This document shows, in pieces, positions 1-64,000 of a DNA stretch of 64,000 bases. The notes beneath the pieces are model-generated. The model was given only the letters and a program-made list of their open reading frames with translations. It did no database searches and was not told the origin of the DNA. Source of the DNA: Natronobacterium gregoryi SP2 (lineage in GTDB: Archaea; Halobacteriota; Halobacteria; Halobacteriales; Natrialbaceae); NCBI RefSeq assembly GCF_000230715.2, contig NC_019792.1, positions 2,790,001 to 2,854,000 on the forward strand, given 5' to 3'. Position 1 is the stretch's first letter. Each line of letters starts with the position of its first letter. A program made the position numbers and the translations under genes.

Positions 1-15
1 TTGGAGGGACTCACC

Positions 16-1155
16 ATGACACAATCTGTCGACGAGCGAGAACGGACCGAGGGGGAACAGACCGGTGAAGTCGAGACGGTCGAGGTACCGCGATCAGATA
101 TCGACGTCATCTTCGAGCACGTCCAGACGATCGCAGGCGGCGAGTTCGACGCGGATTTGGACACCGACCGCGTCGAGAGCGAGGAGCTGTCACAGGTCGC
201 CGAGACGATCACGTACATGCAGATTGCGTTCCAGCAGGTCGTCGACCACTACGAGAAACAACAGGAAGAGACGGCCGAGAAACAGGAACTGCTCGATCAG
301 CAGCGCGAACTCACCGAACAGGTGGAGCGATCGGTCGAGACGCTGACCGACACGACCGAAGATGTCACCGAGCAGGTGGTGGACATCGAGGCACTCGCGG
401 ACGAGCAGACGGAGAAAATGCAGGAGGTCTCGAGTGAGGTGTCGGACCTCAGTGCGAGTATCGAAGAGATGGCTTCGACGGCGGAAGACGTTGCCCAGCG
501 CAGCAACGAAGCCGACGAACTCGCTGGCGACGGGAAACGCTCCGCTGAAGAAGCGATCGACGCGATCGAGACCGTCGACACCGCCGCGACGAGCGCGGTC
601 GACGAGATGGAGACGCTGCAGGGGCACGTCGACGAGATCGACGACGCCGTAACCGTAATCGACGACATCGCCGAGCAGACGAACCTGCTGGCGTTGAACG
701 CGTCGATCGAGGCGGCCAGGGCCGGCGAATCCGGCGAAGGCTTCGCCGTCGTCGCCGACGAGGTAAAGTCACTGGCAACCGAGTCACAGCAGCGCGCCGA
801 CGAGATCGAGTCGATCACGGCGGACGTCCAGGCCGCCGCCGACCGAACCGTCACGGAGCTGTCCGACACCGTCGACGCGATCGACGAAGGACAGAGACAG
901 ATCGAGAAAGCCCGCCAGAACCTCGAGGAGATCGACACCGCCGTCGAATACGCTGCCGATAGCGTAAGCGAGATGGCCCGCGTCACGGACGACCAGGCCT
1001 CGAGCGCTCAGGAGGTCGCTGCAGCAGTCGACGACGTCACCGAGTTCGCCGCCGACACCCGTGAACGGATCAAGCACGTCGAACGTGCAAACCAGAACCT
1101 CCTCGAGCTAGTCGACGACATCGACGAGATGCTCTCCTCGTTCGAGAGCCGGTAG
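16..1155 (+). CDS. Soluble methyl-accepting chemotaxis transducer
   Basis: Cytoplasmic chemoreceptor that would pass a signal to the CheA/CheW array controlling the archaellum. The 379-residue protein has no membrane segment and no extracellular domain; from about residue 70 to the end it is rich in E, A, Q and D heptads typical of the coiled-coil signalling rod. The kinase-contacting hairpin tip lies near residues 218-252 and carries [19 protein letters not shown] followed by [13 protein letters not shown]. The ATG at 16 was chosen because GGAGGG at 3-8 sits seven bases before it; an in-frame TTG at 1 is less likely. The ligand is unknown: the first 70 residues match no sensor domain I recognise. 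The family call is secure; which Htr it is cannot be said. Confidence 0.93.
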
Positions 1156-1385
1156 GCGTGGGGCTGGCTGTGTCCCGTCGGCCACCGGTTCAGTGCTGGT
1201 GATCGGCGGGAAGTGACGACGGGAGATCGTCTGCTGGAGCTGTCTTCCTCGTCGCGGGTCGTTGTGTCGGTTCAGTTCGACCGACGCCGTCTGTCGTCGC
1301 GTTCTCGTCGACGAAGACGGGTTGGGTACTGGTCTCCGTGGGACGAACCCCGTTCGACGGTCGTCGAAACTTCGAACGACAATAC

Positions 1386-1392
1386 CATATAT
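1386..1392 (+). promoter_or_regulatory. TATA-like box of HMG-CoA synthase gene
   Basis: The AT-rich stretch CATATAT lies 22-28 bases before the ATG at 1414. This is the spacing expected when transcription starts at or next to the start codon (leaderless mRNA), and there is no Shine-Dalgarno sequence between box and gene. Confidence 0.5.
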
Positions 1393-1413
1393 CTCCTTCC
1401 GCATTACTCCGCT

Positions 1414-2751
1414 ATGACAGCAGTCGGTATCGACGCGGTCGAAATCTGGACCGGGAATCTCGAACTCGACTTGCCCGGCACGTTCGCCCCCCAGAAAGGC
1501 GAAGACCCGGAAAAGTACACGAAAGGCCTCGGTCTCTACACCAGTTCGTTTCCCGACAGTTACGAGGACATCGTCACGATGGGTGCAAACGCCGCTCATC
1601 GCTTGATGGAACGCAAAGGCCTCGAGACCGACGATATCGGCCGTATCGATGTCGCCACCGAGAGCGCGTTCGACAACTCGAAGCCGGTTTCGACGTACGT
1701 CGCTGGCTGTCTCGAGCAGGTCTTCGACGGCGACTTTCACCACGCGAACAAAGGCGAGCGGAAGTTCGCCTGTATCGCGGGGACACAGAGCCTGGATGAC
1801 GCGTACAACTGGATCAAGGCGGGCCGCAATCGTGGTCGTGGCGCGCTCGTGATTGCGACAGACACGGCACTGTACGCTCGCGGCGACGCCGGCGAGGCGA
1901 CCCAGGGTGCCGGTGCCGTCGCGATGTACATCGCCGAGGACCCCAGCCTGGTCGAACTCTCGGCCGAACAGGGGTACGGGTCGGCCGACGAGACCGACTT
2001 CCTCAAACCGAACCAGCAGTTCCCCTCCGTCGACGGCAAACGCTCCGTGCAGGTGTATCTCGCCCGCATGCGCGAGGCACTCGAGGACTTCAAGTCGGTC
2101 ACTGAACCGCTGCATCCGGACGACTTCGCGTACGTTCCGTTCCACACGCCGTTCCCCGGTATGGTCCGGAAGGCTGCGTTGCTTGGCTACCGGAACATGG
2201 TCCGGAACACGAGCATCGAGGACGAACTGGCCGACCAGATCGGTCGCCAGCCACGCCCCGAGGCGTTCGACGACGACGAAGACTACCGCGACGCACTCCG
2301 AGAGTACATGGACGAACTCGAGGAGACCGACCGCTACCAGGAGTGGTACGAGGCGACGATAGATCCGACGCTGACGATCTCGCGCAACGTCGGTAACTGG
2401 TACACGGGCTCCGTTCACGTCGCTCGCATCAGCGCACTCAAACACGCCTTCGAGGAAGGGCGTGAGATGACCGGCGAGCGGCTACTCGTCGGCTCCTACG
2501 GCAGCGGTGCTCAGGCCGAGATTCACGCCGAGACCGTCTGCGACGGCTGGGAAGAAGAGATCGAGGCCCTGAACGTCGACGAGCAACTCGAGGACCGCTA
2601 CGACCTCGAGTGGGCGGACTACGAGGAGATTCACGACGCCCACAACCACGACGTCGACTCCGACGTCGAGGAGTTGACGACTCCGGACGGCGAGTTCGTC
2701 TTCGACGGCTGGGGGCGGATGGGCGAACGGAAGTACCGCTACGTAGAGTAA
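1414..2751 (+). CDS. hmgB: Hydroxymethylglutaryl-CoA synthase
   Basis: Condenses acetyl-CoA with acetoacetyl-CoA to HMG-CoA, the step before HMG-CoA reductase in the mevalonate pathway that supplies isoprenoid chains for archaeal lipids. The 445-residue length fits the family. The catalytic cysteine is Cys120 in ERKFACIAGTQSLDDA, and the thiolase-fold N terminus begins MTAVGIDAVEIWTGN. The open frame continues upstream to 1213, but that extension is arginine-rich and unlike the family; the ATG at 1414 gives the normal N terminus and has a TATA-like box at the right distance. It is a single transcription unit as far as can be seen. The call is secure. Confidence 0.95.
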   Translation: MTAVGIDAVEIWTGNLELDLPGTFAPQKGEDPEKYTKGLGLYTSSFPDSYEDIVTMGANAAHRLMERKGLETDDIGRIDVATESAFDNSKPVSTYVAGCLEQVFDGDFHHANKGERKFACIAGTQSLDDAYNWIKAGRNRGRGALVIATDTALYARGDAGEATQGAGAVAMYIAEDPSLVELSAEQGYGSADETDFLKPNQQFPSVDGKRSVQVYLARMREALEDFKSVTEPLHPDDFAYVPFHTPFPGMVRKAALLGYRNMVRNTSIEDELADQIGRQPRPEAFDDDEDYRDALREYMDELEETDRYQEWYEATIDPTLTISRNVGNWYTGSVHVARISALKHAFEEGREMTGERLLVGSYGSGAQAEIHAETVCDGWEEEIEALNVDEQLEDRYDLEWADYEEIHDAHNHDVDSDVEELTTPDGEFVFDGWGRMGERKYRYVE

Positions 2752-2848
2752 CTCTCTTTCACTTTTCGAGCGGCTGTCTCGAGGCGAAACCCATTAGCGC
2801 CTCCAGCAGGTAACTCGATTGACATCGAAGTCTCGAGGTCGACTACGA

Positions 2849-3655
2849 ATGGACCCACTCACTTTCCTCGGTATCGACGTGGCGCTGTTTTTCATCATCG
2901 GCTTGCTCGCCGGTGCCCACTGCATCGGGATGTGTGGGCCGCTGGTGACAGTGTACTCCAGCAAGATGGGCGACGATACCGGGGCGGCTGGCGATGGGGG
3001 GCGAACGAGCCACCTGACGACCTACGAGGTCCGCCAGCACGCACTGTTCAACCTCGGTCGGATGGCCAGCTACACGCTCCTCGGGGCGGCCTTTGGCGCG
3101 CTGGGGAGTGTCCTGTTCGTGACGACCGCAGAGTTGACGTCGATCGTCGACGTCGCCCGCGGCGGCGTCGGCCTCGTCATCGGGAGTTTCGTCATTGCAA
3201 CCGGCATCTACTACCTGCTCGGGCGGACGACCGGCGGCATCCATCTGCCGGGCCTCCAGCGACTCACCGGCTGGCTCACCGCTCGCGTCGACCGCCTGGC
3301 GAACGGCCCCGGAATCGTCGGGCTGGGTGCAGTCCACGGATTACTCCCTTGTCCCGTCCTCTATCCGGCCTTTCTCTACGCGTTCGCGGTCGGTTCGCCA
3401 ACCGGTGGCGCGCTCGCACTGGCCGCACTGGGTGCCGGGACGATCCCCGCCGTCTTCGCTTACGGCACCGTCCTCGAGACCGTCGACGTCGCCCACCGGC
3501 GACGCGTGCACCGGCTGCTCGGGGTCGCGTTCGTCGTGCTTGGCTACGTCTTGTTCGCACACGGATTGATGGCGCTTGGCTATCCCCTCCCGCATCCGGA
3601 ACTGCCGTTCTACGACGGCATCGACGCGCCAGGGGCTGGACACGACCACCACTAA
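2849..3655 (+). CDS. TauE/SafE (DsbD_2-like) membrane protein, copper-linked
   Basis: Integral membrane protein of 268 residues with about six or seven hydrophobic segments. It belongs to the sulfite exporter TauE/SafE or UreH/DsbD-like transmembrane group; the first helices carry AGAHCIGMCGPLV, with Cys residues inside the membrane motif. The C terminus ends in a short histidine cluster (GHDHH) that could bind metal. Only six bases separate its stop from the following P-type copper ATPase, so the two are very probably co-transcribed. In many genomes this pair serves copper delivery to, or assembly of, haem-copper oxidases; that role is inferred here from context. The ATG at 2849 starts directly at the first helix; an upstream TTG at 2819 is less likely. 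Confidence 0.85.
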   Translation: MDPLTFLGIDVALFFIIGLLAGAHCIGMCGPLVTVYSSKMGDDTGAAGDGGRTSHLTTYEVRQHALFNLGRMASYTLLGAAFGALGSVLFVTTAELTSIVDVARGGVGLVIGSFVIATGIYYLLGRTTGGIHLPGLQRLTGWLTARVDRLANGPGIVGLGAVHGLLPCPVLYPAFLYAFAVGSPTGGALALAALGAGTIPAVFAYGTVLETVDVAHRRRVHRLLGVAFVVLGYVLFAHGLMALGYPLPHPELPFYDGIDAPGAGHDHH

Positions 3656-3661
3656 AACACG

Positions 3662-6103
3662 ATGACCGACGACATCGACACCGGCGATGGCTGTACCCTG
3701 TGTGACCTGCCGGTCGAGGGCAGCGGCGTCGTCGCCGACGGCAACGCCTTTTGCTGTGTCGGCTGCCGTGAGGTCTACGACGCCCTCGGCGACGTCGCGG
3801 ACGTAAACGCCGACGACGTTCGCGAACGACAGGCCGTCGACGAACCAGCGGACGAACCGTCGGTTCCGGTCGACCACGAGGCGACCTATCTCGAGGTCGA
3901 CGGGATGTACTGTGCGACCTGCGAGGCGTTCATCGAGTCAGTCGCGACCGAGACAGACGGCGTCAGCGCAGCGAGTTCGAGTTACGTGACCGATACGGTC
4001 CGGATCGACCACGACCCCGAGACGGTCTCGGTCGACGACCTCCGCGAGGTCATCAGCGGCCTCGGCTACAGCGCGTACGACCGCGACGACGCGTTCAGCC
4101 GCCGCCGGGCCGACGACTGGGAGATGGCCCGGATCGCAGTCGGCGTCCTGATGGGGATGATGGTAATGATGCAGTACGTGGTCATCATCTATCCGACCTA
4201 CTTCGGCGGGCTCTTCTACGACGAACAAACCTACGAGTTCTTCCAGGAAACGCTCGCCAGCGGGCTTGCAACGCCGTTTTACGTCATGATCGCCGCGCTG
4301 ACGACTGTCATTCTCGGCGTCACCGGGAAGCCGATCCTCCAGGGAGCCTATGTCGCCGTCAAGACGCGAACGCCGAACATGGACCTGCTGGTCTCGATCG
4401 CGGCTCTCAGCGCGTACTGCTACAGTACGCTCTCGATCGTCGCCGGCGAACCGGAACTGTACTACGACGTCACCGTCGCGATCATCGTCATCGTCTCCGT
4501 CGGCGGCTACTACGAGTCGGAACTCAAACGCGAGGCGACCGAACGACTCTCGAACCTGACGACCGTCCAGGTCGACGACGCCCGCCGCGTCCTCGAGGAC
4601 GGTGACCACGAAGACGTCGGCGTCGACGAACTGGCGGCGGGCGACCGCGTGCTGGTCCGGGCTGGCGAACGCGTCCCCGTCGACGGCGCGGTCGTCGACG
4701 GCGAGGCGGCGGTCGACGAGGCGGTCGTCACCGGCGAATCCCTCCCCGTGACCAAGGAAACGGGGGACGACGTCGTCGGCGGTTCGATGGTCGCCGAGGG
4801 TGCCCTGACCGTCCGAGTCGGCGAAGACGCCACGAGCACGCTGGATCGGATCACCGAACTCGTCTGGGACCTCCAGAGCGGGACCCACGGCATCCAGAAA
4901 CTCGCGGACAAGCTCGCGACGATCTTCGTCCCACTCGTGCTCGTCCTGGCGACCGTCGTCACCGCGATCTACCTCCTGACCGGCGCTGGCGTCGCCACCG
5001 CTTTGCTGGTCGGACTCACCGTCTTGATCGTCTCCTGTCCGTGCGCGCTCGGGCTGGCGACACCGCTTGCGGTCGCCGCAGGCATCCGCGACGCCCTGCA
5101 ACACTCGATCGTCGTCTTCGACGACAGCGTCTTCGAACGCATCCGCGACGCCGACACCGTCGTCTTCGACAAGACCGGCACCCTGACCACCGGCGAGATG
5201 TCCGCCGTCGAGACCGACCTCGAGGACCGCCTGCTCGAGCAGGCGGCGGTACTCGAGCGACGTTCGGCCCACCCGGTCGGGACGGCGATTGCGGCCGCGT
5301 CGCCGATCGCGGACGGCGGACAGGTGGAGGCGACCGCGAGCGGGACGGGCGACGAGGGAGACGACCGCGTCGACTCCTTCGAGAGCCACCGGAACGGCGT
5401 CTCGGGCGTCGTCGACGGCGACGAGGTCGTCGTCGGCCATCCGGACCTGTTCGCCGACCGCGGCTGGGAAGTGCCCGACTCGATCGCGGGACGGATCGAC
5501 GACGCCCGCGAGACCGGGAACGTGCCGGTCGCAGTCGGCCGAGACGGGACCGCCGAGGGCGTCGTGGTCGTCGGCGACGAACTCCGCGAGGGGTGGGGCG
5601 AGACGCTGTCGGCCATCTCGGCAGCCGACGTCGAGGTCGTCGTCCTTACCGGCGACGATCCGCGTGCAGCAACGCTGTTCCGGGAAAACGACGCCGTCGA
5701 CCGCGTGTTCGCCGGCGTCCCACCCGAAGGCAAAGCCGAGACCGTCGAACGGCTCAAGGGAACCGGACGAACGGTCATGGTCGGCGACGGCACCAACGAC
5801 GCGCCGGCGCTCGCAGCCGCCGACCTCGGCATCGCGCTTGGCGGCGGCACTGCCATGGCCGCCGACGCTGCAGACGTTGCACTCGTCGACGACGACCTCT
5901 CGTCGGTCGACACCGTCTTCGAACTCGCACGTGCGACCGATCGTCGCGTCAAGGGCAACATCGGCTGGGCGTTCTGTTACAACGGGATCGCGATCCCGCT
6001 TGCCGTAACCGGACTGCTCAACCCGCTGTTTGCTGCGATCGCGATGGGACTGAGCAGTCTGCTGGTCGTCACCAACTCCTCGCGGTCGCTGCTCGACGAC
6101 TAA
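3662..6103 (+). CDS. copA: Heavy-metal (copper) translocating P1B-type ATPase
   Basis: ATP-driven pump moving Cu(I) across the cell membrane, 813 residues. In order: a cysteine-rich N-terminal domain with C11xxC14 and C31-C32-xx-C35, as in CcoI/FixI-type pumps; an HMA domain with GMYCATC (Cys84, Cys87); eight predicted helices including the CPC metal site at residues 459-461; the phosphorylation motif DKTGTLT from Asp503; and GDGTNDAP at 708-715. The HP motif reads SAHP. The N-terminal FCCxGC domain plus the co-transcribed TauE-like protein suggest a CcoI-type role in oxidase copper loading rather than simple detoxification, but this is inference. All catalytic motifs are intact. Confidence 0.94.
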   Translation: MTDDIDTGDGCTLCDLPVEGSGVVADGNAFCCVGCREVYDALGDVADVNADDVRERQAVDEPADEPSVPVDHEATYLEVDGMYCATCEAFIESVATETDGVSAASSSYVTDTVRIDHDPETVSVDDLREVISGLGYSAYDRDDAFSRRRADDWEMARIAVGVLMGMMVMMQYVVIIYPTYFGGLFYDEQTYEFFQETLASGLATPFYVMIAALTTVILGVTGKPILQGAYVAVKTRTPNMDLLVSIAALSAYCYSTLSIVAGEPELYYDVTVAIIVIVSVGGYYESELKREATERLSNLTTVQVDDARRVLEDGDHEDVGVDELAAGDRVLVRAGERVPVDGAVVDGEAAVDEAVVTGESLPVTKETGDDVVGGSMVAEGALTVRVGEDATSTLDRITELVWDLQSGTHGIQKLADKLATIFVPLVLVLATVVTAIYLLTGAGVATALLVGLTVLIVSCPCALGLATPLAVAAGIRDALQHSIVVFDDSVFERIRDADTVVFDKTGTLTTGEMSAVETDLEDRLLEQAAVLERRSAHPVGTAIAAASPIADGGQVEATASGTGDEGDDRVDSFESHRNGVSGVVDGDEVVVGHPDLFADRGWEVPDSIAGRIDDARETGNVPVAVGRDGTAEGVVVVGDELREGWGETLSAISAADVEVVVLTGDDPRAATLFRENDAVDRVFAGVPPEGKAETVERLKGTGRTVMVGDGTNDAPALAAADLGIALGGGTAMAADAADVALVDDDLSSVDTVFELARATDRRVKGNIGWAFCYNGIAIPLAVTGLLNPLFAAIAMGLSSLLVVTNSSRSLLDD

Positions 6104-6125
6104 TACGAGTCGCTGTACCGATGCC

Positions 6126-6157
6126 CGGTGCAACCACCTCGAGTCGTGGTTGCACCG
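6126..6157. repeat. Perfect 12-bp inverted repeat after copA
   Basis: Two 12-base arms, CGGTGCAACCAC and its exact reverse complement, are separated by eight bases, 22 bases downstream of the copA stop. It could form a strong hairpin and end or protect the copper transcript. No T-tract follows, so a classical archaeal terminator is not shown. Confidence 0.6.
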
Positions 6158-6265
6158 AACTGACGCACACAACGGACTCCAACCCGAGATAGCGCGTAGT
6201 TACGGCATCTCAGAGACCGTGCAACGGTCAACGGAATCATTGCAGCGTAGCGCGTACGACGGGGT

Positions 6266-7477
6266 ATGGCAGACAGGCCCGACCTGCCTTCGTTGGAGTT
6301 CGACCGTCCGGGGCTCGCCGCCCTCGTCGCCATAACAGTCGGACTGGCGGCACTCGTCATCCTCCCGTACGTCCAGTACGTTTTGATCGGGATCGTCCTC
6401 GCGTACGTTCTCGTGCCTGCCCAGCGTCACCTCGAGCAGTACGTCGGGTCGATGATCGCTGCCGGTGTCCTCGTCGCAGTCGCGATCCTCGTGATCTTGC
6501 TCCCGATCGCATACGTGCTCGCACTCGCGTTCCGCGAAGCACTCCAGATCGTCGACGCGATCCAGGACGGTGATCTCGACGTGGCAGCGATCGAAGAACG
6601 ACTCGAGACGACCGGGTATACGGTCGACCTCGCTGGCATGTACGACCAGTACCAGGAACCGATCACGACGGGGTTGCAGGGGCTTGCCACGAGCGGTCTC
6701 GAGATCGTCGGCGGGCTGCCGGGAATCTTGATCGGCCTCACGGTGGCGCTTTTCGTACTGTTCGCGCTGTTGCGCGACCGTGAGCGGTTGCTCGCGTGGG
6801 TACGGGAGGTCACTCCGGTCGAAGACGATCTCCAGCGGGAGTTGCTGACGGGATACGACCAGTTGATGTGGGCCTCCGTCGTCGGTAACGTTGCGGTCGC
6901 GATGATCCAGGCGATCGCACTCGGCGTCGGACTCGTCGTCTTAGACGTTCCAGCGGTGATCTTCCTGGTCGTCGCGACGTTCGTCTTCGCGTTGCTCCCA
7001 CTCGTCGGTGCGTTTGGCGTCTGGGTGCCAGTTTCAGCATACCTGATTGCTGTCGGGCGACCCTTCGCGGGGGCCGGACTCGTCGTCTACGGCTCGATCG
7101 TCAGTGCTTCCGACACCTACCTGCGGCCTGCGCTCATCGGTCGAACGAGTGCGTTCAACTCCGCGATCATCGTCGTCGGCATCTTCGGCGGGATCGTCGT
7201 CTTCGGCGCAGTTGGCCTGTTCATCGGCCCCGTCGTGATCGGCGGCGCAAAGCTTACGATCGACGTGTACGCTCGAGAGCGCGAGGATCGCGAGACCTCG
7301 ATCGAGGCTCCATCGGAGACGAAGCAGGCAGAACAGGAACTCGACGAAGTGGCTGACACGGAAAACGACCAGCAATCGGCGACAGACGAGAGCGACGACC
7401 AGTCCGACGTTTCAGAGTCAACCGAGGTGACCGACATCGAGGCGGACGCGCCGAACGATCCAGACTCGCCACACTGA
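6266..7477 (+). CDS. AI-2E family (PerM/YdiK) transporter
   Basis: Polytopic membrane protein of 403 residues in the AI-2E transporter family. Named members have been linked to autoinducer export or Na+/H+ exchange, so the substrate here is open. Hydrophobic segments occupy roughly residues 12-95 and 150-340 with a soluble stretch between (residues about 95-145), the usual layout. The last 60 residues are a highly acidic tail rich in D, E, S and T, presumably cytoplasmic and halophile-specific. The start MADRPDLPSLEF at 6266 puts the first helix at residue 14. It stands alone between the copper genes and gcvPA. Confidence 0.85.
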   Translation: MADRPDLPSLEFDRPGLAALVAITVGLAALVILPYVQYVLIGIVLAYVLVPAQRHLEQYVGSMIAAGVLVAVAILVILLPIAYVLALAFREALQIVDAIQDGDLDVAAIEERLETTGYTVDLAGMYDQYQEPITTGLQGLATSGLEIVGGLPGILIGLTVALFVLFALLRDRERLLAWVREVTPVEDDLQRELLTGYDQLMWASVVGNVAVAMIQAIALGVGLVVLDVPAVIFLVVATFVFALLPLVGAFGVWVPVSAYLIAVGRPFAGAGLVVYGSIVSASDTYLRPALIGRTSAFNSAIIVVGIFGGIVVFGAVGLFIGPVVIGGAKLTIDVYAREREDRETSIEAPSETKQAEQELDEVADTENDQQSATDESDDQSDVSESTEVTDIEADAPNDPDSPH

Positions 7478-7661
7478 TCGACTGCCGTCGTCCGAAGTCC
7501 CGGTAGTCGTTCTGTCGACCTGTCGTGACACTTGTTCTCATTCGGGTGTTGCCCGTCGAAAAAGGTGCGTTAATTATCCCCTGGGACTTACCACCGTGTA
7601 TCGTGTCTCGAATCGACACTCGCGTGCTCCACAGGGGGCGGACAGCCGATATTGACAACCT

Positions 7662-8999
7662 ATGACCGGATCACACGCCACGGGGAGTCCGTACGCTCCC
7701 CACACGGACGACGACCGCACGGCGATGCTGGAAGCCGTCGGTGCCGAGACAGTCACGGAACTGTTCGACATCCCCGACGGGATCGCGTTCGACGGGGAGT
7801 TCGGGATCGACAAACGGACCGAACGGGAAACGCGAGAGCTAGTCCGATCGATACTCGACCGCAACGACGAGCTCACCGAACTGCTCGGCCGCGGTCACTA
7901 CGGCTACTACGTGCCGTCGATGGTCGACCACCTCGCGGACCGATCGGAGTTTCTGACCTCCTACACGCAGTACCAACCCGAGGTGTCCCAGGGGTTCCTC
8001 CAGGTGCTCTTCGAATACCAGTCGCTGCTGGTCGAACTGACCGGCCTCGAGATCGCCAACTGTTCGATGTACGACGCTGCGACGGCACTCGGCGAAGCTG
8101 CGACGCTCTCCGAGCGCGTCCGGTCGACAAGCGGGACGCGCGTACTCGTCCCCGACCTCCTGCGGGAAGGACGGAAGAGCACACTCGAGAACTACGTCGC
8201 CGGCACCGATCTCGTCGTCGACCAGTATCCGACCGCGGACGGCGGTGTCGACCTCGAGACGCTCGAGGAAGCCGTCGACGACGATGTCGCCATGGTTTAC
8301 GCCGAGAATCCGACGGTCCGGGGGACGATCGAAGAGCGACTCACCGAGATCGGTGCCCTCGCCGACGAGGCCGATGCCCTGTTCGTCCTCGGCTCGGACC
8401 CGGTCGCACTCTCCATGCTCCAGCGACCGGTCGACGTCGGCGCGGACGTCGTCATCGGTGACGCCAGCGTCCTCGGTCTGCCGACGAGCTACGGGATGGG
8501 ACTGGGGCTGTTCGCCTGTCGCGAAGACTACCTCCGGCAGGTTCCCGGCCGACTCGTCGGGGCGAGCGAGGACGACACCAGTCGACGCGCCTACACGCTA
8601 ACGTTACAGACCCGCGAACAGCACATCCGACGCGAGCGGGCGACGAGTAACATCTGCACGAACCAGGCGTGGGTCGCCCTCCGAACAGCGATGCACGCTG
8701 CCTCCCTCGGACCCAACGGGATGGTCGGTCTCGCGAAACGCGGCGTTCGGCGGGCCGAAGAGCTCGCAGCCCGCGTCGACGACCTCGAGGGCGTCACGGC
8801 TCCGGTCCACGACCGCCGGCACTTCCGCGAGTTCGTCGCGGAAGTCGACGAGCCAGCAGCGACAGTCGCCGCGGCTCTCGAAGAGCGTGGCTTTGCAGTC
8901 CACGTCGTCGACGACCACGAGATACAACTCTGTACTGCGGGTGCAAGCGACGAAGAGATCGACGCGTTCGTCGAAGCCCTCTCGGAGGTGAAACGATGA
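7662..8999 (+). CDS. gcvPA: Glycine dehydrogenase (decarboxylating) subunit 1
   Basis: First half of the split P-protein of the glycine cleavage system. With GcvPB it decarboxylates glycine and passes the aminomethyl group to the lipoyl H-protein. The 445-residue length is normal for the two-subunit type, and the N terminus contains the conserved [14 protein letters not shown] segment. Its stop overlaps the start of gcvPB in an ATGA arrangement, so translation is coupled. The genes for GcvT and GcvH, often immediately upstream in haloarchaea, are absent here; an unrelated membrane protein precedes it. Confidence 0.95.
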
Positions 9000-10441
9000 G
9001 CGACGACAAGGTCCGGTACGATCAGGCTCGCTACGTCGAGGACGGCCAGTACGAACCGCTGCTCTCCGAGAAAGACCAGACTCGTGTCGAGATCGACGAC
9101 TCACCGTTGCCGAACGAGTTGACTCGTGACTCGATCGAACTCCCCGAACTCTCCGAACCCGAACTCGTTCGCCACTATACCCGCCTCTCCCAGATGATCT
9201 ACGGGATCGACACCGGTCCGTACCCGTTGGGCTCGTGTACGATGAAGTACAACCCCAAGTTCACCGAGGACGTGGCGGCGCTGCCGTCGGCTGGAGTCCA
9301 CCCCGACCGCTCGGAGACATCCGTACAGGGCACCCTCGAGCTCATGGCCCGGCTGCAGGACTATCTCGGCCGGATCGGCGGCATGGATGCCGTCACGCTC
9401 CAGCCGCCAGCGGGCGCGGCCGGCGAGTTCGTCGGCATCCGCGTCGCCGCAGCCTACCACGAACACAACGGAGAGAGCCACCGGAACGAAGTCATCGTCC
9501 CGGAAAGCGCCCACGGAACCAACTTCGCGACCGCCGCGCTCGGTGGCTACGACGTCGTCTCCCTGCCCAGCAACGACGAAGGACGGGTCGACCTCGAGGC
9601 CCTCGAGGCTGTACTCTCGGAGAACACGGCCGCACTGATGTTGACGAACCCGAACACGCTCGGTCTGTTCGAGCGCGACATCACCGAGATCGCGGAGTTG
9701 GTCCACGACGTGGGCGGGCTACTGTACTACGACGGTGCGAACCTGAACGCCCTGCTCGGCCGTGCACGACCGGGCGACATGGGCTTCGACGTAATGCACT
9801 ACAACGTTCACAAGACGTTCGCGACGCCACACGGCGGCGGTGGCCCCGGCGCGGGCCCCGTCGGCGTCGTCGAGGACCTCGAGCCGTTCCTGCCAGCACC
9901 CCGCGTTCGAGAAGCCGAAGGCGGCGATCTGGACTACGAACTGTTCGATCCCGAACACACGATCGGCAAGGTCCACGGCTACCAGGGCAACTGGCTCGTG
10001 CTGATCAAAACCTTCGCCTACATCGCCCGCCTCGGCGACGAGGGGCTTGCGGACGCGAGCGCGAAGGCGGTGCTCAACGCCAACTACCTCGCGAGCCAGA
10101 TCGACTACGATGTCCCCTACGAGCCGTTCCACCACGAGTTCGTCGCCAGTGCTGGTGACCAGGACGCCGCCGACGTCGCAAAGCGGATGCTCGACTACGG
10201 CGTCCACCCGCCGACGACCAAGTGGCCCGAGATCGTCCCCGAGGCGCTGATGACCGAACCGACCGAAGTCGAGAGCAAGGACACGCTGGATCGCCTCGCC
10301 GCGGCGTTCGACGCAGTCGCCGAGGAAGACGACGAGACCCTCGAGGCTGCGCCCGAACGGACGACCGCTCGACGGATCGACCAGACGAGCGCAGCCCGAG
10401 ATCCACAGCTGTCCTGGCACACGATCGAAGACGAAAAGTAA
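8996..10441 (+). CDS. gcvPB: Glycine dehydrogenase (decarboxylating) subunit 2, PLP-binding
   Basis: PLP-carrying half of the glycine decarboxylase, 481 residues. The Schiff-base lysine is Lys273 in [18 protein letters not shown], and the conserved [10 protein letters not shown] segment is present near residue 80. The ATG at 8996 overlaps the gcvPA stop and is preceded by GGAGGTGA, a strong Shine-Dalgarno sequence inside the upstream gene. An in-frame upstream extension inside gcvPA is rejected. The protein would use glycine from sarcosine breakdown if the demethylation genes at 41-61 kb act as proposed. Confidence 0.95.
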
Positions 10442-10503
10442 CCAACAACACTCGGTTCCTCCGCGAACAACGACAGTGCGAAAACGAGAACTCGAGACGG
10501 ACG

Positions 10504-10683
10504 CTACGCTTCGGCGCTCGAGTCGACCGTCGCCCCGTTGTCGGAGATGCGGACGAAGCCGTAGTCACAGTCCGGGCAGTTCCACTTGACTTTCTCCCCG
10601 AGGTGCAGCGTCGTACTCGCTGCACGGTAGAACGTCTTCTCTCCCCCACAGTTAGGGCAGTCGTGGTCGAGTTCCAGAGCCAT
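10504..10683 (-). CDS. CPxCG-type zinc-finger micro-protein
   Basis: Very small protein of 59 residues with two zinc knuckles, CPNCGG near the N terminus and CPDCDYGF about 25 residues later, so a single rubredoxin-like zinc ribbon. Haloarchaea encode many such CPxCG micro-proteins, mostly without an assigned function; protein or nucleic-acid contact is assumed. The start at 10683 (MALELDHDCPNC) is preferred over a longer reading because an AT-rich GATAAAC box lies about 25 bases upstream of it. It is convergent with gcvPB. Confidence 0.8.
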   Translation of the reverse strand: MALELDHDCPNCGGEKTFYRAASTTLHLGEKVKWNCPDCDYGFVRISDNGATVDSSAEA

Positions 10684-10776
10684 ACGTCTGAGTTGCGAAC
10701 CGAGCGAGTTTATCCTTTCGCCATCGGGTCGACCCATCAGAAGACTACGCTACAGGAGGTATCCGATCGGGTAGCT

Positions 10777-10784
10777 GTTAAGTA
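10777..10784 (+). promoter_or_regulatory. TATA-like box of adenosyltransferase gene
   Basis: GTTAAGTA lies about 23-30 bases before the ATG at 10807 and fits a leaderless haloarchaeal promoter. A vitamin B12 riboswitch is not seen and would not be expected with so short a leader. Confidence 0.45.
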
Positions 10785-10806
10785 ACTGCCCGGCGACGGT
10801 CAAGCC

Positions 10807-11340
10807 ATGTCGATCTACACAGGACGTGGCGACGACGGAGAGACCGACCTCCGTGACATGAGTCGGGTGTCAAAAACCAGCTCCCGCATCGAGGCCTATG
10901 GTACCGTCGACGAACTCAACGCCCTCCTCGGGACCGTCCGTCCGACCGGGTACGACGACGTCGACGACCAGCTCCGGACGATCCAGAACCACCTCCACGT
11001 CGTCCAGGCTGACTTCGCCACTCCCGACCCAGACGACGACGATCCGACGATCAATGCTGAACACGTCGAGACGATCGAAACCTGGATCAACGACTACGAC
11101 GAGGAACTCGAGCCGCTGACCTCGTTTATCCTCCCGACGGGAGCCGAACACGGCTCACAGCTCCACCACGCTCGTGCAGTCTGTCGACGCGCCGAACGAC
11201 GGGCCGTCGCCCTCGCAGAAGAAGAGCCGATCAACGAACAGGCCACCCAGTACCTGAACCGGCTCTCGGACGGCCTGTTCACGCTGGCTCGAGTGGTCAA
11301 CCAGCGCGACGGCGCAACCGAAGAGCAACCACAGTACTGA
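10807..11340 (+). CDS. Cob(I)alamin adenosyltransferase, PduO type
   Basis: Transfers the adenosyl group of ATP to cob(I)alamin or its precursor, giving coenzyme B12. The 177-residue protein has the PduO N-terminal ATP-binding run TGRGDDGETDL, then RVSKTSSRIEAYGTVDELN, and the helix with CRRAERRAVAL that contributes ATP and corrin contacts. The C terminus YLNRLSDGLFTLAR is also family-typical. The usual adenosylcobalamin users are not in this window. The call is secure. The gene ends directly at the first CTAG-bounded repeat array. Confidence 0.93.
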   Translation: MSIYTGRGDDGETDLRDMSRVSKTSSRIEAYGTVDELNALLGTVRPTGYDDVDDQLRTIQNHLHVVQADFATPDPDDDDPTINAEHVETIETWINDYDEELEPLTSFILPTGAEHGSQLHHARAVCRRAERRAVALAEEEPINEQATQYLNRLSDGLFTLARVVNQRDGATEEQPQY

Positions 11341-11343
11341 CGG

Positions 11344-11431
11344 CTAGTACTCCGCCAAGCGTCGACTACTGCGTGAACCCAGACGACCGCATTCGGTTTC
11401 ACTCATCCGTTCAGGCTTGCCAAAGCACTAG
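11344..11431 (+). repeat. CTAG-bounded palindromic element, type A (copy 1)
   Basis: 88-base element starting and ending with CTAG. Its core is an imperfect hairpin (GTGAACCC opposite GGTTTCAC). The termini CTAGTACTCCGCCAAGC and its partner GCTTGCCAAAGCACTAG are inverted. Two more copies occur at 12949-13036 and 17697-17784. There is no coding capacity. Confidence 0.85.
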
Positions 11432-11515
11432 TACCGTCCCAACCGTCGACTGACGGGTCGAATCGAGCCACACCGCCAGATTCGACCCATCAGTTCAGAC
11501 GTGGCCCGCCACTAG
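11428..11515 (+). repeat. CTAG-bounded palindromic element, type B (copy 1)
   Basis: 88-base element sharing its first CTAG with the preceding type A copy and its last with the next type C copy. The core is the hairpin GGGTCGAATC opposite GATTCGACCC. Other copies are at 12865-12952 and, with a worn right end, 13139-13224. Confidence 0.85.
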
Positions 11516-11621
11516 TACCGTCCCAAGCGTTGACCGACTAGTTGAGAGTTGGCCCAAACCGATCACGATTCTCGATCAGAAGTAGAGTGCACTAGTCAGA
11601 GTAGACTTGGGACGCTACTAG
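11512..11621 (+). repeat. CTAG-bounded element, type C (copy 1)
   Basis: 110-base element with terminal inverted repeats CTAGTACCGTCCCAAG and CTTGGGACGCTACTAG. Two further internal CTAG sites each lie 22 bases inside the ends, so the element is symmetric: CTAG-22-CTAG-50-CTAG-22-CTAG. Other copies are at 13033-13142 (inverted), 17485-17594 and 17591-17700. Confidence 0.87.
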
Positions 11622-11651
11622 GAACCGCGGCCGACGACCGTATGCGTCGGA

Positions 11652-12146
11652 CTACGATTTCTGGCGTCGCTTCACGAGTTCGTTCCGTTCGATACTCGGG
11701 ATCTCGGGAGTGTCGGGCGTCCCGACATCGATTCGACGCTGTTTCTCGAATCCGAGCGTTTCGTAGAAGCCGACGGCGTTCAGGGACGCGGGAACAGTGA
11801 ATTGCTTTCTGTCCTCGCTCCGGACGATACTCTCGAGTTCCTCGACGAGCGTTCGGCCGATCCCGGCTCCGGTATAGTCGGGATCGACGAAGGTCGCCGC
11901 CAGTCTAGCTTCGTCGAGGGGACTCCCCCAGCCGACGGTCGCGCCGTCTCGTTCGGCGACGACGGGGCGGCAGTCGTCGTCGACGAACTCGGTGTCGGGG
12001 ATCGCGTCGGGGCCCGGCTCGGACGGTGCCAGCTGCTCGAGTTGTTCGTCAGTGGACTCCTCGCGTGCGTTCTGTCGAAGCGACTCGGACTGGATGCGAG
12101 CCATTTCGGCGGCGTCCTCCGGTGGTGCTTCTCGATGGGAATTCAT
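11652..12146 (-). CDS. GNAT family N-acetyltransferase
   Basis: Acetyl-CoA-dependent N-acetyltransferase of 164 residues; the acceptor is unknown. The acetyl-CoA loop YTGAGIGRTL lies at residues 91-100 and the C-terminal NAVGFYETLGF at 123-133 is the usual motif B region. A long N-terminal extension of the frame is arginine-rich and unlike the family, so MNSHREAPPEDAAEMARIQ at 12146 is taken as the start. Together with the amphi-Trp gene it is bracketed by two arrays of CTAG-bounded elements, so it sits in an unstable neighbourhood. Confidence 0.85.
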   Translation of the reverse strand: MNSHREAPPEDAAEMARIQSESLRQNAREESTDEQLEQLAPSEPGPDAIPDTEFVDDDCRPVVAERDGATVGWGSPLDEARLAATFVDPDYTGAGIGRTLVEELESIVRSEDRKQFTVPASLNAVGFYETLGFEKQRRIDVGTPDTPEIPSIERNELVKRRQKS

Positions 12147-12392
12147 CACGAACGTAGCCAGTCGCTGCCCGAAAGAAAGTCCTATCGCACGTTTTACACG
12201 TGGTCTTCGAGTTCGGAGTCGACGCTGCCGATCAGATCCGAATTCCACAGTTTGACTCCGGTGATCGCGCCAACAACGGAACGGTCTGTGGATACTGCTG
12301 CACCCAGGCCGAGCCGGCCGGGAAACCAAAATTGCAGTTGGCGACGCCAGGGACCGCATCAAGTGCCTCGAGAAGCCAACCCACAGCGAGCC

Positions 12393-12400
12393 TATTTATT
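12393..12400 (+). promoter_or_regulatory. TATA-like box of amphi-Trp gene
   Basis: TATTTATT lies 25-32 bases before the ATG at 12425, with no Shine-Dalgarno sequence after it, so a leaderless transcript is likely. Confidence 0.55.
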
Positions 12401-12424
12401 TGCCCATCACGTAAGAAACGCTGT

Positions 12425-12706
12425 ATGCCAGAAGAAGTCCTCTTCGAGACCGAGAGCCGCCAGGACCGCGCTGCAATCGCCGACTACCTTCGCCAGGTCG
12501 CCGACAACCTCGAGTCGAGTGCTCCCATCACGCTCACCGCGGGCGACCAGACGGTCACCATGGACCCGCCGTCCCAGCCCACCTTCGAGGTGAAAGCCGA
12601 ACGCGAGGGGCCGACCGACGGCCAGGGTGAACTGAGTATCGAGTTCGAACTCGAGTGGGACGAGGGGGCTGACGGCGACGGGGATAGCGAGCTCCAGATC
12701 GAGTAA
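12425..12706 (+). CDS. Amphi-Trp domain protein
   Basis: Small acidic protein of 93 residues that is almost entirely one amphi-Trp domain, a short family common in haloarchaea with no proven function. The N-terminal helix (ETESRQDRAAIADYLRQVADNL) is followed by beta-strand sequence ending in LSIEFELEW, the signature that gives the family its name. The C terminus is a run of acidic residues. The ATG at 12425 is fixed by the promoter. It lies between two repeat arrays with the GNAT gene. Confidence 0.82.
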   Translation: MPEEVLFETESRQDRAAIADYLRQVADNLESSAPITLTAGDQTVTMDPPSQPTFEVKAEREGPTDGQGELSIEFELEWDEGADGDGDSELQIE

Positions 12707-12864
12707 CAGAGTCGGCTGTCGGTTGCCACCGTTTTTCGCATCCGTGACCGAGACAGAGACGGACTGGTGGAGCAACGCCTGTCACGGCCCAGGCAGATCG
12801 CGGGTATGTCAGAAAGCCCATACAGCAGCCGGTCCCGAGGGGTGGACGGGATCGGTGCATCACT

Positions 12865-12952
12865 CTAGGACCGTCCCAACCGTCGACTGACGGGTCGAAT
12901 CGAGCCACACCGCCAGATTCGACCCATCAGTTCAGGCTTGGGCCGCCACTAG
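12865..12952 (+). repeat. CTAG-bounded element, type B (copy 2)
   Basis: 88-base type B element, nearly identical to the copy at 11428-11515. It opens with CTAGGACC instead of CTAGTACC and shares its last CTAG with the next type A copy. Confidence 0.85.
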
Positions 12953-13036
12953 TACTCCGCCAAGCGTCGACTGCTGAGTGAACCCAGACGACCGCATTCG
13001 GTTTCACTCATCCGTTCAGGCTTGCCAAAGCACTAG
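12949..13036 (+). repeat. CTAG-bounded element, type A (copy 2)
   Basis: 88-base type A element, the same length and orientation as copy 1. It shares CTAG on both sides with its neighbours. Confidence 0.85.
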
Positions 13037-13142
13037 TACCGTCCCAAGTCTACTCTGGCTAGTGCGCTTTACTCCTGATCGAGAATCGTGATTGGTTTGG
13101 GCCAACTCCCAACTAGTCGGTCCACGCTTGGGATGGTACTAG
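13033..13142 (-). repeat. CTAG-bounded element, type C (inverted copy)
   Basis: 110-base type C element in the opposite orientation to the other three copies. Both internal CTAG sites and the 22-base arms are preserved. That it is inverted while its neighbours A and B are not shows the units move or flip independently. Confidence 0.86.
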
Positions 13143-13224
13143 TACCGTCCCAAGCGTCGACTGACTGGTCGAATCGAGCCACACTGCCAGATTCGATCCC
13201 GCAGTGCAGGCCTGGCCCGCCACT
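13139..13224 (+). repeat. CTAG-bounded element, type B, degenerate right end
   Basis: Type B element with scattered mismatches whose right end reads CCACTGTGG instead of CCACTAG. It is presumably an old copy that can no longer act as a CTAG target on that side. Confidence 0.7.
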
Positions 13225-13342
13225 GTGGCGGGCCACGCCCGCACTGCTGGGTCGGCCCGGTCGTGTCGGCCGCCGACAGTCTGGACGGGACGTAGTTCTC
13301 GTTTTCACGGTCACTGGGTTCACGGTCGGGCGGCAGTGTCGG

Positions 13343-13867
13343 TCAGTGCAGCGTCCCCGCTCGTACTTCGTCGTCGTAGGCGAACAGCGCGTAGCCCACC
13401 TCTGCGGCGCTGTAGCCCGTTTCGGCCGCTATCTCACGGATCGGGTGGATCATCGTCACGTAGTCGTCGGCGTCGAAGCTCTCCTTGCGGCCCTCGAGAT
13501 AGTCCAGGCGCTCGAGCGAGGCCCAGACGCGGGTGTCGACGACGGCGTGGCGGTCGGGATCGGAGGCAGTGAGCACGCAGGAGGCAGTCGGTGCTTTGAA
13601 TCCGGAGAGGCCGGTCAACAACTGGATCTTCGAGAAGTCGTCTTCGACTGCGAGGGCGTTTGCGGTGACAGTGCGACACCGCTGCTCGGGGTTTTTCTCG
13701 ACGTGGTAGGCACTGCGGGTCGAAGATTCGTAGGCGATATCGTAGAGTTGGTCGCGGGTGAGATACCCCTGTTCGCGGTACGTCTCGCCGAACTCAGCGA
13801 GGCGACTCGGGAGGACGCCCTGCGTTTCGGCGTAGCGCTCGAGGTTGTCGGCGACGAACAATTCCAT
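13343..13867 (-). CDS. Hypothetical protein, possibly DNA-glycosylase fold
   Basis: Conserved-looking 174-residue protein I cannot name. Two segments recall helix-hairpin-helix DNA glycosylase folds: GLSGFKAPTASCVLTASDP followed by an Asp/Arg pair in HAVVDTRVWASL. In that superfamily a proline-led helix turn and a downstream catalytic Asp occur in similar places. The C-terminal third (ETGYSAAEVGYALFAYDDE) is helical. The ATG at 13867 is preferred because upstream residues are arginine/serine-rich. It lies next to the worn repeat array and is divergent from the HTH_10 regulator. The product is certain to be a protein from codon usage; the fold is inference. Confidence 0.6.
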   Translation of the reverse strand: MELFVADNLERYAETQGVLPSRLAEFGETYREQGYLTRDQLYDIAYESSTRSAYHVEKNPEQRCRTVTANALAVEDDFSKIQLLTGLSGFKAPTASCVLTASDPDRHAVVDTRVWASLERLDYLEGRKESFDADDYVTMIHPIREIAAETGYSAAEVGYALFAYDDEVRAGTLH

Positions 13868-14092
13868 ACCGGATCTAAAGTGTACTGGCACTCGGACGTT
13901 TCGTTTCGTCGAACTGCTCTCGCGGTCGGCTGTTCGATCGTGGCGACGAGATGATCGAGCGGAGCGGGCGGATCGAGACGATAGATAAACGGAAGCGACC
14001 GTTGGCACACACTGACTCTCATCTCATCTGGGTGGCGGGAAAGGCTACCGGTAGCAAAATTCGTCTATACGTCTTCGTGGTGGGCACTGGTA

Positions 14093-14764
14093 ATGACGAC
14101 GGTCGTCGAACTCGAGGTCCCGGCCGATCGGCTCGGCCTCGCACAGACGTTCGACCGTGTGCCGACGTTCGAGTTCCAGATCGGTGGGTTGATCGGGGAC
14201 GTGGCACCGCTGGTTCGAGTGACAGGGCCGGATCGGCGAACGATCGAGGACACGCTCGAGTCGGATTCGTCGGTGGTGGTCGTCGCGAGCGTCGCCAGCG
14301 AGTGTAGTGAGTCGGAGCACGAGCAGTGGTTGTTCCGGCTTGACTTCGGCGAGCGCCTGAAACTCTTCCAGCAGATCGTCTCGGCCAACGAGGGAGCAAT
14401 TCTCGCTGCTCGTGGTCGGGACGGAACGTGGTCGGTGCAGTTGCTGTACCACGATCGGAAATCGGTGTCGACGTGTCACGAGCTGTTCGGACAGTACGAC
14501 TTCGGCGTCGAGGTGACGCGAATCAACGATCCGACTGACCTCGAACAAGAGCGGACCCCGCTGACGAAGACGCAGTACGAGACGATCGCGGCCGCTCACG
14601 AGCTAGGGTATTTCGACGTGCCACGGCGAATTACCTTAGAGGAACTCGCGGCCGAGCTAGATGTTTCTCATCAGGCACTGTCGGAACGGTTACGTCGGTG
14701 TCAGTCAGCTCTCGTCAGCGCCGAACTTGCGTCTCGGCTGACGCCGATCGAGATCGATCCCTGA
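14093..14764 (+). CDS. HTH_10 family transcriptional regulator (Bat-type)
   Basis: Haloarchaeal DNA-binding regulator of 223 residues. The C-terminal HTH_10 domain spans about residues 158-212 (LTKTQYETIAAAHELGYFDVP, then TLEELAAELDVSHQALSERLRR), as in bacterio-opsin activator-like proteins. The N-terminal 150 residues form the family's poorly defined sensory half with no PAS or GAF signature. Its target genes are unknown; the M50-like protease and the HTH-GNAT gene are the nearest candidates. The stop codon TGA at 14762 starts a TGATACGGA string, matching the end of the dispersed palindromic family found 16 bases further on. Confidence 0.85.
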   Translation: MTTVVELEVPADRLGLAQTFDRVPTFEFQIGGLIGDVAPLVRVTGPDRRTIEDTLESDSSVVVVASVASECSESEHEQWLFRLDFGERLKLFQQIVSANEGAILAARGRDGTWSVQLLYHDRKSVSTCHELFGQYDFGVEVTRINDPTDLEQERTPLTKTQYETIAAAHELGYFDVPRRITLEELAAELDVSHQALSERLRRCQSALVSAELASRLTPIEIDP

Positions 14765-14780
14765 TACGGACGCGGCCAGT

Positions 14781-14864
14781 CATACGGATGCTGTAACTAG
14801 TTACCGCCGATCGCCGACCTCGTTCTGGCAATCGGCGGTGATTGACTACAGCAGTCCGTCTCAG
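14781..14864. repeat. TSATACGG palindromic element, copy P1
   Basis: About 84 bases, beginning CATACGGATGCTGTAAC and ending with the inverted partner ACTACAGCAGTCCGT. The core is the hairpin ACCGCCGATCGCC opposite GGCAATCGGCGGT. Related copies occur at 16635, 22953, 23138 and 25751. Confidence 0.75.
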
Positions 14865-14950
14865 TGGCTGTACGATCGCTGGACGGGGAGGTTACGCGAC
14901 GAGGCCGATACGGCGGACCGTCTGACCGGTGTTCGACAGTTCGACACCGT

Positions 14951-14977
14951 CCGTGATTCCCGGAGCATGAATCACGG
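14951..14977. promoter_or_regulatory. Perfect 9-bp inverted repeat, possible operator
   Basis: CCGTGATTC and GAATCACGG are separated by nine bases. The rest of the gap from 14865 to 15274 holds no credible gene; it is locally AT-rich near 15020-15065 and has a second inverted pair, ATGTGTCC (15009-15016) and GGACACAT (15071-15078), flanking a TATA-like GATTTATTTG. The area looks regulatory, but no start codon follows at promoter distance. Confidence 0.35.
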
Positions 14978-15274
14978 AAATCACTACGAAAGGATTACTT
15001 CCGGAAACATGTGTCCACGTTAGATCGATTAAGATCGGAATTGCACCAACAGATAGATTTATTTGTGGACGGACACATACAACTATCGTCGGCAACCCGC
15101 CGACCCCCGACGCATCGTGTCTGAACTACTTCAGTGAGTGCCGGTGGTTCACTCGTGTTCGAGCAGGAGGCGATCGTTCGTGGCTGTGCGGTCGCCTCGC
15201 TGCTGACTCTTTTTTCCCAGACCGAGCCAGCGGGTTTGACCAAACGTGATCGCGAGCGACGACCCCGGCGACCG

Positions 15275-15715
15275 TCAGTCGGCACGGGAGCGAAACTCGT
15301 CGCTCGCGTCCGCAGTCTCGTCCTCGAGTGCCTCCCGAGCGTAGAGCGCGACCGAGAAGTCCTGGGGGCTGGGGATCGAACAGGCAAGCCAGCCGATGAT
15401 CGCTGCGGTCGCGATCGAGGAGTCGACGCCCGGTCCGACGACCCCAGCCACGAACGGCGGGGCTGCAAGCAGTGCCGGTGCCAGGGCAGCAACCCGGAGA
15501 GTCCAGGAGGGCTCTCGACCCGTCGGGTTCGGTCGGACGACGGCCCATGGACAACTCGAGAGCCGACCGAGCACCCCGCTACCGCCGGGGAAATACGAAA
15601 TCGAGTAGTCGACTCCGAACAGTCGAAGAACGAACGCGTGTGCCAACTCGTGAGCGACCAGCCCAGTCGCTACCGCACCGACCAGCACACAGCCTGCCAT
15701 CACCAGTTCGAGCAT
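15275..15715 (-). CDS. M50-like membrane metalloprotease, short form
   Basis: Small membrane protein of 146 residues with the zinc-binding HELAH motif (His22-Glu23 to His26) inside the first hydrophobic segment, as in site-2 protease or DUF3267-type proteins. Four hydrophobic stretches are visible. The second metal-ligand region could be SPQDFSV near residue 115, an NPxDG-like variant with a conserved Asp. Full-length site-2 proteases are longer and contain PDZ or CBS domains, which are missing here. Whether it is catalytically active or only related is open. Confidence 0.75.
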   Translation of the reverse strand: MLELVMAGCVLVGAVATGLVAHELAHAFVLRLFGVDYSISYFPGGSGVLGRLSSCPWAVVRPNPTGREPSWTLRVAALAPALLAAPPFVAGVVGPGVDSSIATAAIIGWLACSIPSPQDFSVALYAREALEDETADASDEFRSRAD

Positions 15716-15881
15716 GTCTCACTGGTGGGAGTCGGCATTACCGTTTGCCGTTCCGGACCGCTCCCACGCAGTCGGATTCACGGACGGAGCCCCCAAAGCC
15801 GGCGGGATTTACGTATGCGGTCATTAAGTTCTAGTGTGTTACCCGCTAACGATTAAGTGGCGTGGTCTGGTATCACACACC

Positions 15882-16613
15882 ATGGAAACGTCCGAACGCC
15901 TCGAGTTCAGACACGAAGACCGAAAACGGATCTACGAGTACGTCGAACGGCACGGAGCGGTCACGCCGGACGAGGTCCAGGAGCGACTCGGGAGCGACCC
16001 CAGCGGCTTCCGCCACCACGTCGCGATTCTCAAGCGCGACGATCGACTCGAGGAAGTCGACGGGCGACTGCGGGTAACGATCGACGCCGGAGCGAAAGCG
16101 GAGTACGTCTCTGCGGATCTCGAGTTTTCTATCCGCCCGGCACGGCAGGAAGACCTCGCGGGCATCGTCGGCGCGATCCGGCGAGTCGCAGAGGAGAAAA
16201 GCTACATCGTCGCCGAGAGCGTCGCGGACGAAATCGACCACGAAGAGGCGTTGTTACGGTACAACGAACTCGAGTCTCGGATGTTTTTCGTCGCGACCGT
16301 CGACGGGGAGGTAGTCGGCTGGGTCCACCTCTATGCGCCGGAACTGGACAAGTTGAGTCACACCGCCGAACTCACGGTCGGCGTCATCGAAGAGTATCGC
16401 GGTCACGGGATCGGCTCGCATCTGCTCTCACGTGGTCTCGAGTGGGCTGGCTCGAGCAGCTACGAGAAAGTCTACAACAGCGTTCCCTCGAGCAACGAGG
16501 AGGCGATCGCGTTCCTCGAGGCTCACGACTGGAAGACCGAGGCCGTCCGAGAGGACCACTACAAACTCGACGGCCACTACGCCGACGAGGTGATGATGGC
16601 AGTCGAACTCTAA
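15882..16613 (+). CDS. Winged-helix plus GNAT acetyltransferase fusion
   Basis: Two-domain protein of 243 residues. Residues 10-70 form a winged-helix-like unit (RKRIYEYVERHGAVTPDEVQ, then SGFRHHVAILKRDDRLEE). Residues 82-243 are a GNAT acetyltransferase with the acetyl-CoA loop EEYRGHGIG near 170-178. It may bind DNA or another partner through the N-terminal domain and acetylate a nearby substrate; both roles are inferred. The ATG at 15882 is preferred over an upstream in-frame ATG at 15834 because a CGATTAAG box lies about 30 bases before it. A TSATACGG element follows 21 bases after the stop. Confidence 0.85.
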   Translation: METSERLEFRHEDRKRIYEYVERHGAVTPDEVQERLGSDPSGFRHHVAILKRDDRLEEVDGRLRVTIDAGAKAEYVSADLEFSIRPARQEDLAGIVGAIRRVAEEKSYIVAESVADEIDHEEALLRYNELESRMFFVATVDGEVVGWVHLYAPELDKLSHTAELTVGVIEEYRGHGIGSHLLSRGLEWAGSSSYEKVYNSVPSSNEEAIAFLEAHDWKTEAVREDHYKLDGHYADEVMMAVEL

Positions 16614-16634
16614 GCTCCGGCAGCGCTCGACCGC

Positions 16635-16720
16635 TCATACGGATTACTGTAACGATTTACCGGCGCAACCGCCGCCCGGGTCGCAGTTGTGCCGGAAATA
16701 ACTTACAGTAAACCGTATCA
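16635..16720. repeat. TSATACGG palindromic element, copy P2
   Basis: 86 bases between TCATACGG and CCGTATCA. The terminal inverted repeats are TACGGATTACTGTAA and TTACAGTAAACCGTA, and the GC-rich core (CGGCGCAACCGC opposite GCAGTTGTGCCG) pairs further. The last three bases TCA serve as the stop codon of the gene on the minus strand. Confidence 0.8.
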
Positions 16721-17428
16721 GACCAGTCCCACCCAAAACAGTCCGCCAAGCACGACCAGCAGGACCGCGACGACGGCACCGCGGGTCACCCAAGGCTCCC
16801 ATCGTTCCCGCCAGTTGTTGATCTGGACCGACGGCACCGTCTTTACCTGCTTGACGCCGTCCTCGGAGTGATACGTGAAGATTACCGGAAGCGAGTACTC
16901 ACCTGCCGGTGCTGTCTCACGCGTATTGATCTCGAAGATGTACGCTGGGTTCTCGTTCGTATTCCCCTCGAGTGACCTCCCCTCGAGTGCGTAGTCAGCC
17001 GTCACCTCTCCGTCCTCGTCGGGGAAAACGACGGGGTGGACGTGTTCTGCTCCCCCTAGTCCCGAACTGTTCTGTTCGACGGCCTCGTCGGTGGGTTCGA
17101 CAACGTCGACGTCCGTGTTCAGGTTCCGACGCACGACGCCGGGATTCGTGACGTCGATCACCTCGTCGTGACCGTGAAAGAGGCTGAGTTCGTTCTCGTC
17201 GACGTCGTCGACACCCGAGACGAAGACGCCGAGTTCGATTCGCTCGCCCGGATCGATGCTGTGTTGCTTGAGGAAAACGTCGAGTTCGTTCTCGCTGATC
17301 TGGCCGCTCCCCGAGACGAAGATGCTGATCTCGATCCGGCCGTCAGTCTCTATCGTCGACCCCTCGAGAAAGGGTTCGATCGAGTACTCGCTCGAGCGAC
17401 CGGACGGTCTGCGTGACTTCCCACCCAT
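16718..17428 (-). CDS. Membrane-anchored acidic protein of unknown function
   Basis: Unrecognised 236-residue protein. About 205 residues of acidic, beta-rich sequence precede a single C-terminal membrane helix (about 212-236, GAVVAVLLVVLGGLFWVGLV), so it is probably tail-anchored. Two internal segments look alike (GRIEISIFVSGSGQISENEL and ERIELGVFVSGVDDVDENEL), suggesting a duplicated strand-loop unit of about 34 residues. There is no signal peptide. Its stop codon TGA lies inside the end of palindromic element P2, so insertion of that element may have trimmed or replaced the original C terminus. The gene is flanked on its 5' side by the third CTAG repeat array. Confidence 0.65.
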   Translation of the reverse strand: MGGKSRRPSGRSSEYSIEPFLEGSTIETDGRIEISIFVSGSGQISENELDVFLKQHSIDPGERIELGVFVSGVDDVDENELSLFHGHDEVIDVTNPGVVRRNLNTDVDVVEPTDEAVEQNSSGLGGAEHVHPVVFPDEDGEVTADYALEGRSLEGNTNENPAYIFEINTRETAPAGEYSLPVIFTYHSEDGVKQVKTVPSVQINNWRERWEPWVTRGAVVAVLLVVLGGLFWVGLV

Positions 17429-17484
17429 GAACTGAATACTCGAGTATCGTAGCGCCCCTAGTTCAGCGCTTTGGCCGAACTATC

Positions 17485-17594
17485 CTAGTACCATCCCAAG
17501 CGTGGACCGACTAATTGAGAGTTGGCCCAAACCAATCACGATTCTCGATCAGGAGTAAAGCGCACTAGTCAGAGTAGACTTGGGACGGTACTAG
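17485..17594 (+). repeat. CTAG-bounded element, type C (copy 3)
   Basis: 110 bases, opening CTAGTACCATCCCAAG. It shares its last CTAG with an immediately following second type C copy. One internal CTAG has decayed to CTAA. Confidence 0.87.
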
Positions 17595-17700
17595 TACCAT
17601 CCCAAGCGTGGACCGACTAGTTGAGAGTTGGCCCAAACCGATCACGATTCTCGATCAGGAGTAGAGTGCACTAGCCAGAGTAGACTTGGGACGGTACTAG
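17591..17700 (+). repeat. CTAG-bounded element, type C (copy 4)
   Basis: 110 bases in direct tandem with copy 3, differing at only a few positions. It shares CTAG on both sides. Confidence 0.87.
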
Positions 17701-17784
17701 TACTCTGCCAAGCGTCGACTGATGAGTGAACCCAGACGACCGCATTCGGTTTCACTCATCTGTTCAGGCTTGCCAAAGCATTAG
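17697..17784 (+). repeat. CTAG-bounded element, type A (copy 3)
   Basis: 88-base type A element whose right end has decayed from CACTAG to CATTAG. The remaining gap to the next gene (17785-18053) contains no gene I can support. Confidence 0.83.
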
Positions 17785-18053
17785 CGTACACTCTGTGCTA
17801 TCCACAATCGTCGCGACCAGTTCGACTCACCGCCGGCCGTCTTCCCGGATGCAGACAGTCCCTTCTTTCTCACCCTCAGTGGCCCGTCCAGTCAGCCGAC
17901 ACAGGTGGGACTGAAAAAGGGGTTTCGTGGTGTTCCTAAGCGAGACGATGCTCAATATTGGTCCTGCTCGACTGGACAGTCGACCGGACCGTTATCGTCC
18001 CAATCGTGAACGGAATCGAAAGACAGTTTGAAGCCACGGCGCTACGAGTTCGC

Positions 18054-19232
18054 ATGCTTTCGATCGCGCTTGCCGGGAAGCCAAACGCCGGCAAGTCTAC
18101 GTTCTATACGGCCGCAACGATGGCCGAGGTCGATGTCGCCAACTACCCGTTCACGACGATCGACGCCAACCGAGGTGTCAGTTACGTTCGGACGGAGTGT
18201 CCCTGCCTCGAGCGCGAGACGCGCTGTAACGCCGACGACTGTGAGGACGGGAAACGCTACGTCCCCATCGAACTGCTGGACGTGGCCGGGCTCGTCCCGG
18301 GTGCCCACGAGGGGAAAGGCCTTGGTAACCAGTTCCTCGACGAGCTCACGAACGCCGACGTAATCGTCAACGTCGTCGACGCCTCGGGCGGCACCAACGA
18401 GAAGGGTGAACCCGTCGATATCGGCGAGCACGATCCCCTCGAGGACATCGACTTCGTCGAGGAGGAGATGGACCTCTGGCTGGCCGACATCGTCGAGCGC
18501 AACTGGGAGTCGGTCGAGCGCAAGTCCCGGTCGCCCGATTTCGACGTCGACGACGCGCTCGCGGACATGCTCTCGGGTTTCGGTGCCTCGCCGAAACAGA
18601 TTGCAACCGTCCTCCGTGAACTCGACTATCCCGAAGACCCCATCCAATGGGAAGACGACCACAAAGAAGAACTCGCTCGACTGGTCCGCGAACGGACCAA
18701 ACCGATCGTCGTCGCCGCGAACAAGATCGACGTCGCGCCCGAAGAACACGTCGAGAAACTGCTCGACCTCGACAAACCCGTCGTTCCGACCACCGCACAA
18801 GGCGAACTCGCCCTGCGCCGGGCGGCCGATAACGACCTTGTCGAGTACGATCCCGGCGACGAAAGCCTCGAGATTGGCGACGAGGTCAGCGACGCCCAGC
18901 GGGACGCACTCGAGGATCTCGCGGCGACGATGGGCGAGTGGGACGGCACCGGCGTTCAAGGGGCCCTGGACTACGCTGTCTACGAACTGCTCGAGCACAT
19001 CACCGCGTATCCGGTCGAGGACGCCTCGAAGTGGTCCGACGGGAGTGGCAACGTGCTTCCCGACGCCCACCTCCTACCGGAGGGATCGACGCCGGTCGAC
19101 CTGGCCTACGCCGTCCACTCCGACATCGGCGACGGCTACCTCCACGCGGTCAACGCCAAAACGAGTCGGGAGGTCGGCGAGGGCTACGAACTCGAGGAGG
19201 GTGACGTGATCAAGATCGTGAGTACTAACTAA
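18054..19232 (+). CDS. OBG/YchF-related GTP-binding protein
   Basis: P-loop GTPase of the OBG family, 392 residues, probably acting on ribosomes or translation stress. The Walker A box GKPNAGKS is at residues 8-15, G3 lies in [18 protein letters not shown] near 75-90, and the NKID motif occurs in the latter half of the G domain. A cysteine-rich insert (Cys49, Cys51, Cys58, Cys63) could bind zinc. The C-terminal 75 residues form a TGS domain ending [14 protein letters not shown]. The upstream frame opens at 17958, but the family begins at [15 protein letters not shown], so 18054 is taken. Confidence 0.92.
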
Positions 19233-19475
19233 TTCGGGCACTGCGACGACCTCTCGAACTGACACTCCCGTCGAATGCAGTCACACCCCGAACACCCTGA
19301 CGGGTGTCGAGGTGCGCTCGTTCTCCCAAACCGCATTACAATCCACATCTACGGTCTCTCTGAGCAGGTTGGCGAGTTGCAGAGGCACTTCTCGCCACTA
19401 CCGGTCCGTTCCCCAAACTCTCATCTAAACAGTGCCGGCGTGGGATACATATAGGCTCCACGAGAGGAGTTGGAC

Positions 19476-19892
19476 ATGGACTGTGAGTTCTGTCGGATTG
19501 TCGCCGGCGACGAGCGGGCACACGTCCTCTACGAGAACGACGAGACGATCGCAATACTCGACGAAAACCCTGCTGTCACCGGACACAGCCTCGTTCTCCC
19601 TCGCTCACACGACGACGACGTACTGACGAGCACGGACTCGACGACGACCGACGTGTTCCGGACGGCCCGTCTCGTCGCTACCGGACTCGAGGAGGCGCTC
19701 GGCCCTGTCGGGTTCAGCGTCTTCCATACGACCGGTTCGCTCGTCGGGACGGTCGATCACGCCCACGTCCACCTCCTGCCGCGGTTCGAGGACGACGACG
19801 TGTCGCTGTCGTTGGGACGAGAGACGCTTCCCGACCGGGAGGGCACCGAACTGGCAAGCAAGATCCGAACCGCACTCGAGGAGCAGTCGTAG
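19476..19892 (+). CDS. HIT family nucleotide hydrolase
   Basis: Histidine-triad protein of 138 residues that would hydrolyse or transfer nucleotidyl groups. The catalytic triad is His95, His97 and His99 in VDHAHVHLLPRF. Cys3 and Cys6 near the N terminus are typical of the zinc-carrying HIT branch. A GAGGAG Shine-Dalgarno sequence precedes the ATG at 19476, which is preferred to the TTG two codons earlier; an ATATAGG box lies about 25 bases upstream. No operon partner is seen. Confidence 0.92.
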   Translation: MDCEFCRIVAGDERAHVLYENDETIAILDENPAVTGHSLVLPRSHDDDVLTSTDSTTTDVFRTARLVATGLEEALGPVGFSVFHTTGSLVGTVDHAHVHLLPRFEDDDVSLSLGRETLPDREGTELASKIRTALEEQS

Positions 19893-20251
19893 CTACCTGT
19901 GGCCACAGCCATACCGAAAGCCGCCGCCATCGCCGAGTGCCAGGCCACGGAAGAGTCGCGCCCCGACGCTCGGAACCGGGGCGGCCGTCTTCGCCAATCG
20001 CATCATCTTCTCGGTCGGTGTCTTCGATCTCGTGGCGGCGTTCCAGCCACTCTCAGCGCTCTGACAGACGGCCTTCGGGGTTGAGCGGTTGTGGCTCTCT
20101 GTGCTCTACAAATCTAACTGAATGTCGTTGCCAGGTAGCTCGAGGCGGCTAAATTCGGGCATGTACACTGCGGATTCCACTGCCTCGGTTTGTCAAGCGC
20201 TACTCCCAACGGCACCCGTTACAGACGGCGAAAACCGAACACCGATATCCG
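19893..20251. other. Gap of 359 bases without a supportable gene
   Basis: This stretch between the HIT gene and the end of glutamate dehydrogenase holds no intact gene. Near 19990-20070 the plus strand reads like the end of a membrane protein (FSVGVFDLVAAFQPLSAL then stop) with no usable upstream start, possibly a decayed gene end. No hairpins or known repeats were seen. Confidence 0.4.
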
Positions 20252-21529
20252 TTAGGGCCAGAGGCCACGCGAGTCGTGGGCGTCACTGATTCGTGAGAGG
20301 GCGACGATATAGGCAGCGTCCCGCCAGGTCACGTCACGGTTCTCGTACTCCGTCTGGATCGCGTTCCACGCCCGGAGCATCTCCGCACGGAGTTCTTCGT
20401 TGACTCGTTCGAGACTCCACGAACGGCGGTTGATGTCCTGGAGCCACTCGAAGTACGAGACGGTAACTCCACCGGCGTTGGCGATGATGTCCGGAACGAC
20501 CGGGATATCGCGTTCCTCGAAGATCCGATCCGCCGTCGAGGTCGTCGGCCCGTTCGCGCCTTCGACGATCATGTCTGCCTGGACGTCGCGGGCGTTCTCG
20601 GCGGTGAGGACGTTACCGACCGCGGCGGGGATGAGGACATCGACGTCGAGTTCGAGTAGTGCCTCGTTCGACAGCGACTCTGGCGCGTCGTAACTCGAGA
20701 CCATTCCCGGCGTCTCGTCGTGGTCCTCGACGTCGTTGGTGTCGAACCCGTCTGGGTCGTAGATCGCACCGTCGACGTCCGAAACGGCGACGATCGAGGC
20801 ACCGCGGTCGTCGAGGTACCGGGCTGCGTTGGCACCGACGCTCCCGAATCCCTGGACGGCGACTGTCGTCTCCTCGAGGTCCCAGCCGTAGAAGTCGGTT
20901 GCCTCCTCGGTGACGATACCGACGCTGCGGCCCGGTGCTCCCTCGCGGCCGTAGGAGCCACCGACGACGGGAGGTTTACCGGTGACGACGCCGGGTTCGG
21001 TCTGGCCTTCCTGCATCGAGTAGGCGTCCATGAACCACGCCATCGTCTGTGGATCGGTCCCCATGTCCGGTGCGGGGATGTCTTTCATCGGACCGATAAC
21101 TGGCCGGAGTTCCTCGGCGAATCGGCGAGTGAGCCGTTCCTTCTCACTTTCGCTCAACTCTTTCGGGTTGGCGACGACGCCACCTTTCGCGCCGCCGAAT
21201 GGCAGATCCATCACTGCACACTTCCAGGTCATCCACATTGCGAGCCCGACGCACTCGTCTTCGCTGACGTCCGGATGGTAGCGAAGGCCGCCCTTGAACG
21301 GGCCACGGACGCTGTCGTGGTGGGCACGATACCCTGTAAACATCTCCGTCGTCCCGTCGTCTCGTTCGACCGGGATCGTCACCCGATAGACGTCTTTCGG
21401 GTATCGCAGCCTCTCGACGGTCCCCTCGTTGACCTCGAGGTGGGCAGCGGCCCGCTCGAGTTGACGGCGGGCTGTTTCGACGGCGCTTTCCTCTGCGTTT
21501 GGCTTGGACGATGTGTTGGAATCTGTCAT
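20252..21529 (-). CDS. gdhB: Glutamate dehydrogenase (Glu/Leu/Phe/Val family)
   Basis: Reversibly deaminates glutamate to 2-oxoglutarate, 425 residues as expected. Substrate-site lysines fall in [11 protein letters not shown] and near Lys103, with Lys115 in PFGGAKGGV as the catalytic candidate; the nucleotide fold begins at [13 protein letters not shown]. Haloarchaea carry several paralogues with different NAD or NADP preference, and this one cannot be assigned by eye. The N-terminal 15 residues are a serine- and asparagine-rich leader. The gene is divergent from the MaoC gene, with about 255 bases between their starts. Confidence 0.94.
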
Positions 21530-21786
21530 GGTCAGTTCCAGGCCCGTTTCGAAGCGACGTGACTGTCGGCACGTGCCACGGCGTCATTAAACGGGCATCC
21601 TGTTACTGTTGATAGACGTTTTCGATGCCCGCTCTTAACCCTTGTCAATGCTTCTCGGTTCGCGCAATACTTGCACCAGCCACCGACTCCGGAACCTGGT
21701 GGACGAATGGTGACGATACACCAACGAAACGACGATGGAAAGCAATAAGCATCACGCTTTTGTAACGTTTGATCGACTACCAGTGT

Positions 21787-22242
21787 ATGACCGGCCTCTA
21801 CTACGAGGAGTTCGAAGTCGGCGAAACGATCGAGCACGAACGCAGCCGAACGATCAGCGAGAGTGACAACCAGCGGTTCTGTGACATGACGATGAACCAG
21901 CAACCGCTGCATCTCGACGCGGAGTTTGCGGGCCAGACCCAGTTCAACGAACGACTCGTCAACGGGCTCTACACGATGTCACTCGCCGTCGGTATTTCGA
22001 TCCCCGAGACGACGGACGGGACGATCGTCGGGAACCTCGCATACGACGACGTCGAACACCCGAAGCCGGTATTTCACGGCGACACGATTCACGTCCAGTC
22101 GACAGTCACGGACAAACGCAAGACCAGCGACGGCGAACGCGGCATCGTCACGATGCACGTCGAGGTGTTCAACCAGGACGACGAACTCGTCTGTGAGTTC
22201 GATCGAACGGTGCTGTCGCTGAAACGCGAACACGCTGCGTAG
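21787..22242 (+). CDS. MaoC family hot-dog hydratase
   Basis: Hot-dog fold enoyl-CoA hydratase-like protein of 151 residues. The hydratase motif is represented by CDMTMNQQPLHLDAEFA (about residues 31-47), where the usual Asn-Pro-Xaa-His arrangement is QQPLHLD. GLYTMSLAVGI and KPVFHGDTIHVQSTV are the other conserved blocks. It is half the size of mesaconyl-CoA hydratase, so a role in the methylaspartate cycle is possible but unproven. Translation starts at the ATG at 21787 rather than the TTG at 21769. Confidence 0.85.
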   Translation: MTGLYYEEFEVGETIEHERSRTISESDNQRFCDMTMNQQPLHLDAEFAGQTQFNERLVNGLYTMSLAVGISIPETTDGTIVGNLAYDDVEHPKPVFHGDTIHVQSTVTDKRKTSDGERGIVTMHVEVFNQDDELVCEFDRTVLSLKREHAA

Positions 22243-22378
22243 CTTGTCGGCCATGTGCCACCCGTTGCTCCCGTCTCTGCAATCGGCCCGAACCGGCCTC
22301 GGGTCTCGCGACTACGAGCCGGATCGGTACGATCGACAGGATAAATCAAAACATCATTTCTAGCGGTTTGAGAACCCA

Positions 22379-22386
22379 TTTATAAC
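22379..22386 (+). promoter_or_regulatory. TATA-like box of HalOD1 gene
   Basis: TTTATAAC lies 21-28 bases upstream of the ATG at 22407, typical of a leaderless haloarchaeal promoter. Confidence 0.6.
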
Positions 22387-22406
22387 AGTTCGTTGCAGGA
22401 AGAGCA

Positions 22407-22718
22407 ATGACAGTAGAAGACGTCCAGACCGGTAGCGGACAGTGTCCGACCGAGACGAACCGACGAAGCGAGACGGCCTGGAGTACGGAACACGTAAACA
22501 CGCCAGTTTACGCCGTCGTTTCGACGGTCGCAGACGCGACTGAGTCGGCCCCGTGTGACCTGCCGCCGCTCGCTCGCGTGATCGACCCCGACGCGCTCAA
22601 CGCCCTGTTTGCGTCCGGATCGACGACCGGAGACACGACGGTCCAGTTCCAGTACGTCGGCCACACCGTCGTCGTCACGGGCGAGGGCGACGTCGATGTC
22701 TCGCCGACCGACGAGTGA
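22407..22718 (+). CDS. HalOD1 output-domain protein
   Basis: Small protein of 103 residues. The second half matches the haloarchaeal HalOD1 output domain, with CDLPPLARVIDPDALNALF followed by VQFQYVGHTVVVTGEGDVDV. These domains are usually the output module of signalling proteins or stand alone; the biochemical role is unknown. The first 30 residues are low-complexity. The gene is followed by a chain of palindromic elements. Confidence 0.85.
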   Translation: MTVEDVQTGSGQCPTETNRRSETAWSTEHVNTPVYAVVSTVADATESAPCDLPPLARVIDPDALNALFASGSTTGDTTVQFQYVGHTVVVTGEGDVDVSPTDE

Positions 22719-22952
22719 ATCGCCTCGGGGTATTCTCCGATACTACTTGATAAAGCCACGCCGCTTCGACCTCCGCGCTACTGCTTTTTGCCAGTCTCGA
22801 GGCTTCGAAACGTCTGTTTCGAGCCGTGGTGCTTTTGCGAACACGGACCCCGGTGGCCACCCCGGGAGCGGCGATAGGGGTCTTGTACCAACCGGTCTCG
22901 TACGGCTTCCCGTCCGTCAGTGCCGGCACATCCGCGCCCCAAGCGGTTACAC

Positions 22953-23038
22953 TGATACGGATTACTGTAGCGATTTACCGGCGCAACCGCCGCCCGGGTC
23001 GCGGTTGTGCCGAAAATGACTTACAGTAAACCGTATGA
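22953..23038. repeat. TSATACGG palindromic element, copy P3
   Basis: 86 bases, nearly identical to P2, from TGATACGG to CCGTATGA. Its last TGA is also the first TGA of the next element. Nothing coding was seen between 22719 and 22952. Confidence 0.8.
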
Positions 23039-23140
23039 TAGGGATTATCGTAGCCAACCGGAGGTTTCGAAGCCCGTCCTTCGACGCTGTGTCGTGGTTC
23101 GTCACGGGAAAACTATGAACTCCTACGATAATCTCTATGA
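23036..23140. repeat. Variant palindromic element P4
   Basis: 105 bases with the same design but different sequence: ends TGATAGGGATTATCGTAG and CTACGATAATCTCTATGA form a near-perfect 17-base inverted repeat, and the core differs from the P1-P3 cores. It shares TGA with P3 on the left and P5 on the right. Confidence 0.75.
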
Positions 23141-23222
23141 TACGGATTGCTGTAACTATTTTCCACCGATCGCCGACCCCGTTCTGGCGATCGGCGGTAA
23201 TTGAATACAGCAAACCGTATGA
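23138..23222. repeat. TSATACGG palindromic element, copy P5
   Basis: 85 bases from TGATACGG to CCGTATGA with a core hairpin CCACCGATCGCC opposite GGCGATCGGCGG, closest to P1. It is the third unit of a three-element chain. Confidence 0.8.
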
Positions 23223-23244
23223 GACAGCGACACACCAATCCATC

Positions 23245-23595
23245 TCAGACGACAGTCGAGATCAGGACGAGATTGTTGCACGTCGCAAGCGTCCACGGAA
23301 GCGCGAGCCCCGCAGGAACGACCGCCCGATACGTGCATGGAAGCAGCGGACGACAAGCGAGACCGAGCCCCACCGCAAACGCCTTCAGTCCGAGCATCCC
23401 AGCCAATCCGTACCCCGATATCGCACTCCGAGCAACCGGGTTCGACTCTGCCAGACCCAGGTGGAGACCGACGAACGTCGTGACAACGTCACCCAGCAGC
23501 GAGAGCGCGACGAGTGCCCAGAGCAACCGCTCGAGTCGAACGGGATCGATGTCGATTGCCTGACCCAGACGGACGGCTGGGTCGTCGAAACTCAT
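23245..23595 (-). CDS. DUF5658-like small membrane protein
   Basis: Membrane protein of 116 residues with three or four hydrophobic segments. The stretch LLGDVVTTFVGLHLGLAESNP with a conserved Asp and the ESNP turn resembles the DUF5658 family common in haloarchaea, of unknown function. The start at 23595 (MSFDDPAVRLGQ) is chosen over the upstream in-frame start because the extra residues are proline/glycine-rich and lack family resemblance. The stop lies 23 bases from palindromic element P5. Confidence 0.65.
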   Translation of the reverse strand: MSFDDPAVRLGQAIDIDPVRLERLLWALVALSLLGDVVTTFVGLHLGLAESNPVARSAISGYGLAGMLGLKAFAVGLGLACRPLLPCTYRAVVPAGLALPWTLATCNNLVLISTVV

Positions 23596-23758
23596 ACACT
23601 CCCCGCCGGAGTCGAACCGGCCCGGGGCGGGCCACTGGGAGCGCGTGCGATTCTGCACGCGACGATTCCAGCGAGTTCGGTATTGTTATGGAAGGGATAG
23701 CGACCGCTAACCGGTGACTACTCGAGAGTACGAGCCGCGAATCGAGGACCGTGACCAC

Positions 23759-25540
23759 TTACAGAATCGTGCCGTGTTTCTTGTCTGGAAGAGACTTTTC
23801 GACGTCCTCGTAGAACCTGAACCGAGCACCGAGTTCCTCGCGAAGCGTGCTCGGAGGAACGATCTCGTCGATGACGACTTCGCTGGCCATCCGGTGGACG
23901 TCGATGTCTTCGCGGTACTCCTCGCGGAGTTGCTGTTCTTTTCGTTCACGTTCTTCTGGGTCGTCGATCTCGGCGAGTTTTCGAGCGTAGACGGCGTTGA
24001 TCGCCGCCTCGGGGCCCATGATCCCGACCTCGCCGCTGGGGAGACCGATGACACTCTCGGGGTCGTAAGCGGGGCCACCCATCGCGTAGATCCCTGCGCC
24101 GTAGGCCTTACGGACGACGACGGTCTGCTGGGGGACCGTCGCAGCCGAAGTCGCGTAGATGAACTTCTTGCCCTGCTCTAAGATGCCCTCTTTCTCGACC
24201 TGTGAGCCAGCCATGAAGCCAGGCGTGTCACAGAGATAGAGAATCGGGACGTTGAACGCGTCGGACTTCCAGATGAATTCGGCGGCTTTCTCGGCGGCGT
24301 CGGGAAAGATCGCGCCCGCGCGATGGGCGGGCTGGTTGGCGACGATGCCGATCGGACGGCCGCCGATCCGGGCGTAGGCCGTGATGATCTCTTTCCCGTA
24401 GTCGGGACGGAGTTCGAAGAACGAACCCTCGTCGACCACCCGGTCGATGACAGCCGTCATGTCGTACCCCTCGTTTGGGTGATCGGGAACGACGGAGTCG
24501 ATCCCCGCAGGCGAACTCGTCGGCGGACGCGTCTCCACCCGTGGCGGCGTCTCGTCGGCGTTGTCCGGCAGGTACGTGATCAACTGGGCGACGAGTTCGC
24601 GGGCGTGTTGCTCGTCCTCGGCGACGAGGTCGGCCGACCCCGATTCTCGGGTGTGGACTGCCGGTCCACCAAGTGCCTCGAGGTCGATCTCTTCGCCCGT
24701 CACCATCTGGACCATCCGCGGGGAGGCAATCGCCATCGCGGAGACGTCCTCGACCATAATCGTGAAGTCGGCGAACACTGGCGTGTAGGCTGCACCGGCG
24801 ATACAGGGGCCGTACAGCACGCAGATCTGTGGAACTCGGCCGGAGAGCATCGAGTGGTTGTAGTAGTATTTGCCGATCCCCTCGCGGTTGGCGAAGAAGC
24901 CGGTCTGTTGGTCGATCCGGCCACCCGAGGAGTCCATCAAGTAGAGCACGGGCCGGCCCGTCTTCAGGGCCCGCTGTTGCATCCGCAGGAACTTCTCGAC
25001 GCCTTTCGCGGCCATACTGCCGCGTTTGACGGTGTAGTCGTTTGCCATGAAATGAACGTCCCGGCCCTCGAACTCCGCAGCACCCGTGATGAGTCCGTCC
25101 GCAGGCAGGCGGTCGTCGGTCTCCTCGCCGACGCCGCTCTCGTGCCAGTCGTCGAACCCCGCAAACTTGCCGTCCTCGAAGAGAAAGTCGTTTCCCTCCC
25201 CGCCAAACCACAGTTCGAGCCGATCCCGGACGAACAGTTTGTCCGCCAGACCCTCGCGGTACTTCTCGGGACCACCCTCGAGAACGTCGGCAATCTCCTC
25301 GCGCAGTTGCCGTTCGCGCTCGGTCGGACCGAGGCCGTCGTGGGCCGCGCCGTCGGCGGCCGCCACGGGGGAGGGCGCGCCCCGCCCCGAGCCGGCAGCG
25401 CTTGCGAGCTCGTGGACGGCTTTCGGCTCGTCGTCGTTCCCGACGTACACCGCGACAGTGTCTCCGACGTGTTCGGCCATGGCGGCCGCGATCGCCGAGG
25501 CTTCGTCGTCGGTCGCCCCTGGCGCGATACGGACTTTCAT
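23759..25540 (-). CDS. pccB: Acyl-CoA (propionyl/acetyl-CoA) carboxylase, carboxyltransferase subunit with N-terminal epsilon-like segment
   Basis: Carboxyltransferase beta subunit of a biotin-dependent acyl-CoA carboxylase, 593 residues, about 75 longer than a plain PccB. The carboxyltransferase part begins near residue 75 (TERERQLREEIADVLEGGPEKY) and contains the two crotonase-like halves with MDSSGGRIDQQTGFF, the oxyanion-hole region GPCIAGAAYTPVFAD, and AYGAGIYAMGGPAYDP. The first 50 residues (MKVRIAPGATDDEASAIAAAM) resemble the small epsilon/PccX subunit and may be a fusion. The biotin carboxylase and biotin carrier are not in this window. The start at 25540 has a TATA-like box 24-32 bases upstream. 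Confidence 0.9.
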   Translation of the reverse strand: MKVRIAPGATDDEASAIAAAMAEHVGDTVAVYVGNDDEPKAVHELASAAGSGRGAPSPVAAADGAAHDGLGPTERERQLREEIADVLEGGPEKYREGLADKLFVRDRLELWFGGEGNDFLFEDGKFAGFDDWHESGVGEETDDRLPADGLITGAAEFEGRDVHFMANDYTVKRGSMAAKGVEKFLRMQQRALKTGRPVLYLMDSSGGRIDQQTGFFANREGIGKYYYNHSMLSGRVPQICVLYGPCIAGAAYTPVFADFTIMVEDVSAMAIASPRMVQMVTGEEIDLEALGGPAVHTRESGSADLVAEDEQHARELVAQLITYLPDNADETPPRVETRPPTSSPAGIDSVVPDHPNEGYDMTAVIDRVVDEGSFFELRPDYGKEIITAYARIGGRPIGIVANQPAHRAGAIFPDAAEKAAEFIWKSDAFNVPILYLCDTPGFMAGSQVEKEGILEQGKKFIYATSAATVPQQTVVVRKAYGAGIYAMGGPAYDPESVIGLPSGEVGIMGPEAAINAVYARKLAEIDDPEERERKEQQLREEYREDIDVHRMASEVVIDEIVPPSTLREELGARFRFYEDVEKSLPDKKHGTIL

Positions 25541-25563
25541 GTCACCGTCTGTGTTGGGGCATC

Positions 25564-25572
25564 TAAAAAATC
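25564..25572 (-). promoter_or_regulatory. TATA-like box of carboxyltransferase gene
   Basis: ATTTTTTAG on the minus strand lies 24-32 bases before the start codon at 25540, consistent with a leaderless transcript and with the choice of the 593-residue reading. Confidence 0.5.
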
Positions 25573-25750
25573 CAGCGTATTTTACAATTGATCCAGCGAG
25601 TCCGAAATCTGATCGCCACTGCTCGAGTTCGACTCCCGAACGAACGGACCACTGGAGTGAGGTATTTCGGGTCAAGTAGTCCGAGACGCGAAGCATCTCG
25701 CCATCAAGCGAAATCAGCGGTCTCGCAGACATCGCGGAGCTTTGCTCCGC

Positions 25751-25835
25751 TCATACGGACTGCTGTCCCGATGTCCCGGCGCGACCGCGAGTCCGCCTGC
25801 GGTCGCACTGGAACTGACTGACAGCAAACCGTCCC
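25751..25835. repeat. TSATACGG palindromic element, copy P6 (diverged)
   Basis: TCATACGGACTGCTGTC at the left and GACAGCAAACCGTCCCA at the right enclose a core hairpin GCGACCGC opposite GCGGTCGC. It is the most diverged copy. The following bases to 26271 (about 430) hold no gene I would defend; an arginine- and serine-rich minus-strand frame at 25885-26121 was rejected. Confidence 0.65.
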
Positions 25836-26271
25836 AGTCACGGAAATCTCTGATTTCCGCCCGACCCCGAGGCCCTCGCCCTGTTCAACCTGTAGACTCG
25901 AGTCGGCAGCGGGCTGCGTCGAAAACGGGACGGTCGAAAGCGGCGAGTGGATGCGAAAACGCATCGTTGCCCGCTCCCGTCCGTCGAGAGATGAACGAGG
26001 AGTTGCGTTGGGGGATCAACGCGACGCGCCAGGTGTGGTCGTCTCCGCGATCACCAGCACGGAGACGGTCGGTGTTTTCTGACGTGGAGCTACGACCGTT
26101 CGCGTTCAATCGGCCACCCATTAAACGGGACCTCGTTCCCGTTCACCTGCAGGCACAATCGCTATTCCCCGTTCCGACGTACGATCCGAGCACAGCCGAA
26201 TCGCCCTGTGTACGTGAACATTAGCTTTCCCCAGACGGAGCGCAGGAGTCAACGACACCGGTATCGACGAC

Positions 26272-27444
26272 ATGTACGACGAACGGAGTGATCGATCCGA
26301 TCGACGTTTCACGGCGCTTCGGGATCGGATCGAAACGGGGATGGATCGCCGCGAGTTCCTTCGAACCCTCGCCGGTGGTGGGTACGCCCTTGGATTGGCC
26401 CACTATCTCGGCGTCGAGGACTTCCTCGGAGCCAGCGACGACGAAATCCCCGCCGTCACCGCATTGGTCCGGTCCGATCCGACCGACCCGTTCTCGCTCG
26501 AGGAGCGAGTGCGATACGTCCCGGCAGACTGGTACGCAGCAGTCGAGAAGGCTTTCGAACTGAACGAGTTGCTGGCACAGTACGGGTTCACCGGCTACCT
26601 CGGTAGCGCAGTCGTTCCAGGAGCGTACGACAGCGGGACCGCATCGGTCTCGATCGGCGTCTCGAGCGAGGCGTCGACGCTCCCCGAGGCAGTCAGAGAG
26701 TTCGCCGACGGCATCTCGATTAGCACGGAGACGATACTCGAGGTCGAGGGTGTCGACGAGGAGTTCGAGTTCGCCGAGCCACGGGTCCTCGAGTCGCTTT
26801 CGGGACGGCAGGCTCCGAGTGGCGTCGCCTGCGAGACGCCCTCGAGTCTGGCGACGCTCGGTCCGGCGATGTACGATCCCGAGACGGAGCGGTCGTTTTT
26901 CACCACTGCAGAACACGCGTTCGAGGGGGTTACGGACCCGATCGGTGAAACGCTGTCGCTCCCGCTTCGGGCGGACACGCAAGCAGATCTCGGGGTCGTC
27001 GACCGGGCCCATCCGGTCGCGGACGTCGCTGCCGTCTCCCCGAACCCATCAGTCGTCCCGTCGAACTGGATCGACGCACCAGAGCCGGTCCGAGTGCGCG
27101 GACAGCTCACCCGGTTCGGGCTCGCAGACCTCGTCGCCCGTGGGGAACAACTCGAGAAGGTCGGCGCGTTGACCGGCCACACGAGCGGTCGGGTGCAAGG
27201 CGTCGACGCTGTCACCTGTTTTACCGACGACGTCTGTCGACGCGGCCAGATCCGCTGGGGCGGCGAGATGGACCTGACCGACGGCGACAGCGGCTCGGTG
27301 AGTTACTACCCCGATCCGGAAGGCGAGGACGAGGACGTCCTCGTCGCGGGATTCAACAACGCCCGGACGTGGTGGCCGGGGCAAAGTTACGTTTGGGGAG
27401 TCAGCGCCTACCACCTGACGGCAGCACACGGCTATCACTTCTGA
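26272..27444 (+). CDS. Tat-type trypsin-like (S1 fold) serine protease
   Basis: Protein of 390 residues with a twin-arginine-like leader near residues 25-45 (DRREFLRTLAGGGYALGLAHYL), so export by the Tat route is likely. The C-terminal half has an S1-peptidase layout: His215 in TTAEHAF, Asp251 in VADVAAV, and Ser340 in DGDSGSVSY, in the correct order. The S1 hallmarks TAxH and GDSG are both present, though the segment around the histidine is not TAAHC. Residues 60-190 form a separate, uncharacterised N-terminal domain. A small membrane protein follows four bases after the stop. Confidence 0.72.
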   Translation: MYDERSDRSDRRFTALRDRIETGMDRREFLRTLAGGGYALGLAHYLGVEDFLGASDDEIPAVTALVRSDPTDPFSLEERVRYVPADWYAAVEKAFELNELLAQYGFTGYLGSAVVPGAYDSGTASVSIGVSSEASTLPEAVREFADGISISTETILEVEGVDEEFEFAEPRVLESLSGRQAPSGVACETPSSLATLGPAMYDPETERSFFTTAEHAFEGVTDPIGETLSLPLRADTQADLGVVDRAHPVADVAAVSPNPSVVPSNWIDAPEPVRVRGQLTRFGLADLVARGEQLEKVGALTGHTSGRVQGVDAVTCFTDDVCRRGQIRWGGEMDLTDGDSGSVSYYPDPEGEDEDVLVAGFNNARTWWPGQSYVWGVSAYHLTAAHGYHF

Positions 27445-27448
27445 ACGT

Positions 27449-27691
27449 ATGACCGACGACGAACGAGCGCGACGAGGTCGGGTCGGTTCCGTCACCAGCG
27501 CCGGTGTTCGCGTTCTCACGGATCTGCTTATTCTGACGCTGTGGGTCGTGTTTCTCGCGCTCTTTTTCCTCGCTTTCGCCTGGCCCAGGTGGGCCTTCTA
27601 CGCGTTACTCCTCGGTGGGGTCGGCGTCTACGTCTCTCTTACCGCGGGCTGGTGGCAGGCAACGGCCGCAGGGAAAGCGGCGAGCGAGTAA
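27449..27691 (+). CDS. Small two-helix membrane protein
   Basis: 80-residue protein with an arginine-rich N terminus and two membrane helices (about 22-45 and 48-66), ending AAGKAASE. The start is four bases after the protease stop, so the two form an operon. Close coupling to an exported protease suggests a helper or anchor role, but nothing in the sequence proves it. Confidence 0.72.
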   Translation: MTDDERARRGRVGSVTSAGVRVLTDLLILTLWVVFLALFFLAFAWPRWAFYALLLGGVGVYVSLTAGWWQATAAGKAASE

Positions 27692-27695
27692 ACTA

Positions 27696-27745
27696 CTCCA
27701 CCCTACTCCTTCGGCGCATACGCGCCTCAGTCCTTGAGGGTGGGG
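27696..27745 (-). repeat. Right-end hairpin of an IS200/IS605-type remnant
   Basis: CCACCCT (27698-27704) pairs with AGGGTGG (27737-27743), and inside it GGCGCATACGCGCC forms a second stem. This folded structure directly behind a tnpB end is the usual right end of haloarchaeal IS200/IS605 (IS1341-type) elements. Confidence 0.6.
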
Positions 27746-27765
27746 CTTTGATGTGGACTCCTGGC

Positions 27766-27942
27766 AATCAGTCACCAGCAATAGGCTGGTAACTCTCGCC
27801 GTTCAACAGCCCACTTGCTCGGAACTCGTAGTCCTCCGAGAGAACGTACTGCTCGTAGGAACTGTCGCGCGGATTCGTGGAGGTCGTCGCGTCGCTCATC
27901 GGGAACGACGAGTTTGACCGGCGCAGTTCGACGCACCTCCAT
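27766..27942 (-). pseudogene. Internally deleted TnpB (IS1341-type) remnant
   Basis: From an ATG at 27942 the minus strand encodes about 28 residues of a normal TnpB N terminus: MEVRRTAPVKLVVPDERRDD then LHESARQFL. It then runs out of sense. In another frame the next 20-30 codons read like a protein end (EQYVLSEDYEFRASGLLN, then ESYQPIAGD and a stop at 27766). More than a thousand bases of tnpB, including all RuvC catalytic residues, are missing, so it cannot make a nuclease. With the right-end hairpin it forms a short relic of an element. Confidence 0.7.
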
Positions 27943-28104
27943 ATTTCAGATTACTACTTGACGGTTGTTATACTCTCGGGAGCCGGGTAGCTACCGTCGT
28001 GCGGTTGCGTCGCCCTCAGTCGGTTTCCTCTCCGACCTACTCGCTCGCTACACTCGCTCCTCGAGGTCGGAGGCTCCACCTCGAATTATGCTGAGTCAGA
28101 ACGG

Positions 28105-29088
28105 CTACCGTTCGTCCGGAAGCCGACTGTACGCGCCGATCAGGGCCCGCTCGAGGTCGAACCCGCTGATCCTCGCTTTCTCGTCGACGATCGAGTCACG
28201 TACCGTCGTCGCCTCGAGTTCGACGTCCGGGAAGATCACGGATCGTTCGACGGCGGCGTCGACGATGGTGGCGTCCGCCATCACGTGGACGTCGTCACCG
28301 ATGTCGCTCTCTCGAATCGTCGCCGACTCGGCGACGGACGAGTCGCCGTCGAGAGACCAGGAGACTGCGTCGAGGTAACTCTCCCTGGTCCCGATGTCGT
28401 ACCATGCGCCCTTGAACGTGTAGGCGTAGGTCGGCTCCCGGTCCTGGAGCCACTGGACGAACCAGCCAGGCTCGTCCGGGTCGTTCCCTTCCTCGAGGTA
28501 GGGACGAAACAGCGACAACGTCTCTCCAGGGAAGGCATAACAGCCGACCGAGACGAGCGAGCTCTCCGGCTCGGTCGGTTTCTCTTCGAAGTCGACGACC
28601 CGTTCGCCGTCCAGATCGACCACGCCGTAGGACGTCGCTTGCTCTCTGGAGCCGACGTCGTAGGCCGCGATCGCCGGCCCTTCTCGTCGGTCGAAGTACT
28701 CGAGGAACTCCTCGAGTGCGAAGTCGAAGCGGTTGTCACCCGCGATCACCAGCAGATCGTCGTCGATCCCTTCGCGGCCGATCAGTTGGGCGAGTGCGCC
28801 GACGACGCCGAGTTTCTCGTCTTCGCGTTCGGTCTCTTCGACGGACAGCCGTGGTTTCTCGTAGGGGCCTTCTTCGAGGTGGGTCTCGAAGTCGGGGGCG
28901 AACCGTTCGTTCGTGCTCACGTAGACCTCGTCGATCCGATCGAGGGCCTCGAGTTCGGCGTAGATTCGATCGACGACGGTCGTCTCCCCGAGCGGGAGGA
29001 ACATTTTGGGACGGTGTCTCGTGATCGGCCACAGGCGAGTCGCGTAGCCGCCGGCCAGAACGACGGCAGTAGTAGTGGTCGTAGTCAT
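28105..29088 (-). CDS. Sugar-phosphate nucleotidyltransferase
   Basis: Transfers a nucleoside monophosphate to a sugar 1-phosphate, giving an NDP-sugar; 327 residues. The nucleotide loop LAGGYATRLWPITRHRPK is at residues 11-28, with the conserved lysine Lys28; VIAGDNRFDF is the metal-binding region and VVDFEEKP the sugar site. The last 85 residues form a left-handed beta-helix-like tail (DSSVAESATIRESDIGDDVHV). The nucleotide and sugar are not fixed by sequence. It lies about 1.3 kb from, and convergent to, nothing but GAPDH upstream; it could supply the NDP-glucose used by the TreT-like enzyme nearby, which is inference. Confidence 0.88.
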   Translation of the reverse strand: MTTTTTTAVVLAGGYATRLWPITRHRPKMFLPLGETTVVDRIYAELEALDRIDEVYVSTNERFAPDFETHLEEGPYEKPRLSVEETEREDEKLGVVGALAQLIGREGIDDDLLVIAGDNRFDFALEEFLEYFDRREGPAIAAYDVGSREQATSYGVVDLDGERVVDFEEKPTEPESSLVSVGCYAFPGETLSLFRPYLEEGNDPDEPGWFVQWLQDREPTYAYTFKGAWYDIGTRESYLDAVSWSLDGDSSVAESATIRESDIGDDVHVMADATIVDAAVERSVIFPDVELEATTVRDSIVDEKARISGFDLERALIGAYSRLPDER

Positions 29089-29184
29089 CGTTGGAGAGAC
29101 TCAGTTCGACTGCCGGGACTGTGCTTTGGGTGCTTCGACACCGCCGAGCGGATTGTCGATGGGTCGAAACGTCGACATGGCCGA

Positions 29185-30261
29185 TCAGTGGACGACGGTC
29201 CGTCCGGCGTCGATTCGTTCGCTTTCGCTCGCGACGTGTTTCGCGAGCTCGATCATCTGGTTCGAGAAGCCGTACTCGTTGTCGTACCAGGCGAGCACTT
29301 TCACGGTGTCGTTGGCCGCGACCATCAGCGACTCGAGGTCGACGTACGAGGCGAACGGCAGCCCGACGATATCCCGCGAGACGATCTCGTCGTCGGTGTA
29401 GCCGAGGACGCCGGCCAGCTCGTCGTCGGCCGCCGCCCGGATCGCGTCGATCACTTCCTCGCGCTCGACGTCGTCCTCGATGTTGACGGTGATGTCGGTG
29501 ATCGAACCGTTCGGAACCGGCACCCGCATCGCCATCCCCTCGAGTTTGCCCTCGAACTCGGGGAGTACCTCGCTGGTCGCGCCAGCCGCGCCGGTCGTCG
29601 TCGGGACGATGTTCTCGGCGGCGGCGCGGCCGCGACGGCGCTTGTCCAGGGGGCCGTCGACAAGTGCTTGACTCCCGGTGTAGGCATGGATGGTCGTCAG
29701 GAGCCCGGAGATCACGTCGAACTCCTCGTCGAGAACCTGTAGGACTGGCGCGACGGAGTTGGTCGTACAGGAGGCGTTCGAGACGACGTCGGCGCTGTCG
29801 TCGTACTCCTCGTGGTTGACGCCGTAAATGAACATCGGGACCGCCGTCTCGCCTTTTGGCGGGGCCGAGATGACGACCTTCTTTGCGCCTGCCTCGAGGT
29901 GTTTTGCGGCCTCGTCGTGAGTCCGAAACAGGCCGGTCGCCTCGAACGCGATGTCGACGTCGAAGTCGTCCCACGGGAGTTCCGACGGGTCGCGTTCGGA
30001 GAGCAACTGAAACTCCTGGTCGCCGACGGAGAGAACGTCGCCACGCCGGGAGATGTCGTCGAGTCGGCCGTGGACCGAGTCGTACTGAAGCAGGTACGCC
30101 ATGTCGTCGTCGTCCATCACGTCGTTGATCGCCACGATATCGACGTCGTCGTGCGTCAGCGACGCCCGGAGGAGACACCGTCCGACGCGTCCGAACCCGT
30201 TCAGACCGATTCGAAGCGTTTCGCTGGCCCCCGAACCGCCGCTGCTGGGATTCAATCTCAT
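29185..30261 (-). CDS. gap: Glyceraldehyde-3-phosphate dehydrogenase, type I (bacterial form)
   Basis: NAD(P)-dependent glycolytic/gluconeogenic dehydrogenase, 358 residues. The Rossmann motif NGFGRVGR lies at residues 21-28, the catalytic cysteine is Cys165 in SNASCTTNSVAP, and its histidine partner is in TTIHAYTG. The bacterial-type enzyme is found in haloarchaea beside the archaeal type II enzyme and is generally taken to have come from bacteria. The N terminus has about 15 extra residues before the first strand. A CAAATTTA box lies 25-32 bases upstream on the minus strand. It is divergent from treT. Confidence 0.95.
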   Translation of the reverse strand: MRLNPSSGGSGASETLRIGLNGFGRVGRCLLRASLTHDDVDIVAINDVMDDDDMAYLLQYDSVHGRLDDISRRGDVLSVGDQEFQLLSERDPSELPWDDFDVDIAFEATGLFRTHDEAAKHLEAGAKKVVISAPPKGETAVPMFIYGVNHEEYDDSADVVSNASCTTNSVAPVLQVLDEEFDVISGLLTTIHAYTGSQALVDGPLDKRRRGRAAAENIVPTTTGAAGATSEVLPEFEGKLEGMAMRVPVPNGSITDITVNIEDDVEREEVIDAIRAAADDELAGVLGYTDDEIVSRDIVGLPFASYVDLESLMVAANDTVKVLAWYDNEYGFSNQMIELAKHVASESERIDAGRTVVH

Positions 30262-30285
30262 ATCCGGAGATCCGCCACCGGCGCG

Positions 30286-30293
30286 TAAATTTG
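30286..30293 (-). promoter_or_regulatory. TATA-like box of gap
   Basis: CAAATTTA on the minus strand is 25-32 bases before the GAPDH start codon. The same 139-base divergent spacer has an inverted pair ATATCCGG (30260-30267) and CCGGATAT (30313-30320), a possible operator for joint control of gap and treT. Confidence 0.45.
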
Positions 30294-30399
30294 TTGCCCC
30301 AGAACGTCAATTATCCGGATATAAACGCCCTCTAACTGCTATTTCCCGAATAAGCCCCAACTGATACGAGCGTCGTCGTCGTCGTGACGAGTACCGACG

Positions 30400-31641
30400 A
30401 TGCATCCGCCCTCGCTCCCGGACCGATCGATCGAGGCATACGCTACCGTGACGGGGACCGACCGCCTCGAGCGACTCCGCGAACTCGCCGAGATACTGTC
30501 GGACGTCCGGATTCTCCACGTCAACTCGACTGCGTCAGGAGGCGGCGTCGCGGAACTGCTCCGCTCGATCGTCCCGGTCTGTAACGACCTCGATGTCGAC
30601 ACCGACTGGCTCGTCATGGACGCCGACGACGACTTCTTCGAAGTCACGAAGGCAGTCCACAACGGGCTTCAGGGGGACAGCGAACCGCTGACCGACGAGA
30701 TGAAAGCAACCTATCGCGAGGTGACTGTGGCCAACGCAACCGAGATAGACGGCGAGTACGACCTCGTGTTGGCTCACGATCCACAGCCGCTGGGCATGCT
30801 TGAGCGACTCGAGGAACGGCTGCCAGACGCACCGATCGTCTGGCGGTGTCACGTCGATCTCACCGACCCGGTCGCGGAGTATCTCGCGTTCGTCTCGGAG
30901 TACACCGATCCGATCGACCACGCGATCGTCAGCCGTTCCGCGTACGCGGCGATCGACGCCCCGGAGACGAGCATCGTCTATCCGTCGATCGATCCGGTGA
31001 CGGCAAAGAACCGATCGCTCGATCGCACGGAGCTGGCGGCCGAACGCGACCACCTGGACCCGCTCTTGTTCGACGCGCCAGTGGTGTCGCAAGTGTCTCG
31101 TTTCGATCCGTGGAAAGACCAGTTCGGCACTCTCGAGGCGTACAGAGCGGCTAAATCAGCGGTTCCGGACCTCCAGCTAGCACTGGCGGGCGGGATGGCC
31201 GGCGACGACCCGGAGGGGCTGGAGCTGTACGAGCAGGTCGCCGACGAAGCGGTCGACGATCCGAACGTCCACGTCCTGACCGATCTCCCGGACATGACGA
31301 TAAACGCCCTCCAGCGGCTGTCGGATGTCGTCGTCCAGAAGTCCCTGCGCGAGGGGTTCGGGCTCGTCGTCTCGGAGGCGCTCTGGAAGCGCACGCCGGT
31401 CGTCGGCTCGACGGTCGGCGGCATTCCGCTCCAGGTCGAGGACGGCCGGAACGGCTACCTCGTCGATCCAGACGACGCCGTCGGTGCCGGCGACCGGATC
31501 GTCGACCTCCTCGAGGACGACGAGCGTCGGCGATCCTTCGGCGACAACGCCCGGGAACACGTCCGGGAACAGTTCTTGTTGCCCCGACAGCTCGTGGACC
31601 TGCTCGAGATTTTCGTCGACGCGCTGGAACTCGATACCTGA
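30400..31641 (+). CDS. treT: Trehalose synthase TreT-like glycosyltransferase (GT4)
   Basis: GT4 glycosyltransferase of 413 residues closely resembling TreT, which joins NDP-glucose and glucose to trehalose. Support: ILHVNSTASGGGVAELLRS (residues 38-56) with the GGG nucleotide/acceptor loop, the DTDWLVMDADDDFFEVTKAV block, and the EX7E motif with Glu318 and Glu326 in REGFGLVVSEALWK. In a halophile trehalose would be an osmolyte or stress protectant; the adjacent universal stress protein fits. The reaction direction is inferred. The start at 30400 matches TreT N termini. Confidence 0.85.
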   Translation: MHPPSLPDRSIEAYATVTGTDRLERLRELAEILSDVRILHVNSTASGGGVAELLRSIVPVCNDLDVDTDWLVMDADDDFFEVTKAVHNGLQGDSEPLTDEMKATYREVTVANATEIDGEYDLVLAHDPQPLGMLERLEERLPDAPIVWRCHVDLTDPVAEYLAFVSEYTDPIDHAIVSRSAYAAIDAPETSIVYPSIDPVTAKNRSLDRTELAAERDHLDPLLFDAPVVSQVSRFDPWKDQFGTLEAYRAAKSAVPDLQLALAGGMAGDDPEGLELYEQVADEAVDDPNVHVLTDLPDMTINALQRLSDVVVQKSLREGFGLVVSEALWKRTPVVGSTVGGIPLQVEDGRNGYLVDPDDAVGAGDRIVDLLEDDERRRSFGDNAREHVREQFLLPRQLVDLLEIFVDALELDT

Positions 31642-31705
31642 CGGCGACGGCGGCCACCCCCACACAGTTATTCATCGAGGCAGTGAAGCAATCCAAGACG
31701 CTCCC

Positions 31706-32599
31706 ATGAGCCGGTTTATCGAAACGATACTGATACCGACCGACGGCAGCGACGGGGCACTCGCAGGGGCCAGACGCGGGATCGCACTCGCGTCGCAAAT
31801 CGACGCGGATGTCCACGTCCTGTCGATCGTCGACTCGCGATTCCAGGCGGCGGACCTCGACGAACTGACCCTCCCGTCGTTCGAAGAGAACGCCGAGAAA
31901 GCTGTCGAGGAAATCGCACGGCTGGCGACGGACCACGACGCGGAGAGAGACGTTACGACCGCGGTCAGGACGGGTACTCCGTTCCAGTCGATACGAGAGT
32001 ACGCCAGTCGACGGGAGGTCGACGTCATCGTCATGGGGACGAAAGGTCGAGCGGAACTCGACAGGGTTCTCCTCGGCGGCGTGACCGAGAACGTCCTCCG
32101 GACGGCACGGACGCCCGTACTCGCGGTTCCACCGAACGCCGACGAGCCCGCGATCGCCGACGTCCCGTTCGATCGACTCCTCTTGCCCACGGACGGCAGC
32201 GACGGTGCGGCGATCGCGACCGAGTGGGGCATCGAACTCGCGAGTCGGCTCGAGTCGTCGATACACGCACTCTACTCGATCGATACGGCCCCGCTCGACG
32301 ACGAGCGGCCGACCGACGACCTCCTCGAGGCCCTCGAGCAAAGGGGCAAAGAGGCACTCGACGCGGTTCGAGGGCGCGGCGAGGACGCTGGAGTGAGTGT
32401 CTCGGGATCGACCGTGACCGGCTCTCCGGTGCGGGAGATCCCTGCCTACGCGACCGAGAACGACGTCGACTTGATCGTCATGGGAACCCACGGCCGGACG
32501 GGGATCGGCCAGTGGTTCCTCGGGAGCGTGACCGAAAACGTCGTTCGCCAGGCAGACGTGCCAGTGTTTTGCGTGCCGGTCAGCGCCGAGCATCCGTGA
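31706..32599 (+). CDS. Tandem-domain universal stress protein
   Basis: Two UspA domains in one 297-residue chain: the first from about 1 to 142 (ILIPTDGSDGALAGA) and the second from about 150 to 294 (LLLPTDGSDGAAIAT). Both end in the ATP-binding signature, GTKGRAELDRVLLGGVTENV and GTHGRTGIGQWFLGSVTENV. It lies 64 bases after the TreT-like gene and on the same strand, so a shared stress role is plausible. The ATG at 31706 is chosen because the domain begins there. Confidence 0.92.
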   Translation: MSRFIETILIPTDGSDGALAGARRGIALASQIDADVHVLSIVDSRFQAADLDELTLPSFEENAEKAVEEIARLATDHDAERDVTTAVRTGTPFQSIREYASRREVDVIVMGTKGRAELDRVLLGGVTENVLRTARTPVLAVPPNADEPAIADVPFDRLLLPTDGSDGAAIATEWGIELASRLESSIHALYSIDTAPLDDERPTDDLLEALEQRGKEALDAVRGRGEDAGVSVSGSTVTGSPVREIPAYATENDVDLIVMGTHGRTGIGQWFLGSVTENVVRQADVPVFCVPVSAEHP

Positions 32600-32625
32600 C
32601 GGCGCTTTCCGACACTGCCACTCTC

Positions 32626-33999
32626 CTATCGGTCACTGGCTACGGCGAGTTCCAGGACAAAACTCGAGGAAGAGACGATGTCCCCGATGCCGACCGTCCC
32701 CGCCGGTTCGTCGACGACGCGGTTCGGACAGGCGGCGACCGTGGGGGTCTCGAGGACGCCGTCATCGGCCATCTCACCGACGTGATCGGCCAGCAGTTCG
32801 ATCGCTTCCCGCCCCTTCATAGAGGGGTCGTACCCCAGGCCGGTCTCGAGGTCTTCGGGTTCAGAGATGTGTCCCAGTGCCGCCTTGGTGGCGGCGTTGA
32901 CGGCGGAAAACTCGAGTCCCCGTCGGAGCGCCTCCGGCGAGTGGTACGACTCCATCACGGCGAGGTGGTACTCCATCGCGTGTAACTGCAGACAGTCGAC
33001 ACTGAGTTCCTCGCGGACCGCCTCGAGCATTCGGTAGTGCTCGAGTATCTCCTCGGGTTCGAACGGCGTCGCCTCCGACGGTGGCTCCTCGACGGCTTCG
33101 ATCCCCGCGTCGTCGTGCAACATCGTCAGCTCGTGGGTGTCTGCGCCGACGACGTTTGCCTCCGGCAGAATCCACTCGTACATGCTCTCCCTGAGATCGT
33201 CGTCGTGGGTGACGGCGTACTCGACGTGGACGTCGACATCGCTTTCCGACCGGAGTCGGCGGATGACCTCGCGTGCGTGTTTGTGAGTCTCCTCGTACCC
33301 CTCTTCGACGTGGTCGGGCGTGAGGTTGTGATACCCTGCGAGGAGGGCTCCGTCGACGACCTCGCCGACCTGGTCGATCGCCTCGTCGAGGTCCCCCGCA
33401 GAGAGGTCGAACTCCGGCGGCCTCGAGGCGGCAATAAACCGGGTGTCTTCCGGCGCAGTCACGCCGAAAAACTCGTCTCCCTCCCTGAACTCGAACACCC
33501 AGTTGATCTTCGTTCGCTCCGTGTTGATGGCCTCGGTGAGGGGGACGTAGCCCACCTCGTCGTCCTCGACGGTCGGGTACTGCACCTCGTCGGGGTGGTC
33601 GAACATCGAGAGCTGTCGCTCCGAAATCAGGTAGGTGTACGTGATCGGTGCCGTCCCCAAGGCGGTGAGCAGGTTCGTCATGATCCCTGCCTGGCCGCCC
33701 ATCTGCTGGCTGTCGGGCTCCAGTTCCGCCTCGAGTGTCGCGGCGAACTCGTCGGCCATCGCAACCTCGTCGCCCCGGCCTGCGGCCATCGTGTGGGCGA
33801 TCGCCGCTGCGAGTTCTCGTTTCGACGCTAGCGGACTCGAGGGCAGGCCGGAACCGGGCTCGGTCGGTCGCTCGAGGAACGACTCGAGTTCCTCGTCGAC
33901 CCGAACGATCGCGTCGACGTTGGCGTTGTACGCGATAAAGACCGGCAACTCCTCGAGCGCGGCGACGTCCGCCTCCAGTTGGGCGTGGGCGTCCTCCAT
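32626..33999 (-). CDS. pfkC: ADP-dependent sugar kinase (phosphofructokinase/glucokinase family)
   Basis: ADP-specific kinase of the PfkC family, 457 residues, normal for the family. The ribokinase-like catalytic motif GIGD falls at residues 437-440 with Asp440 as the base (VDEPAGTVGIGDIVSS). Other conserved pieces are FIAYNANVDAIVRVD and MGGQAGIMTNLL for the sugar site. Whether fructose 6-phosphate or glucose is the substrate cannot be read by eye. The frame extends upstream, but MEDAHAQLEADV at 33999 has a TTAA box 27 bases upstream. It is divergent from ppsA by 104 bases. Confidence 0.88.
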   Translation of the reverse strand: MEDAHAQLEADVAALEELPVFIAYNANVDAIVRVDEELESFLERPTEPGSGLPSSPLASKRELAAAIAHTMAAGRGDEVAMADEFAATLEAELEPDSQQMGGQAGIMTNLLTALGTAPITYTYLISERQLSMFDHPDEVQYPTVEDDEVGYVPLTEAINTERTKINWVFEFREGDEFFGVTAPEDTRFIAASRPPEFDLSAGDLDEAIDQVGEVVDGALLAGYHNLTPDHVEEGYEETHKHAREVIRRLRSESDVDVHVEYAVTHDDDLRESMYEWILPEANVVGADTHELTMLHDDAGIEAVEEPPSEATPFEPEEILEHYRMLEAVREELSVDCLQLHAMEYHLAVMESYHSPEALRRGLEFSAVNAATKAALGHISEPEDLETGLGYDPSMKGREAIELLADHVGEMADDGVLETPTVAACPNRVVDEPAGTVGIGDIVSSSSFVLELAVASDR

Positions 34000-34024
34000 A
34001 GCAGGGCACCCTCCCAGACGCAGG

Positions 34025-34032
34025 GGGTTAAT
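34025..34032 (-). promoter_or_regulatory. TATA-like box of the ADP-dependent kinase gene
   Basis: ATTAACCC on the minus strand is 26-33 bases before the start at 33999, supporting that start and a leaderless transcript. Confidence 0.5.
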
Positions 34033-34067
34033 CCTGGGGTGGCTGTGCCGTCCGTCGCCACCTGCGA

Positions 34068-34075
34068 ACTTATTG
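34068..34075 (+). promoter_or_regulatory. TATA-like box of ppsA
   Basis: ACTTATTG is 29-36 bases before the ATG at 34104. The two divergent promoters share a spacer of about 100 bases, so one regulator could switch between sugar breakdown and gluconeogenesis. Confidence 0.45.
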
Positions 34076-34103
34076 TCGTCCACGTGGTCCGAGTGACAGG
34101 CCG

Positions 34104-36389
34104 ATGTCACGAGACTCGTTCGTCCGATCGCTGGAAGCGTTGAGCGGCGACGACACCGACGCCGTCGGCGGCAAGAGCGCGAACCTCGGCGAACTCGCCG
34201 ACCTCGACGTGCCCGTCCTGCCCGGGTTCACGACGACCGCGTCGGCGTACGACTACTACGTCGAAGAGACCGGCATCCACGCCGAGATCGAGTCACAACT
34301 CGAGGGGCTGGACGTCGACGACGTCGCGGACCTCCAGCGACGCGGCGAGCGGATCAGGCACACGATTTCGGAGGCATCGATGCCGCCGGCACTCGAGTCG
34401 GCGATCCGCGAGCGATACGCCGAACTGGGCGACGAACTCGGGATCGACGACCCGGAAGTCGCCGTCAGGAGTTCCGCGACCGCGGAGGACCTCCCCGAGG
34501 CCTCCTTCGCCGGCCAGCAGGAGACGTTCCTCAACGTCACCGGCGAGACAGAACTGCTCGAGTCAATCAAACACTGTTTCGCGTCGCTGTTTACAGACCG
34601 TGCGATCGTCTACCGCGAGAACAACGACTTCGACCACTTCGACGTCAAACTCGCCTGTGCAGTCCAGAAGATGGGTCGTGCGGATCTGGCCTCGTCGGGC
34701 GTCCTGTTCACGCTCGACCCCGATACGGGGTTCGACGAAGTCGTCACAATCGAGGCCGCCTACGGCTTCGGCGAACCGATCGTCCAGGGCGTCGTCGATC
34801 CCGACCGGTACGTCGTCTTCAAGCCGACGACCGGCATCGTCGAGAAGGAGTGTGGCGGGAAGTCCCAGCAGATGGTCCGCCGAAACGGCGGCACCAAACT
34901 CGAGTCGGTCCCGGACGAAAAGCGAGAACAGTTCGCCCTCTCGGACGATCGAATCCGTGAACTGGCACGGTACGCGACCCGGATCGAGGACCACTTCGGG
35001 ACGCCACAGGACATCGAGTGGCTCGTCGACGGCGACTTAGAGGAACTGTTCGTCGTCCAGACCAGGCCCGAGACGGTCCACGGGGCAGCCGAGGGGAACG
35101 TCCTCCGCACGTACAGCCTCGAGGCCGAGGAAACCGACGAACCACTGCTAGCGGGCGTTGCGATCGGGAACGCGATCGGAAGCGGAACCGTTCGCGTCCT
35201 CTCGGACCACCGGGAGATGGACCGGGTCGAGGAGGGCGACGTTCTCGTCACCGAGATGACCGATCCCGACTGGGTACCGGTCATGAAGCGCGCGAGCGCC
35301 ATCGTCACCGACAGAGGTGGCAAGACCTCTCACGCCGCGATCGTTTCCCGCGAACTGGGCATCCCGGCGATCGTTCGCACCGGGGCGGCGACCGAGTCGC
35401 TGTCGAACGGCGATCACGTCACCGTCGATTGTTCGGCCGACACCGGCCGGGTCTACGAGGGCGAACTCGAGTACGACGTCACCGAAGAGGTCGTCGACGA
35501 CCTCCCCGAGACCGACACCGACGTCACACTGATCCTCGGCGATCCCGGGCGGGCGTTCGCGCTCGCGAACCTCCCCGTCGACGGCGTCGGCCTGGCCCGC
35601 GAGGAGTTCATCGTCACCTCGCACGTCGGCTCCCACCCACTCGAGTTGCTCGAGCGCGGCGAGGAGAAACAGTTCGTCGACGCCCTCCGGACGGGGATTG
35701 CGAAGATCGGTGCCGCGTTCTACCCCGACGAGGTCATCTTCCGGCTCAGCGACTTCAAGACCGACGAGTACCGCAACCTCGAGGGTGGGTGGAAGTACGA
35801 ACCCGACGAGGCGAACCCGATGCTCGGCTGGCGTGGCGCGTCCCGGTACTACGACGAGGCGTTCCGGGAGGCGTTTCGCCTCGAGTGCGAGGCGCTCCGC
35901 CAGGTCCGCGAGGAGGTTGGACTCGACAACGTCATCGTGATGGTCCCGTTCTGTCGGACGCCCGAGGAAGGCGAGCGCGTCCTCGAGATCATGGCCGAGT
36001 ACGGCCTCTCGAGCGACGAGATGGACGTCTACGTGATGGCGGAACTCCCCGCGAACATCGTCCTCGCTGATCGGTTCGCGGACCTGTTCGATGGGTTCTC
36101 GATCGGGTCGAACGACCTCACACAGCTGATGTTGGGGGTGGACCGGAACTCGGAGAAACTCGCGCCGCTTTTCGACGAGACCGACGACTCGGTGACGCGA
36201 TCGATCAGTTCGCTCATCGAGGAGGCCCACCGTCACGACCGACCGGTCGGCATCTGTGGCGACGCGCCCTCGACGATCCCGGAGTACACCGAGTTCCTGC
36301 TCGAGGAAGGCATCGACTCGATTTCGGTTTCGCCGGACGTCGCGGTGGAGACGATCCTGACGGTCGCGGAGTTCGAGTCGGCGGAGTAG
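34104..36389 (+). CDS. ppsA: Phosphoenolpyruvate synthase
   Basis: Makes PEP from pyruvate, ATP and water, the entry into gluconeogenesis; 761 residues. The N-terminal ATP-grasp-like domain starts with VGGKSANLGELADLDVPVLPGF, followed by RSSATAEDLPEASFAGQQETFLNV. The phosphohistidine is His410 in DRGGKTSHAAIVSRELGIPAIV. The C-terminal PEP/pyruvate barrel contains EEFIV and GICGDAPS. All key motifs are intact. It sits with FBPase and aldolase 0.7-2.3 kb downstream on the opposite strand. Confidence 0.95.
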   Translation: MSRDSFVRSLEALSGDDTDAVGGKSANLGELADLDVPVLPGFTTTASAYDYYVEETGIHAEIESQLEGLDVDDVADLQRRGERIRHTISEASMPPALESAIRERYAELGDELGIDDPEVAVRSSATAEDLPEASFAGQQETFLNVTGETELLESIKHCFASLFTDRAIVYRENNDFDHFDVKLACAVQKMGRADLASSGVLFTLDPDTGFDEVVTIEAAYGFGEPIVQGVVDPDRYVVFKPTTGIVEKECGGKSQQMVRRNGGTKLESVPDEKREQFALSDDRIRELARYATRIEDHFGTPQDIEWLVDGDLEELFVVQTRPETVHGAAEGNVLRTYSLEAEETDEPLLAGVAIGNAIGSGTVRVLSDHREMDRVEEGDVLVTEMTDPDWVPVMKRASAIVTDRGGKTSHAAIVSRELGIPAIVRTGAATESLSNGDHVTVDCSADTGRVYEGELEYDVTEEVVDDLPETDTDVTLILGDPGRAFALANLPVDGVGLAREEFIVTSHVGSHPLELLERGEEKQFVDALRTGIAKIGAAFYPDEVIFRLSDFKTDEYRNLEGGWKYEPDEANPMLGWRGASRYYDEAFREAFRLECEALRQVREEVGLDNVIVMVPFCRTPEEGERVLEIMAEYGLSSDEMDVYVMAELPANIVLADRFADLFDGFSIGSNDLTQLMLGVDRNSEKLAPLFDETDDSVTRSISSLIEEAHRHDRPVGICGDAPSTIPEYTEFLLEEGIDSISVSPDVAVETILTVAEFESAE

Positions 36390-36401
36390 TTCCGCGGCTC
36401 C

Positions 36402-36443
36402 GTTTCGGCCGGGTGGCTGCGAGGGGCGCGCCCCCGCCGAAAC
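36402..36443. terminator. Nested hairpin after ppsA
   Basis: GTTTCGGC (36402-36409) pairs with GCCGAAAC (36436-36443), and inside is the perfect palindrome GGGGCGCGCCCC (36423-36434). It starts 13 bases past the ppsA stop. There is no T-tract after it, so whether it ends transcription or stabilises the mRNA end is open. Confidence 0.4.
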
Positions 36444-36556
36444 CGTCTCGAAAACGACCTGCCGGTACGGCCTAGCTGGACCGGAATTCGAGCAAGGGCC
36501 GTGAGAACCGGAGCACCAGACGATGCGACGCCAACAACCGCGGGTATCGTCGGTGG

Positions 36557-36847
36557 CTACGCAACGAGCCCAGTGTCGATTGCGAGGGCGGCAAGAAGGA
36601 CGAGGGCGACGCCGCCGATTCGAACGGCCCCTGCCAGGGTCGCTCGTTCAGACGGAACCGATTCGGCGACGGCAAGGACGCTGAAAAACCAGCCCGCTGT
36701 CATCCAGCCGGAGTAACCGCGAACGAACGACAGCGTGAAGCAGGTAGCTGCCAGCAAAAAGAGGAGCCCGTTGGCCGGCCATCCGGCCGGCCCCTCGAAT
36801 ATCCATGCGAACCAGCGCGACCGTGACTCCGTTTTCGAACTCGGCAT
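36557..36847 (-). CDS. Small hypothetical membrane protein
   Basis: 96-residue protein with three predicted membrane helices (about 24-42, 46-64 and 73-94) and a charged, serine-rich N terminus. I recognise no family. A CTTATAC box lies about 27 bases before the start codon, so it is probably expressed as a single leaderless gene. It separates ppsA from fbp. Confidence 0.6.
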   Translation of the reverse strand: MPSSKTESRSRWFAWIFEGPAGWPANGLLFLLAATCFTLSFVRGYSGWMTAGWFFSVLAVAESVPSERATLAGAVRIGGVALVLLAALAIDTGLVA

Positions 36848-37065
36848 TGGCAGGCAATTCGTGTCAGGGATGTATAAGACATAGGTCGTCGAAGAACGAC
36901 TCCCGGTTCAGCGAGCCGTGCTCGTCACTGGAACTGATCGGGCTGGCTCGTACACGACGCAGCCTCGAGCCGATCGTACTCGAGACAGCCTCGGTAGACA
37001 TCGTTGGTTCTCGATTCCCCGAACGCGATCCGTCGACGGCGAGCGATGGTCAAAACAGGACGCGT

Positions 37066-37935
37066 CTAGGCGAGCGCGTCCTCGAGTCGGTCGATCAACT
37101 GGGCGTTGCCCACGTGCAGGGGAGTTCTGTCGTGGAGGTCGGTCGGTTCGACCTCGAGGATCGACTGGCTCCCGTCGGAGGAACGGCCGCCAGCCGCTTC
37201 GATGAGGTACGCGATCGGGTTACACTCGAACTGCAGGCGAAGTTTGCCGCGAGGACTGCCCTCGAGGGCGGGATAGGCGAAGACCCCGCCGTAAGTCAAC
37301 ACCTGGTTGACGTCGCCGATCATCGCGCCACCGTAGCGGAGCTTGTGGTCCGGGTTCGACTCGATTTCGCGGACGTACTCCCGGAACTCGTCGTGCCAGT
37401 GAGGGACGCGGCCGCCGAAGCCGTAGACGAGTGGGTCGTCTGGCAGGGTGATGGCTTCTTCGACGACGGTTCGCTCGCCGCCGGTGAGTTCGTACTTCGT
37501 GACCGAGCCGTCGCGGGCGTAGGCCATCGTCGTGATCGGTCCGTAGAGAATCCAACCGGAGGCGACCAGCGCGGTCCCCGGTGCGGGGAGTGGCTTCTCG
37601 TAGATGCCAAACACCGTCCCCATCGTGTTGTTCGACTGCAGGTTCGACGACCCATCGAGCGGGTCGACGGCGACGTACACCTGTTCGTCCCCGCCGTCGA
37701 TGATCTCCGAGCGTTCCTCGCTTGCGTACTGGCCGACGCCGTCGATCGACGTCAACCGGTCGGCGAGCAACTCGTCGGCCCACACGTCTGCCTCGGCCTG
37801 GACCTCGCCGCTTGGGTTCTCCTCGTCGGCTTTCCCTCTCCGACCGACCAGTCCCTGGCGGATCTCGGTCGCCGAGCGAGCGATCGTGGCAACGACGTTC
37901 TCGACTGGATCGAGGTCGGAATCACTGGCTGACAT
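37066..37935 (-). CDS. fbp: Fructose-1,6-bisphosphatase, class I
   Basis: Hydrolyses fructose 1,6-bisphosphate in gluconeogenesis; 289 residues. The metal-binding motif DPLDGSSN is at residues 91-98 with ASEE at 71-74 in front of it, and the sugar-phosphate site includes LRYGGAMIGDVNQVL. The start codon is one base after the stop of the aldolase gene, so the two are translated from one mRNA and catalyse consecutive steps. Confidence 0.95.
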   Translation of the reverse strand: MSASDSDLDPVENVVATIARSATEIRQGLVGRRGKADEENPSGEVQAEADVWADELLADRLTSIDGVGQYASEERSEIIDGGDEQVYVAVDPLDGSSNLQSNNTMGTVFGIYEKPLPAPGTALVASGWILYGPITTMAYARDGSVTKYELTGGERTVVEEAITLPDDPLVYGFGGRVPHWHDEFREYVREIESNPDHKLRYGGAMIGDVNQVLTYGGVFAYPALEGSPRGKLRLQFECNPIAYLIEAAGGRSSDGSQSILEVEPTDLHDRTPLHVGNAQLIDRLEDALA

Positions 37936-37936
37936 G

Positions 37937-38731
37937 CTACTCCGTCGCTTCGAGCGCGGCGTCGGCCGTCTCTTCCTCGTAGATTACCTTCTCGAGCGCG
38001 TCGAGAAGCCGGGTTGGATCCTCGCGCTGCCAGACGTTGCGTCCGACGGCGAGTCCCTTCGCGCCGGCGTCGATGGCGGCTTCGACCGTCGAGAGGAACT
38101 CGTAGTCCGACGTCTTGGACCCACCGCTCATGACGACTTTCATGTCGCCGGCACACCTGCAGGCGTGTTCCATCGCCTCGGGGCTGCCAGGGTACTTGAC
38201 CTTCGCGATGTCGGCACCTAGCTCGAGGCCGAGTCTGGTCGCATACGAGATGACCTCGGGCTTGGTGTCGTTTTTGAGCCCCTGGCCGCGGGGGTACGAC
38301 CACATGACGACCGGCAGGTCGTGATCGCGGGCCGCTTCCTGTACGTCGCGGAACTCTTCGGCCATCTCGACTTCGTGGTTCGAGCCGCCGTAGAGGGTGA
38401 AACCGACGGCGTCGGCACCGATCTCGGCGGCGTAGTCGACCGAGCAGTTGATCGCCGAGTCGTACTCGCCCATCCACAGATTCGAGGTGCCGTTTACCTT
38501 CAACAGGAGGTTGACGTCGTCCTCGTAGCTGGGATAATACCCCTCGGCGACCCCCTTCTGGACCGCCATACAGGTGACGGCGTCGTGGGTCGCCGTCTCG
38601 AACACCGTCGAAGGGTCTAGCTTCTCCGGTACCTCCTCGAAGTCGACAGGACCGTGCTCGAGGCCGTGGTCCATCGCCAAAATCAGTGACTTTCCGTCGC
38701 GGACGATCGGTGAATCGTCGATCGGAATCAT
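37937..38731 (-). CDS. fba: Class I fructose-bisphosphate aldolase, archaeal (DhnA/FbaB) type
   Basis: Joins the triose phosphates to fructose 1,6-bisphosphate, 264 residues. The Schiff-base lysine is Lys177 or Lys179 in GADIAKVKYPGSPE, and the family start LILAMDHGLEHGP is at 17-29. Phosphate-binding MSGGSKTSD and LAVGRNVWQRED occur near the C terminus. The same fold is used by the AroA'-type enzyme of the alternative aromatic pathway, but coupling to fbp supports aldolase. Both a TATA box (38755-38763) and a GGAGG before the start are present. Confidence 0.92.
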   Translation of the reverse strand: MIPIDDSPIVRDGKSLILAMDHGLEHGPVDFEEVPEKLDPSTVFETATHDAVTCMAVQKGVAEGYYPSYEDDVNLLLKVNGTSNLWMGEYDSAINCSVDYAAEIGADAVGFTLYGGSNHEVEMAEEFRDVQEAARDHDLPVVMWSYPRGQGLKNDTKPEVISYATRLGLELGADIAKVKYPGSPEAMEHACRCAGDMKVVMSGGSKTSDYEFLSTVEAAIDAGAKGLAVGRNVWQREDPTRLLDALEKVIYEEETADAALEATE

Positions 38732-38754
38732 CTGCTAGATCCTCCAACAGTGCG

Positions 38755-38763
38755 CTATATATC
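38755..38763 (-). promoter_or_regulatory. TATA-like box of the fba-fbp operon
   Basis: GATATATAG on the minus strand lies 24-32 bases upstream of the aldolase start. Unusually, a GGAGG (38742-38746) also sits about ten bases before the start codon, so a short leader is possible. Confidence 0.6.
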
Positions 38764-38820
38764 TCTGATGGTCTCGATTACCTGCATTACGTATTTCTAT
38801 AGTACGTCGCCGGCCGCCCC

Positions 38821-39381
38821 TCACGAGAGCAACTCTCGGGCGTTGTGACGCCACGTGCGAACGTGAATTACGTCCAGTTCGAGTGCGTCGGCGACCTCGA
38901 ACGCGTTGATCGTCGCCAGCCGGTCGGCCGAGACGATGCCAGCCTCCGCCAACTTCTCCGCGTCGTCGGGGCCGACACCGGTGACGGCCGTCACGGGAGT
39001 CGGCTTCGGGTACGGCCGTTCGTCCGGCTTCTTCCGGGGCACTACGTCGATGTCCTCGGTCTCGTAGTCGAACGATTGCCAGTCGTCGTCCCCGCTGACG
39101 GCGATCCATTTTCGTTCGCTGTCGGCGAGTCCCCGCACCTCGTTCGAGCGCCGGTCGAGATCGCCGTCGCTCTCGTACGACCACGGAAGCGAGAACTGCC
39201 TGCGAAGCGCAGCCGCGACCGACTCGTCGACACCCTCGTCTAGCAACGTCCGATAGGAGAACCGTTTCTCCACAACGCCGTCTGGGTCGAGGCCCGCGTC
39301 CTCGAGTGCAGCGTGTTCCTCGTCGGTGAGGCTCTCCACCTCCGTTACGTCGTCGACGTATTCTTTTTCCACGCGGTCCAC
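38821..39381 (-). CDS. Helix-hairpin-helix protein
   Basis: Protein of 186 residues with a C-terminal helix-hairpin-helix pair (about 128-186, VTAVTGVGPDDAEKLAEAGI, then a second helical repeat). Such pairs usually bind the DNA backbone without sequence specificity. The N-terminal half contains a second weaker repeat of the same kind (LTDEEHAALEDAGLDPDGVV). It most likely starts at a GTG at 39381; no ATG is available in frame. It precedes the aldolase promoter on the same strand and may be unrelated to it. Confidence 0.75.
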   Translation of the reverse strand: MDRVEKEYVDDVTEVESLTDEEHAALEDAGLDPDGVVEKRFSYRTLLDEGVDESVAAALRRQFSLPWSYESDGDLDRRSNEVRGLADSERKWIAVSGDDDWQSFDYETEDIDVVPRKKPDERPYPKPTPVTAVTGVGPDDAEKLAEAGIVSADRLATINAFEVADALELDVIHVRTWRHNARELLS

Positions 39382-39478
39382 CAGTCATCGGTAGCTCACA
39401 CTGTTCCATCTTGAATGTTGCCCCGACACCGGCGGTGGTGTTACGTTAGGAACGAGGCAGTCGAAGATTCGGATGCTC

Positions 39479-40111
39479 ATGGCCGAAACCGACCGCCTCG
39501 ACGAATCTACTGAGTGGATTGACGTGGCGTTTGTGCAGCGAGAACGGACACCTCGTGAGATCATTGAAAAGCATATTCGACACTATCTGGCCAAGTTCTC
39601 AGTTTCAAATACAGTTATTCTCTTCGAGAAGTTAGGTGTCGGACGCAGTCGAACAGTAGTTTACAACTGGGTGCAGAAGGCTGCTCTCCAGCCGGAAGGT
39701 GGTGCGAATCCGGATCGAGTTGCGGTCGATCAGAAGACAATCCGGATCAACGACAAACAGCACTGGCTGTACGCCGTAGTCGATCCAGAAACCAACCGAA
39801 ATATGCATTCACGGCTATTTTCGACGTATGCAATTCCAATTGCGCAAGAATCTCTCACTGAACTGTCTGAGAAACACGACATCAGAGACGCCGTGTTTCT
39901 CATCGAAGACGCCGACGACCTCATCGGTGGACTCCACTAAGAGGATCTGAGCTACCGTATCCAACCGCACGGCTATAGAAATTGGACCGAGTGTGTCTTT
40001 CGTAAGGTAGAACGACGGACCTCTTCGTTTTCAAATTGTTTCAGCCACGCCGATCCAGCCACCGCAGAAACGTGACTACAAGCCTACGCGGTCTGGTGGA
40101 AGCATGCCTGA
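39479..40111 (+). pseudogene. IS6-family transposase with two in-frame stop codons
   Basis: The reading frame is full length for haloarchaeal IS6 transposases (about 210 codons) but is interrupted twice without a frameshift: TAA at 39938 in place of a likely CAA, and TGA at 40073 in place of a likely TGG. Read through, it has the family N terminus (EWIDVAFVQRERTPREI), an HTH (VGRSRTVVYNWVQKAALQPE), the first catalytic Asp in RVAVDQKTIRINDKQHWLY, and the final block VERRTSSFSNCFSH. The composition is less GC-rich than its neighbours. It cannot make an active enzyme without suppression. Confidence 0.8.
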
Positions 40112-40364
40112 CTTATACTGCCGGACAGAACGACGTGACGATCGGTCGCTCTGCTGGGGCCGTCACCGGTGGAGACGGCCACGAATCCGCGACCAACTTC
40201 GTATTCACTCCTGTCCGACAGTAGTACCACGGCCCAAACCCGGGATTCCTCCTGCGTGGGAAGCTTCGCCGTTTACAGCGAGGACGTTACTCAACACGGC
40301 ACTCTGAACGATATCTCCCCACACGTTAGAACATCTTTGTACGTCGTGCCCGAACGACACAGAT

Positions 40365-41228
40365 ATGGAGTACAGCTACACCGGCGACGCACACGAGCGG
40401 CTTCTCGAGTCCTACGAGGACGACGGCGACCCGTTCCCGACGGGCCCAGCGATGGACTTTCCGACGGTGGAACATCGACGGGCGGAGATGGGGTATCTCA
40501 GGCGACTCTTCTTTCCACGATGCTGGAACGCCCCAGCCCTGCTCGAGGAGGCGGCGGCGATACGAGAGTTACTATCCGAACTCGGGAGACTCTACGCTGG
40601 CGGGATCGGCCCGTACACCGGGACCGATCCGACCGGGACGGTCGACACCGTTCTCGAGCAGCTCCCGGCGCTGCGGGTGGCACTGAAAAAAGACGTCGAA
40701 GCCGCGTACAAGGGTGATCCCGCCGCGAAGTCCTACGTCGAGGTGATTCGGTCGTATCCCGGCATCCAGGCGGTCATGATGCAACGGGTCGCACACGTCC
40801 TGTACGAGGCCGGCGAACCGGAGTACGCACGGGAACTGACCGAGTACGCAAAGACCGTCACCGGAATCGACGTCCATCCGGGGGCGGAGATCGGCGACTA
40901 CTTTTTCATCGATCACGGGACGGGCGTCGTCGTCGGCGAGACCGCGACGATCGGCGACTGGGTGCGGCTCTACCAGGACGTGACACTCGGCGCGCTCCAC
41001 TTCGAAGAGCAAGAGAACGACGAGCAGATGTTACAGAAGGAATACGAGCGTCACCCGGATATCGGTGACCACGTCGTTATCGGAGCCGGAACGAAAGTCC
41101 TGGGTGCGCTTACCGTCGGTAATCACGCCAGCATCGGTGCGAACTCCTGGGTGACCGAGGACGTCCCGCCGAACACGAGCGTGTTCGTCTCCGACCACCC
41201 CGAGCAGGAACGGAAATCCAACGAGTGA
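40365..41228 (+). CDS. cysE: Serine O-acetyltransferase
   Basis: Acetylates serine to O-acetylserine, the precursor of cysteine; 287 residues of the EpsC-type long form. The N-terminal helical domain runs to about residue 135. The hexapeptide left-handed beta-helix follows with IDVHPGAEIGDYFFIDHGTG, containing the catalytic His, then VGETATIGDWVRLYQDVTLG and VVIGAGTKVLGALTVG. The insertion between rungs (HFEEQENDEQMLQKEYERHP) is family-typical. It is convergent with metF, only nine bases between their ends. The region between the IS6 remnant and this gene (40112-40364) holds no gene. Confidence 0.92.
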   Translation: MEYSYTGDAHERLLESYEDDGDPFPTGPAMDFPTVEHRRAEMGYLRRLFFPRCWNAPALLEEAAAIRELLSELGRLYAGGIGPYTGTDPTGTVDTVLEQLPALRVALKKDVEAAYKGDPAAKSYVEVIRSYPGIQAVMMQRVAHVLYEAGEPEYARELTEYAKTVTGIDVHPGAEIGDYFFIDHGTGVVVGETATIGDWVRLYQDVTLGALHFEEQENDEQMLQKEYERHPDIGDHVVIGAGTKVLGALTVGNHASIGANSWVTEDVPPNTSVFVSDHPEQERKSNE

Positions 41229-41237
41229 CCGGAGTCG

Positions 41238-42104
41238 TCACCCGTACTGTGTCAGCGTCTCCGACCGCCACGACTCGAGGTCGGGAACCTGATTGAACGC
41301 GTAGACGTGGACTCCGCAAACGTCGTAGTAAGAATCAGTCGCGTACGGTGCGAGCCCCGCGACCAGTTCGTCGGGGACGTACGTGCCCCGAGAGCCGACG
41401 AGTTCCTTGAGAAAGCCGAGGACGCCGCTAGTCTTCTGCAGGAACCGAATCGAGTCGCCGACGCCGACCTTCCGCGAAATCTGTAGCAGCCGCTGATACT
41501 TCATGACGCCGGGGATACCGACCTCGACCGGCAGGTCGACGCCGCGGCCGCGGATCTCCTCGATCCACTCGAGAATCGTCTGCGGATCGTAACACAACTG
41601 CGTCACGATGTAGGTCGCGTACGGTTCCTTTTTCGCCATCGCCTCGGCCAGCACCTCGTCGTCGAGGAAGTCGTGTCCCTCCGGGTAGCCGGTGATCCCG
41701 ATTCCTTCGAACTCGTACGCGAGGTCCTCGAGTGTCGACAGCAGGTCGTAGGCCGACGTGAACTCGCCGATCGGCTCCTCCCGGTCGCCGCCGGGAACGA
41801 AGACATCGGTGACACCTGCGTCCGTGAGCCGTCCCGCGATCTCCGCCAGGTGATCCTCGTCGCGGACGTAGCGTGCTGCGACGTGTGGGACGACCTCGAA
41901 TCCACGATCTGTGGCGCGTTCGGTCCAGTCGATCGTCGCCTCAAGCCCGAGCGTGGGCGAGGTCGTGATCGCGATCTCTGCCCCGTCAGGGAGGTGTTCG
42001 AGTTGGTCGTCCATACTGTCGAACGGCATCAGCTCGAAGCGTGGCTCCTCGAGTAGTGTCACGATCCCGTCTGCCACCTCGCCAGTCCGTATCTCAGACG
42101 ACAT
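41238..42104 (-). CDS. metF: Methylenetetrahydrofolate reductase-like protein
   Basis: 288-residue TIM-barrel flavoprotein of the MTHFR family, interconverting methylene-THF and methyl-THF. Family marks include EIAITTSPTLGLEATIDW at the substrate side, GITGYPEGHDFLDDE in the middle, and ATYIVTQLCYDPQTILEW with the conserved Gln. It lies 105 bases downstream of a GcvT/DmdA-like methyltransferase on the same strand and probably shares its transcript. In that context it would work in the oxidative direction, turning methyl-THF made by the demethylase into methylene-THF; the direction is inferred. Confidence 0.88.
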   Translation of the reverse strand: MSSEIRTGEVADGIVTLLEEPRFELMPFDSMDDQLEHLPDGAEIAITTSPTLGLEATIDWTERATDRGFEVVPHVAARYVRDEDHLAEIAGRLTDAGVTDVFVPGGDREEPIGEFTSAYDLLSTLEDLAYEFEGIGITGYPEGHDFLDDEVLAEAMAKKEPYATYIVTQLCYDPQTILEWIEEIRGRGVDLPVEVGIPGVMKYQRLLQISRKVGVGDSIRFLQKTSGVLGFLKELVGSRGTYVPDELVAGLAPYATDSYYDVCGVHVYAFNQVPDLESWRSETLTQYG

Positions 42105-42209
42105 CAGTTCCCTCCGTTATGGGCACAGTCGACGGACGGTCGTTGCTCGAGCCGTACGTACGTGTCGATCGTCCCGGCCGACAGCCGTCGGAGTGTACGC
42201 GGCCACGAC

Positions 42210-43586
42210 TCACTCCGAGGCCTCCTCCCTGGCGTCTAGTTTGGCTTTCTCGCGGGCGCTCGGGTTGACCGACGGCTTGAACGGTACCTCCGAGACCTTG
42301 GCGTAGACCGGCTCACCTGGCTCTTCGGCGTACTCGTCGGGCAGATGGACCTGGAACTCCGTCTCGATGTTGCCGTCGTAGACGGCCATCGGATCGCCGT
42401 CGAGTTTCTCGGCCGGGACGAACGCCAGCGCGAGGTTCGTCTCGAGTTCGGGGTTGTACCACGGCGAGGTGACGTAGCCACACTTCTCGCCGGTGTCGGG
42501 ATCGGAGACGAGCCAGAAGTCCGGCGCGTAGTCGCGCACCGGCTCGCCGGCCATCTTGAGGCCGACCATCTTGTGGACGAACGGGTAGTCGCCGTTCTCG
42601 ATCTGTTCTTGCTGGCGCTCGAGTTCTTCCTTGCCGACGTACGCTGTGTCTTTGTCGTCGGGAACCTGGTAGCTGAGGTTGACCTGGAACGGCGAGGTTT
42701 CGTGGTCCATGTCTTGGCCCCACGAGAGGATGCCGGCGGCGATCCGGCGGTGATGGGCCGGTGCGACCTGCATCCCGCCGTGATTCCGAACGGACTCGAG
42801 GACGGGGTCCCAGACGCGTTCGGCGTTCTTCGAAGCCTCCTTGACGTAGATTTCGAATCCTTTCTCGCCGGAGAAACCGGTCTGGCTCACGAGGACTGGC
42901 ACGTCGTTTATTTCGGCTTTCATCAGTCCGTAGTAGGGGATTTCCTCGACTTCTTCGCCGACGACTTCGACCATCACGTCGACGGATTTTGGTCCCTGGA
43001 CTTGCATCGGCGCGACGTCGATTTCGTCGATCTCGACGTCGAACTCTTTGCCGACGTTGACGCCCTGAAGCCACTGCATCAGTGTCGAGTCCGAAATCGA
43101 GAACCAGAACTCGTTCTCGTCCGGTCGCAACAGGACGGGATCGTTGAGGATGCCGCCGTCCTCGTTACAGAGGATGACGTACTTCCCGTGCATCGGTTCG
43201 ATCTCGGTCGCGTCGCGGGTGATGACGTAGTTGGTCAGCGCCTCGGCGTCGGGTCCTTTCACGCGAACCTGCCGTTCGACGGCGACATCCCACAGGGTGA
43301 CGTGATTGACCAGTGCGTCGTACTCCTCCATCATCCCACCTTCTTCGGGCTCTAGCATCCCGCGTGGGTGATAGATGCGGTTGTAGACCGTCGCTCGCCA
43401 CGCGTCGTTCTCGACAAACGACTTGTGGAAAAACGGTGACTTGCGAACCCGCGTCGAGACGAGCAGTTCGATCCCCGGATCGCCGGACTGTCGCAGGTTT
43501 CTCGGGAGCGTTCTGTCCGACTGGTCGACGCTCGGATAGTTCGGATGATCCGCTCGTTCCGTCTGTGGTGGCCCATTGCCAGACAT
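42210..43586 (-). CDS. DmdA/GcvT-like THF-dependent methyltransferase (demethylase)
   Basis: 458-residue aminomethyltransferase-fold protein, longer than GcvT or DmdA (about 370). The GcvT core is seen in LWDVAVERQVRVKGPDAEALTNYV, then PMQVQGPKSVDVMVEVVGE, VSQTGFSGEKGFEIYV and LSWGQDMDHETSPFQVNL; the C-terminal domain follows with YVTSPWYNPELETNLALAFV. These match DMSP demethylase DmdA-like proteins and other methyl-donor demethylases using THF. The substrate could be DMSP, betaine or a related compound; the sequence does not decide. The metF gene directly behind it and two BCCT transporters nearby support methyl transfer to THF. Confidence 0.78.
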   Translation of the reverse strand: MSGNGPPQTERADHPNYPSVDQSDRTLPRNLRQSGDPGIELLVSTRVRKSPFFHKSFVENDAWRATVYNRIYHPRGMLEPEEGGMMEEYDALVNHVTLWDVAVERQVRVKGPDAEALTNYVITRDATEIEPMHGKYVILCNEDGGILNDPVLLRPDENEFWFSISDSTLMQWLQGVNVGKEFDVEIDEIDVAPMQVQGPKSVDVMVEVVGEEVEEIPYYGLMKAEINDVPVLVSQTGFSGEKGFEIYVKEASKNAERVWDPVLESVRNHGGMQVAPAHHRRIAAGILSWGQDMDHETSPFQVNLSYQVPDDKDTAYVGKEELERQQEQIENGDYPFVHKMVGLKMAGEPVRDYAPDFWLVSDPDTGEKCGYVTSPWYNPELETNLALAFVPAEKLDGDPMAVYDGNIETEFQVHLPDEYAEEPGEPVYAKVSEVPFKPSVNPSAREKAKLDAREEASE

Positions 43587-43896
43587 TACCAGTCAGGTGT
43601 CCGGGAACGCCCATAAAAGTAGGAGTCCACCGAGAGCGGGTGGAAACGAATTCGGCCACAAAGACACGGTGTGGTCGTTTAGCGGCAGATTCCTGTCTCG
43701 GAACCACGACCGATCGCTCGACTATAGATGACAGTGAGCAGAAGTGTTGTGGGAGTCGTGATGGACGGGAAACAGGTGTAGCCCACTCGGTGGTCGGCAG
43801 TGATCATGCCCTTCCTGCGTGCGCTTTCGCAGTGCTTGAAATTGGCAAACAGTAGCTCGTAATTCTTAACTCACCCTGGTTCAAAGTCCAAACTGA

Positions 43897-44028
43897 ATGC
43901 GTACAGAAGCAGATTCCACCGATCGATCGAACGACGAATTCGTCAACTACATGCCAGCGATGCCGCCTCTCGAAGACGAACCCGGTCTCCTCGAGCGCGT
44001 CCTCGGTACGTTCCGCCGAGGCCGGTAG
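43897..44028 (+). CDS. Putative 43-residue small protein
   Basis: Short frame MRTEADSTDRSNDEF to ERVLGTFRRGR, with a composition (D, E, R) and third-position GC like real genes here. An ATTCTTAAC box lies about 27-35 bases upstream, which suits a leaderless small gene. No family is recognised and it is too short to be sure. It lies between the methyltransferase and a zinc-ribbon membrane protein. Confidence 0.4.
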   Translation: MRTEADSTDRSNDEFVNYMPAMPPLEDEPGLLERVLGTFRRGR

Positions 44029-44103
44029 CGACGCCGACAACCCGGCAGTTCGTTTCACGAAAGCGGCACACACCTTTTTGACAGTTCGTGACGACGGAAG
44101 CGT

Positions 44104-44409
44104 ATGCGCCCGTTCGACGGTGAAACGCCCCAGTGTAAACGCTGCGGGTACGAACTCGAGGGGGATGAGGTGGGCTGTCCGGGCTGTGGGTTCAACCCCC
44201 GGCAGATGGGGCTTCGCGTCTCTATGGCGTTTTTGCTGCTCGTCGTCGGCTCGATGACGGGCGTCATGTTCACGACGCTCGCCTGGCCGACGTCCGGACC
44301 GGTTCTCCTCGGAATTACCGCAGTTTCGTTCGGTCTTGCCGTCGTCACGTTCGTCGTTTCGTTTCTCGCGACACCGTCGCGTCTCGGCTCCGTCTTCGTC
44401 CGGTTTTGA
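44104..44409 (+). CDS. Zinc-ribbon membrane protein
   Basis: 101-residue protein: an N-terminal zinc ribbon (CKRCGYELEGDEVGCPGCG, residues 11-29) followed by two membrane helices (about 40-61 and 68-90). This design is common in haloarchaea, and its function is not known. A G-rich TATA-free upstream region gives no clear promoter. It precedes the BCCT transporter by about 260 bases on the same strand. Confidence 0.78.
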   Translation: MRPFDGETPQCKRCGYELEGDEVGCPGCGFNPRQMGLRVSMAFLLLVVGSMTGVMFTTLAWPTSGPVLLGITAVSFGLAVVTFVVSFLATPSRLGSVFVRF

Positions 44410-44496
44410 ACGTCCGCTCTCGCTGTGTGTCTCGCCTCTCGGGTCGCTCTTCGGTACCGATCGCTCTCGGTAAAATAATCAGTCTCTGTACCAAAA

Positions 44497-44504
44497 CTAT
44501 ATAC
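44497..44504 (+). promoter_or_regulatory. TATA-like box of the first BCCT gene
   Basis: ACTATATA lies about 165 bases before the transporter start. If used, the transcript would carry a leader of roughly 135-140 bases, unusual among the mostly leaderless genes here, and GGAGA at 44659-44663 would act as ribosome site. Confidence 0.45.
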
Positions 44505-44667
44505 GGAATTGCAAGGTACCGCAGAACTGTGGTTGGGAGGCGATGCCATTCGTGACATGTTTACATGAGGGGCTCTCGTAGGGGGAGGCTGGAGGGCGAA
44601 CCGACCGACCGGAGTGTCGAAAAAGGCTGGCCACGGATCGAAGGGAGACATCCACACGGAGAGAACC

Positions 44668-46467
44668 ATGGCAGATAAAAGCAAGCAAGGGATACAGGAA
44701 CAATTGTTCCACGCGGAGACGGATCGAGAACCGGGCGATAACAACTGGCAAGGGTTCGGATTCGACATCAACCCGCCCGTCTTCCTCATTGCGGGCGGCT
44801 TGATCGTCGTCTTCGTCGTCCTCTCGCTGGCGTTTCCGGACCAGGCTGGAGCGCTATACCAGGACACGCGAGTTGCGGTTTCTGACTACTTCGACTGGTT
44901 GTTCATCCTGGCCGCGAACATATTCATAGTTTTCATGATTTATCTCGCTATCAGTAAGTACGGTGTAATCCGACTCGGCGGCGTCGACGGAGAGAAAGAG
45001 TTCAGCGATATTTCCTGGATCGCAATGCTGTTTAGCGCGGGCATGGGAATCGGACTCATGTTTTTCGGTGTCGCCGAACCGGTCTTCCATCTCTTCGATC
45101 CACACCTCGGTGCCGAAGCTGGGACCGAAGGTGCCGGCGAAGTGGCGATGGCCGTCTCCCTGTTCCACTGGGGCTTTCACCCGTGGGCCATCTACGCACT
45201 GGTCGCTCTCGGGCTGGCGTTCTTCTCGTACAATCGCGGACTGCCGCTGACGTTCCGTTCGATCTTCTACCCGGTGCTCGGCGACCGAATCTACGGCTGG
45301 CCGGGACATATCATCGACATCTTCACCATCTTCGCGACACTGTTCGGGTTGGTCACATCCCTCGGACTCGGCGCGTTACAGATCAACGCCGGACTAACGT
45401 TCGTCGGCGACGAGGTCGGTGCGTTCCCTGCTGTCCCGGACGCAACCGGGGTAGCCGTCCTGATCATCGGCCTCGTCACGGGCCTTGCAGTTATCTCGGT
45501 TTATCTCGGCCTCGACAAAGGTATTCGACGTCTCAGTAACCTGAATCTCACGCTGATGATCGTTCTCCTGTTTTCGGTGTTCGTCCTCGGACCGACGCTT
45601 TTCATCCTCGGGGCGCTTCCACAGGGTATCGGCGCCTACATCGGTAACTTCTTCGAACTATCGTTCTTTGGCAACTCGTTCGACAACCACTACTTCCAGG
45701 GGTCGGAGTTCTACGGCCCCGGTGGCGAGGGTGAAGGCGCGTTCCTGGTCGACTGGACGGTCTTCTACTGGGCGTGGTGGATCTCCTGGTCGCCGTTCGT
45801 CGGGATGTTCATCGCACGCATCTCGAAAGGCCGAACCATTCGTGAATTCGTCGGTGGCGTCCTCCTGATCCCCGTCGTCTTCTCGTTTGCCTGGTTCGCA
45901 GCGATGGGTGGAACCGCACTCAACTTCGAGATGGCCGACGACACCGCCGGTGCAGTCAGCGGCCCGATGTTCGACGTCGGCGAAGAACTCGCGATGTTCG
46001 CGATGTTCGACCTGATGCCAGGGACAATCATCCTGTCCACGATCGCGATCATACTCGTCACGACGTTCTTCGTGACCTCCTCCGACTCGGGCTCACTCGT
46101 CCTCGAGCATCTAAGCACCGGCGGCAAACACGAGACGCCAGCCACCGGCCGCGTCTTCTGGGCGGCCTCCGAAGGACTCGTCGCAGCGGCGCTGTTGATC
46201 GCCGGCGGCGACGCCGCTGTCGAGGCACTGCAGGCAGCCGCTATCGCAAGCGGCCTCCCGTTTGCCGTCATCTTACTGTTCATGATCTACGCCGTGTTGC
46301 AGGGACTCCAGACGGAGTATGCGATCCTCGAGTCCGACGAGTTTGCCGAGGTTGTCGACGAACTCGAGGAAGACAACGACGTCGTCGTCACGACCCAGCG
46401 TGGCGACCTCGTGACAGAGGTCAAGACGAGAGGTGACAGGGTCGTCGACGTCGATGTCGGCGACTGA
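44668..46467 (+). CDS. BCCT family transporter (betaine/choline/carnitine type)
   Basis: Sodium- or proton-coupled uptake system for quaternary ammonium or sulfonium osmolytes, 599 residues with twelve membrane segments. Diagnostic stretches are MLFSAGMGIGLMFFGVAEPV, the aromatic box region TVFYWAWWISWSPFVGMFIA, and the cytoplasmic RISKGRTIREFVGG. The C-terminal 45 residues are acidic and soluble. MADKSKQGIQ at 44668 with GGAGA before it is chosen over an in-frame ATG 54 bases upstream. The substrate is betaine-like by family and by the demethylation genes around it; the exact compound is unknown. Confidence 0.93.
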   Translation: MADKSKQGIQEQLFHAETDREPGDNNWQGFGFDINPPVFLIAGGLIVVFVVLSLAFPDQAGALYQDTRVAVSDYFDWLFILAANIFIVFMIYLAISKYGVIRLGGVDGEKEFSDISWIAMLFSAGMGIGLMFFGVAEPVFHLFDPHLGAEAGTEGAGEVAMAVSLFHWGFHPWAIYALVALGLAFFSYNRGLPLTFRSIFYPVLGDRIYGWPGHIIDIFTIFATLFGLVTSLGLGALQINAGLTFVGDEVGAFPAVPDATGVAVLIIGLVTGLAVISVYLGLDKGIRRLSNLNLTLMIVLLFSVFVLGPTLFILGALPQGIGAYIGNFFELSFFGNSFDNHYFQGSEFYGPGGEGEGAFLVDWTVFYWAWWISWSPFVGMFIARISKGRTIREFVGGVLLIPVVFSFAWFAAMGGTALNFEMADDTAGAVSGPMFDVGEELAMFAMFDLMPGTIILSTIAIILVTTFFVTSSDSGSLVLEHLSTGGKHETPATGRVFWAASEGLVAAALLIAGGDAAVEALQAAAIASGLPFAVILLFMIYAVLQGLQTEYAILESDEFAEVVDELEEDNDVVVTTQRGDLVTEVKTRGDRVVDVDVGD

Positions 46468-46684
46468 ACGAGCTGTTGTACCTATTTTCACCGGGACGCG
46501 GTCGTGACGGAAATGCTATACAGCGGTCTACCGGTCGTTCGGTGACGACACTGTTCGGGAACCGACAGTCCGAGTCCGCGTTTCGATTTCGCACCGCCCA
46601 TCGGACGTCCTGTCACCGTTTTGCGTTCGGGACGTCGGGCGACGGTGAGGCTGGTCTCGGTTGTCGACTCGCGTGACGTGAGCG

Positions 46685-47119
46685 TTACACGTTCTTGGAC
46701 GACCGAACGACGGTGACGGGCTGTGAGCACATTCGGACGACGTTCTCGGCGTTGGAGCCGAGATACTTCTCGACCGTTCCACGGCCTCGTTCGGCGACGA
46801 CCACGTTGTCGATATCGGTCTCCTGTGCGTAGTCGACGATTTCCTGTGAGATGTTCCCCGTTTTGACCACACCGACGCCGTCTAGTCCTCGCTGTTTGGC
46901 CCGTTCGACGATGTCGGTGACGACTTCCTCTCCGAGCTGTCGGTACTCTTTCATCTCGTCGTCGCTTACGCCGATCGTGAGAATGTACGCCGCTTCAGTC
47001 TCGACGACGTAAATCACGTGAACCGTCGCCCCGAACACCTCTGCGAGGTCGAGTCCGTGCTCGACCGCTACTGACGCCTCGTCGCTCCCGTCCGTAGCGA
47101 TCAGGATGTTGTCTAGCAT
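46685..47119 (-). CDS. Single-domain universal stress protein
   Basis: 144-residue UspA-fold protein: NILIATDGSDEASVAVEHG at the start and the nucleotide motif region AERGRGTVEKYLGSNAENVV near the end. In BCCT-carrying archaea and bacteria, Usp genes beside transporters have been linked to their regulation. Its closest relative in the window is the Usp at 48043 (both share an AYILT or TYILTVG block). MLDNILIATDG at 47119 is chosen as the start. Confidence 0.9.
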   Translation of the reverse strand: MLDNILIATDGSDEASVAVEHGLDLAEVFGATVHVIYVVETEAAYILTIGVSDDEMKEYRQLGEEVVTDIVERAKQRGLDGVGVVKTGNISQEIVDYAQETDIDNVVVAERGRGTVEKYLGSNAENVVRMCSQPVTVVRSSKNV

Positions 47120-47194
47120 GTCCGTGAGCCCAGAAAAATATTCGAACGACGGTATCATATAGTTTGGGTGGCAGCGACGCTCGTTCCGTGTAGC

Positions 47195-47350
47195 TCACTC
47201 CGTGTTGCTCTCCCGGAAGTAGATCGCGAACGCGACGAACGTAAGCAGCGTTCCGGACAAAAAGTGATTCCCTGCCAAGAGAGCGGCGACACTCCCGACG
47301 GCAAACGCTACTGCGAGCACAGTGGCCCCGGTCGCGACGAGGTTCGACAT
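47195..47350 (-). CDS. Small 51-residue membrane protein
   Basis: Short frame from MSNLVATGATVLAVAF to a stop at 47195, with one or two hydrophobic segments and a charged end (YFRESNTE). A textbook CCATATATAAG box lies 25-35 bases before the start. Its position between two Usp genes beside the BCCT transporter suggests it belongs to this stress/osmolyte group. The function is unknown. Confidence 0.65.
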   Translation of the reverse strand: MSNLVATGATVLAVAFAVGSVAALLAGNHFLSGTLLTFVAFAIYFRESNTE

Positions 47351-47374
47351 GTTTCAGAAACGACGCCGATGGAA

Positions 47375-47385
47375 CTTATATATGG
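47375..47385 (-). promoter_or_regulatory. TATA box of the 51-residue membrane protein gene
   Basis: CCATATATAAG on the minus strand is 25-35 bases before the start codon. It is one of the clearest promoter sequences in the window. Confidence 0.6.
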
Positions 47386-47394
47386 TGCGAGGCG

Positions 47395-47418
47395 AAAACC
47401 CACGGCTTCAGCCTGGGG
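47395..47418 (-). terminator. Hairpin with T-tract between two small membrane genes
   Basis: On the minus strand CCCCAGGCT and AGCCGTGGG pair with one bulge around a two-base loop and are followed by TTTT. That resembles an intrinsic terminator ending the upstream transcript just before the next promoter. The same sequence also resembles end hairpins of IS200/IS605 elements, so it may be a captured element end. Confidence 0.45.
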
Positions 47419-47433
47419 AGCCCAAATGTATCG

Positions 47434-47604
47434 TCAGCTGATAGTTTCGGTCCACTCGGACGCTAGCCCGACACCACCGAGACTCGCTGCAACAGCACCG
47501 AGCACGACATTCAGAACGTCACCGCCGAGTGCTCCCGTCACCAGAAAAGCCGTGCCGCCGGTGAGCAAGAACAGCCGAACGATCGTTCGGCCACGCCAAT
47601 GCAT
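47434..47604 (-). CDS. Small 56-residue membrane protein
   Basis: Frame MHWRGRTIVRLFLLTGGTAF to TETIS with two hydrophobic segments separated by GGDVLNVV. It starts 33 bases after the stop of the 96-residue membrane protein on the same strand, so it is probably the second gene of that unit. No family recognised. Confidence 0.6.
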   Translation of the reverse strand: MHWRGRTIVRLFLLTGGTAFLVTGALGGDVLNVVLGAVAASLGGVGLASEWTETIS

Positions 47605-47637
47605 CCGCTTACACCCCCTCGGTCGCCCCGTTCGCTC

Positions 47638-47928
47638 TCACCACGGCCAGCCTTCCCACGGATCGTCGGCCTCTTCGCTGTCGACGCGCTGTAGGTTCGT
47701 CTCGTCCCTGTCGTATCCCAGCCACACTGCCAACAGCATCGAGACGAACACGAGATAGATCGGAAACAAAAGCGCCACGAGAACGACGGTAACTGGCTCG
47801 AGAAGCGAGAGTGCGCCCATCCAGTGGAGCGCGACGACCACCGAGAGCCCACCGATCACCGCGAGACGAAAGCCGCTCTCGAATAGTTGGTTCGCGATCG
47901 GTCCCGGAGAGACGCTCGAACGAGGCAT
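47638..47928 (-). CDS. Small 96-residue membrane protein
   Basis: Two predicted membrane helices (about 22-43 and 48-72), a proline-rich start (MPRSSVSPGPIANQLFESGF) and an acidic tail ending DDPWEGWPW. I recognise no family. Leading methionines further upstream would add 13-25 residues; the start at 47928 gives a clean N terminus. It is the first gene of a two-gene unit with the 56-residue membrane protein, between two Usp genes. Confidence 0.65.
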   Translation of the reverse strand: MPRSSVSPGPIANQLFESGFRLAVIGGLSVVVALHWMGALSLLEPVTVVLVALLFPIYLVFVSMLLAVWLGYDRDETNLQRVDSEEADDPWEGWPW

Positions 47929-48042
47929 ATCCGGGGTATGGAGCAGACTCGAATAAGCCATGTGATGTCGAGTCGCCGTGGCTGTGGGGCGTGGCACGAC
48001 CACCGCGTGGGAAGCATGTGAGCGGGGACATACCGGTCGGCG

Positions 48043-48468
48043 TCAACCCTCGACGACGACAGTCACCGCGTCGTCTACCCTTCGCATGACGTTTTCCGCA
48101 GTACTGCCAAGGTGTCTGTCGACCGCACCGTGGCCCTGTTTTCCCATGACGACGGCGTCGACGTCGTTGTCACTCGCGTACTCGGCGATCTCTTCGGACG
48201 GACGGCCAGTCTTGACGACACCGTTTGCCTCGAGTCCTCGTTCGACGGCTTCTTCAACGACCTCCGTAACGGTTTCGCGGCCGTACTCCTTGTACTGTTC
48301 CAGTTCGGCGTCCGAAAGACCGACCGTCAGAATGTAGGTTGCTTTGGTTTCGACCACGTACACGGCGTGTATCTTTGCAGTCGTTCGTTCGGCGACCTCG
48401 AGGCCGTAGTCGACACATCCCTGGGCTGCGTCGCTGCCGTCCGTCGCGATCAAAACGTTGTCGTACAT
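48043..48468 (-). CDS. Single-domain universal stress protein
   Basis: 141-residue UspA-fold protein beginning MYDNVLIATDGSDAAQGCVD, with GKQGHGAVDRHLGSTAENV near the end. Its TYILTVGLSDAELEQYKEYG block parallels the Usp at 46685, so they are probably duplicates flanking the small membrane proteins. It is divergent from the potassium channel; about 150 bases separate the two starts. Confidence 0.9.
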   Translation of the reverse strand: MYDNVLIATDGSDAAQGCVDYGLEVAERTTAKIHAVYVVETKATYILTVGLSDAELEQYKEYGRETVTEVVEEAVERGLEANGVVKTGRPSEEIAEYASDNDVDAVVMGKQGHGAVDRHLGSTAENVMRRVDDAVTVVVEG

Positions 48469-48590
48469 GTGCCCTCGTCCTCGGCTCGTGAGGAGTATCG
48501 ACGGGACAACACATAACCCTTACTTTTGTTACCATATAACATACCACTGCCGGTTGTCGAGCGGCGGCGCGGTTCCGCCTCCGCCAGTAG

Positions 48591-48597
48591 TTATATA
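48591..48597 (+). promoter_or_regulatory. TATA box of the potassium channel gene
   Basis: TTATATA lies 23-29 bases upstream of the GTG at 48620, supporting that non-ATG start on a leaderless mRNA. Confidence 0.55.
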
Positions 48598-48619
48598 GCT
48601 TGGGCTGGTACCGTCTCGG

Positions 48620-49840
48620 GTGGCAACCGACTCGCCAGACTCATCGGAGCCGGCGCTCGAGCGACTGTTTTATCACAGCGAGCGGATTCGGCTCGTCCAC
48701 TGGCAGGAGTTCTCCGGAGCGAAAACGGCCGTCGTACTGACCGGGTTCGTCGCCGTCCTCGCGTTCGTCACCGGCCTCTCGAATCTCAGCCGGCCGGCCG
48801 TAACGTACGACGGACCACTGGCGGCCTTGCTTCCGTGGGAACCGGGAGTCGTGCAGTTTACCGGCGTCTTGCTCGCGTTCGTTCTCGGCGCGCTCGTCAT
48901 CGGGCTACAACGACGCAAGCGATTGGCGTGGTACCTCGGGCTAGTCACACTCCCGCTCGCGACGGTGTTGCCACTGACGACGTTCCAGACGACGGACATT
49001 CCCCTCTTGCTCTCGGTGCTCGTGGCACTCCCGCTGTTGCTCGTCAACCGAGACGCGTTCGACCAGCGGATCGAACTCTCGTCGCTCCAGATCGCGTCAC
49101 TGTCCTCGATCGTCGGCGTCGTCCTGTACGGCACTATCGGCTCGTACGCCCTGCAAGACCAGTTCGCCGGACTCGAGACGTGGGGCGACTCGGTGTACTA
49201 CGTCGTCGTCACGATCGCAACCGTCGGTTACGGCGACATCACGCCGCTGACGACCGAAGCAAAGTGGTTCTCGCTCTCGGTTATCCTCTTCGGAACGGGG
49301 GCGTTCACCGTCGCGATCGGATCACTGATCGTCCCGGCAATCGAGAAACGGATGGCTACTGCGTTCGGAAACATGACACCGTCAGAACTCTCCCTCCTCG
49401 AGGACCACGTCCTGGTCCTCGGGCACAGCGACATCACGGAATCGGTACTCGACGAACTCGAGACGGAGATCGACGTCGTGATCGTCACTCGTGACGTCGA
49501 CGACGCCGCCGAACTGAACGACCGGGACGTCAACGTCCTCACCGACGATCCGACCCACGAAGAGACGTTACAGGACGCCAGGGTCGGCGACGCGTCGGGT
49601 GTCGTCGTCGCGACGCGGGACGACGCCAACGATGTCCTGGCCGTCCTCGCCGCACGAAAGGCGAACCCGGAGGTCCGCATCGTCGCCGCAGCAAACGACC
49701 GCCAGCACGTTGGCAAACTCGAGCAGGTCGGCGCCGACGAGGTGGTCAGTCCGACGGCGATCGGTGGCCGCCTCCTCGGCCGATCGGTTCTCGCGAACGA
49801 ATCCGCCGAGTCGCTGTTCGAAGACACGGACGACGCGTGA
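48620..49840 (+). CDS. RCK-type potassium channel
   Basis: 406-residue ion channel. The N-terminal membrane part (about 32-250) has several helices and a pore loop with the selectivity filter TVGYGD at residues 201-206. The C-terminal part from about 262 is a TrkA-N (RCK) Rossmann domain (LEDHVLVLGHSDITESVLDEL) that gates the pore by nucleotide or ion binding. Potassium is the main cytoplasmic osmolyte of haloarchaea, so it fits the osmolyte transporters on both sides. Translation starts at GTG 48620. Confidence 0.88.
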   Translation: MATDSPDSSEPALERLFYHSERIRLVHWQEFSGAKTAVVLTGFVAVLAFVTGLSNLSRPAVTYDGPLAALLPWEPGVVQFTGVLLAFVLGALVIGLQRRKRLAWYLGLVTLPLATVLPLTTFQTTDIPLLLSVLVALPLLLVNRDAFDQRIELSSLQIASLSSIVGVVLYGTIGSYALQDQFAGLETWGDSVYYVVVTIATVGYGDITPLTTEAKWFSLSVILFGTGAFTVAIGSLIVPAIEKRMATAFGNMTPSELSLLEDHVLVLGHSDITESVLDELETEIDVVIVTRDVDDAAELNDRDVNVLTDDPTHEETLQDARVGDASGVVVATRDDANDVLAVLAARKANPEVRIVAAANDRQHVGKLEQVGADEVVSPTAIGGRLLGRSVLANESAESLFEDTDDA

Positions 49841-50083
49841 GACGGACCGCTGTCGAACGAATTGGCGCGGTTACGACCAACCTTCGGTCGCGACGTCATT
49901 GACTTTCGACAGCCCGTCCGAGTCGCCGTCACGGTTTCCACGGAGCGAACCACGTTCTATCGAAATACAGACAGGACGTGTTCGGCGACGATCGAAGGCG
50001 AGGTCGACTTTCGTCCACCCGGAACCGGAATACCGCTTTCGGTGGTGGGGAACTGATTTAGGACCGGCTGTTGACCGGCCGAC
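49841..50083. other. 243-base gap without a gene
   Basis: Between the channel and the second BCCT gene there is no gene I can support and no known repeat. A GGAACCGGAATACC stretch near 50020-50033 is unremarkable. A promoter for the transporter should lie at its end, but no clear TATA box is seen; GATTTAGG at 50054-50061 is the best candidate. Confidence 0.3.
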
Positions 50084-51940
50084 ATGGGCATCGAGGGCGT
50101 CAGCACGGCCGAACGGATGCTCCGGAAGCTGCTGGCCCCGCTCTGTGTTCTCTCGGGAATCGTCGTCGTGTCGGGATTTTTCTTCCCCGAACTCGTCGGC
50201 GAGACGATATCCGGTCGCGCCTGGCTCACTATTTCGCTCGTGTTCTTCGCCTCCGGTCTGAGCTACCTTGCAGTGTTACCAACCGCAAGCGACGAGCGCG
50301 AACAAGCGTTCGATTCGGACTACCTGCTTCGCGTTCGCCGACTCGAGGTTGGTGACGTTCTCGAGGGGTTTCTCGACCGACAAGATCCGGTTACGGTCGG
50401 CGTGCCAGTCCTCGCGTTCGGGCTCTTTTTCCTCGGGCAGTTGTTGCTGCCGTCGACGACGATGGCGGTCGTCGCTGCCACACAGGCGGCCGTCACGACG
50501 TATGCAGGCTGGCTGTTCTCCGGAATCGTCTTGCTTGCAGTAGCGTTCTGTCTGGCGCTGCTGGTCGGGCCCTGGGGATCGGTGAGACTTGGTGGATCTG
50601 ACGTCGAACCGGCCTACACGTATCCGGTCTACTTCACGATGGTCTTCACGGCCGGCATCGCCGCCGGAATCGTCTTCTGGGGGCCGGCGGAAGCGTTGTT
50701 TCACTACGAAACGCCGCCGTCGTATTTCGAAGTCGAACCACAGTCAGAGGAGGCGGCGGGAGCGGCGTTGACCTACGCGCTGTTTCACTGGGGATTCTGG
50801 GCCTGGAGCGTCTACATCGCCGTCGGCGTGCCGATCGCCTACTACGTGTACCAGCAGGACGCACCGCTTCGGGTATCGACGATACTGACGCCGTTTCTCG
50901 GCGTCGACAACCTCGATTCGGTCTGGTGTCGACTCGTCGATCTGCTCGCCGTCTTCGCGACGATCGGCGGCATCGCGACCTCGATCGCACTCGTCGGCGA
51001 CCAGTTTCTCACGGGGATCGACGTCCAGTGGGGCGTCGGGTTCGGCGTCGCGGAATCGGTCCTGTTCGTCGCCGGATTGACGTTCGTCTTCGTCGTCTCG
51101 GCACAGAGCGGCGTCCATCGAGGAATACGGCGGATCGCCGGCGTCAACGTCGTGTTGTTCGGCCTGTTCGCTGCGCTGTTTTTCGCCGTTGCGCCACGAA
51201 CCGTCGTGGTCGAAAGCAGTGTGCATGCGGTCGGAAGCTACGCGAGACACGCGGTTCCGATGAGTCTCCACCTCGGGAACGGACTGGTCGCCGACCGCTG
51301 GGTCGCCGACTGGACGATCTGGAACTGGGCGTGGTGGTTCTCCTGGGCACCGTTTGCCGGCCTCTTTCTGGCGGCGCTCTCCCGAGGTCGGCGCATTCGA
51401 ACGGTTGTCCTGACGGGATTCGTCGCAACGTCGCTTGCGACGATCGTCTGGTTTCTCCTGCTCGGTTCTACCTCCCTTCACCTCCAGCAGACGAGTACCG
51501 TCGACGCGCTCGCGGCGATCGACGCCCACGGTCGGTCCGAAGCCGTCGCAGGCTTTCCGGTCTTCGAGGCGTTCTCGATCGGCCAGTTGCTCGTGTTCGT
51601 CTTCCTGGCGCTGATCGTCGTCTTCATGGCGACTTCCGCCGACACGTCGACGCTCGTCGTGGCAGTCCTGGCGACCAGACGCGAGTTCGCCCCGACCACC
51701 GGTGCGATCCTCTTCTGGGGCATCTTCCAGGGTGTCGTCGCCATCTCGGTACTTGTCACCGACAGCGCCGAACTCCTGCAGGCAATGGCCGTGTTGACCG
51801 GCGCTCCCTTCGCACTCCTCGCCCTGATCGCGCTCGTCGGTCTCGCCGGAACGCTTCGCGAGCGCGAACGCGGACGCCGATCGATCGTCGTTGCCATCCG
51901 CTCGAGACTGTCCGAAAACAGAGAAAACGACGAGCGGTGA
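50084..51940 (+). CDS. BCCT family transporter with extended N terminus
   Basis: Second betaine-family transporter, 618 residues, clearly diverged from the first. Family blocks are PVYFTMVFTAGIAAGIVFWG, ALFHWGFWAWSVY, and WNWAWWFSWAPFAGLFLAAL with SRGRRIRTVVLTG. The conserved core starts near residue 110; before it lie about 100 residues with two membrane helices (about 18-36 and 44-63) and a basic linker, absent from ordinary BCCT proteins. It is convergent with the formate dehydrogenase gene, 17 bases apart. Confidence 0.88.
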   Translation: MGIEGVSTAERMLRKLLAPLCVLSGIVVVSGFFFPELVGETISGRAWLTISLVFFASGLSYLAVLPTASDEREQAFDSDYLLRVRRLEVGDVLEGFLDRQDPVTVGVPVLAFGLFFLGQLLLPSTTMAVVAATQAAVTTYAGWLFSGIVLLAVAFCLALLVGPWGSVRLGGSDVEPAYTYPVYFTMVFTAGIAAGIVFWGPAEALFHYETPPSYFEVEPQSEEAAGAALTYALFHWGFWAWSVYIAVGVPIAYYVYQQDAPLRVSTILTPFLGVDNLDSVWCRLVDLLAVFATIGGIATSIALVGDQFLTGIDVQWGVGFGVAESVLFVAGLTFVFVVSAQSGVHRGIRRIAGVNVVLFGLFAALFFAVAPRTVVVESSVHAVGSYARHAVPMSLHLGNGLVADRWVADWTIWNWAWWFSWAPFAGLFLAALSRGRRIRTVVLTGFVATSLATIVWFLLLGSTSLHLQQTSTVDALAAIDAHGRSEAVAGFPVFEAFSIGQLLVFVFLALIVVFMATSADTSTLVVAVLATRREFAPTTGAILFWGIFQGVVAISVLVTDSAELLQAMAVLTGAPFALLALIALVGLAGTLRERERGRRSIVVAIRSRLSENRENDER

Positions 51941-51957
51941 CCTCCTGAGAGAGCCGA

Positions 51958-54123
51958 TCAGTCGTCGGCCGCCGGCTCGAGGCCGACCTCGATCTCTGCG
52001 GCTGCGGCCTTGTACTCTGGAATCTTCGCTCGCTCGTCGAGGACGTCGTTCGTCAACTTGTTCGCGGAGGCGGCCGCGAAGTGGGGCGTCGTCCAGACGA
52101 CGCCTTCCTTGGTGTCCTCGGTGACCTGTGCCTCGACGGTGATCTCGCCGCGGCGCGATTTGAGGCCCACTTTCTCGCCGTCCTCGATGCCGTACCGTTC
52201 GGCGTCGTTCGGGTGGACGTCGACGAAGTTCTCCGGCGTCTGGCGGTTCAGCGTCGGCGAGCGGCGACTCATCGTCCCCGTGTTGTAGTGTTCCTCGAGA
52301 CGCGCGGTCGTCAGGATCAGCGGGTACTCGTCGTCGGGCGTCTCCTTCGGCGGCTGGTGGGTGACGCCCTCGATGTGGCCCTTGCCGCTCTCGGTGTCGA
52401 ACTCGTGTTCGTAGAGGAATGGATCGCCCTCGTCGCCGGGCTGGTAGCAGGGCCAGTGCAGTCCCTCCTCCCCGAGGTTGTCGTAGGTCATCCCGTGGTA
52501 GATCGGACAGACCTCGCGGAGCTCCTCGAACACCTCCTCGGGATCGTCGAAGTCGAAGCCCTCGCCGGACTCCGTCCGGCTCTCCGAGGAACGTGACTCC
52601 TCGCCGCCGAATAGCCGAGAGCCGACTTCCGAGAGGATCTCGAGGTCGTGTTTCGTGTTCTCGTGTACTTTGTCGACGCCGCGCATCCGCTGGACGCGCC
52701 GGTCGGTGTTCGTGACGGTGCCGTCGCGTTCGGCCCAGGTCGTCGCCGGCAGGACGACGTCGGCGTACTTCGCCGTCTCGGTCATGAAGATGTCCTGAAC
52801 CACCATGAACTCGAGTTCCTGAATGCGCTCGGCGACGCTGTTGGCGTCGGGTTCGGACATGACGGGGTTTTCGCCCATGACGTACAGACCGTGGACCGAG
52901 GTGCCGAACTGGTGGGAGACTTCGACGTTGGTCAGGCCCGGTTCGTCGGGTACCTCGAACCCCCAGACGTCCTCGACGCGGGTGCGGGCCTCGTCGTCGT
53001 CGACCAGCTGGTAGCCCGGGAGGACGTTCGGCATCGCGCCGACGTCGCAAGTCCCCTGGACGTTGTTCTGTCCCCGAAGCGGGTTGACGCCCGTCCCCGG
53101 CCGGCCGATGTTGCCCGTGATCAACGCGAGGTTGATCTCGTTTTGGACATTGTCGACGCCGCAGGCGTGCTGACTCATCCCCATCCCGGTGAAGATGGCG
53201 GCGTTGTCCGCTTTCGCGTACTTCTCGGCGGCCAGTTCGATCGCTTCCAGATCGAGCCCGCACTCCTCGGCGGCGGCCTCCTTGTCGAAGCCCTCGAGGG
53301 TCTCTTTCAGATCCTCGAACCCCTCGGTGCGAGTCTCGACGAACTCCTCGTCGATCCAGCCGTCCGCCGGGTGCTCTTCGTGGTGGTCGAGGATCGTCTC
53401 GAGGACGATATTCAGTAGCGGAATGTCGGTGCCGGGGTTCAACTGGAGGTGCTGGTGGCGATCCGTCTCGTCGATCTGGAACGAGCGCGTCGTCTTGTTC
53501 GCATGCGGGTCGACCTGGATCACCGTCGCGCCCTCGAGGACGGCCTGGCGGAAGTACTGGCTGTTCGCGATCGGATGCTGTTCGCCCGGGTTCGCACCCT
53601 GAATCCAGAACAGGTCACACGCCTCCTCTAAGTCGGCCATGCTGTTCGTCATCGCGCCCGCGCCCAGGCTCGTCCGTAGCGCCCAGACCGTCGAAGCGTG
53701 ACACATCCGCGTACAGTTGTCGACGTTGTTGGTGCCGTACCGGCGAGCGATCTTCTGGAGGAGGTAGTTCTCCTCGTTCATCGTCTTCGAGGAGCCGAAA
53801 AAGCCCATCGCGTCCGGACGGTATTCCTCGCGGATGCGCTCGAGTTCCTCGACGACCAGGTCGTAGGCCTCTTCCCAGCTAGCTTCTCGGAACTCGCCGT
53901 CCTCTTTGATCAGCGGCTCGGTCAGTCGGTCCTCGTGGTCGACGACCTCCGTCGCCGCGCCGCCCTTGATACAGACTCGACCCTCGTTTACCGGCGCGTC
54001 GCCCCACGGCATGAACTGGACGTCGCCCGGTTCCTCCCCCTGCTTGACCTGGATGCCACAGCCGACGCCACAGTACGGACAGATCGTCTTCGTCGGTCCG
54101 GACTCGGGGTCGTCAGTCGACAT
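51958..54123 (-). CDS. fdhF: Formate dehydrogenase, molybdopterin catalytic subunit
   Basis: Oxidises formate to CO2; 721 residues. An N-terminal 4Fe-4S site has Cys15, Cys18, Cys22 and Cys51. The metal ligand is Cys141 followed by His142 in NCTRMCHASTV, the FdhF-type Cys-His pair, and the molybdopterin domains contain GSSKTMNEENYLLQK, WIQGANPGEQHP and GRPGTGVNPLRGQNNVQGTCD. A disordered serine-rich insert sits near residues 500-515. No beta or gamma subunit is next to it, so the electron acceptor is unknown. ATG 54123 has AGGTGATC before it and is preferred to a GTG three codons upstream. It would consume formate from formyl-THF. Confidence 0.9.
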   Translation of the reverse strand: MSTDDPESGPTKTICPYCGVGCGIQVKQGEEPGDVQFMPWGDAPVNEGRVCIKGGAATEVVDHEDRLTEPLIKEDGEFREASWEEAYDLVVEELERIREEYRPDAMGFFGSSKTMNEENYLLQKIARRYGTNNVDNCTRMCHASTVWALRTSLGAGAMTNSMADLEEACDLFWIQGANPGEQHPIANSQYFRQAVLEGATVIQVDPHANKTTRSFQIDETDRHQHLQLNPGTDIPLLNIVLETILDHHEEHPADGWIDEEFVETRTEGFEDLKETLEGFDKEAAAEECGLDLEAIELAAEKYAKADNAAIFTGMGMSQHACGVDNVQNEINLALITGNIGRPGTGVNPLRGQNNVQGTCDVGAMPNVLPGYQLVDDDEARTRVEDVWGFEVPDEPGLTNVEVSHQFGTSVHGLYVMGENPVMSEPDANSVAERIQELEFMVVQDIFMTETAKYADVVLPATTWAERDGTVTNTDRRVQRMRGVDKVHENTKHDLEILSEVGSRLFGGEESRSSESRTESGEGFDFDDPEEVFEELREVCPIYHGMTYDNLGEEGLHWPCYQPGDEGDPFLYEHEFDTESGKGHIEGVTHQPPKETPDDEYPLILTTARLEEHYNTGTMSRRSPTLNRQTPENFVDVHPNDAERYGIEDGEKVGLKSRRGEITVEAQVTEDTKEGVVWTTPHFAAASANKLTNDVLDERAKIPEYKAAAAEIEVGLEPAADD

Positions 54124-54275
54124 CGGGATCACCTGTGTGAGTGCTGGTCATGGTATACCGTATCGTCTCGGCCGACGGCAATCAAAGTTTCTCCGGGACC
54201 GCCGCCGCGCCGCAGTATCGACCGTCGTCGTGACGGAAACGTTCACACGGTCGGCCGTCGTACCCCGCGAGCAGG

Positions 54276-54833
54276 ATGGAACTCACCGCAGACACCGTCG
54301 ACGCGCTCGCCGACGAGTACGCCGACGCCCACCCGTTCGCGACCGTCGAAGACGAACACCGCGAGATCATGCCGGCGACGCTCGAGAGCGGCGACTACGG
54401 CTGGCGCGACGTAGAGTGGGTCGTCCAGTGGTACTATCGGCGACGCCTCGACTACGACAACGCCGCTCGCCGCCGCAGGGAGGCGGCCTTCGGCGACAAC
54501 GAGTACGAGGCGGTCCACGCCGCCATCGACGACGCGCTCGCGGCCGACGAGACCGAGGCGAAACTCGAGGCCCTGACGACGCTGTCCGGCGTCGATCCCT
54601 CCGTCGCAACTGCGTTCCTGCAGTTTCTCGACCCCGGCCGCTATCTCGTGCTGAGCGACCGGGAGTGGGGGGTCCTGCAGGACTGTGGCGAACTCGAGGA
54701 GCCGTACCCGGAAGAGCCGTCCCCGGCGGCGTACGAACGATACCTCGAGACGTGTCAAGACGTCGCCGACCGATGTGAGTGTGACCTGCAGACGCTGTAC
54801 CGGGCGCTGTGGCAGGTCGAAACGAGCGAATAA
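54276..54833 (+). CDS. Hypothetical conserved protein
   Basis: 185-residue acidic protein I do not recognise. The segment LSGVDPSVATAFLQFLDPGRYLVLSDREWGVL resembles in layout the unknown protein at 13343 (proline after a short helix, then a conserved D or R region); both could be distant helix-hairpin-helix or glycosylase-like folds. The N-terminal half has an arginine-rich helix (YYRRRLDYDNAARRRREAAF). It sits between formate dehydrogenase and formate-THF ligase but on the opposite strand, so it may be a passenger. Confidence 0.65.
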   Translation: MELTADTVDALADEYADAHPFATVEDEHREIMPATLESGDYGWRDVEWVVQWYYRRRLDYDNAARRRREAAFGDNEYEAVHAAIDDALAADETEAKLEALTTLSGVDPSVATAFLQFLDPGRYLVLSDREWGVLQDCGELEEPYPEEPSPAAYERYLETCQDVADRCECDLQTLYRALWQVETSE

Positions 54834-54844
54834 AGACCGCTCGC

Positions 54845-56557
54845 TCAGAACAGCCCCGAAATACTCCCGTCGGAGTGCAGTTCCATGCTCTCGGCTGCTG
54901 GCTCCGCCGGGAGCCCCGGCAGCGTGAGCACGTCGGCGGTCAACACCACCAGGAAACCCGCTCCTGCCGACGGGTAAATCTCGTTTACCTCGAGCGTCCA
55001 GTCCTCGGGGACGCCCTTCTCGCTCGCGTCGTCGCTCAGCGAGTGGAACGTCTTCGAGAGACAGATCGGCACGTCGTCGAACCCCAGTTCTGTCAGCCGG
55101 TCGATGTCGTCTCTGGCGTCGCTGTGGAACTCGACGCCGTCGGCACCGTAGATCTCGGTGGCGACGGTCTCGATCTTCTCTTCGATGGAAGCCTCGAGGT
55201 CGTACAGCGGTTCGAACTCCGACTCGGCGTCGGCAGCCTCGACGAGGTGTTCGGCGAGTTCGATCCCGCCTTCGCCGCCCTCGGCGAAGACGGTCGACTC
55301 TGCGGCCGGCACGCCGAGTTCGTCCTCGCAGTGCTCGACGACGGCCTCGACCTCGGCGTCGGTGTCCTGCGGGAAGCGGTTGACGGCGACGACGACCGGG
55401 ACGCCGAACTGCTGGAGGTTCCGGACGTGTTTCTCCAGGTTCTCGAGGCCGTCGTAGACGGCGTCGACGTCTTCTTCCTCGAGTGCGTCGACGTCTGGCG
55501 GCCACATGTCCTGGCCGTGGTACTTCAGCGCGCGGACGGAGGCGACGAGAGCGACGGCGTCGGGTTCGACGTCGCCGAAGCGGGAGACGATGTTCATGAA
55601 CTTCTCGGCCCCCAGGTCGGAGCCGAAGCCGGCTTCGGTGACGAGGTACTCCGAGAGGTGGGCGGCGACCTCGTCGGCGATCAGGGAGTTGGTGCCGTGG
55701 GCGATATTGGCGAACGGACCGCCGTGGACGAACGCCGGCGTCCCCTCGATCGTCTGGACGACGTTGGGTTTCAGTGCGTCTTTCAAGAGGATCGCGGCGG
55801 CGTCGGTCGCGCCGAGGTCGTCGACCGTGACCGGGTCGCCGTCCTCGTCGTAGGCGACGATGATCCGTGCGATGCGTTCTTTGAGGTCCTCGAGTCCGTC
55901 GGCGAGACAGAGCACGGCCATCAGTTCCGAGGCAGCGGTCAGGATGAACCCGTCCTCGCGGGGGATGCCGGTCACGTCGCCGCCCAGGCCGACGACCGTC
56001 TCGCGGAGGACCCGATCGTTCATGTCGATCGCACGCGGCCAGTTGATCCAGTTGACCGCGATGTCGAGTTCGTTGCCCTGCTTGATGTGGTTGTCCAGTA
56101 TCGTCGCGATGAGGTTGTGTGCGGAGGTCAACGCGTGCAGGTCGCCCGTGAAGTGGAGGTTGATGTCCTCCATCGGGAGCACCTGCGAGTAGCCACCGCC
56201 CGCGGCCCCGCCTTTGACGCCGAAGACGGGGCCAAGCGACGGTTCCCGGATCGCGACGAGCGCGTCTTCCCCGAGTTGGTTCAACGCCTGCCCGAGTCCG
56301 ACCGTCGTCACCGTCTTCCCCTCGCCTAGCGGCGTCGGCGTCATCCCGGTGACGAGGATCGTCTTGCCCGCGGGGTCGCCCTCCTCGCGGAGCCGCTCGA
56401 TGGCCTCGAGTTCGACCTTCGCTGTCTCCTCGCCGAGCAGTTGGAGGTCGTCCGCCTCGAGGCCGTAGGGTTCGACGACGTCGGTGATGTGTTTCGTGGT
56501 TACTGACTGTGCGATTTCGTAGTCCGACGGTATCGATCCGCCTTCGTCTGCACTCAT
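54845..56557 (-). CDS. fhs: Formate--tetrahydrofolate ligase
   Basis: Interconverts formate, ATP and THF with formyl-THF and ADP; 570 residues. The P-loop variant TPLGEGKTVTTVGL is at residues 75-88, followed by REPSLGPVFGVKGGAAGGGYSQV and GLGGDVTGIPREDGF, all conserved. In a degradation pathway it would run backwards, making formate and ATP from formyl-THF. MSADEGGSIPSDYEIAQ at 56557 is chosen; the frame upstream continues but is not family-like. It is separated from the convergent unknown gene by 11 bases, and divergent from the FAD-GcvT gene. Confidence 0.93.
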   Translation of the reverse strand: MSADEGGSIPSDYEIAQSVTTKHITDVVEPYGLEADDLQLLGEETAKVELEAIERLREEGDPAGKTILVTGMTPTPLGEGKTVTTVGLGQALNQLGEDALVAIREPSLGPVFGVKGGAAGGGYSQVLPMEDINLHFTGDLHALTSAHNLIATILDNHIKQGNELDIAVNWINWPRAIDMNDRVLRETVVGLGGDVTGIPREDGFILTAASELMAVLCLADGLEDLKERIARIIVAYDEDGDPVTVDDLGATDAAAILLKDALKPNVVQTIEGTPAFVHGGPFANIAHGTNSLIADEVAAHLSEYLVTEAGFGSDLGAEKFMNIVSRFGDVEPDAVALVASVRALKYHGQDMWPPDVDALEEEDVDAVYDGLENLEKHVRNLQQFGVPVVVAVNRFPQDTDAEVEAVVEHCEDELGVPAAESTVFAEGGEGGIELAEHLVEAADAESEFEPLYDLEASIEEKIETVATEIYGADGVEFHSDARDDIDRLTELGFDDVPICLSKTFHSLSDDASEKGVPEDWTLEVNEIYPSAGAGFLVVLTADVLTLPGLPAEPAAESMELHSDGSISGLF

Positions 56558-56831
56558 ATCGGTCCCTTTTCCCGATCGCTTCATAAGTGTTGACGCCACG
56601 CATAGCGTTCCGGATACGACGAGGTTCCGTTCGCGCTCGTCGCCGGGAACGAGATCTGACACACGGAAGCGAACGACCGAAACACGACCCATAACCGACC
56701 TGATTGCTTGTGGTGTGGGCTACCGACCGATTCGTTTCGTTCCATCGCCACTCTACGCTCCGAGCAAGATTCGTCCTCGGGCCCTACGACCTCGTCCCTC
56801 GTCACGTAACCTGCGTGTCAGATGTACGTCC

Positions 56832-56839
56832 ATTTAATA
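56832..56839 (+). promoter_or_regulatory. TATA-like box of the FAD-GcvT/ETF operon
   Basis: ATTTAATA lies about 100 bases before the ATG at 56936. The implied leader of some 70-75 bases ends in GGTGGTGA (56922-56929), a likely ribosome site. The rest of the 378-base divergent spacer (56558-56831) contains no gene. Confidence 0.45.
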
Positions 56840-56935
56840 GCGTGTGGGATGATCACTAGCGACGAAGATGACACTGTACGGAAAGCGCCCGTGGACAGCG
56901 GACGGACGACCACGCCGGACGGGTGGTGAGCGACG

Positions 56936-59464
56936 ATGAGCAGCGACTTTCCCTCGAGTGCGGGGACGGTAATCATCGGTGCCGGAATCGTCGGCAACAG
57001 CCTCGCGTACCACCTCTCGAAACAGGGTCGAGACGATATCCTCCTGATGGACAAGGGACCGCTCCCGGACCCAGGCGGGTCGACGGGACACGCGTCGAAC
57101 TTCCTGATGCCGGTCGAGCACTCGAAGGAGATGACCCACCTCACCCGCCGCTCGATCGAGCAGTACGAGGACATGGACACGTTCACGAACAGCGGCGGAA
57201 TCGAGGTCGCCCGAACCGACGAGCGGATGGCGGAACTAAAACGGCGCGTCCAGTCGGCCAAAGCCTGGGGTGAGCCCGGCGAGTTGCTCTCCGTCGAGGA
57301 GGTCGAGGAGATGGTGCCCTACGTCAATACCGACATCATCGAGGGCGGGTTCTACAGCCCGGGCGCCGGCACCTGCGACCCGCTGCGGGCCGGCGAAGTG
57401 ATGCGGGCACGAGCCGATCACGAAACTGACGGCGGACTCACCGTCTCGCCGAACACGGAGGTGCTCGACTTACACGTCGAGGACGACGCGATACAGGCCG
57501 TCGAGACTGACCGTGGCACTGTCGAGGCAGGCGAGGTCGTCATCGCCGCGGGGCTGTGGAGCCCCAAGATTGCACAGATGGCAGGCGTCGAGATCCCGCT
57601 GACGCCCGCCGTCCACCAGATGGTCAGCGTCGGACCGATCTCCTTCTTCGAGGACTACGACGGCGAAATCTCGTTCCCCGTCGTCCGGGACATGGACACC
57701 CAGATGTACGAGCGCCAGCACGGGAACGACTTGGAGGTCGGCTCCTACCAGCACCGACCGATCCTCTGGGACGTCGACGACGTGCCGTCGATCGACGAGG
57801 CACCGCTGTCGCCGACCCAGCCGCCGCTGACCGACGACGCCTTCGAGCAGTCGATGGCAGACGCACTCGAGATCGTCCCCGAACTGCTCGACGACCCGCA
57901 GGCGGGCGTTCGCCACGAAATCGACGGTTTGCTGTCGGTGACGCCGGACGGCGCGCCCCTGCTCGGCCCGCTGCAAGACGTCGAGGGGCTGTGGTCGTGT
58001 GCCGCGGTCTGGATCAAGGAAGCGCCCGCGATCGGCGAGGCCGTCGCCCAGTGGATGACGCGTGGCTGGTCGGACATCGACCTCCATGGCTCCGACGTCA
58101 ACCGGTTCTACGAGTACGGCACCTCCCAGGAGTTCGTCGAGAACCGAGGCCACGAGGGGTTCCAGAAGATCTACGGGATCGTCCACCCCGCAGAGCAGTG
58201 GCAGAGTTCGCGGCCGCTCCGACAGAGTCCGTTCTACGACCGCCAGGAGGACCTCGGCGCACGATTCTTCGAGGCCGCCGGCTGGGAACGACCCCAGTGG
58301 TACAGCTCCAACGAGGACCTCGTCCGGACGTACAACGAAGAACTCGAGGGACTACTCCGGGGCAACGAGTGGGACTCGCGGTGGTGGTCGCCGATCATCC
58401 TCGGCGAACACCTCCACATGCGCGACCACGTCGCCATGGTCGGCGACATGGGCTTCGGGAAGTTCGACTTCGTCGGCTCGGACGTCGTCGAGTACGTGGA
58501 GCAGATGGCCGTCGGGCGGACGGACGTCGACATCGGGAAGACGGTCTACACGCCGATCCTCGCGGAGAACGGCGGCTTCGTCTCCGACCTGACGATCGCC
58601 CGTCTTGGGCCGGAACACTACAGAGTTATCACCGGCGGTGCAGCAGCAGGCTCCGACCGCGCGTGGTTCGAGCGCCACCTCCCCGAGGACGGCGACGTCA
58701 CGATGATCGACCGCTCGGAGTCGCTGTGTACGCTCGGCGTCTGGGGGCCCGACGCCCGCGAGGTCGTCCAGTCCGTCACCGAGGAGGACATGTCCCACGA
58801 GGCGTTTCCGCCGTACACCGCCCAGGAGATCACCGTCGGCGAGGTCGACGCCTGGGCGATGCGACTCTCCTACGTCGGCGAACTCGGCTGGGAGATCTAC
58901 GCTCCCGCAGCCACGGGCGGCCGCCTCTGGGACACCATCGCCGCGGCCGGCGAGGAGTACGACATCCGGCCCGTCGGGATGGGCGTCTACGGAACGACCG
59001 GGCGCATGGAGAAAGGCTACCGGCTCTTCGGCCACGAACTCGAACTCGAGTACGACCCGGCCGAAGCCGGACTGACCTTCCACGGCGTCAAAGAGGCCGA
59101 CTTCATCGGGAAGGAGGCCTACGCCGAGGCGATCGACGAGGAGAACGCGGCTACGCTCTGTACGCTCTCGGTCGACGACCACACCTCGGAGTCGGGCGAG
59201 CGCCGGTTCATGCTGGGGAACGAACCGGTCCTCGACGACGGCGAGGTGATCGTCGACGAGGAAGGCCGAGAGTCGTACGTCACGAGCGCGGGGACCGGCC
59301 CGAGCGTCGGCAAACACCTGCTGCTGGCGTACCTTCCGCCCGAACACGCCGAGGAAGGACGGCAACTGCAGGTCGAGTACATGGGCGAGCAGTACCCGGT
59401 GACCGTCGAGGTCGTCGGCAGCCGACCGCTGTTCGACCCCGAGAACGACCGCATCCGCAGCTAG
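56936..59464 (+). CDS. FAD-dependent dimethylglycine/sarcosine dehydrogenase-like fusion with GcvT domain
   Basis: 842-residue two-part enzyme. Residues 10-370 are a DAO-type FAD domain: dinucleotide motif VIIGAGIVGNSLAYHL (12-27) and, after it, STGHASNF, where His52 is in the place of the covalently linked histidine of dimethylglycine dehydrogenase. Residues about 430-840 are a GcvT/THF domain. The length and order match dimethylglycine and sarcosine dehydrogenases, which oxidise an N-methyl group and hand it to THF as methylene-THF. ETF genes follow at once and would take the electrons. The exact substrate is inferred. Confidence 0.87.
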   Translation: MSSDFPSSAGTVIIGAGIVGNSLAYHLSKQGRDDILLMDKGPLPDPGGSTGHASNFLMPVEHSKEMTHLTRRSIEQYEDMDTFTNSGGIEVARTDERMAELKRRVQSAKAWGEPGELLSVEEVEEMVPYVNTDIIEGGFYSPGAGTCDPLRAGEVMRARADHETDGGLTVSPNTEVLDLHVEDDAIQAVETDRGTVEAGEVVIAAGLWSPKIAQMAGVEIPLTPAVHQMVSVGPISFFEDYDGEISFPVVRDMDTQMYERQHGNDLEVGSYQHRPILWDVDDVPSIDEAPLSPTQPPLTDDAFEQSMADALEIVPELLDDPQAGVRHEIDGLLSVTPDGAPLLGPLQDVEGLWSCAAVWIKEAPAIGEAVAQWMTRGWSDIDLHGSDVNRFYEYGTSQEFVENRGHEGFQKIYGIVHPAEQWQSSRPLRQSPFYDRQEDLGARFFEAAGWERPQWYSSNEDLVRTYNEELEGLLRGNEWDSRWWSPIILGEHLHMRDHVAMVGDMGFGKFDFVGSDVVEYVEQMAVGRTDVDIGKTVYTPILAENGGFVSDLTIARLGPEHYRVITGGAAAGSDRAWFERHLPEDGDVTMIDRSESLCTLGVWGPDAREVVQSVTEEDMSHEAFPPYTAQEITVGEVDAWAMRLSYVGELGWEIYAPAATGGRLWDTIAAAGEEYDIRPVGMGVYGTTGRMEKGYRLFGHELELEYDPAEAGLTFHGVKEADFIGKEAYAEAIDEENAATLCTLSVDDHTSESGERRFMLGNEPVLDDGEVIVDEEGRESYVTSAGTGPSVGKHLLLAYLPPEHAEEGRQLQVEYMGEQYPVTVEVVGSRPLFDPENDRIRS

Positions 59465-59472
59465 CATTACGC

Positions 59473-60243
59473 ATGAACGTTCTTTCCTGTATCAAACGCG
59501 TCCCGAACACTGGCGCGAAGATCGTACTGACGGAGGACAGGCAACGAATCGACACGAGTAACCTGGGCTTTACCATGAGCCCCCACGAGGAGTGTGCCAT
59601 CGAGGAAGCGATCCAGCTGATCGAGGACCACGGCGGCACGGCACACGTCCTCACGCTCGGCCCCGAGGAAGCGGACGAACAGCTCCGGACGGGACTCGCC
59701 ATGCAGGCCGACGAGGCGACCCTGCTCGAGACTGACGGCGAAGAGTGGAGCCCCCGCGAGACGGCCGACGCGATCGCGAACGCGATCCAGGAACTGGAAG
59801 ACGACGGCGCGTTCGACCTCTTACTGTTCGGCAACGAGTCCGCCGACGCGGGCAACTACCAGGTCGGCGTCCGCGTCGCCCGCACACTCGGACTCCCCTG
59901 TGTGACCGGGATCAAGTCCCTCGACGTAGAGGATGGGACCGCGATCGCCAAACGCGAAGTTGCCGGCGGCGAGGAAGTCTACGAGATCGACTTACCGGCC
60001 GTCGTCGCGGTCAAGGAGGGGATCAACGAACCTCGCTACGCCTCCATGCGTGCCAAGATGCAGGCCCGAAAACAGGAGGTCCCACGGCTCGAGCCCGAGG
60101 GCACCGCGGGCGCGGGAACCTTCGAGAAGGTCCGGCTGGAGGCACCCGAGACGGACGATTCGGAGGCCGAGATACTCGGCGACAGCCCCGACGCCGTACC
60201 GAACGTCGTCGACGTCCTCGAGGAGGAGGTGGAAGTGCTATGA
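59473..60243 (+). CDS. etfB: Electron transfer flavoprotein beta subunit
   Basis: Beta subunit of ETF, 256 residues, starting MNVLSCIKRVPNTGAKI. Typical beta-subunit pieces are FTMSPHEECAIEEAI and GNESADAGNYQVGVRVARTL. The ATG is eight bases after the dehydrogenase stop, so translation is linked. It would accept electrons from the dimethylglycine/sarcosine-type dehydrogenase and pass them via the alpha subunit to an ETF-quinone reductase located elsewhere. Confidence 0.94.
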   Translation: MNVLSCIKRVPNTGAKIVLTEDRQRIDTSNLGFTMSPHEECAIEEAIQLIEDHGGTAHVLTLGPEEADEQLRTGLAMQADEATLLETDGEEWSPRETADAIANAIQELEDDGAFDLLLFGNESADAGNYQVGVRVARTLGLPCVTGIKSLDVEDGTAIAKREVAGGEEVYEIDLPAVVAVKEGINEPRYASMRAKMQARKQEVPRLEPEGTAGAGTFEKVRLEAPETDDSEAEILGDSPDAVPNVVDVLEEEVEVL

Positions 60244-61211
60244 TCCTCGCGTTCGTCGAACACGAGAGCGCCGTTCCGGACGAGACGTCGCTGGGGGCGT
60301 TGACGATGGCCCGCGACCTGGCAGCGAACGAGGGGGTGGACCTCGCTGCCGTCGCCTTCGGTGACGAAGCGGCCGGGCTGACCGACGAACTGGGAGAGTA
60401 CGGCGTCGACGAACTCCACCACGTCATCGACGACCGACTCGAGGGCTACGCGCCCGAGGCGTGGGGTGAGAGTCTGGCACAGCTGGCCCGCGAGGTCGAC
60501 GTGAGCACGATCACAGTCCCCGGAACAGACCGTGGCCACGAGGTGCTGGCCCACGCCGGCACGACCCTCGACGCGCCGATGGCGACGAACTGCCTCGAGA
60601 TCGAGGCCGACGGCGACGCGTACGAACTGCGTCGCCAGCGGTGGGGTGGCAGCCTGCTCGAACACTCCCGGCTCGAGGGCGAGACGACGCTGGTGAGCGC
60701 TGCCGAACACGAGCACCCGATCGAGGAGGCCGAGACGGCCACGGAGCCCGCCGTCACGGAATTTTCGCCGTCGCTCGAGGATGCCCACTTCCGTGTGCAG
60801 GTCGACCGCGTCGAGACGACCGACGAGGAGGGCGTCCCGCTCGGCGAGGCACGCGTCGTCGTCGGCGGCGGCCGGGGCGTCGGCGGCCCCGAGGACTACG
60901 ACAAACTCGAGGAACTGGCCGACCTGCTGGGCGGGACCGTCGGTGCTTCCCGCGCCGCGGTCAACGAGGGGTGGCGGCCACACGACGACCAGATCGGCCA
61001 GACCGGTGCGAAGATCAGTCCCGGTATCTACATCGCCTGCGGGATCAGCGGCGCAGTCCAGCACATGGTCGGCTGCAAGGGGGCCGAGAACATTCTCGCG
61101 ATCAACACGGACCCCGAGGCGGCGATCGTCCAGAAGGCCGACTACGCCGTCACCAGTGACCTCCACGAGGTCGTGCCGGAACTGAACGACGCGATCCGCG
61201 AGGAGATCTAA
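60240..61211 (+). CDS. etfA: Electron transfer flavoprotein alpha subunit
   Basis: FAD-carrying alpha subunit of ETF, 323 residues. The FAD domain near the C terminus reads GASRAAVNEGWRPHDDQIGQ, TGAKISPGIYIACGISGAV, and ENILAINTDPEAAI. Its ATGA overlap with the beta-subunit stop indicates coupled translation. This closes the dehydrogenase-ETF operon; the next gene is on the other strand, starting right at its stop. Confidence 0.94.
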   Translation: MILAFVEHESAVPDETSLGALTMARDLAANEGVDLAAVAFGDEAAGLTDELGEYGVDELHHVIDDRLEGYAPEAWGESLAQLAREVDVSTITVPGTDRGHEVLAHAGTTLDAPMATNCLEIEADGDAYELRRQRWGGSLLEHSRLEGETTLVSAAEHEHPIEEAETATEPAVTEFSPSLEDAHFRVQVDRVETTDEEGVPLGEARVVVGGGRGVGGPEDYDKLEELADLLGGTVGASRAAVNEGWRPHDDQIGQTGAKISPGIYIACGISGAVQHMVGCKGAENILAINTDPEAAIVQKADYAVTSDLHEVVPELNDAIREEI

Positions 61212-62468
61212 TTACTCTCCGCGGAGGTGAGCCACGACCTCCGCCGGATCGGCCTGGAGCCCGCCACCTTGTGCGGCCGTCGGACTGCCGCCGCCACCGC
61301 CGCCGAAGGCGTCCGTCACACCGTCGATCACCTCGCCGGCGTCTACCTCGCCCGTCGAGGCCACGACGACCGAGGGTGCACCGTTACCGTCACCGTCGAC
61401 GACTGCAACCACGTCCGGTTCGTCCGGTTCTTCGCCGACGACCGCTCGTGCACCCTCGGTGACGACGTTCGACTCGAGTCCCTCGAGCGCGCCGACGGCC
61501 CACGTCGCGCCGTCGCGTTCGACAGTCGAGAGTTCCGAGAGGCGACTCACCACGACCTCCGCTTTCAGTTCCTCGAGTTCGGACTCGAGTTGCGCTTTCT
61601 CTTCCTGCAAGCGAGCGACCGCCTCGGGCAGTTCGTCGACGGGAACGCCACCGATTCGACTCGCCTCGCGTACTGCGGCTCGTACGTCTGCGGCGTGGTC
61701 GACTCCCGTCGGCCCGACCGCGAACTCGACGCGTGTCACTCCTTCACCGGGATTCGATCGGTCGAGTACTTCGATCGGACCGATCTGGCGAGTGTTGTCG
61801 ACGTGCGTACCACCACAGGCCGCTACGTCCCACGGTTTGCCGTCGCTCTCGTCGCCGATCGTCGACTCGCCGACCGTCACCACGCGGACGCGTTGGTCCG
61901 ACTCGGCCTGTCCCTCTGCCATCGCGCCCGCCTCGGTCTTCTCGTTGAACGAGATCTCCTCGAGTGCGCGGGCCTTCGCTTCCGGTAGTCGCTCCCACGT
62001 GACCGATCGTGCGTCCCAGACGGCCCGGTTCGAGCGCCGCCCGAGTTCGACGAGATCGGCGTCGTCGATCGGCTCAGCCGTCGTCAGGTCGATCCGTACT
62101 TTCTCCTCGCCGATGTCGAACCCGGCGTAGCCGAGGCCGTCGAACAGCCGTCGGCCGGCCCCGTAGACGACGTGGCTCGCGGTGTGGGCGCGCATGCAGT
62201 AGGTTCGGAACGCATCGTCGACCGTGCAGTCGACCTCGCTGCCGGGCTCGAGTGACGGCTCGGATGCGAGCGTGTGAACGACCGCGCCGTCGCGTTTCTG
62301 GACTGTCTCGGTCCCGATCCCGCCGATCGTGCCGCGGTCGGCCGGCTGACCGCCGCCTTCGGGATAGAAGTACGTCTCCTCGAGTTCCACGTCGCGGCCG
62401 TCGACTGCCGCGATCGTCGTCTCGAACTCCCGAACGGTGGGTGACTTCGATGCGCGTGACAGCGTCAT
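61212..62468 (-). CDS. alaX: AlaX-type alanyl-tRNA editing protein with DHHA1 domain
   Basis: Removes serine or glycine from mischarged tRNA-Ala in trans; 418 residues, a long AlaX. The zinc ligands of the editing site are His95 and His99 in RAHTASHVVYG and Cys218 and His222 in AACGGTHVDN; the strand FYPEGGGQPADRG is family-typical. After a coiled coil (about 275-310) comes a C-terminal DHHA1-like domain with a glycine-rich FGGGGGGSPTAAQGGG. The start MTLSRASKSPTVREFE at 62468 has a TATA box 23-30 bases upstream. Confidence 0.9.
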   Translation of the reverse strand: MTLSRASKSPTVREFETTIAAVDGRDVELEETYFYPEGGGQPADRGTIGGIGTETVQKRDGAVVHTLASEPSLEPGSEVDCTVDDAFRTYCMRAHTASHVVYGAGRRLFDGLGYAGFDIGEEKVRIDLTTAEPIDDADLVELGRRSNRAVWDARSVTWERLPEAKARALEEISFNEKTEAGAMAEGQAESDQRVRVVTVGESTIGDESDGKPWDVAACGGTHVDNTRQIGPIEVLDRSNPGEGVTRVEFAVGPTGVDHAADVRAAVREASRIGGVPVDELPEAVARLQEEKAQLESELEELKAEVVVSRLSELSTVERDGATWAVGALEGLESNVVTEGARAVVGEEPDEPDVVAVVDGDGNGAPSVVVASTGEVDAGEVIDGVTDAFGGGGGGSPTAAQGGGLQADPAEVVAHLRGE

Positions 62469-62490
62469 GCACACGAGTCGGTTACGGCGA

Positions 62491-62498
62491 CATAAAAA
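62491..62498 (-). promoter_or_regulatory. TATA-like box of alaX
   Basis: TTTTTATG on the minus strand lies 23-30 bases before the start codon at 62468, again matching a leaderless transcript. Confidence 0.5.
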
Positions 62499-62639
62499 CC
62501 TCTCCGGTTCCGGACCGACCGTGCTGGTACGAGGAAACTATTCCAGTCTCATCCCCGAGAGGTTGTGATCGCGGCGTTTACACATGTACTCCTGTAATAC
62601 TGGGTGTCGGGCCTGTACGGGAGAGGCCGACGACAAGTG

Positions 62640-62872
62640 GCGATATAGCTAGTACAAAATAAGTTTGATATGACATTCTAATGTTATTTTTACTCGATTT
62701 GTGGACACGATCGAATAAAGAATATACTTGCTTTACTCTGCATACTGAATGTATAATCACAGATACGCGCTATATATTTGGTTTTTCGTATTTTGTAGAA
62801 TGATAGACATACTAATACAATTCTATATACTTGTCTGCATAGCGTACGGAAATGAATCGTGTCGGGAAAATA
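62640..62872. other. AT-rich non-coding stretch
   Basis: About 230 bases with many A/T runs (AAATAAGTTTGATATGACATT, TATATATTTGGTTTTTCG, ACTAATACAATTCTATATAC) in an otherwise GC-rich window. No gene fits on either strand: frames there are rich in rare codons and run antisense into the oxidoreductase. The spacer from 62499 to 62639 has nothing of note. Confidence 0.6.
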
Positions 62873-64000
62873 CTATTCGATCGATCGGTCGAACACCGTC
62901 CCCACTGGCGTCGCTTCGTCGCGGACGGCCGCGAGCGCGAGTCGCTCGAGTGTGTCCTCGGTCGGTCGTCCGTCGGTCCCCCAGCCGCGCGTCCGGTAGT
63001 AGGCGTCGAGGAGTCGCTCGAAGGCGTCCGGATCGACTCTGTCGTCGATGCCGAGCAGCGACTCGGGAAGCCGATCGTCGCTCCGATCGACTCCCTCACG
63101 GACGTTGAACAGTCTGACGAGCGTCCAGATCCGTTCGCCGGTCCGATATAGCCTCAAGGCGTCGGTCGGGTACGACAGGTCACTGGCTTCGTCCAGTGCC
63201 TCGAGAAAAGTCGCACCACAGTCGTGCCACATCGTCTCGCCAGCGAAGTCGTCGGCGACGAGGCTCCACAGCACGGAGCGGACATCCTGGGCGGTTTTGA
63301 CGGCCGTGATCCGTTCGTCGCGGTCCCACGCCTCGAAGACCTCCGCTTCGATGGGGCGGGCACGGCGATGACAGCCACCCCGGTCGCTGGTCGCGTACGC
63401 AAGCGCCATCCCGGCCGCACCACGAGGGTCGTACGCCGGCAGTTCCATCGACTTTACCGTAGGGATCTGTTCCGTCCCAAACCGGGCCGCAGCCGCGTCG
63501 ACACCCTCCCGGAGCGTCTCGACGACTTCCTGGTCGCAGGGTGGGTCGGCTCCCACCGCGATCGCCTCGACGAGCGCCCGCGCCGCGTCGCCATCACCGA
63601 ACTCGAGATCGGCGTCGATCGCATCCGTCTGACTCGCGCGGACGGCCCACGCGACGACGTTACCTGCGGAGATCACGTCGACGCCGAGTCTGTCACAGCG
63701 TTCGCCAAGCATCGCGACGACATCGAAGTCGTCGATGCCGAGCCCCGCGCCCAGGCTCATCTGGGTCGCTCCACGTGGGACGGTCTCGCCGCCCTCGGTC
63801 TCGACGCGAAAGCCGCCCGGAACCGACTCGTCGGGGTACTCGCGGCCACTCGCGGCCTCCCGGACGGCGTCGACGCCGATTTCCGGGGTTCCCTCGAACG
63901 CGCTTTCCTGCCAGCCTTCCGTCGCGAGGGCGTCGACTTCGTCGGCGAAGTCGACCGACTCGAGGGTCCCACTGGCGGCCTGCCAGATCCCGGTGTCGTC
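62873..64000 (-). CDS. Aldehyde:ferredoxin oxidoreductase, partial (N terminus outside window)
   Basis: C-terminal 375 residues of an AOR-family tungsten or molybdenum enzyme oxidising aldehydes with ferredoxin. Conserved pieces are SLGAGLGIDDFDVVAMLGER followed by CDRLGVDVISAGNVVAWA, the region DPRGAAGMALAYATSDRGGCH with two cofactor-near glycines, and ACGxT-like GETMWHDCGATF. The stop is at 62873 and the reading frame is open to the window edge with no frameshift. It may use a substrate unrelated to the C1 genes. Confidence 0.87.
   Translation of the reverse strand, partial: DDTGIWQAASGTLESVDFADEVDALATEGWQESAFEGTPEIGVDAVREAASGREYPDESVPGGFRVETEGGETVPRGATQMSLGAGLGIDDFDVVAMLGERCDRLGVDVISAGNVVAWAVRASQTDAIDADLEFGDGDAARALVEAIAVGADPPCDQEVVETLREGVDAAAARFGTEQIPTVKSMELPAYDPRGAAGMALAYATSDRGGCHRRARPIEAEVFEAWDRDERITAVKTAQDVRSVLWSLVADDFAGETMWHDCGATFLEALDEASDLSYPTDALRLYRTGERIWTLVRLFNVREGVDRSDDRLPESLLGIDDRVDPDAFERLLDAYYRTRGWGTDGRPTEDTLERLALAAVRDEATPVGTVFDRSIE

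Follow-up and report, generated by a model that had tools for sequence, protein, structure and literature searches.

BCCT carriers have long been studied as self-contained trimers, and we know of no small subunit for any of them. Haloarchaea accumulate K+ to molar levels and, by the usual account, have no need of organic osmolytes. Among the closest described systems, the abstract on Vibrio natriegens reports BCCT uptake together with a contiguous cluster for the demethylation of betaine, dimethylglycine and sarcosine (PMC12093977). For haloarchaea, passages of Anderson et al. noted in 2011 that dimethylglycine oxidase genes occur near BCCT genes, proposed a possible use of betaine and reported that two haloarchaea gained no benefit from it (PMC3102087).

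Here, we analyzed a window of 64,000 nt from Natronobacterium gregoryi SP2 (contig NC_019792.1, positions 2,790,001 to 2,854,000 of the forward strand), in which positions 44668 to 51940 hold two BCCT genes (BCCT1 and BCCT2), two genes for universal stress proteins (Usps), three genes for small membrane proteins (SMP1 to SMP3) and a K+ channel gene (Kch). As in Anderson et al., BCCT genes are accompanied here by genes for dimethylglycine oxidase-like enzymes; a channel, Usps, small proteins and a DmdA-like enzyme, none of which those passages mention (PMC3102087), are present as well. As in the abstract on V. natriegens, BCCT import would be followed by transfer of methyl groups to folate; however, the V. 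natriegens pathway starts with the Rieske monooxygenase gbcA, whereas the N. gregoryi genome has no GbcA-like betaine monooxygenase, and that abstract mentions neither a K+ channel nor SMP3 (PMC12093977). BCCT1 and BCCT2 share the fold, aromatic boxes and Na2 residues of TmaT and BetP (TC 2.A.15), from which BCCT2 differs by two extra N-terminal helices and by GIAAG for GMGIG; judging by the titles of structures 9i5z and 9i8u, BetP has potassium-dependent states. The channel has the TVGYGD filter and TrkA_N domain of Kch/MthK-type RCK channels, with MthK as its best PDB match, but unlike these it is a separate paralog that occurs only beside BCCT2, and no TrkA_C domain was found in it. A Usp beside an importer also recalls TeaD of Halomonas, which is reported to regulate an osmolyte transporter. 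TeaD's transporter belongs to the TRAP family, not to BCCT.

Gene content of the locus

The features of the locus are as follows.

44668..46467, + strand: BCCT1, BCCT transporter of the Na+-coupled type (PF02028, 588 bits; alternative GTG start at 44614)
46685..47119, − strand: UspA, universal stress protein (PF00582, 102 bits)
47195..47350, − strand: SMP3, 51-residue two-helix membrane protein (sequence relatives; AlphaFold hairpin)
47434..47604, − strand: SMP2, 56-residue small membrane protein (relatives in 4 genomes)
47638..47928, − strand: SMP1, two-helix membrane protein of ~96 residues (start placed by relatives)
48043..48468, − strand: UspB, universal stress protein (PF00582, 91 bits)
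48494..48544, − strand: conserved DNA block upstream of UspB (4-genome DNA alignment)
48620..49840, + strand: Kch paralog, K+ channel with an RCK (TrkA_N) domain (PF07885 and PF02254)
50084..51940, + strand: BCCT2, BCCT transporter (PF02028, 422 bits)

Every gene that the earlier note had listed here (BCCT1, two Usps, three small membrane proteins, an RCK channel and BCCT2) was present, and the two Usps are similar, as it had said (54% identity over 138 residues). UspA, SMP3, SMP2, SMP1 and UspB occupy the (−) strand, with BCCT1, Kch and BCCT2 on the (+) strand. The earlier note mentioned neither this arrangement nor the one-carbon catabolism genes at the flanks. Both Usps exceed the PF00582 cut-off of 24 bits, and both BCCTs match the whole PF02028 domain above its cut-off of 27 bits. 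The two carriers are 29% identical over 500 columns and are the only BCCTs in the N. gregoryi genome. SMP1, SMP2 and SMP3 are real minus-strand genes under purifying selection, with dN/dS ranging from 0.04 to 0.52 in every pair computed; neither the window proteins nor their scanned relatives gave anything above cut-off in Pfam or NCBIfam.

The best PDB match of BCCT1, which carries the GMGIG hinge and the aromatic boxes, is TmaT (8zw8, 458 bits), followed by BetP; BCCT2 has GIAAG at the position of this hinge. In both carriers, the aromatic boxes of TM4 and TM8 (W/W/Y and WW..W) align with those of TmaT, the Na2 Thr-Ser is retained, and at the BetP Na1 site the T246 equivalent is kept and the T250 equivalent is L or I. 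Thus, BCCT1 and BCCT2 have the residues expected of a Na+-coupled BCCT and are predicted to be coupled to Na+. The additional helices of BCCT2 span about residues 8–33 and 44–64, a tentative placement given a pLDDT of 45–80 and structure alignments of few rows (26 and 13).

SMP3 accompanies BCCT1

Our survey covered 243 genomes of the order, 163 of which have a BCCT gene. A whole-genome search for SMP3, blind to neighbors, gave 65 matches, of which 63 strong ones were kept and the weak partial ones in genomes G213 and G238 were dropped. BCCT1 was found within 6 kb of SMP3 in 62 of the 63 and a Usp in 55. Among 42 control BCCT loci without SMP3, none had any of the other small proteins (SMP1, C14 or c7) and 8 had a Usp nearby, a number that did not change when the Usp model, first built on local sequences, was broadened. 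By these genome-wide counts, the linkage is above chance, on Fisher values that take no account of relatedness. Members of the SMP3 family have ~50 residues and two helices, with G27, G33, R46 and E47 invariant, and SMP3 is predicted to form a hairpin (AlphaFold pLDDT 94.5), for which Foldseek returned no match at E ≤ 0.001. SMP3 is a candidate partner protein of the BCCT1-type transporter, and a putative role as transporter subunit can soundly be inferred.

SMP1, marked by the motif PGPxAxxAF...LxVWLGY, occurs in 38 genomes, all of which have a DmdA-like gene. A BCCT or Kch gene lies within 6 kb at 22 of its 43 places and not at the other 21, yet a BCCT, channel or one-carbon gene is nearby at every one of the 43; SMP1 is linked to DmdA-like and one-carbon genes and often also to BCCT1. 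These counts exclude weak matches (E-values of 0.00006 to 0.01, mostly within long frames) and retain one at 5.6e-5 (G034), which adjoins SMP3; a scan of genome contigs with SMP1 alone gave only 4 loci. In the loci searched, SMP2 was confined to 4 genomes of one family (f1), always at the same position, with no relatives beyond it. The earlier proposal that Usps and small proteins go with BCCT genes is borne out across haloarchaea for SMP3 and for the Usps near it, and for SMP1 at about half of its places; Usps as a class lie mostly elsewhere, the N. gregoryi genome having 72. The note had named as refuting a distribution in which these genes stand mostly away from BCCT and channel genes. Such a distribution was not seen for SMP3, SMP2 or Kch, and for SMP1 it was half seen.

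A channel paralog paired with BCCT2 in one-carbon surroundings

Kch matches PF07885 (54 bits) and PF02254 (93 bits), has six hydrophobic stretches and an invariant TVGYGD selectivity filter in the alignment, and reaches 180 bits against the voltage-gated equivalog PRK10537, below the cut-off of 425. The Kch paralog and the BCCT2 subfamily are found in an identical set of 42 of the 243 genomes, from 8 families. They adjoin each other in 41, a contig end separating the pair in the remaining one, with 28 pairs codirectional, 13 divergent and gaps of 47 to 363 bp. None of 17 housekeeping Kch genes was near a listed BCCT. The suggested tie between channel and BCCT is borne out for this special paralog. 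The BCCT1-SMP3-Usp and Kch/BCCT2 modules occur together, as here, in 18 of the 42 genomes and do not share an 8.5-kb neighborhood in 24, and hence are two modules rather than one obligate unit.

All 42 genomes with the Kch/BCCT2 pair have the DmdA-like gene, which is present in 61 of the 243 overall. The genes surrounding the locus in the window are listed below; a serine/threonine ammonia-lyase is also part of the island.

41238..42104, − strand: MTHFR-like protein (PF02219, 44 bits)
42210..43586, − strand: DmdA-like THF methyltransferase (demethylase) of GcvT fold (best NCBIfam name DMSP demethylase, 236 bits)
51958..54132, − strand: formate dehydrogenase alpha subunit (TIGR01591, 735 bits, above cut-off)
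54845..56692, − strand: formate-tetrahydrofolate ligase (PRK13505, 807 bits, above cut-off)
56936..59464, + strand: dimethylglycine oxidase/dehydrogenase-like FAD and GCV_T protein (PDB 1pj5)
59469..61211, + strand: ETF beta, then alpha, approximate limits (alpha by ETF and ETF_alpha; beta by eye and by relatives)

Within 8.5 kb of the 42 BCCT2 loci, we counted FolD at 26, FdhA at 21, and FTHFS and DMGDH at 13 each. The DMGDH-like protein of the window has dimethylglycine oxidase 1pj5 as its best PDB match (480 bits, residues 8–841) and the full-length DAO, FAO_M, GCV_T and GCV_T_C architecture.

The earlier note had suggested a shared osmotic control unit, which is not supported in that form. 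In a purely osmotic version, the BCCTs would import solute on salt upshift, Kch would trim K+, Usps and small proteins would regulate, and the catabolic neighbors would be accidental. Such a unit would account for BCCT, K+ channel and Usp standing together in 18 of the 42 genomes, and one bacterium is reported to alternate between KCl and betaine (PMC7042295). However, the Kch/BCCT2 pair (42/42) and SMP1 (38/38) follow the DmdA-like gene, found in 61 genomes, rather than BCCTs generally (163/243), and the neighbors are recurrently folate and formate genes of methyl-group and formate catabolism. Given the distribution of the channel pair and these neighbors, we do not take the purely osmotic version as the main reading and give it a low probability, although the locus may have an osmotic role. 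Because the surroundings are those of folate one-carbon catabolism, we prefer import and breakdown with a K+ partner.

Distribution and possible mobility of the island

The DmdA-like island is patchy (61 of 243 genomes), is carried on megaplasmids in Haloarcula, with all parts on pHH400 in Haloarcula hispanica, and is missing in every part from a close relative of the same genus (G140). In H. hispanica, SMP3 is HAH_RS19760, BCCT1 HAH_RS18250, BCCT2 HAH_RS18415 and Kch HAH_RS18420. Such a pattern would fit genes that moved together as one horizontally transferred block and are linked without function. We consider this unlikely, as SMP3 and Kch keep their own BCCT across varied gene orders, orientations and distances, and 6 of the 61 genomes with SMP3 have it beside BCCT1 and have no DmdA-like gene. 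Those 6 genomes also count against the import-and-breakdown reading.

Proposed substrate and mechanism

The 236 bits of the DmdA-like protein against the DMSP demethylase model PRK12486 fall below the cut-off of 410. The W given as the DMSP-specific residue of DmdA (W171 in the alignment of PMC7487153, 197 in the chain compared, by our count) is replaced by F both in the window protein and in 27/27 aligned haloarchaeal relatives, and the Glu and Tyr of the folate site (178E and 180Y) are kept in 27/27, as E245 and Y247. A true DMSP demethylase served by DMSP importers like DddT is an unlikely reading of the island: NCBIfam's top name and the resemblance of GIAAG in BCCT2 to the GVASG hinge of DddT, its second PDB relative, speak for it, but the W-to-F replacement weakens it, and the dimethylglycine-oxidase-like enzymes and the ammonia-lyase indicate glycine derivatives.

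The carriers scored 489 and 349 bits against the glycine betaine BCCT model NF047988, under the equivalog cut-off of 650, and therefore no substrate is assigned to them. Several observations count against betaine: TmaT, the best PDB relative of BCCT1, is trimethylamine-specific; the passages cited above describe two haloarchaea without benefit from betaine (PMC3102087); and the genome has no GbcA-like monooxygenase for the presumed first step from it. A GbcA-like Rieske enzyme was also considered as a complement of the DmdA-like enzyme; it occurs in 34 of the 243 genomes and overlaps with the 61 DmdA-like genomes in 10, about the number expected by chance (one-sided Fisher, 0.33, kinship ignored).

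On balance, the stretch probably provides transport for an island with which haloarchaea import and demethylate methylated osmolytes, either glycine betaine or a similar compound. The genes present, their families and predicted folds, their genome-wide linkage and purifying selection were directly computed here; we infer the substrate, the Na+ coupling, the direction of K+ flow, the contact between SMP3 and BCCT1 and the roles of the Usps, SMP1 and SMP2. BCCT1 and BCCT2 would import the osmolyte together with Na+, and the DmdA-like and dimethylglycine-dehydrogenase-like enzymes would hand its methyl groups on to tetrahydrofolate. Through MTHFR, FolD, formate-THF ligase and formate dehydrogenase, these would then become formate and CO2, with electrons leaving via ETF. 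SMP3 is most likely a small accessory subunit or stabilizer of BCCT1, the Usp beside them may act as a regulator, and Kch most likely lets K+ flow to offset the charge and osmotic load of Na+-coupled import in a cell with molar K+. A bolder version, which we regard as unlikely, would make SMP3 the small subunit of a BCCT, the first in the family, and place BCCT2, with its additional N-terminal helices, and Kch in one complex or circuit, K+ being traded in a salt-in archaeon for an osmolyte that is then eaten through a folate pathway. The first enzyme of that pathway would be a DmdA relative acting as a novel betaine demethylase that depends on THF.

Our literature search found no report of the Kch/BCCT2 pair or of small proteins with BCCTs. 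If the preferred import-and-breakdown reading is true, the pairing of Kch with an importer would show how a salt-in cell eats compatible solutes while keeping its salt balance, and SMP3 gives BCCT carriers a candidate partner that is testable in Haloarcula hispanica.

Noncoding features

No tRNA genes were found in the window, and DNA repeats of the Usp/SMP stretch reflect Usp-coding similarity and chance. The conserved block at 48494..48544 is, as read by eye, likely a promoter/operator region. Near the GTG start of Kch lies a separate TATA-like stretch, also noted by eye.

Gene content of the island and its host genome

The earlier note had described an osmolyte and ion island of two BCCT transporters, Usp genes, small membrane proteins and a potassium channel, and all of the genes it listed were found at the positions it gave. 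These genes and the neighbors discussed below are as follows:

39473-39940 (+), left of the island, frame resembling a truncated IS6-type transposase (by eye)
42210-43586 (−), DmdA-like GcvT-fold demethylase
44104-44409 (+), small protein adjoining BCCT1
44668-46467 (+), BCCT1, PF02028 match
46685-47119 (−), UspA, PF00582 match
47195-47350 (−), SMP3, small membrane protein
47434-47604 (−), SMP2, small membrane protein
47638-47928 (−), SMP1, small membrane protein
48043-48468 (−), UspB, PF00582 match
48620-49840 (+), channel with ion-channel pore and TrkA_N domain
50084-51940 (+), BCCT2, PF02028 match
54276-54833 (+), OGG-like protein amid one-carbon genes, PF21790 slightly below cut-off
62873-64000 (−), aldehyde ferredoxin oxidoreductase, incomplete at the window end

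The three SMP genes lie between UspA and UspB, which share 54% identity. The host genome is a single 3.79 Mb contig containing 72 Usp genes, with BCCT1 and BCCT2 as its only BCCT genes. Left of BCCT1 are the DmdA-like gene and a gene for an MTHFR-like protein; right of BCCT2 are genes for formate dehydrogenase alpha (FdhA), the OGG-like protein, formate-THF ligase (FTHFS), a dimethylglycine-oxidase-like protein and electron transfer flavoprotein. The chemistry of these flanking genes is that of passing the methyl groups of methylated amines to folate and then burning them to CO2. Relatives of the OGG-like protein adjoin FdhA at two other loci (L109 and L112), and relatives of the aldehyde ferredoxin oxidoreductase (cluster d37) lie near FdhA at three (L108, L109 and L112).

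A distinct channel paralog is paired with BCCT2

A housekeeping channel paralog with ~46% identity to the query occurs nearly everywhere among the genomes compared. A distinct set scores ≥424 bits in 40 genomes; with two fragments at contig ends (70% identity) it spans 42 genomes, the same 42 that have the BCCT2 subfamily (≥470 bits). The two genes are adjacent in 41 of the 42, with gaps of 47 to 363 bp (28 in the same direction with the channel upstream, 13 divergent); in the 42nd genome (G002) they lie on two contigs, with BCCT2 near a contig end. The pair is represented in eight families. For 17 housekeeping copies from these genomes, no listed BCCT gene falls inside a 10-kb radius. All 42 pair genomes contain the DmdA-like gene, versus 61/243 overall (Fisher 1e-32, kinship ignored), and 41 contain SMP3, the exception being a 61%-complete genome. 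Apart from two extra N-terminal helices, conserved across the subfamily, BCCT2 has the BCCT fold of TmaT and BetP. The linkage suggests that the channel acts with BCCT2.

SMP3 is linked to BCCT1

A six-frame search of 243 genomes of the order with a 13-row alignment of SMP3 relatives, which ignored neighbors, yielded 65 matches in 63 genomes; two were weak and partial (E about 0.005) and were left out, giving 63 strong matches. Fifty-nine of the 65 lie 114 to 2064 bp from a listed type-1 BCCT gene and, conversely, SMP3 is within 4 kb of 59/89 type-1 BCCT genes among the matches listed. BCCT1 is within 6 kb of 62/63 strong matches (the remaining one is at a contig end) and Usp within 6 kb of 55/63. 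Placement varies, with SMP3 after BCCT1, divergent from it, or farther away with SMP1 and the small-protein clusters C14 and c7 in between. As controls, we used 22 type-1 BCCT loci lacking SMP3 and 20 other BCCT loci, the latter hand-picked across families from the listing; SMP1, C14 and c7 were near none of the 42, and Usp was near 8, unchanged with a broadened Usp model. Among 280 genomes drawn across the phylum, all nine SMP3 matches fell in this order. SMP3 is predicted to form a two-helix hairpin (pLDDT 94.5), for which a PDB comparison gave no match at E ≤ 0.001. This linkage points to SMP3 acting with BCCT1. The small protein at 44104-44409 (cluster d29) adjoins BCCT1 at L037 and L077 too; its start resembles a zinc ribbon, it has two or three hydrophobic stretches, and a Pfam scan gave no match.

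How the two modules combine

Of 42 BCCT2 loci, 41 have the channel (Kch) within 8.5 kb; Usp, BCCT1 and SMP3 occur that close at 18 each and SMP1 at 6; the two modules therefore stand side by side, as in the window, in 18/42. One-carbon genes in the same range were FolD (26), FdhA (21), FTHFS (13), DMGDH (13) and DmdA-like (4). Gene calls in relatives were made by script, and these counts, as well as the 6-kb counts around SMP1, come from loci fetched via BCCT2 or SMP1 matches; three analyses alone are free of neighbor choice, namely the searches with SMP3 and with SMP1 and the two-paralog channel comparison. Because the 243 genomes are related, all counts overstate independence. On Haloarcula hispanica pHH400, the two modules share one plasmid about 38 kb apart, together with genes for FolP, FTHFS, two FAD-dependent oxidoreductases, MTHFR, a DmdA-like protein, DHFR, FolD and PabA/B. 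H. marismortui pNG700 carries, between two FAD enzymes, a ring-hydroxylating Rieske oxygenase (L197:45348-46487) that is GbcA-like at 132 bits (cut-off 670). A GbcA-like gene occurs in 34/243 genomes, and the search did not find one in that of N. gregoryi SP2.

Substrate and proposed mechanism

The closest solved relative of BCCT1 is the trimethylamine transporter TmaT, followed by BetP; those of BCCT2 are TmaT and DddT. Neither scores as a betaine equivalog. Both retain the aromatic boxes and Na2 residues, which makes a methylated onium substrate and Na+ coupling likely. A tryptophan is given as the DMSP-specific residue of DmdA in PMC7487153; the DmdA-like enzyme has phenylalanine there in 27/27 aligned sequences (our numbering) and is therefore not classed as DmdA. 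Our best guess for the substrate of the island is betaine, dimethylglycine or a similar compound. In PMC3102087, four haloarchaea are described as having BCCT genes with dimethylglycine oxidase genes close by; the paper raises betaine use and also reports no better growth with betaine for two haloarchaeal species. A comparable gene cluster is described for a bacterium (PMC12093977).

Beyond the observed gene content, linkage, selection and predicted folds, the protein families suggest that Na+ would drive osmolyte import, that methyl groups would pass to THF and that oxidation would continue to formate and CO2. More speculatively, K+ might exit via the channel while osmolyte and Na+ enter. A bacterium that switches from KCl to betaine is known (PMC7042295), and two BetP structure entries carry potassium-dependent states in their titles. 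Our literature searches, with subscription papers outside their scope, surfaced no paper on the channel-BCCT2 pair or the small proteins, which does not in itself prove novelty.

SMP1, SMP2 and other small proteins

Strong relatives of SMP1 occur at 43 places, spread over 38 genomes, and every one of these genomes contains the DmdA-like gene. Of the 43 places, 37 have a one-carbon gene within 6 kb and 22 a BCCT or channel gene; no place lacks both. SMP2 turned up in just four genomes of the window's family among the loci searched, in identical position. For all three SMPs, the dN/dS values computed (0.04 to 0.52) indicate purifying selection, and none of the relatives scanned scored above cut-off in Pfam or NCBIfam. 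An HTH_10 regulator (c4) is within 6 kb of SMP1 at 30/43 places, often facing it (L038-L056, Haloarcula and others), and is a candidate regulator of the island. C14 (L036:11926-12222, L069:11945-12241 and relatives) is a single-helix acidic protein of ~75 to 98 residues with a C-terminal DDEWKY and no match in a curated family scan; BCCT1 and the four-helix protein c7 lie within 6 kb of it at all 15 places found among the loci fetched via SMP1 or BCCT2 matches.
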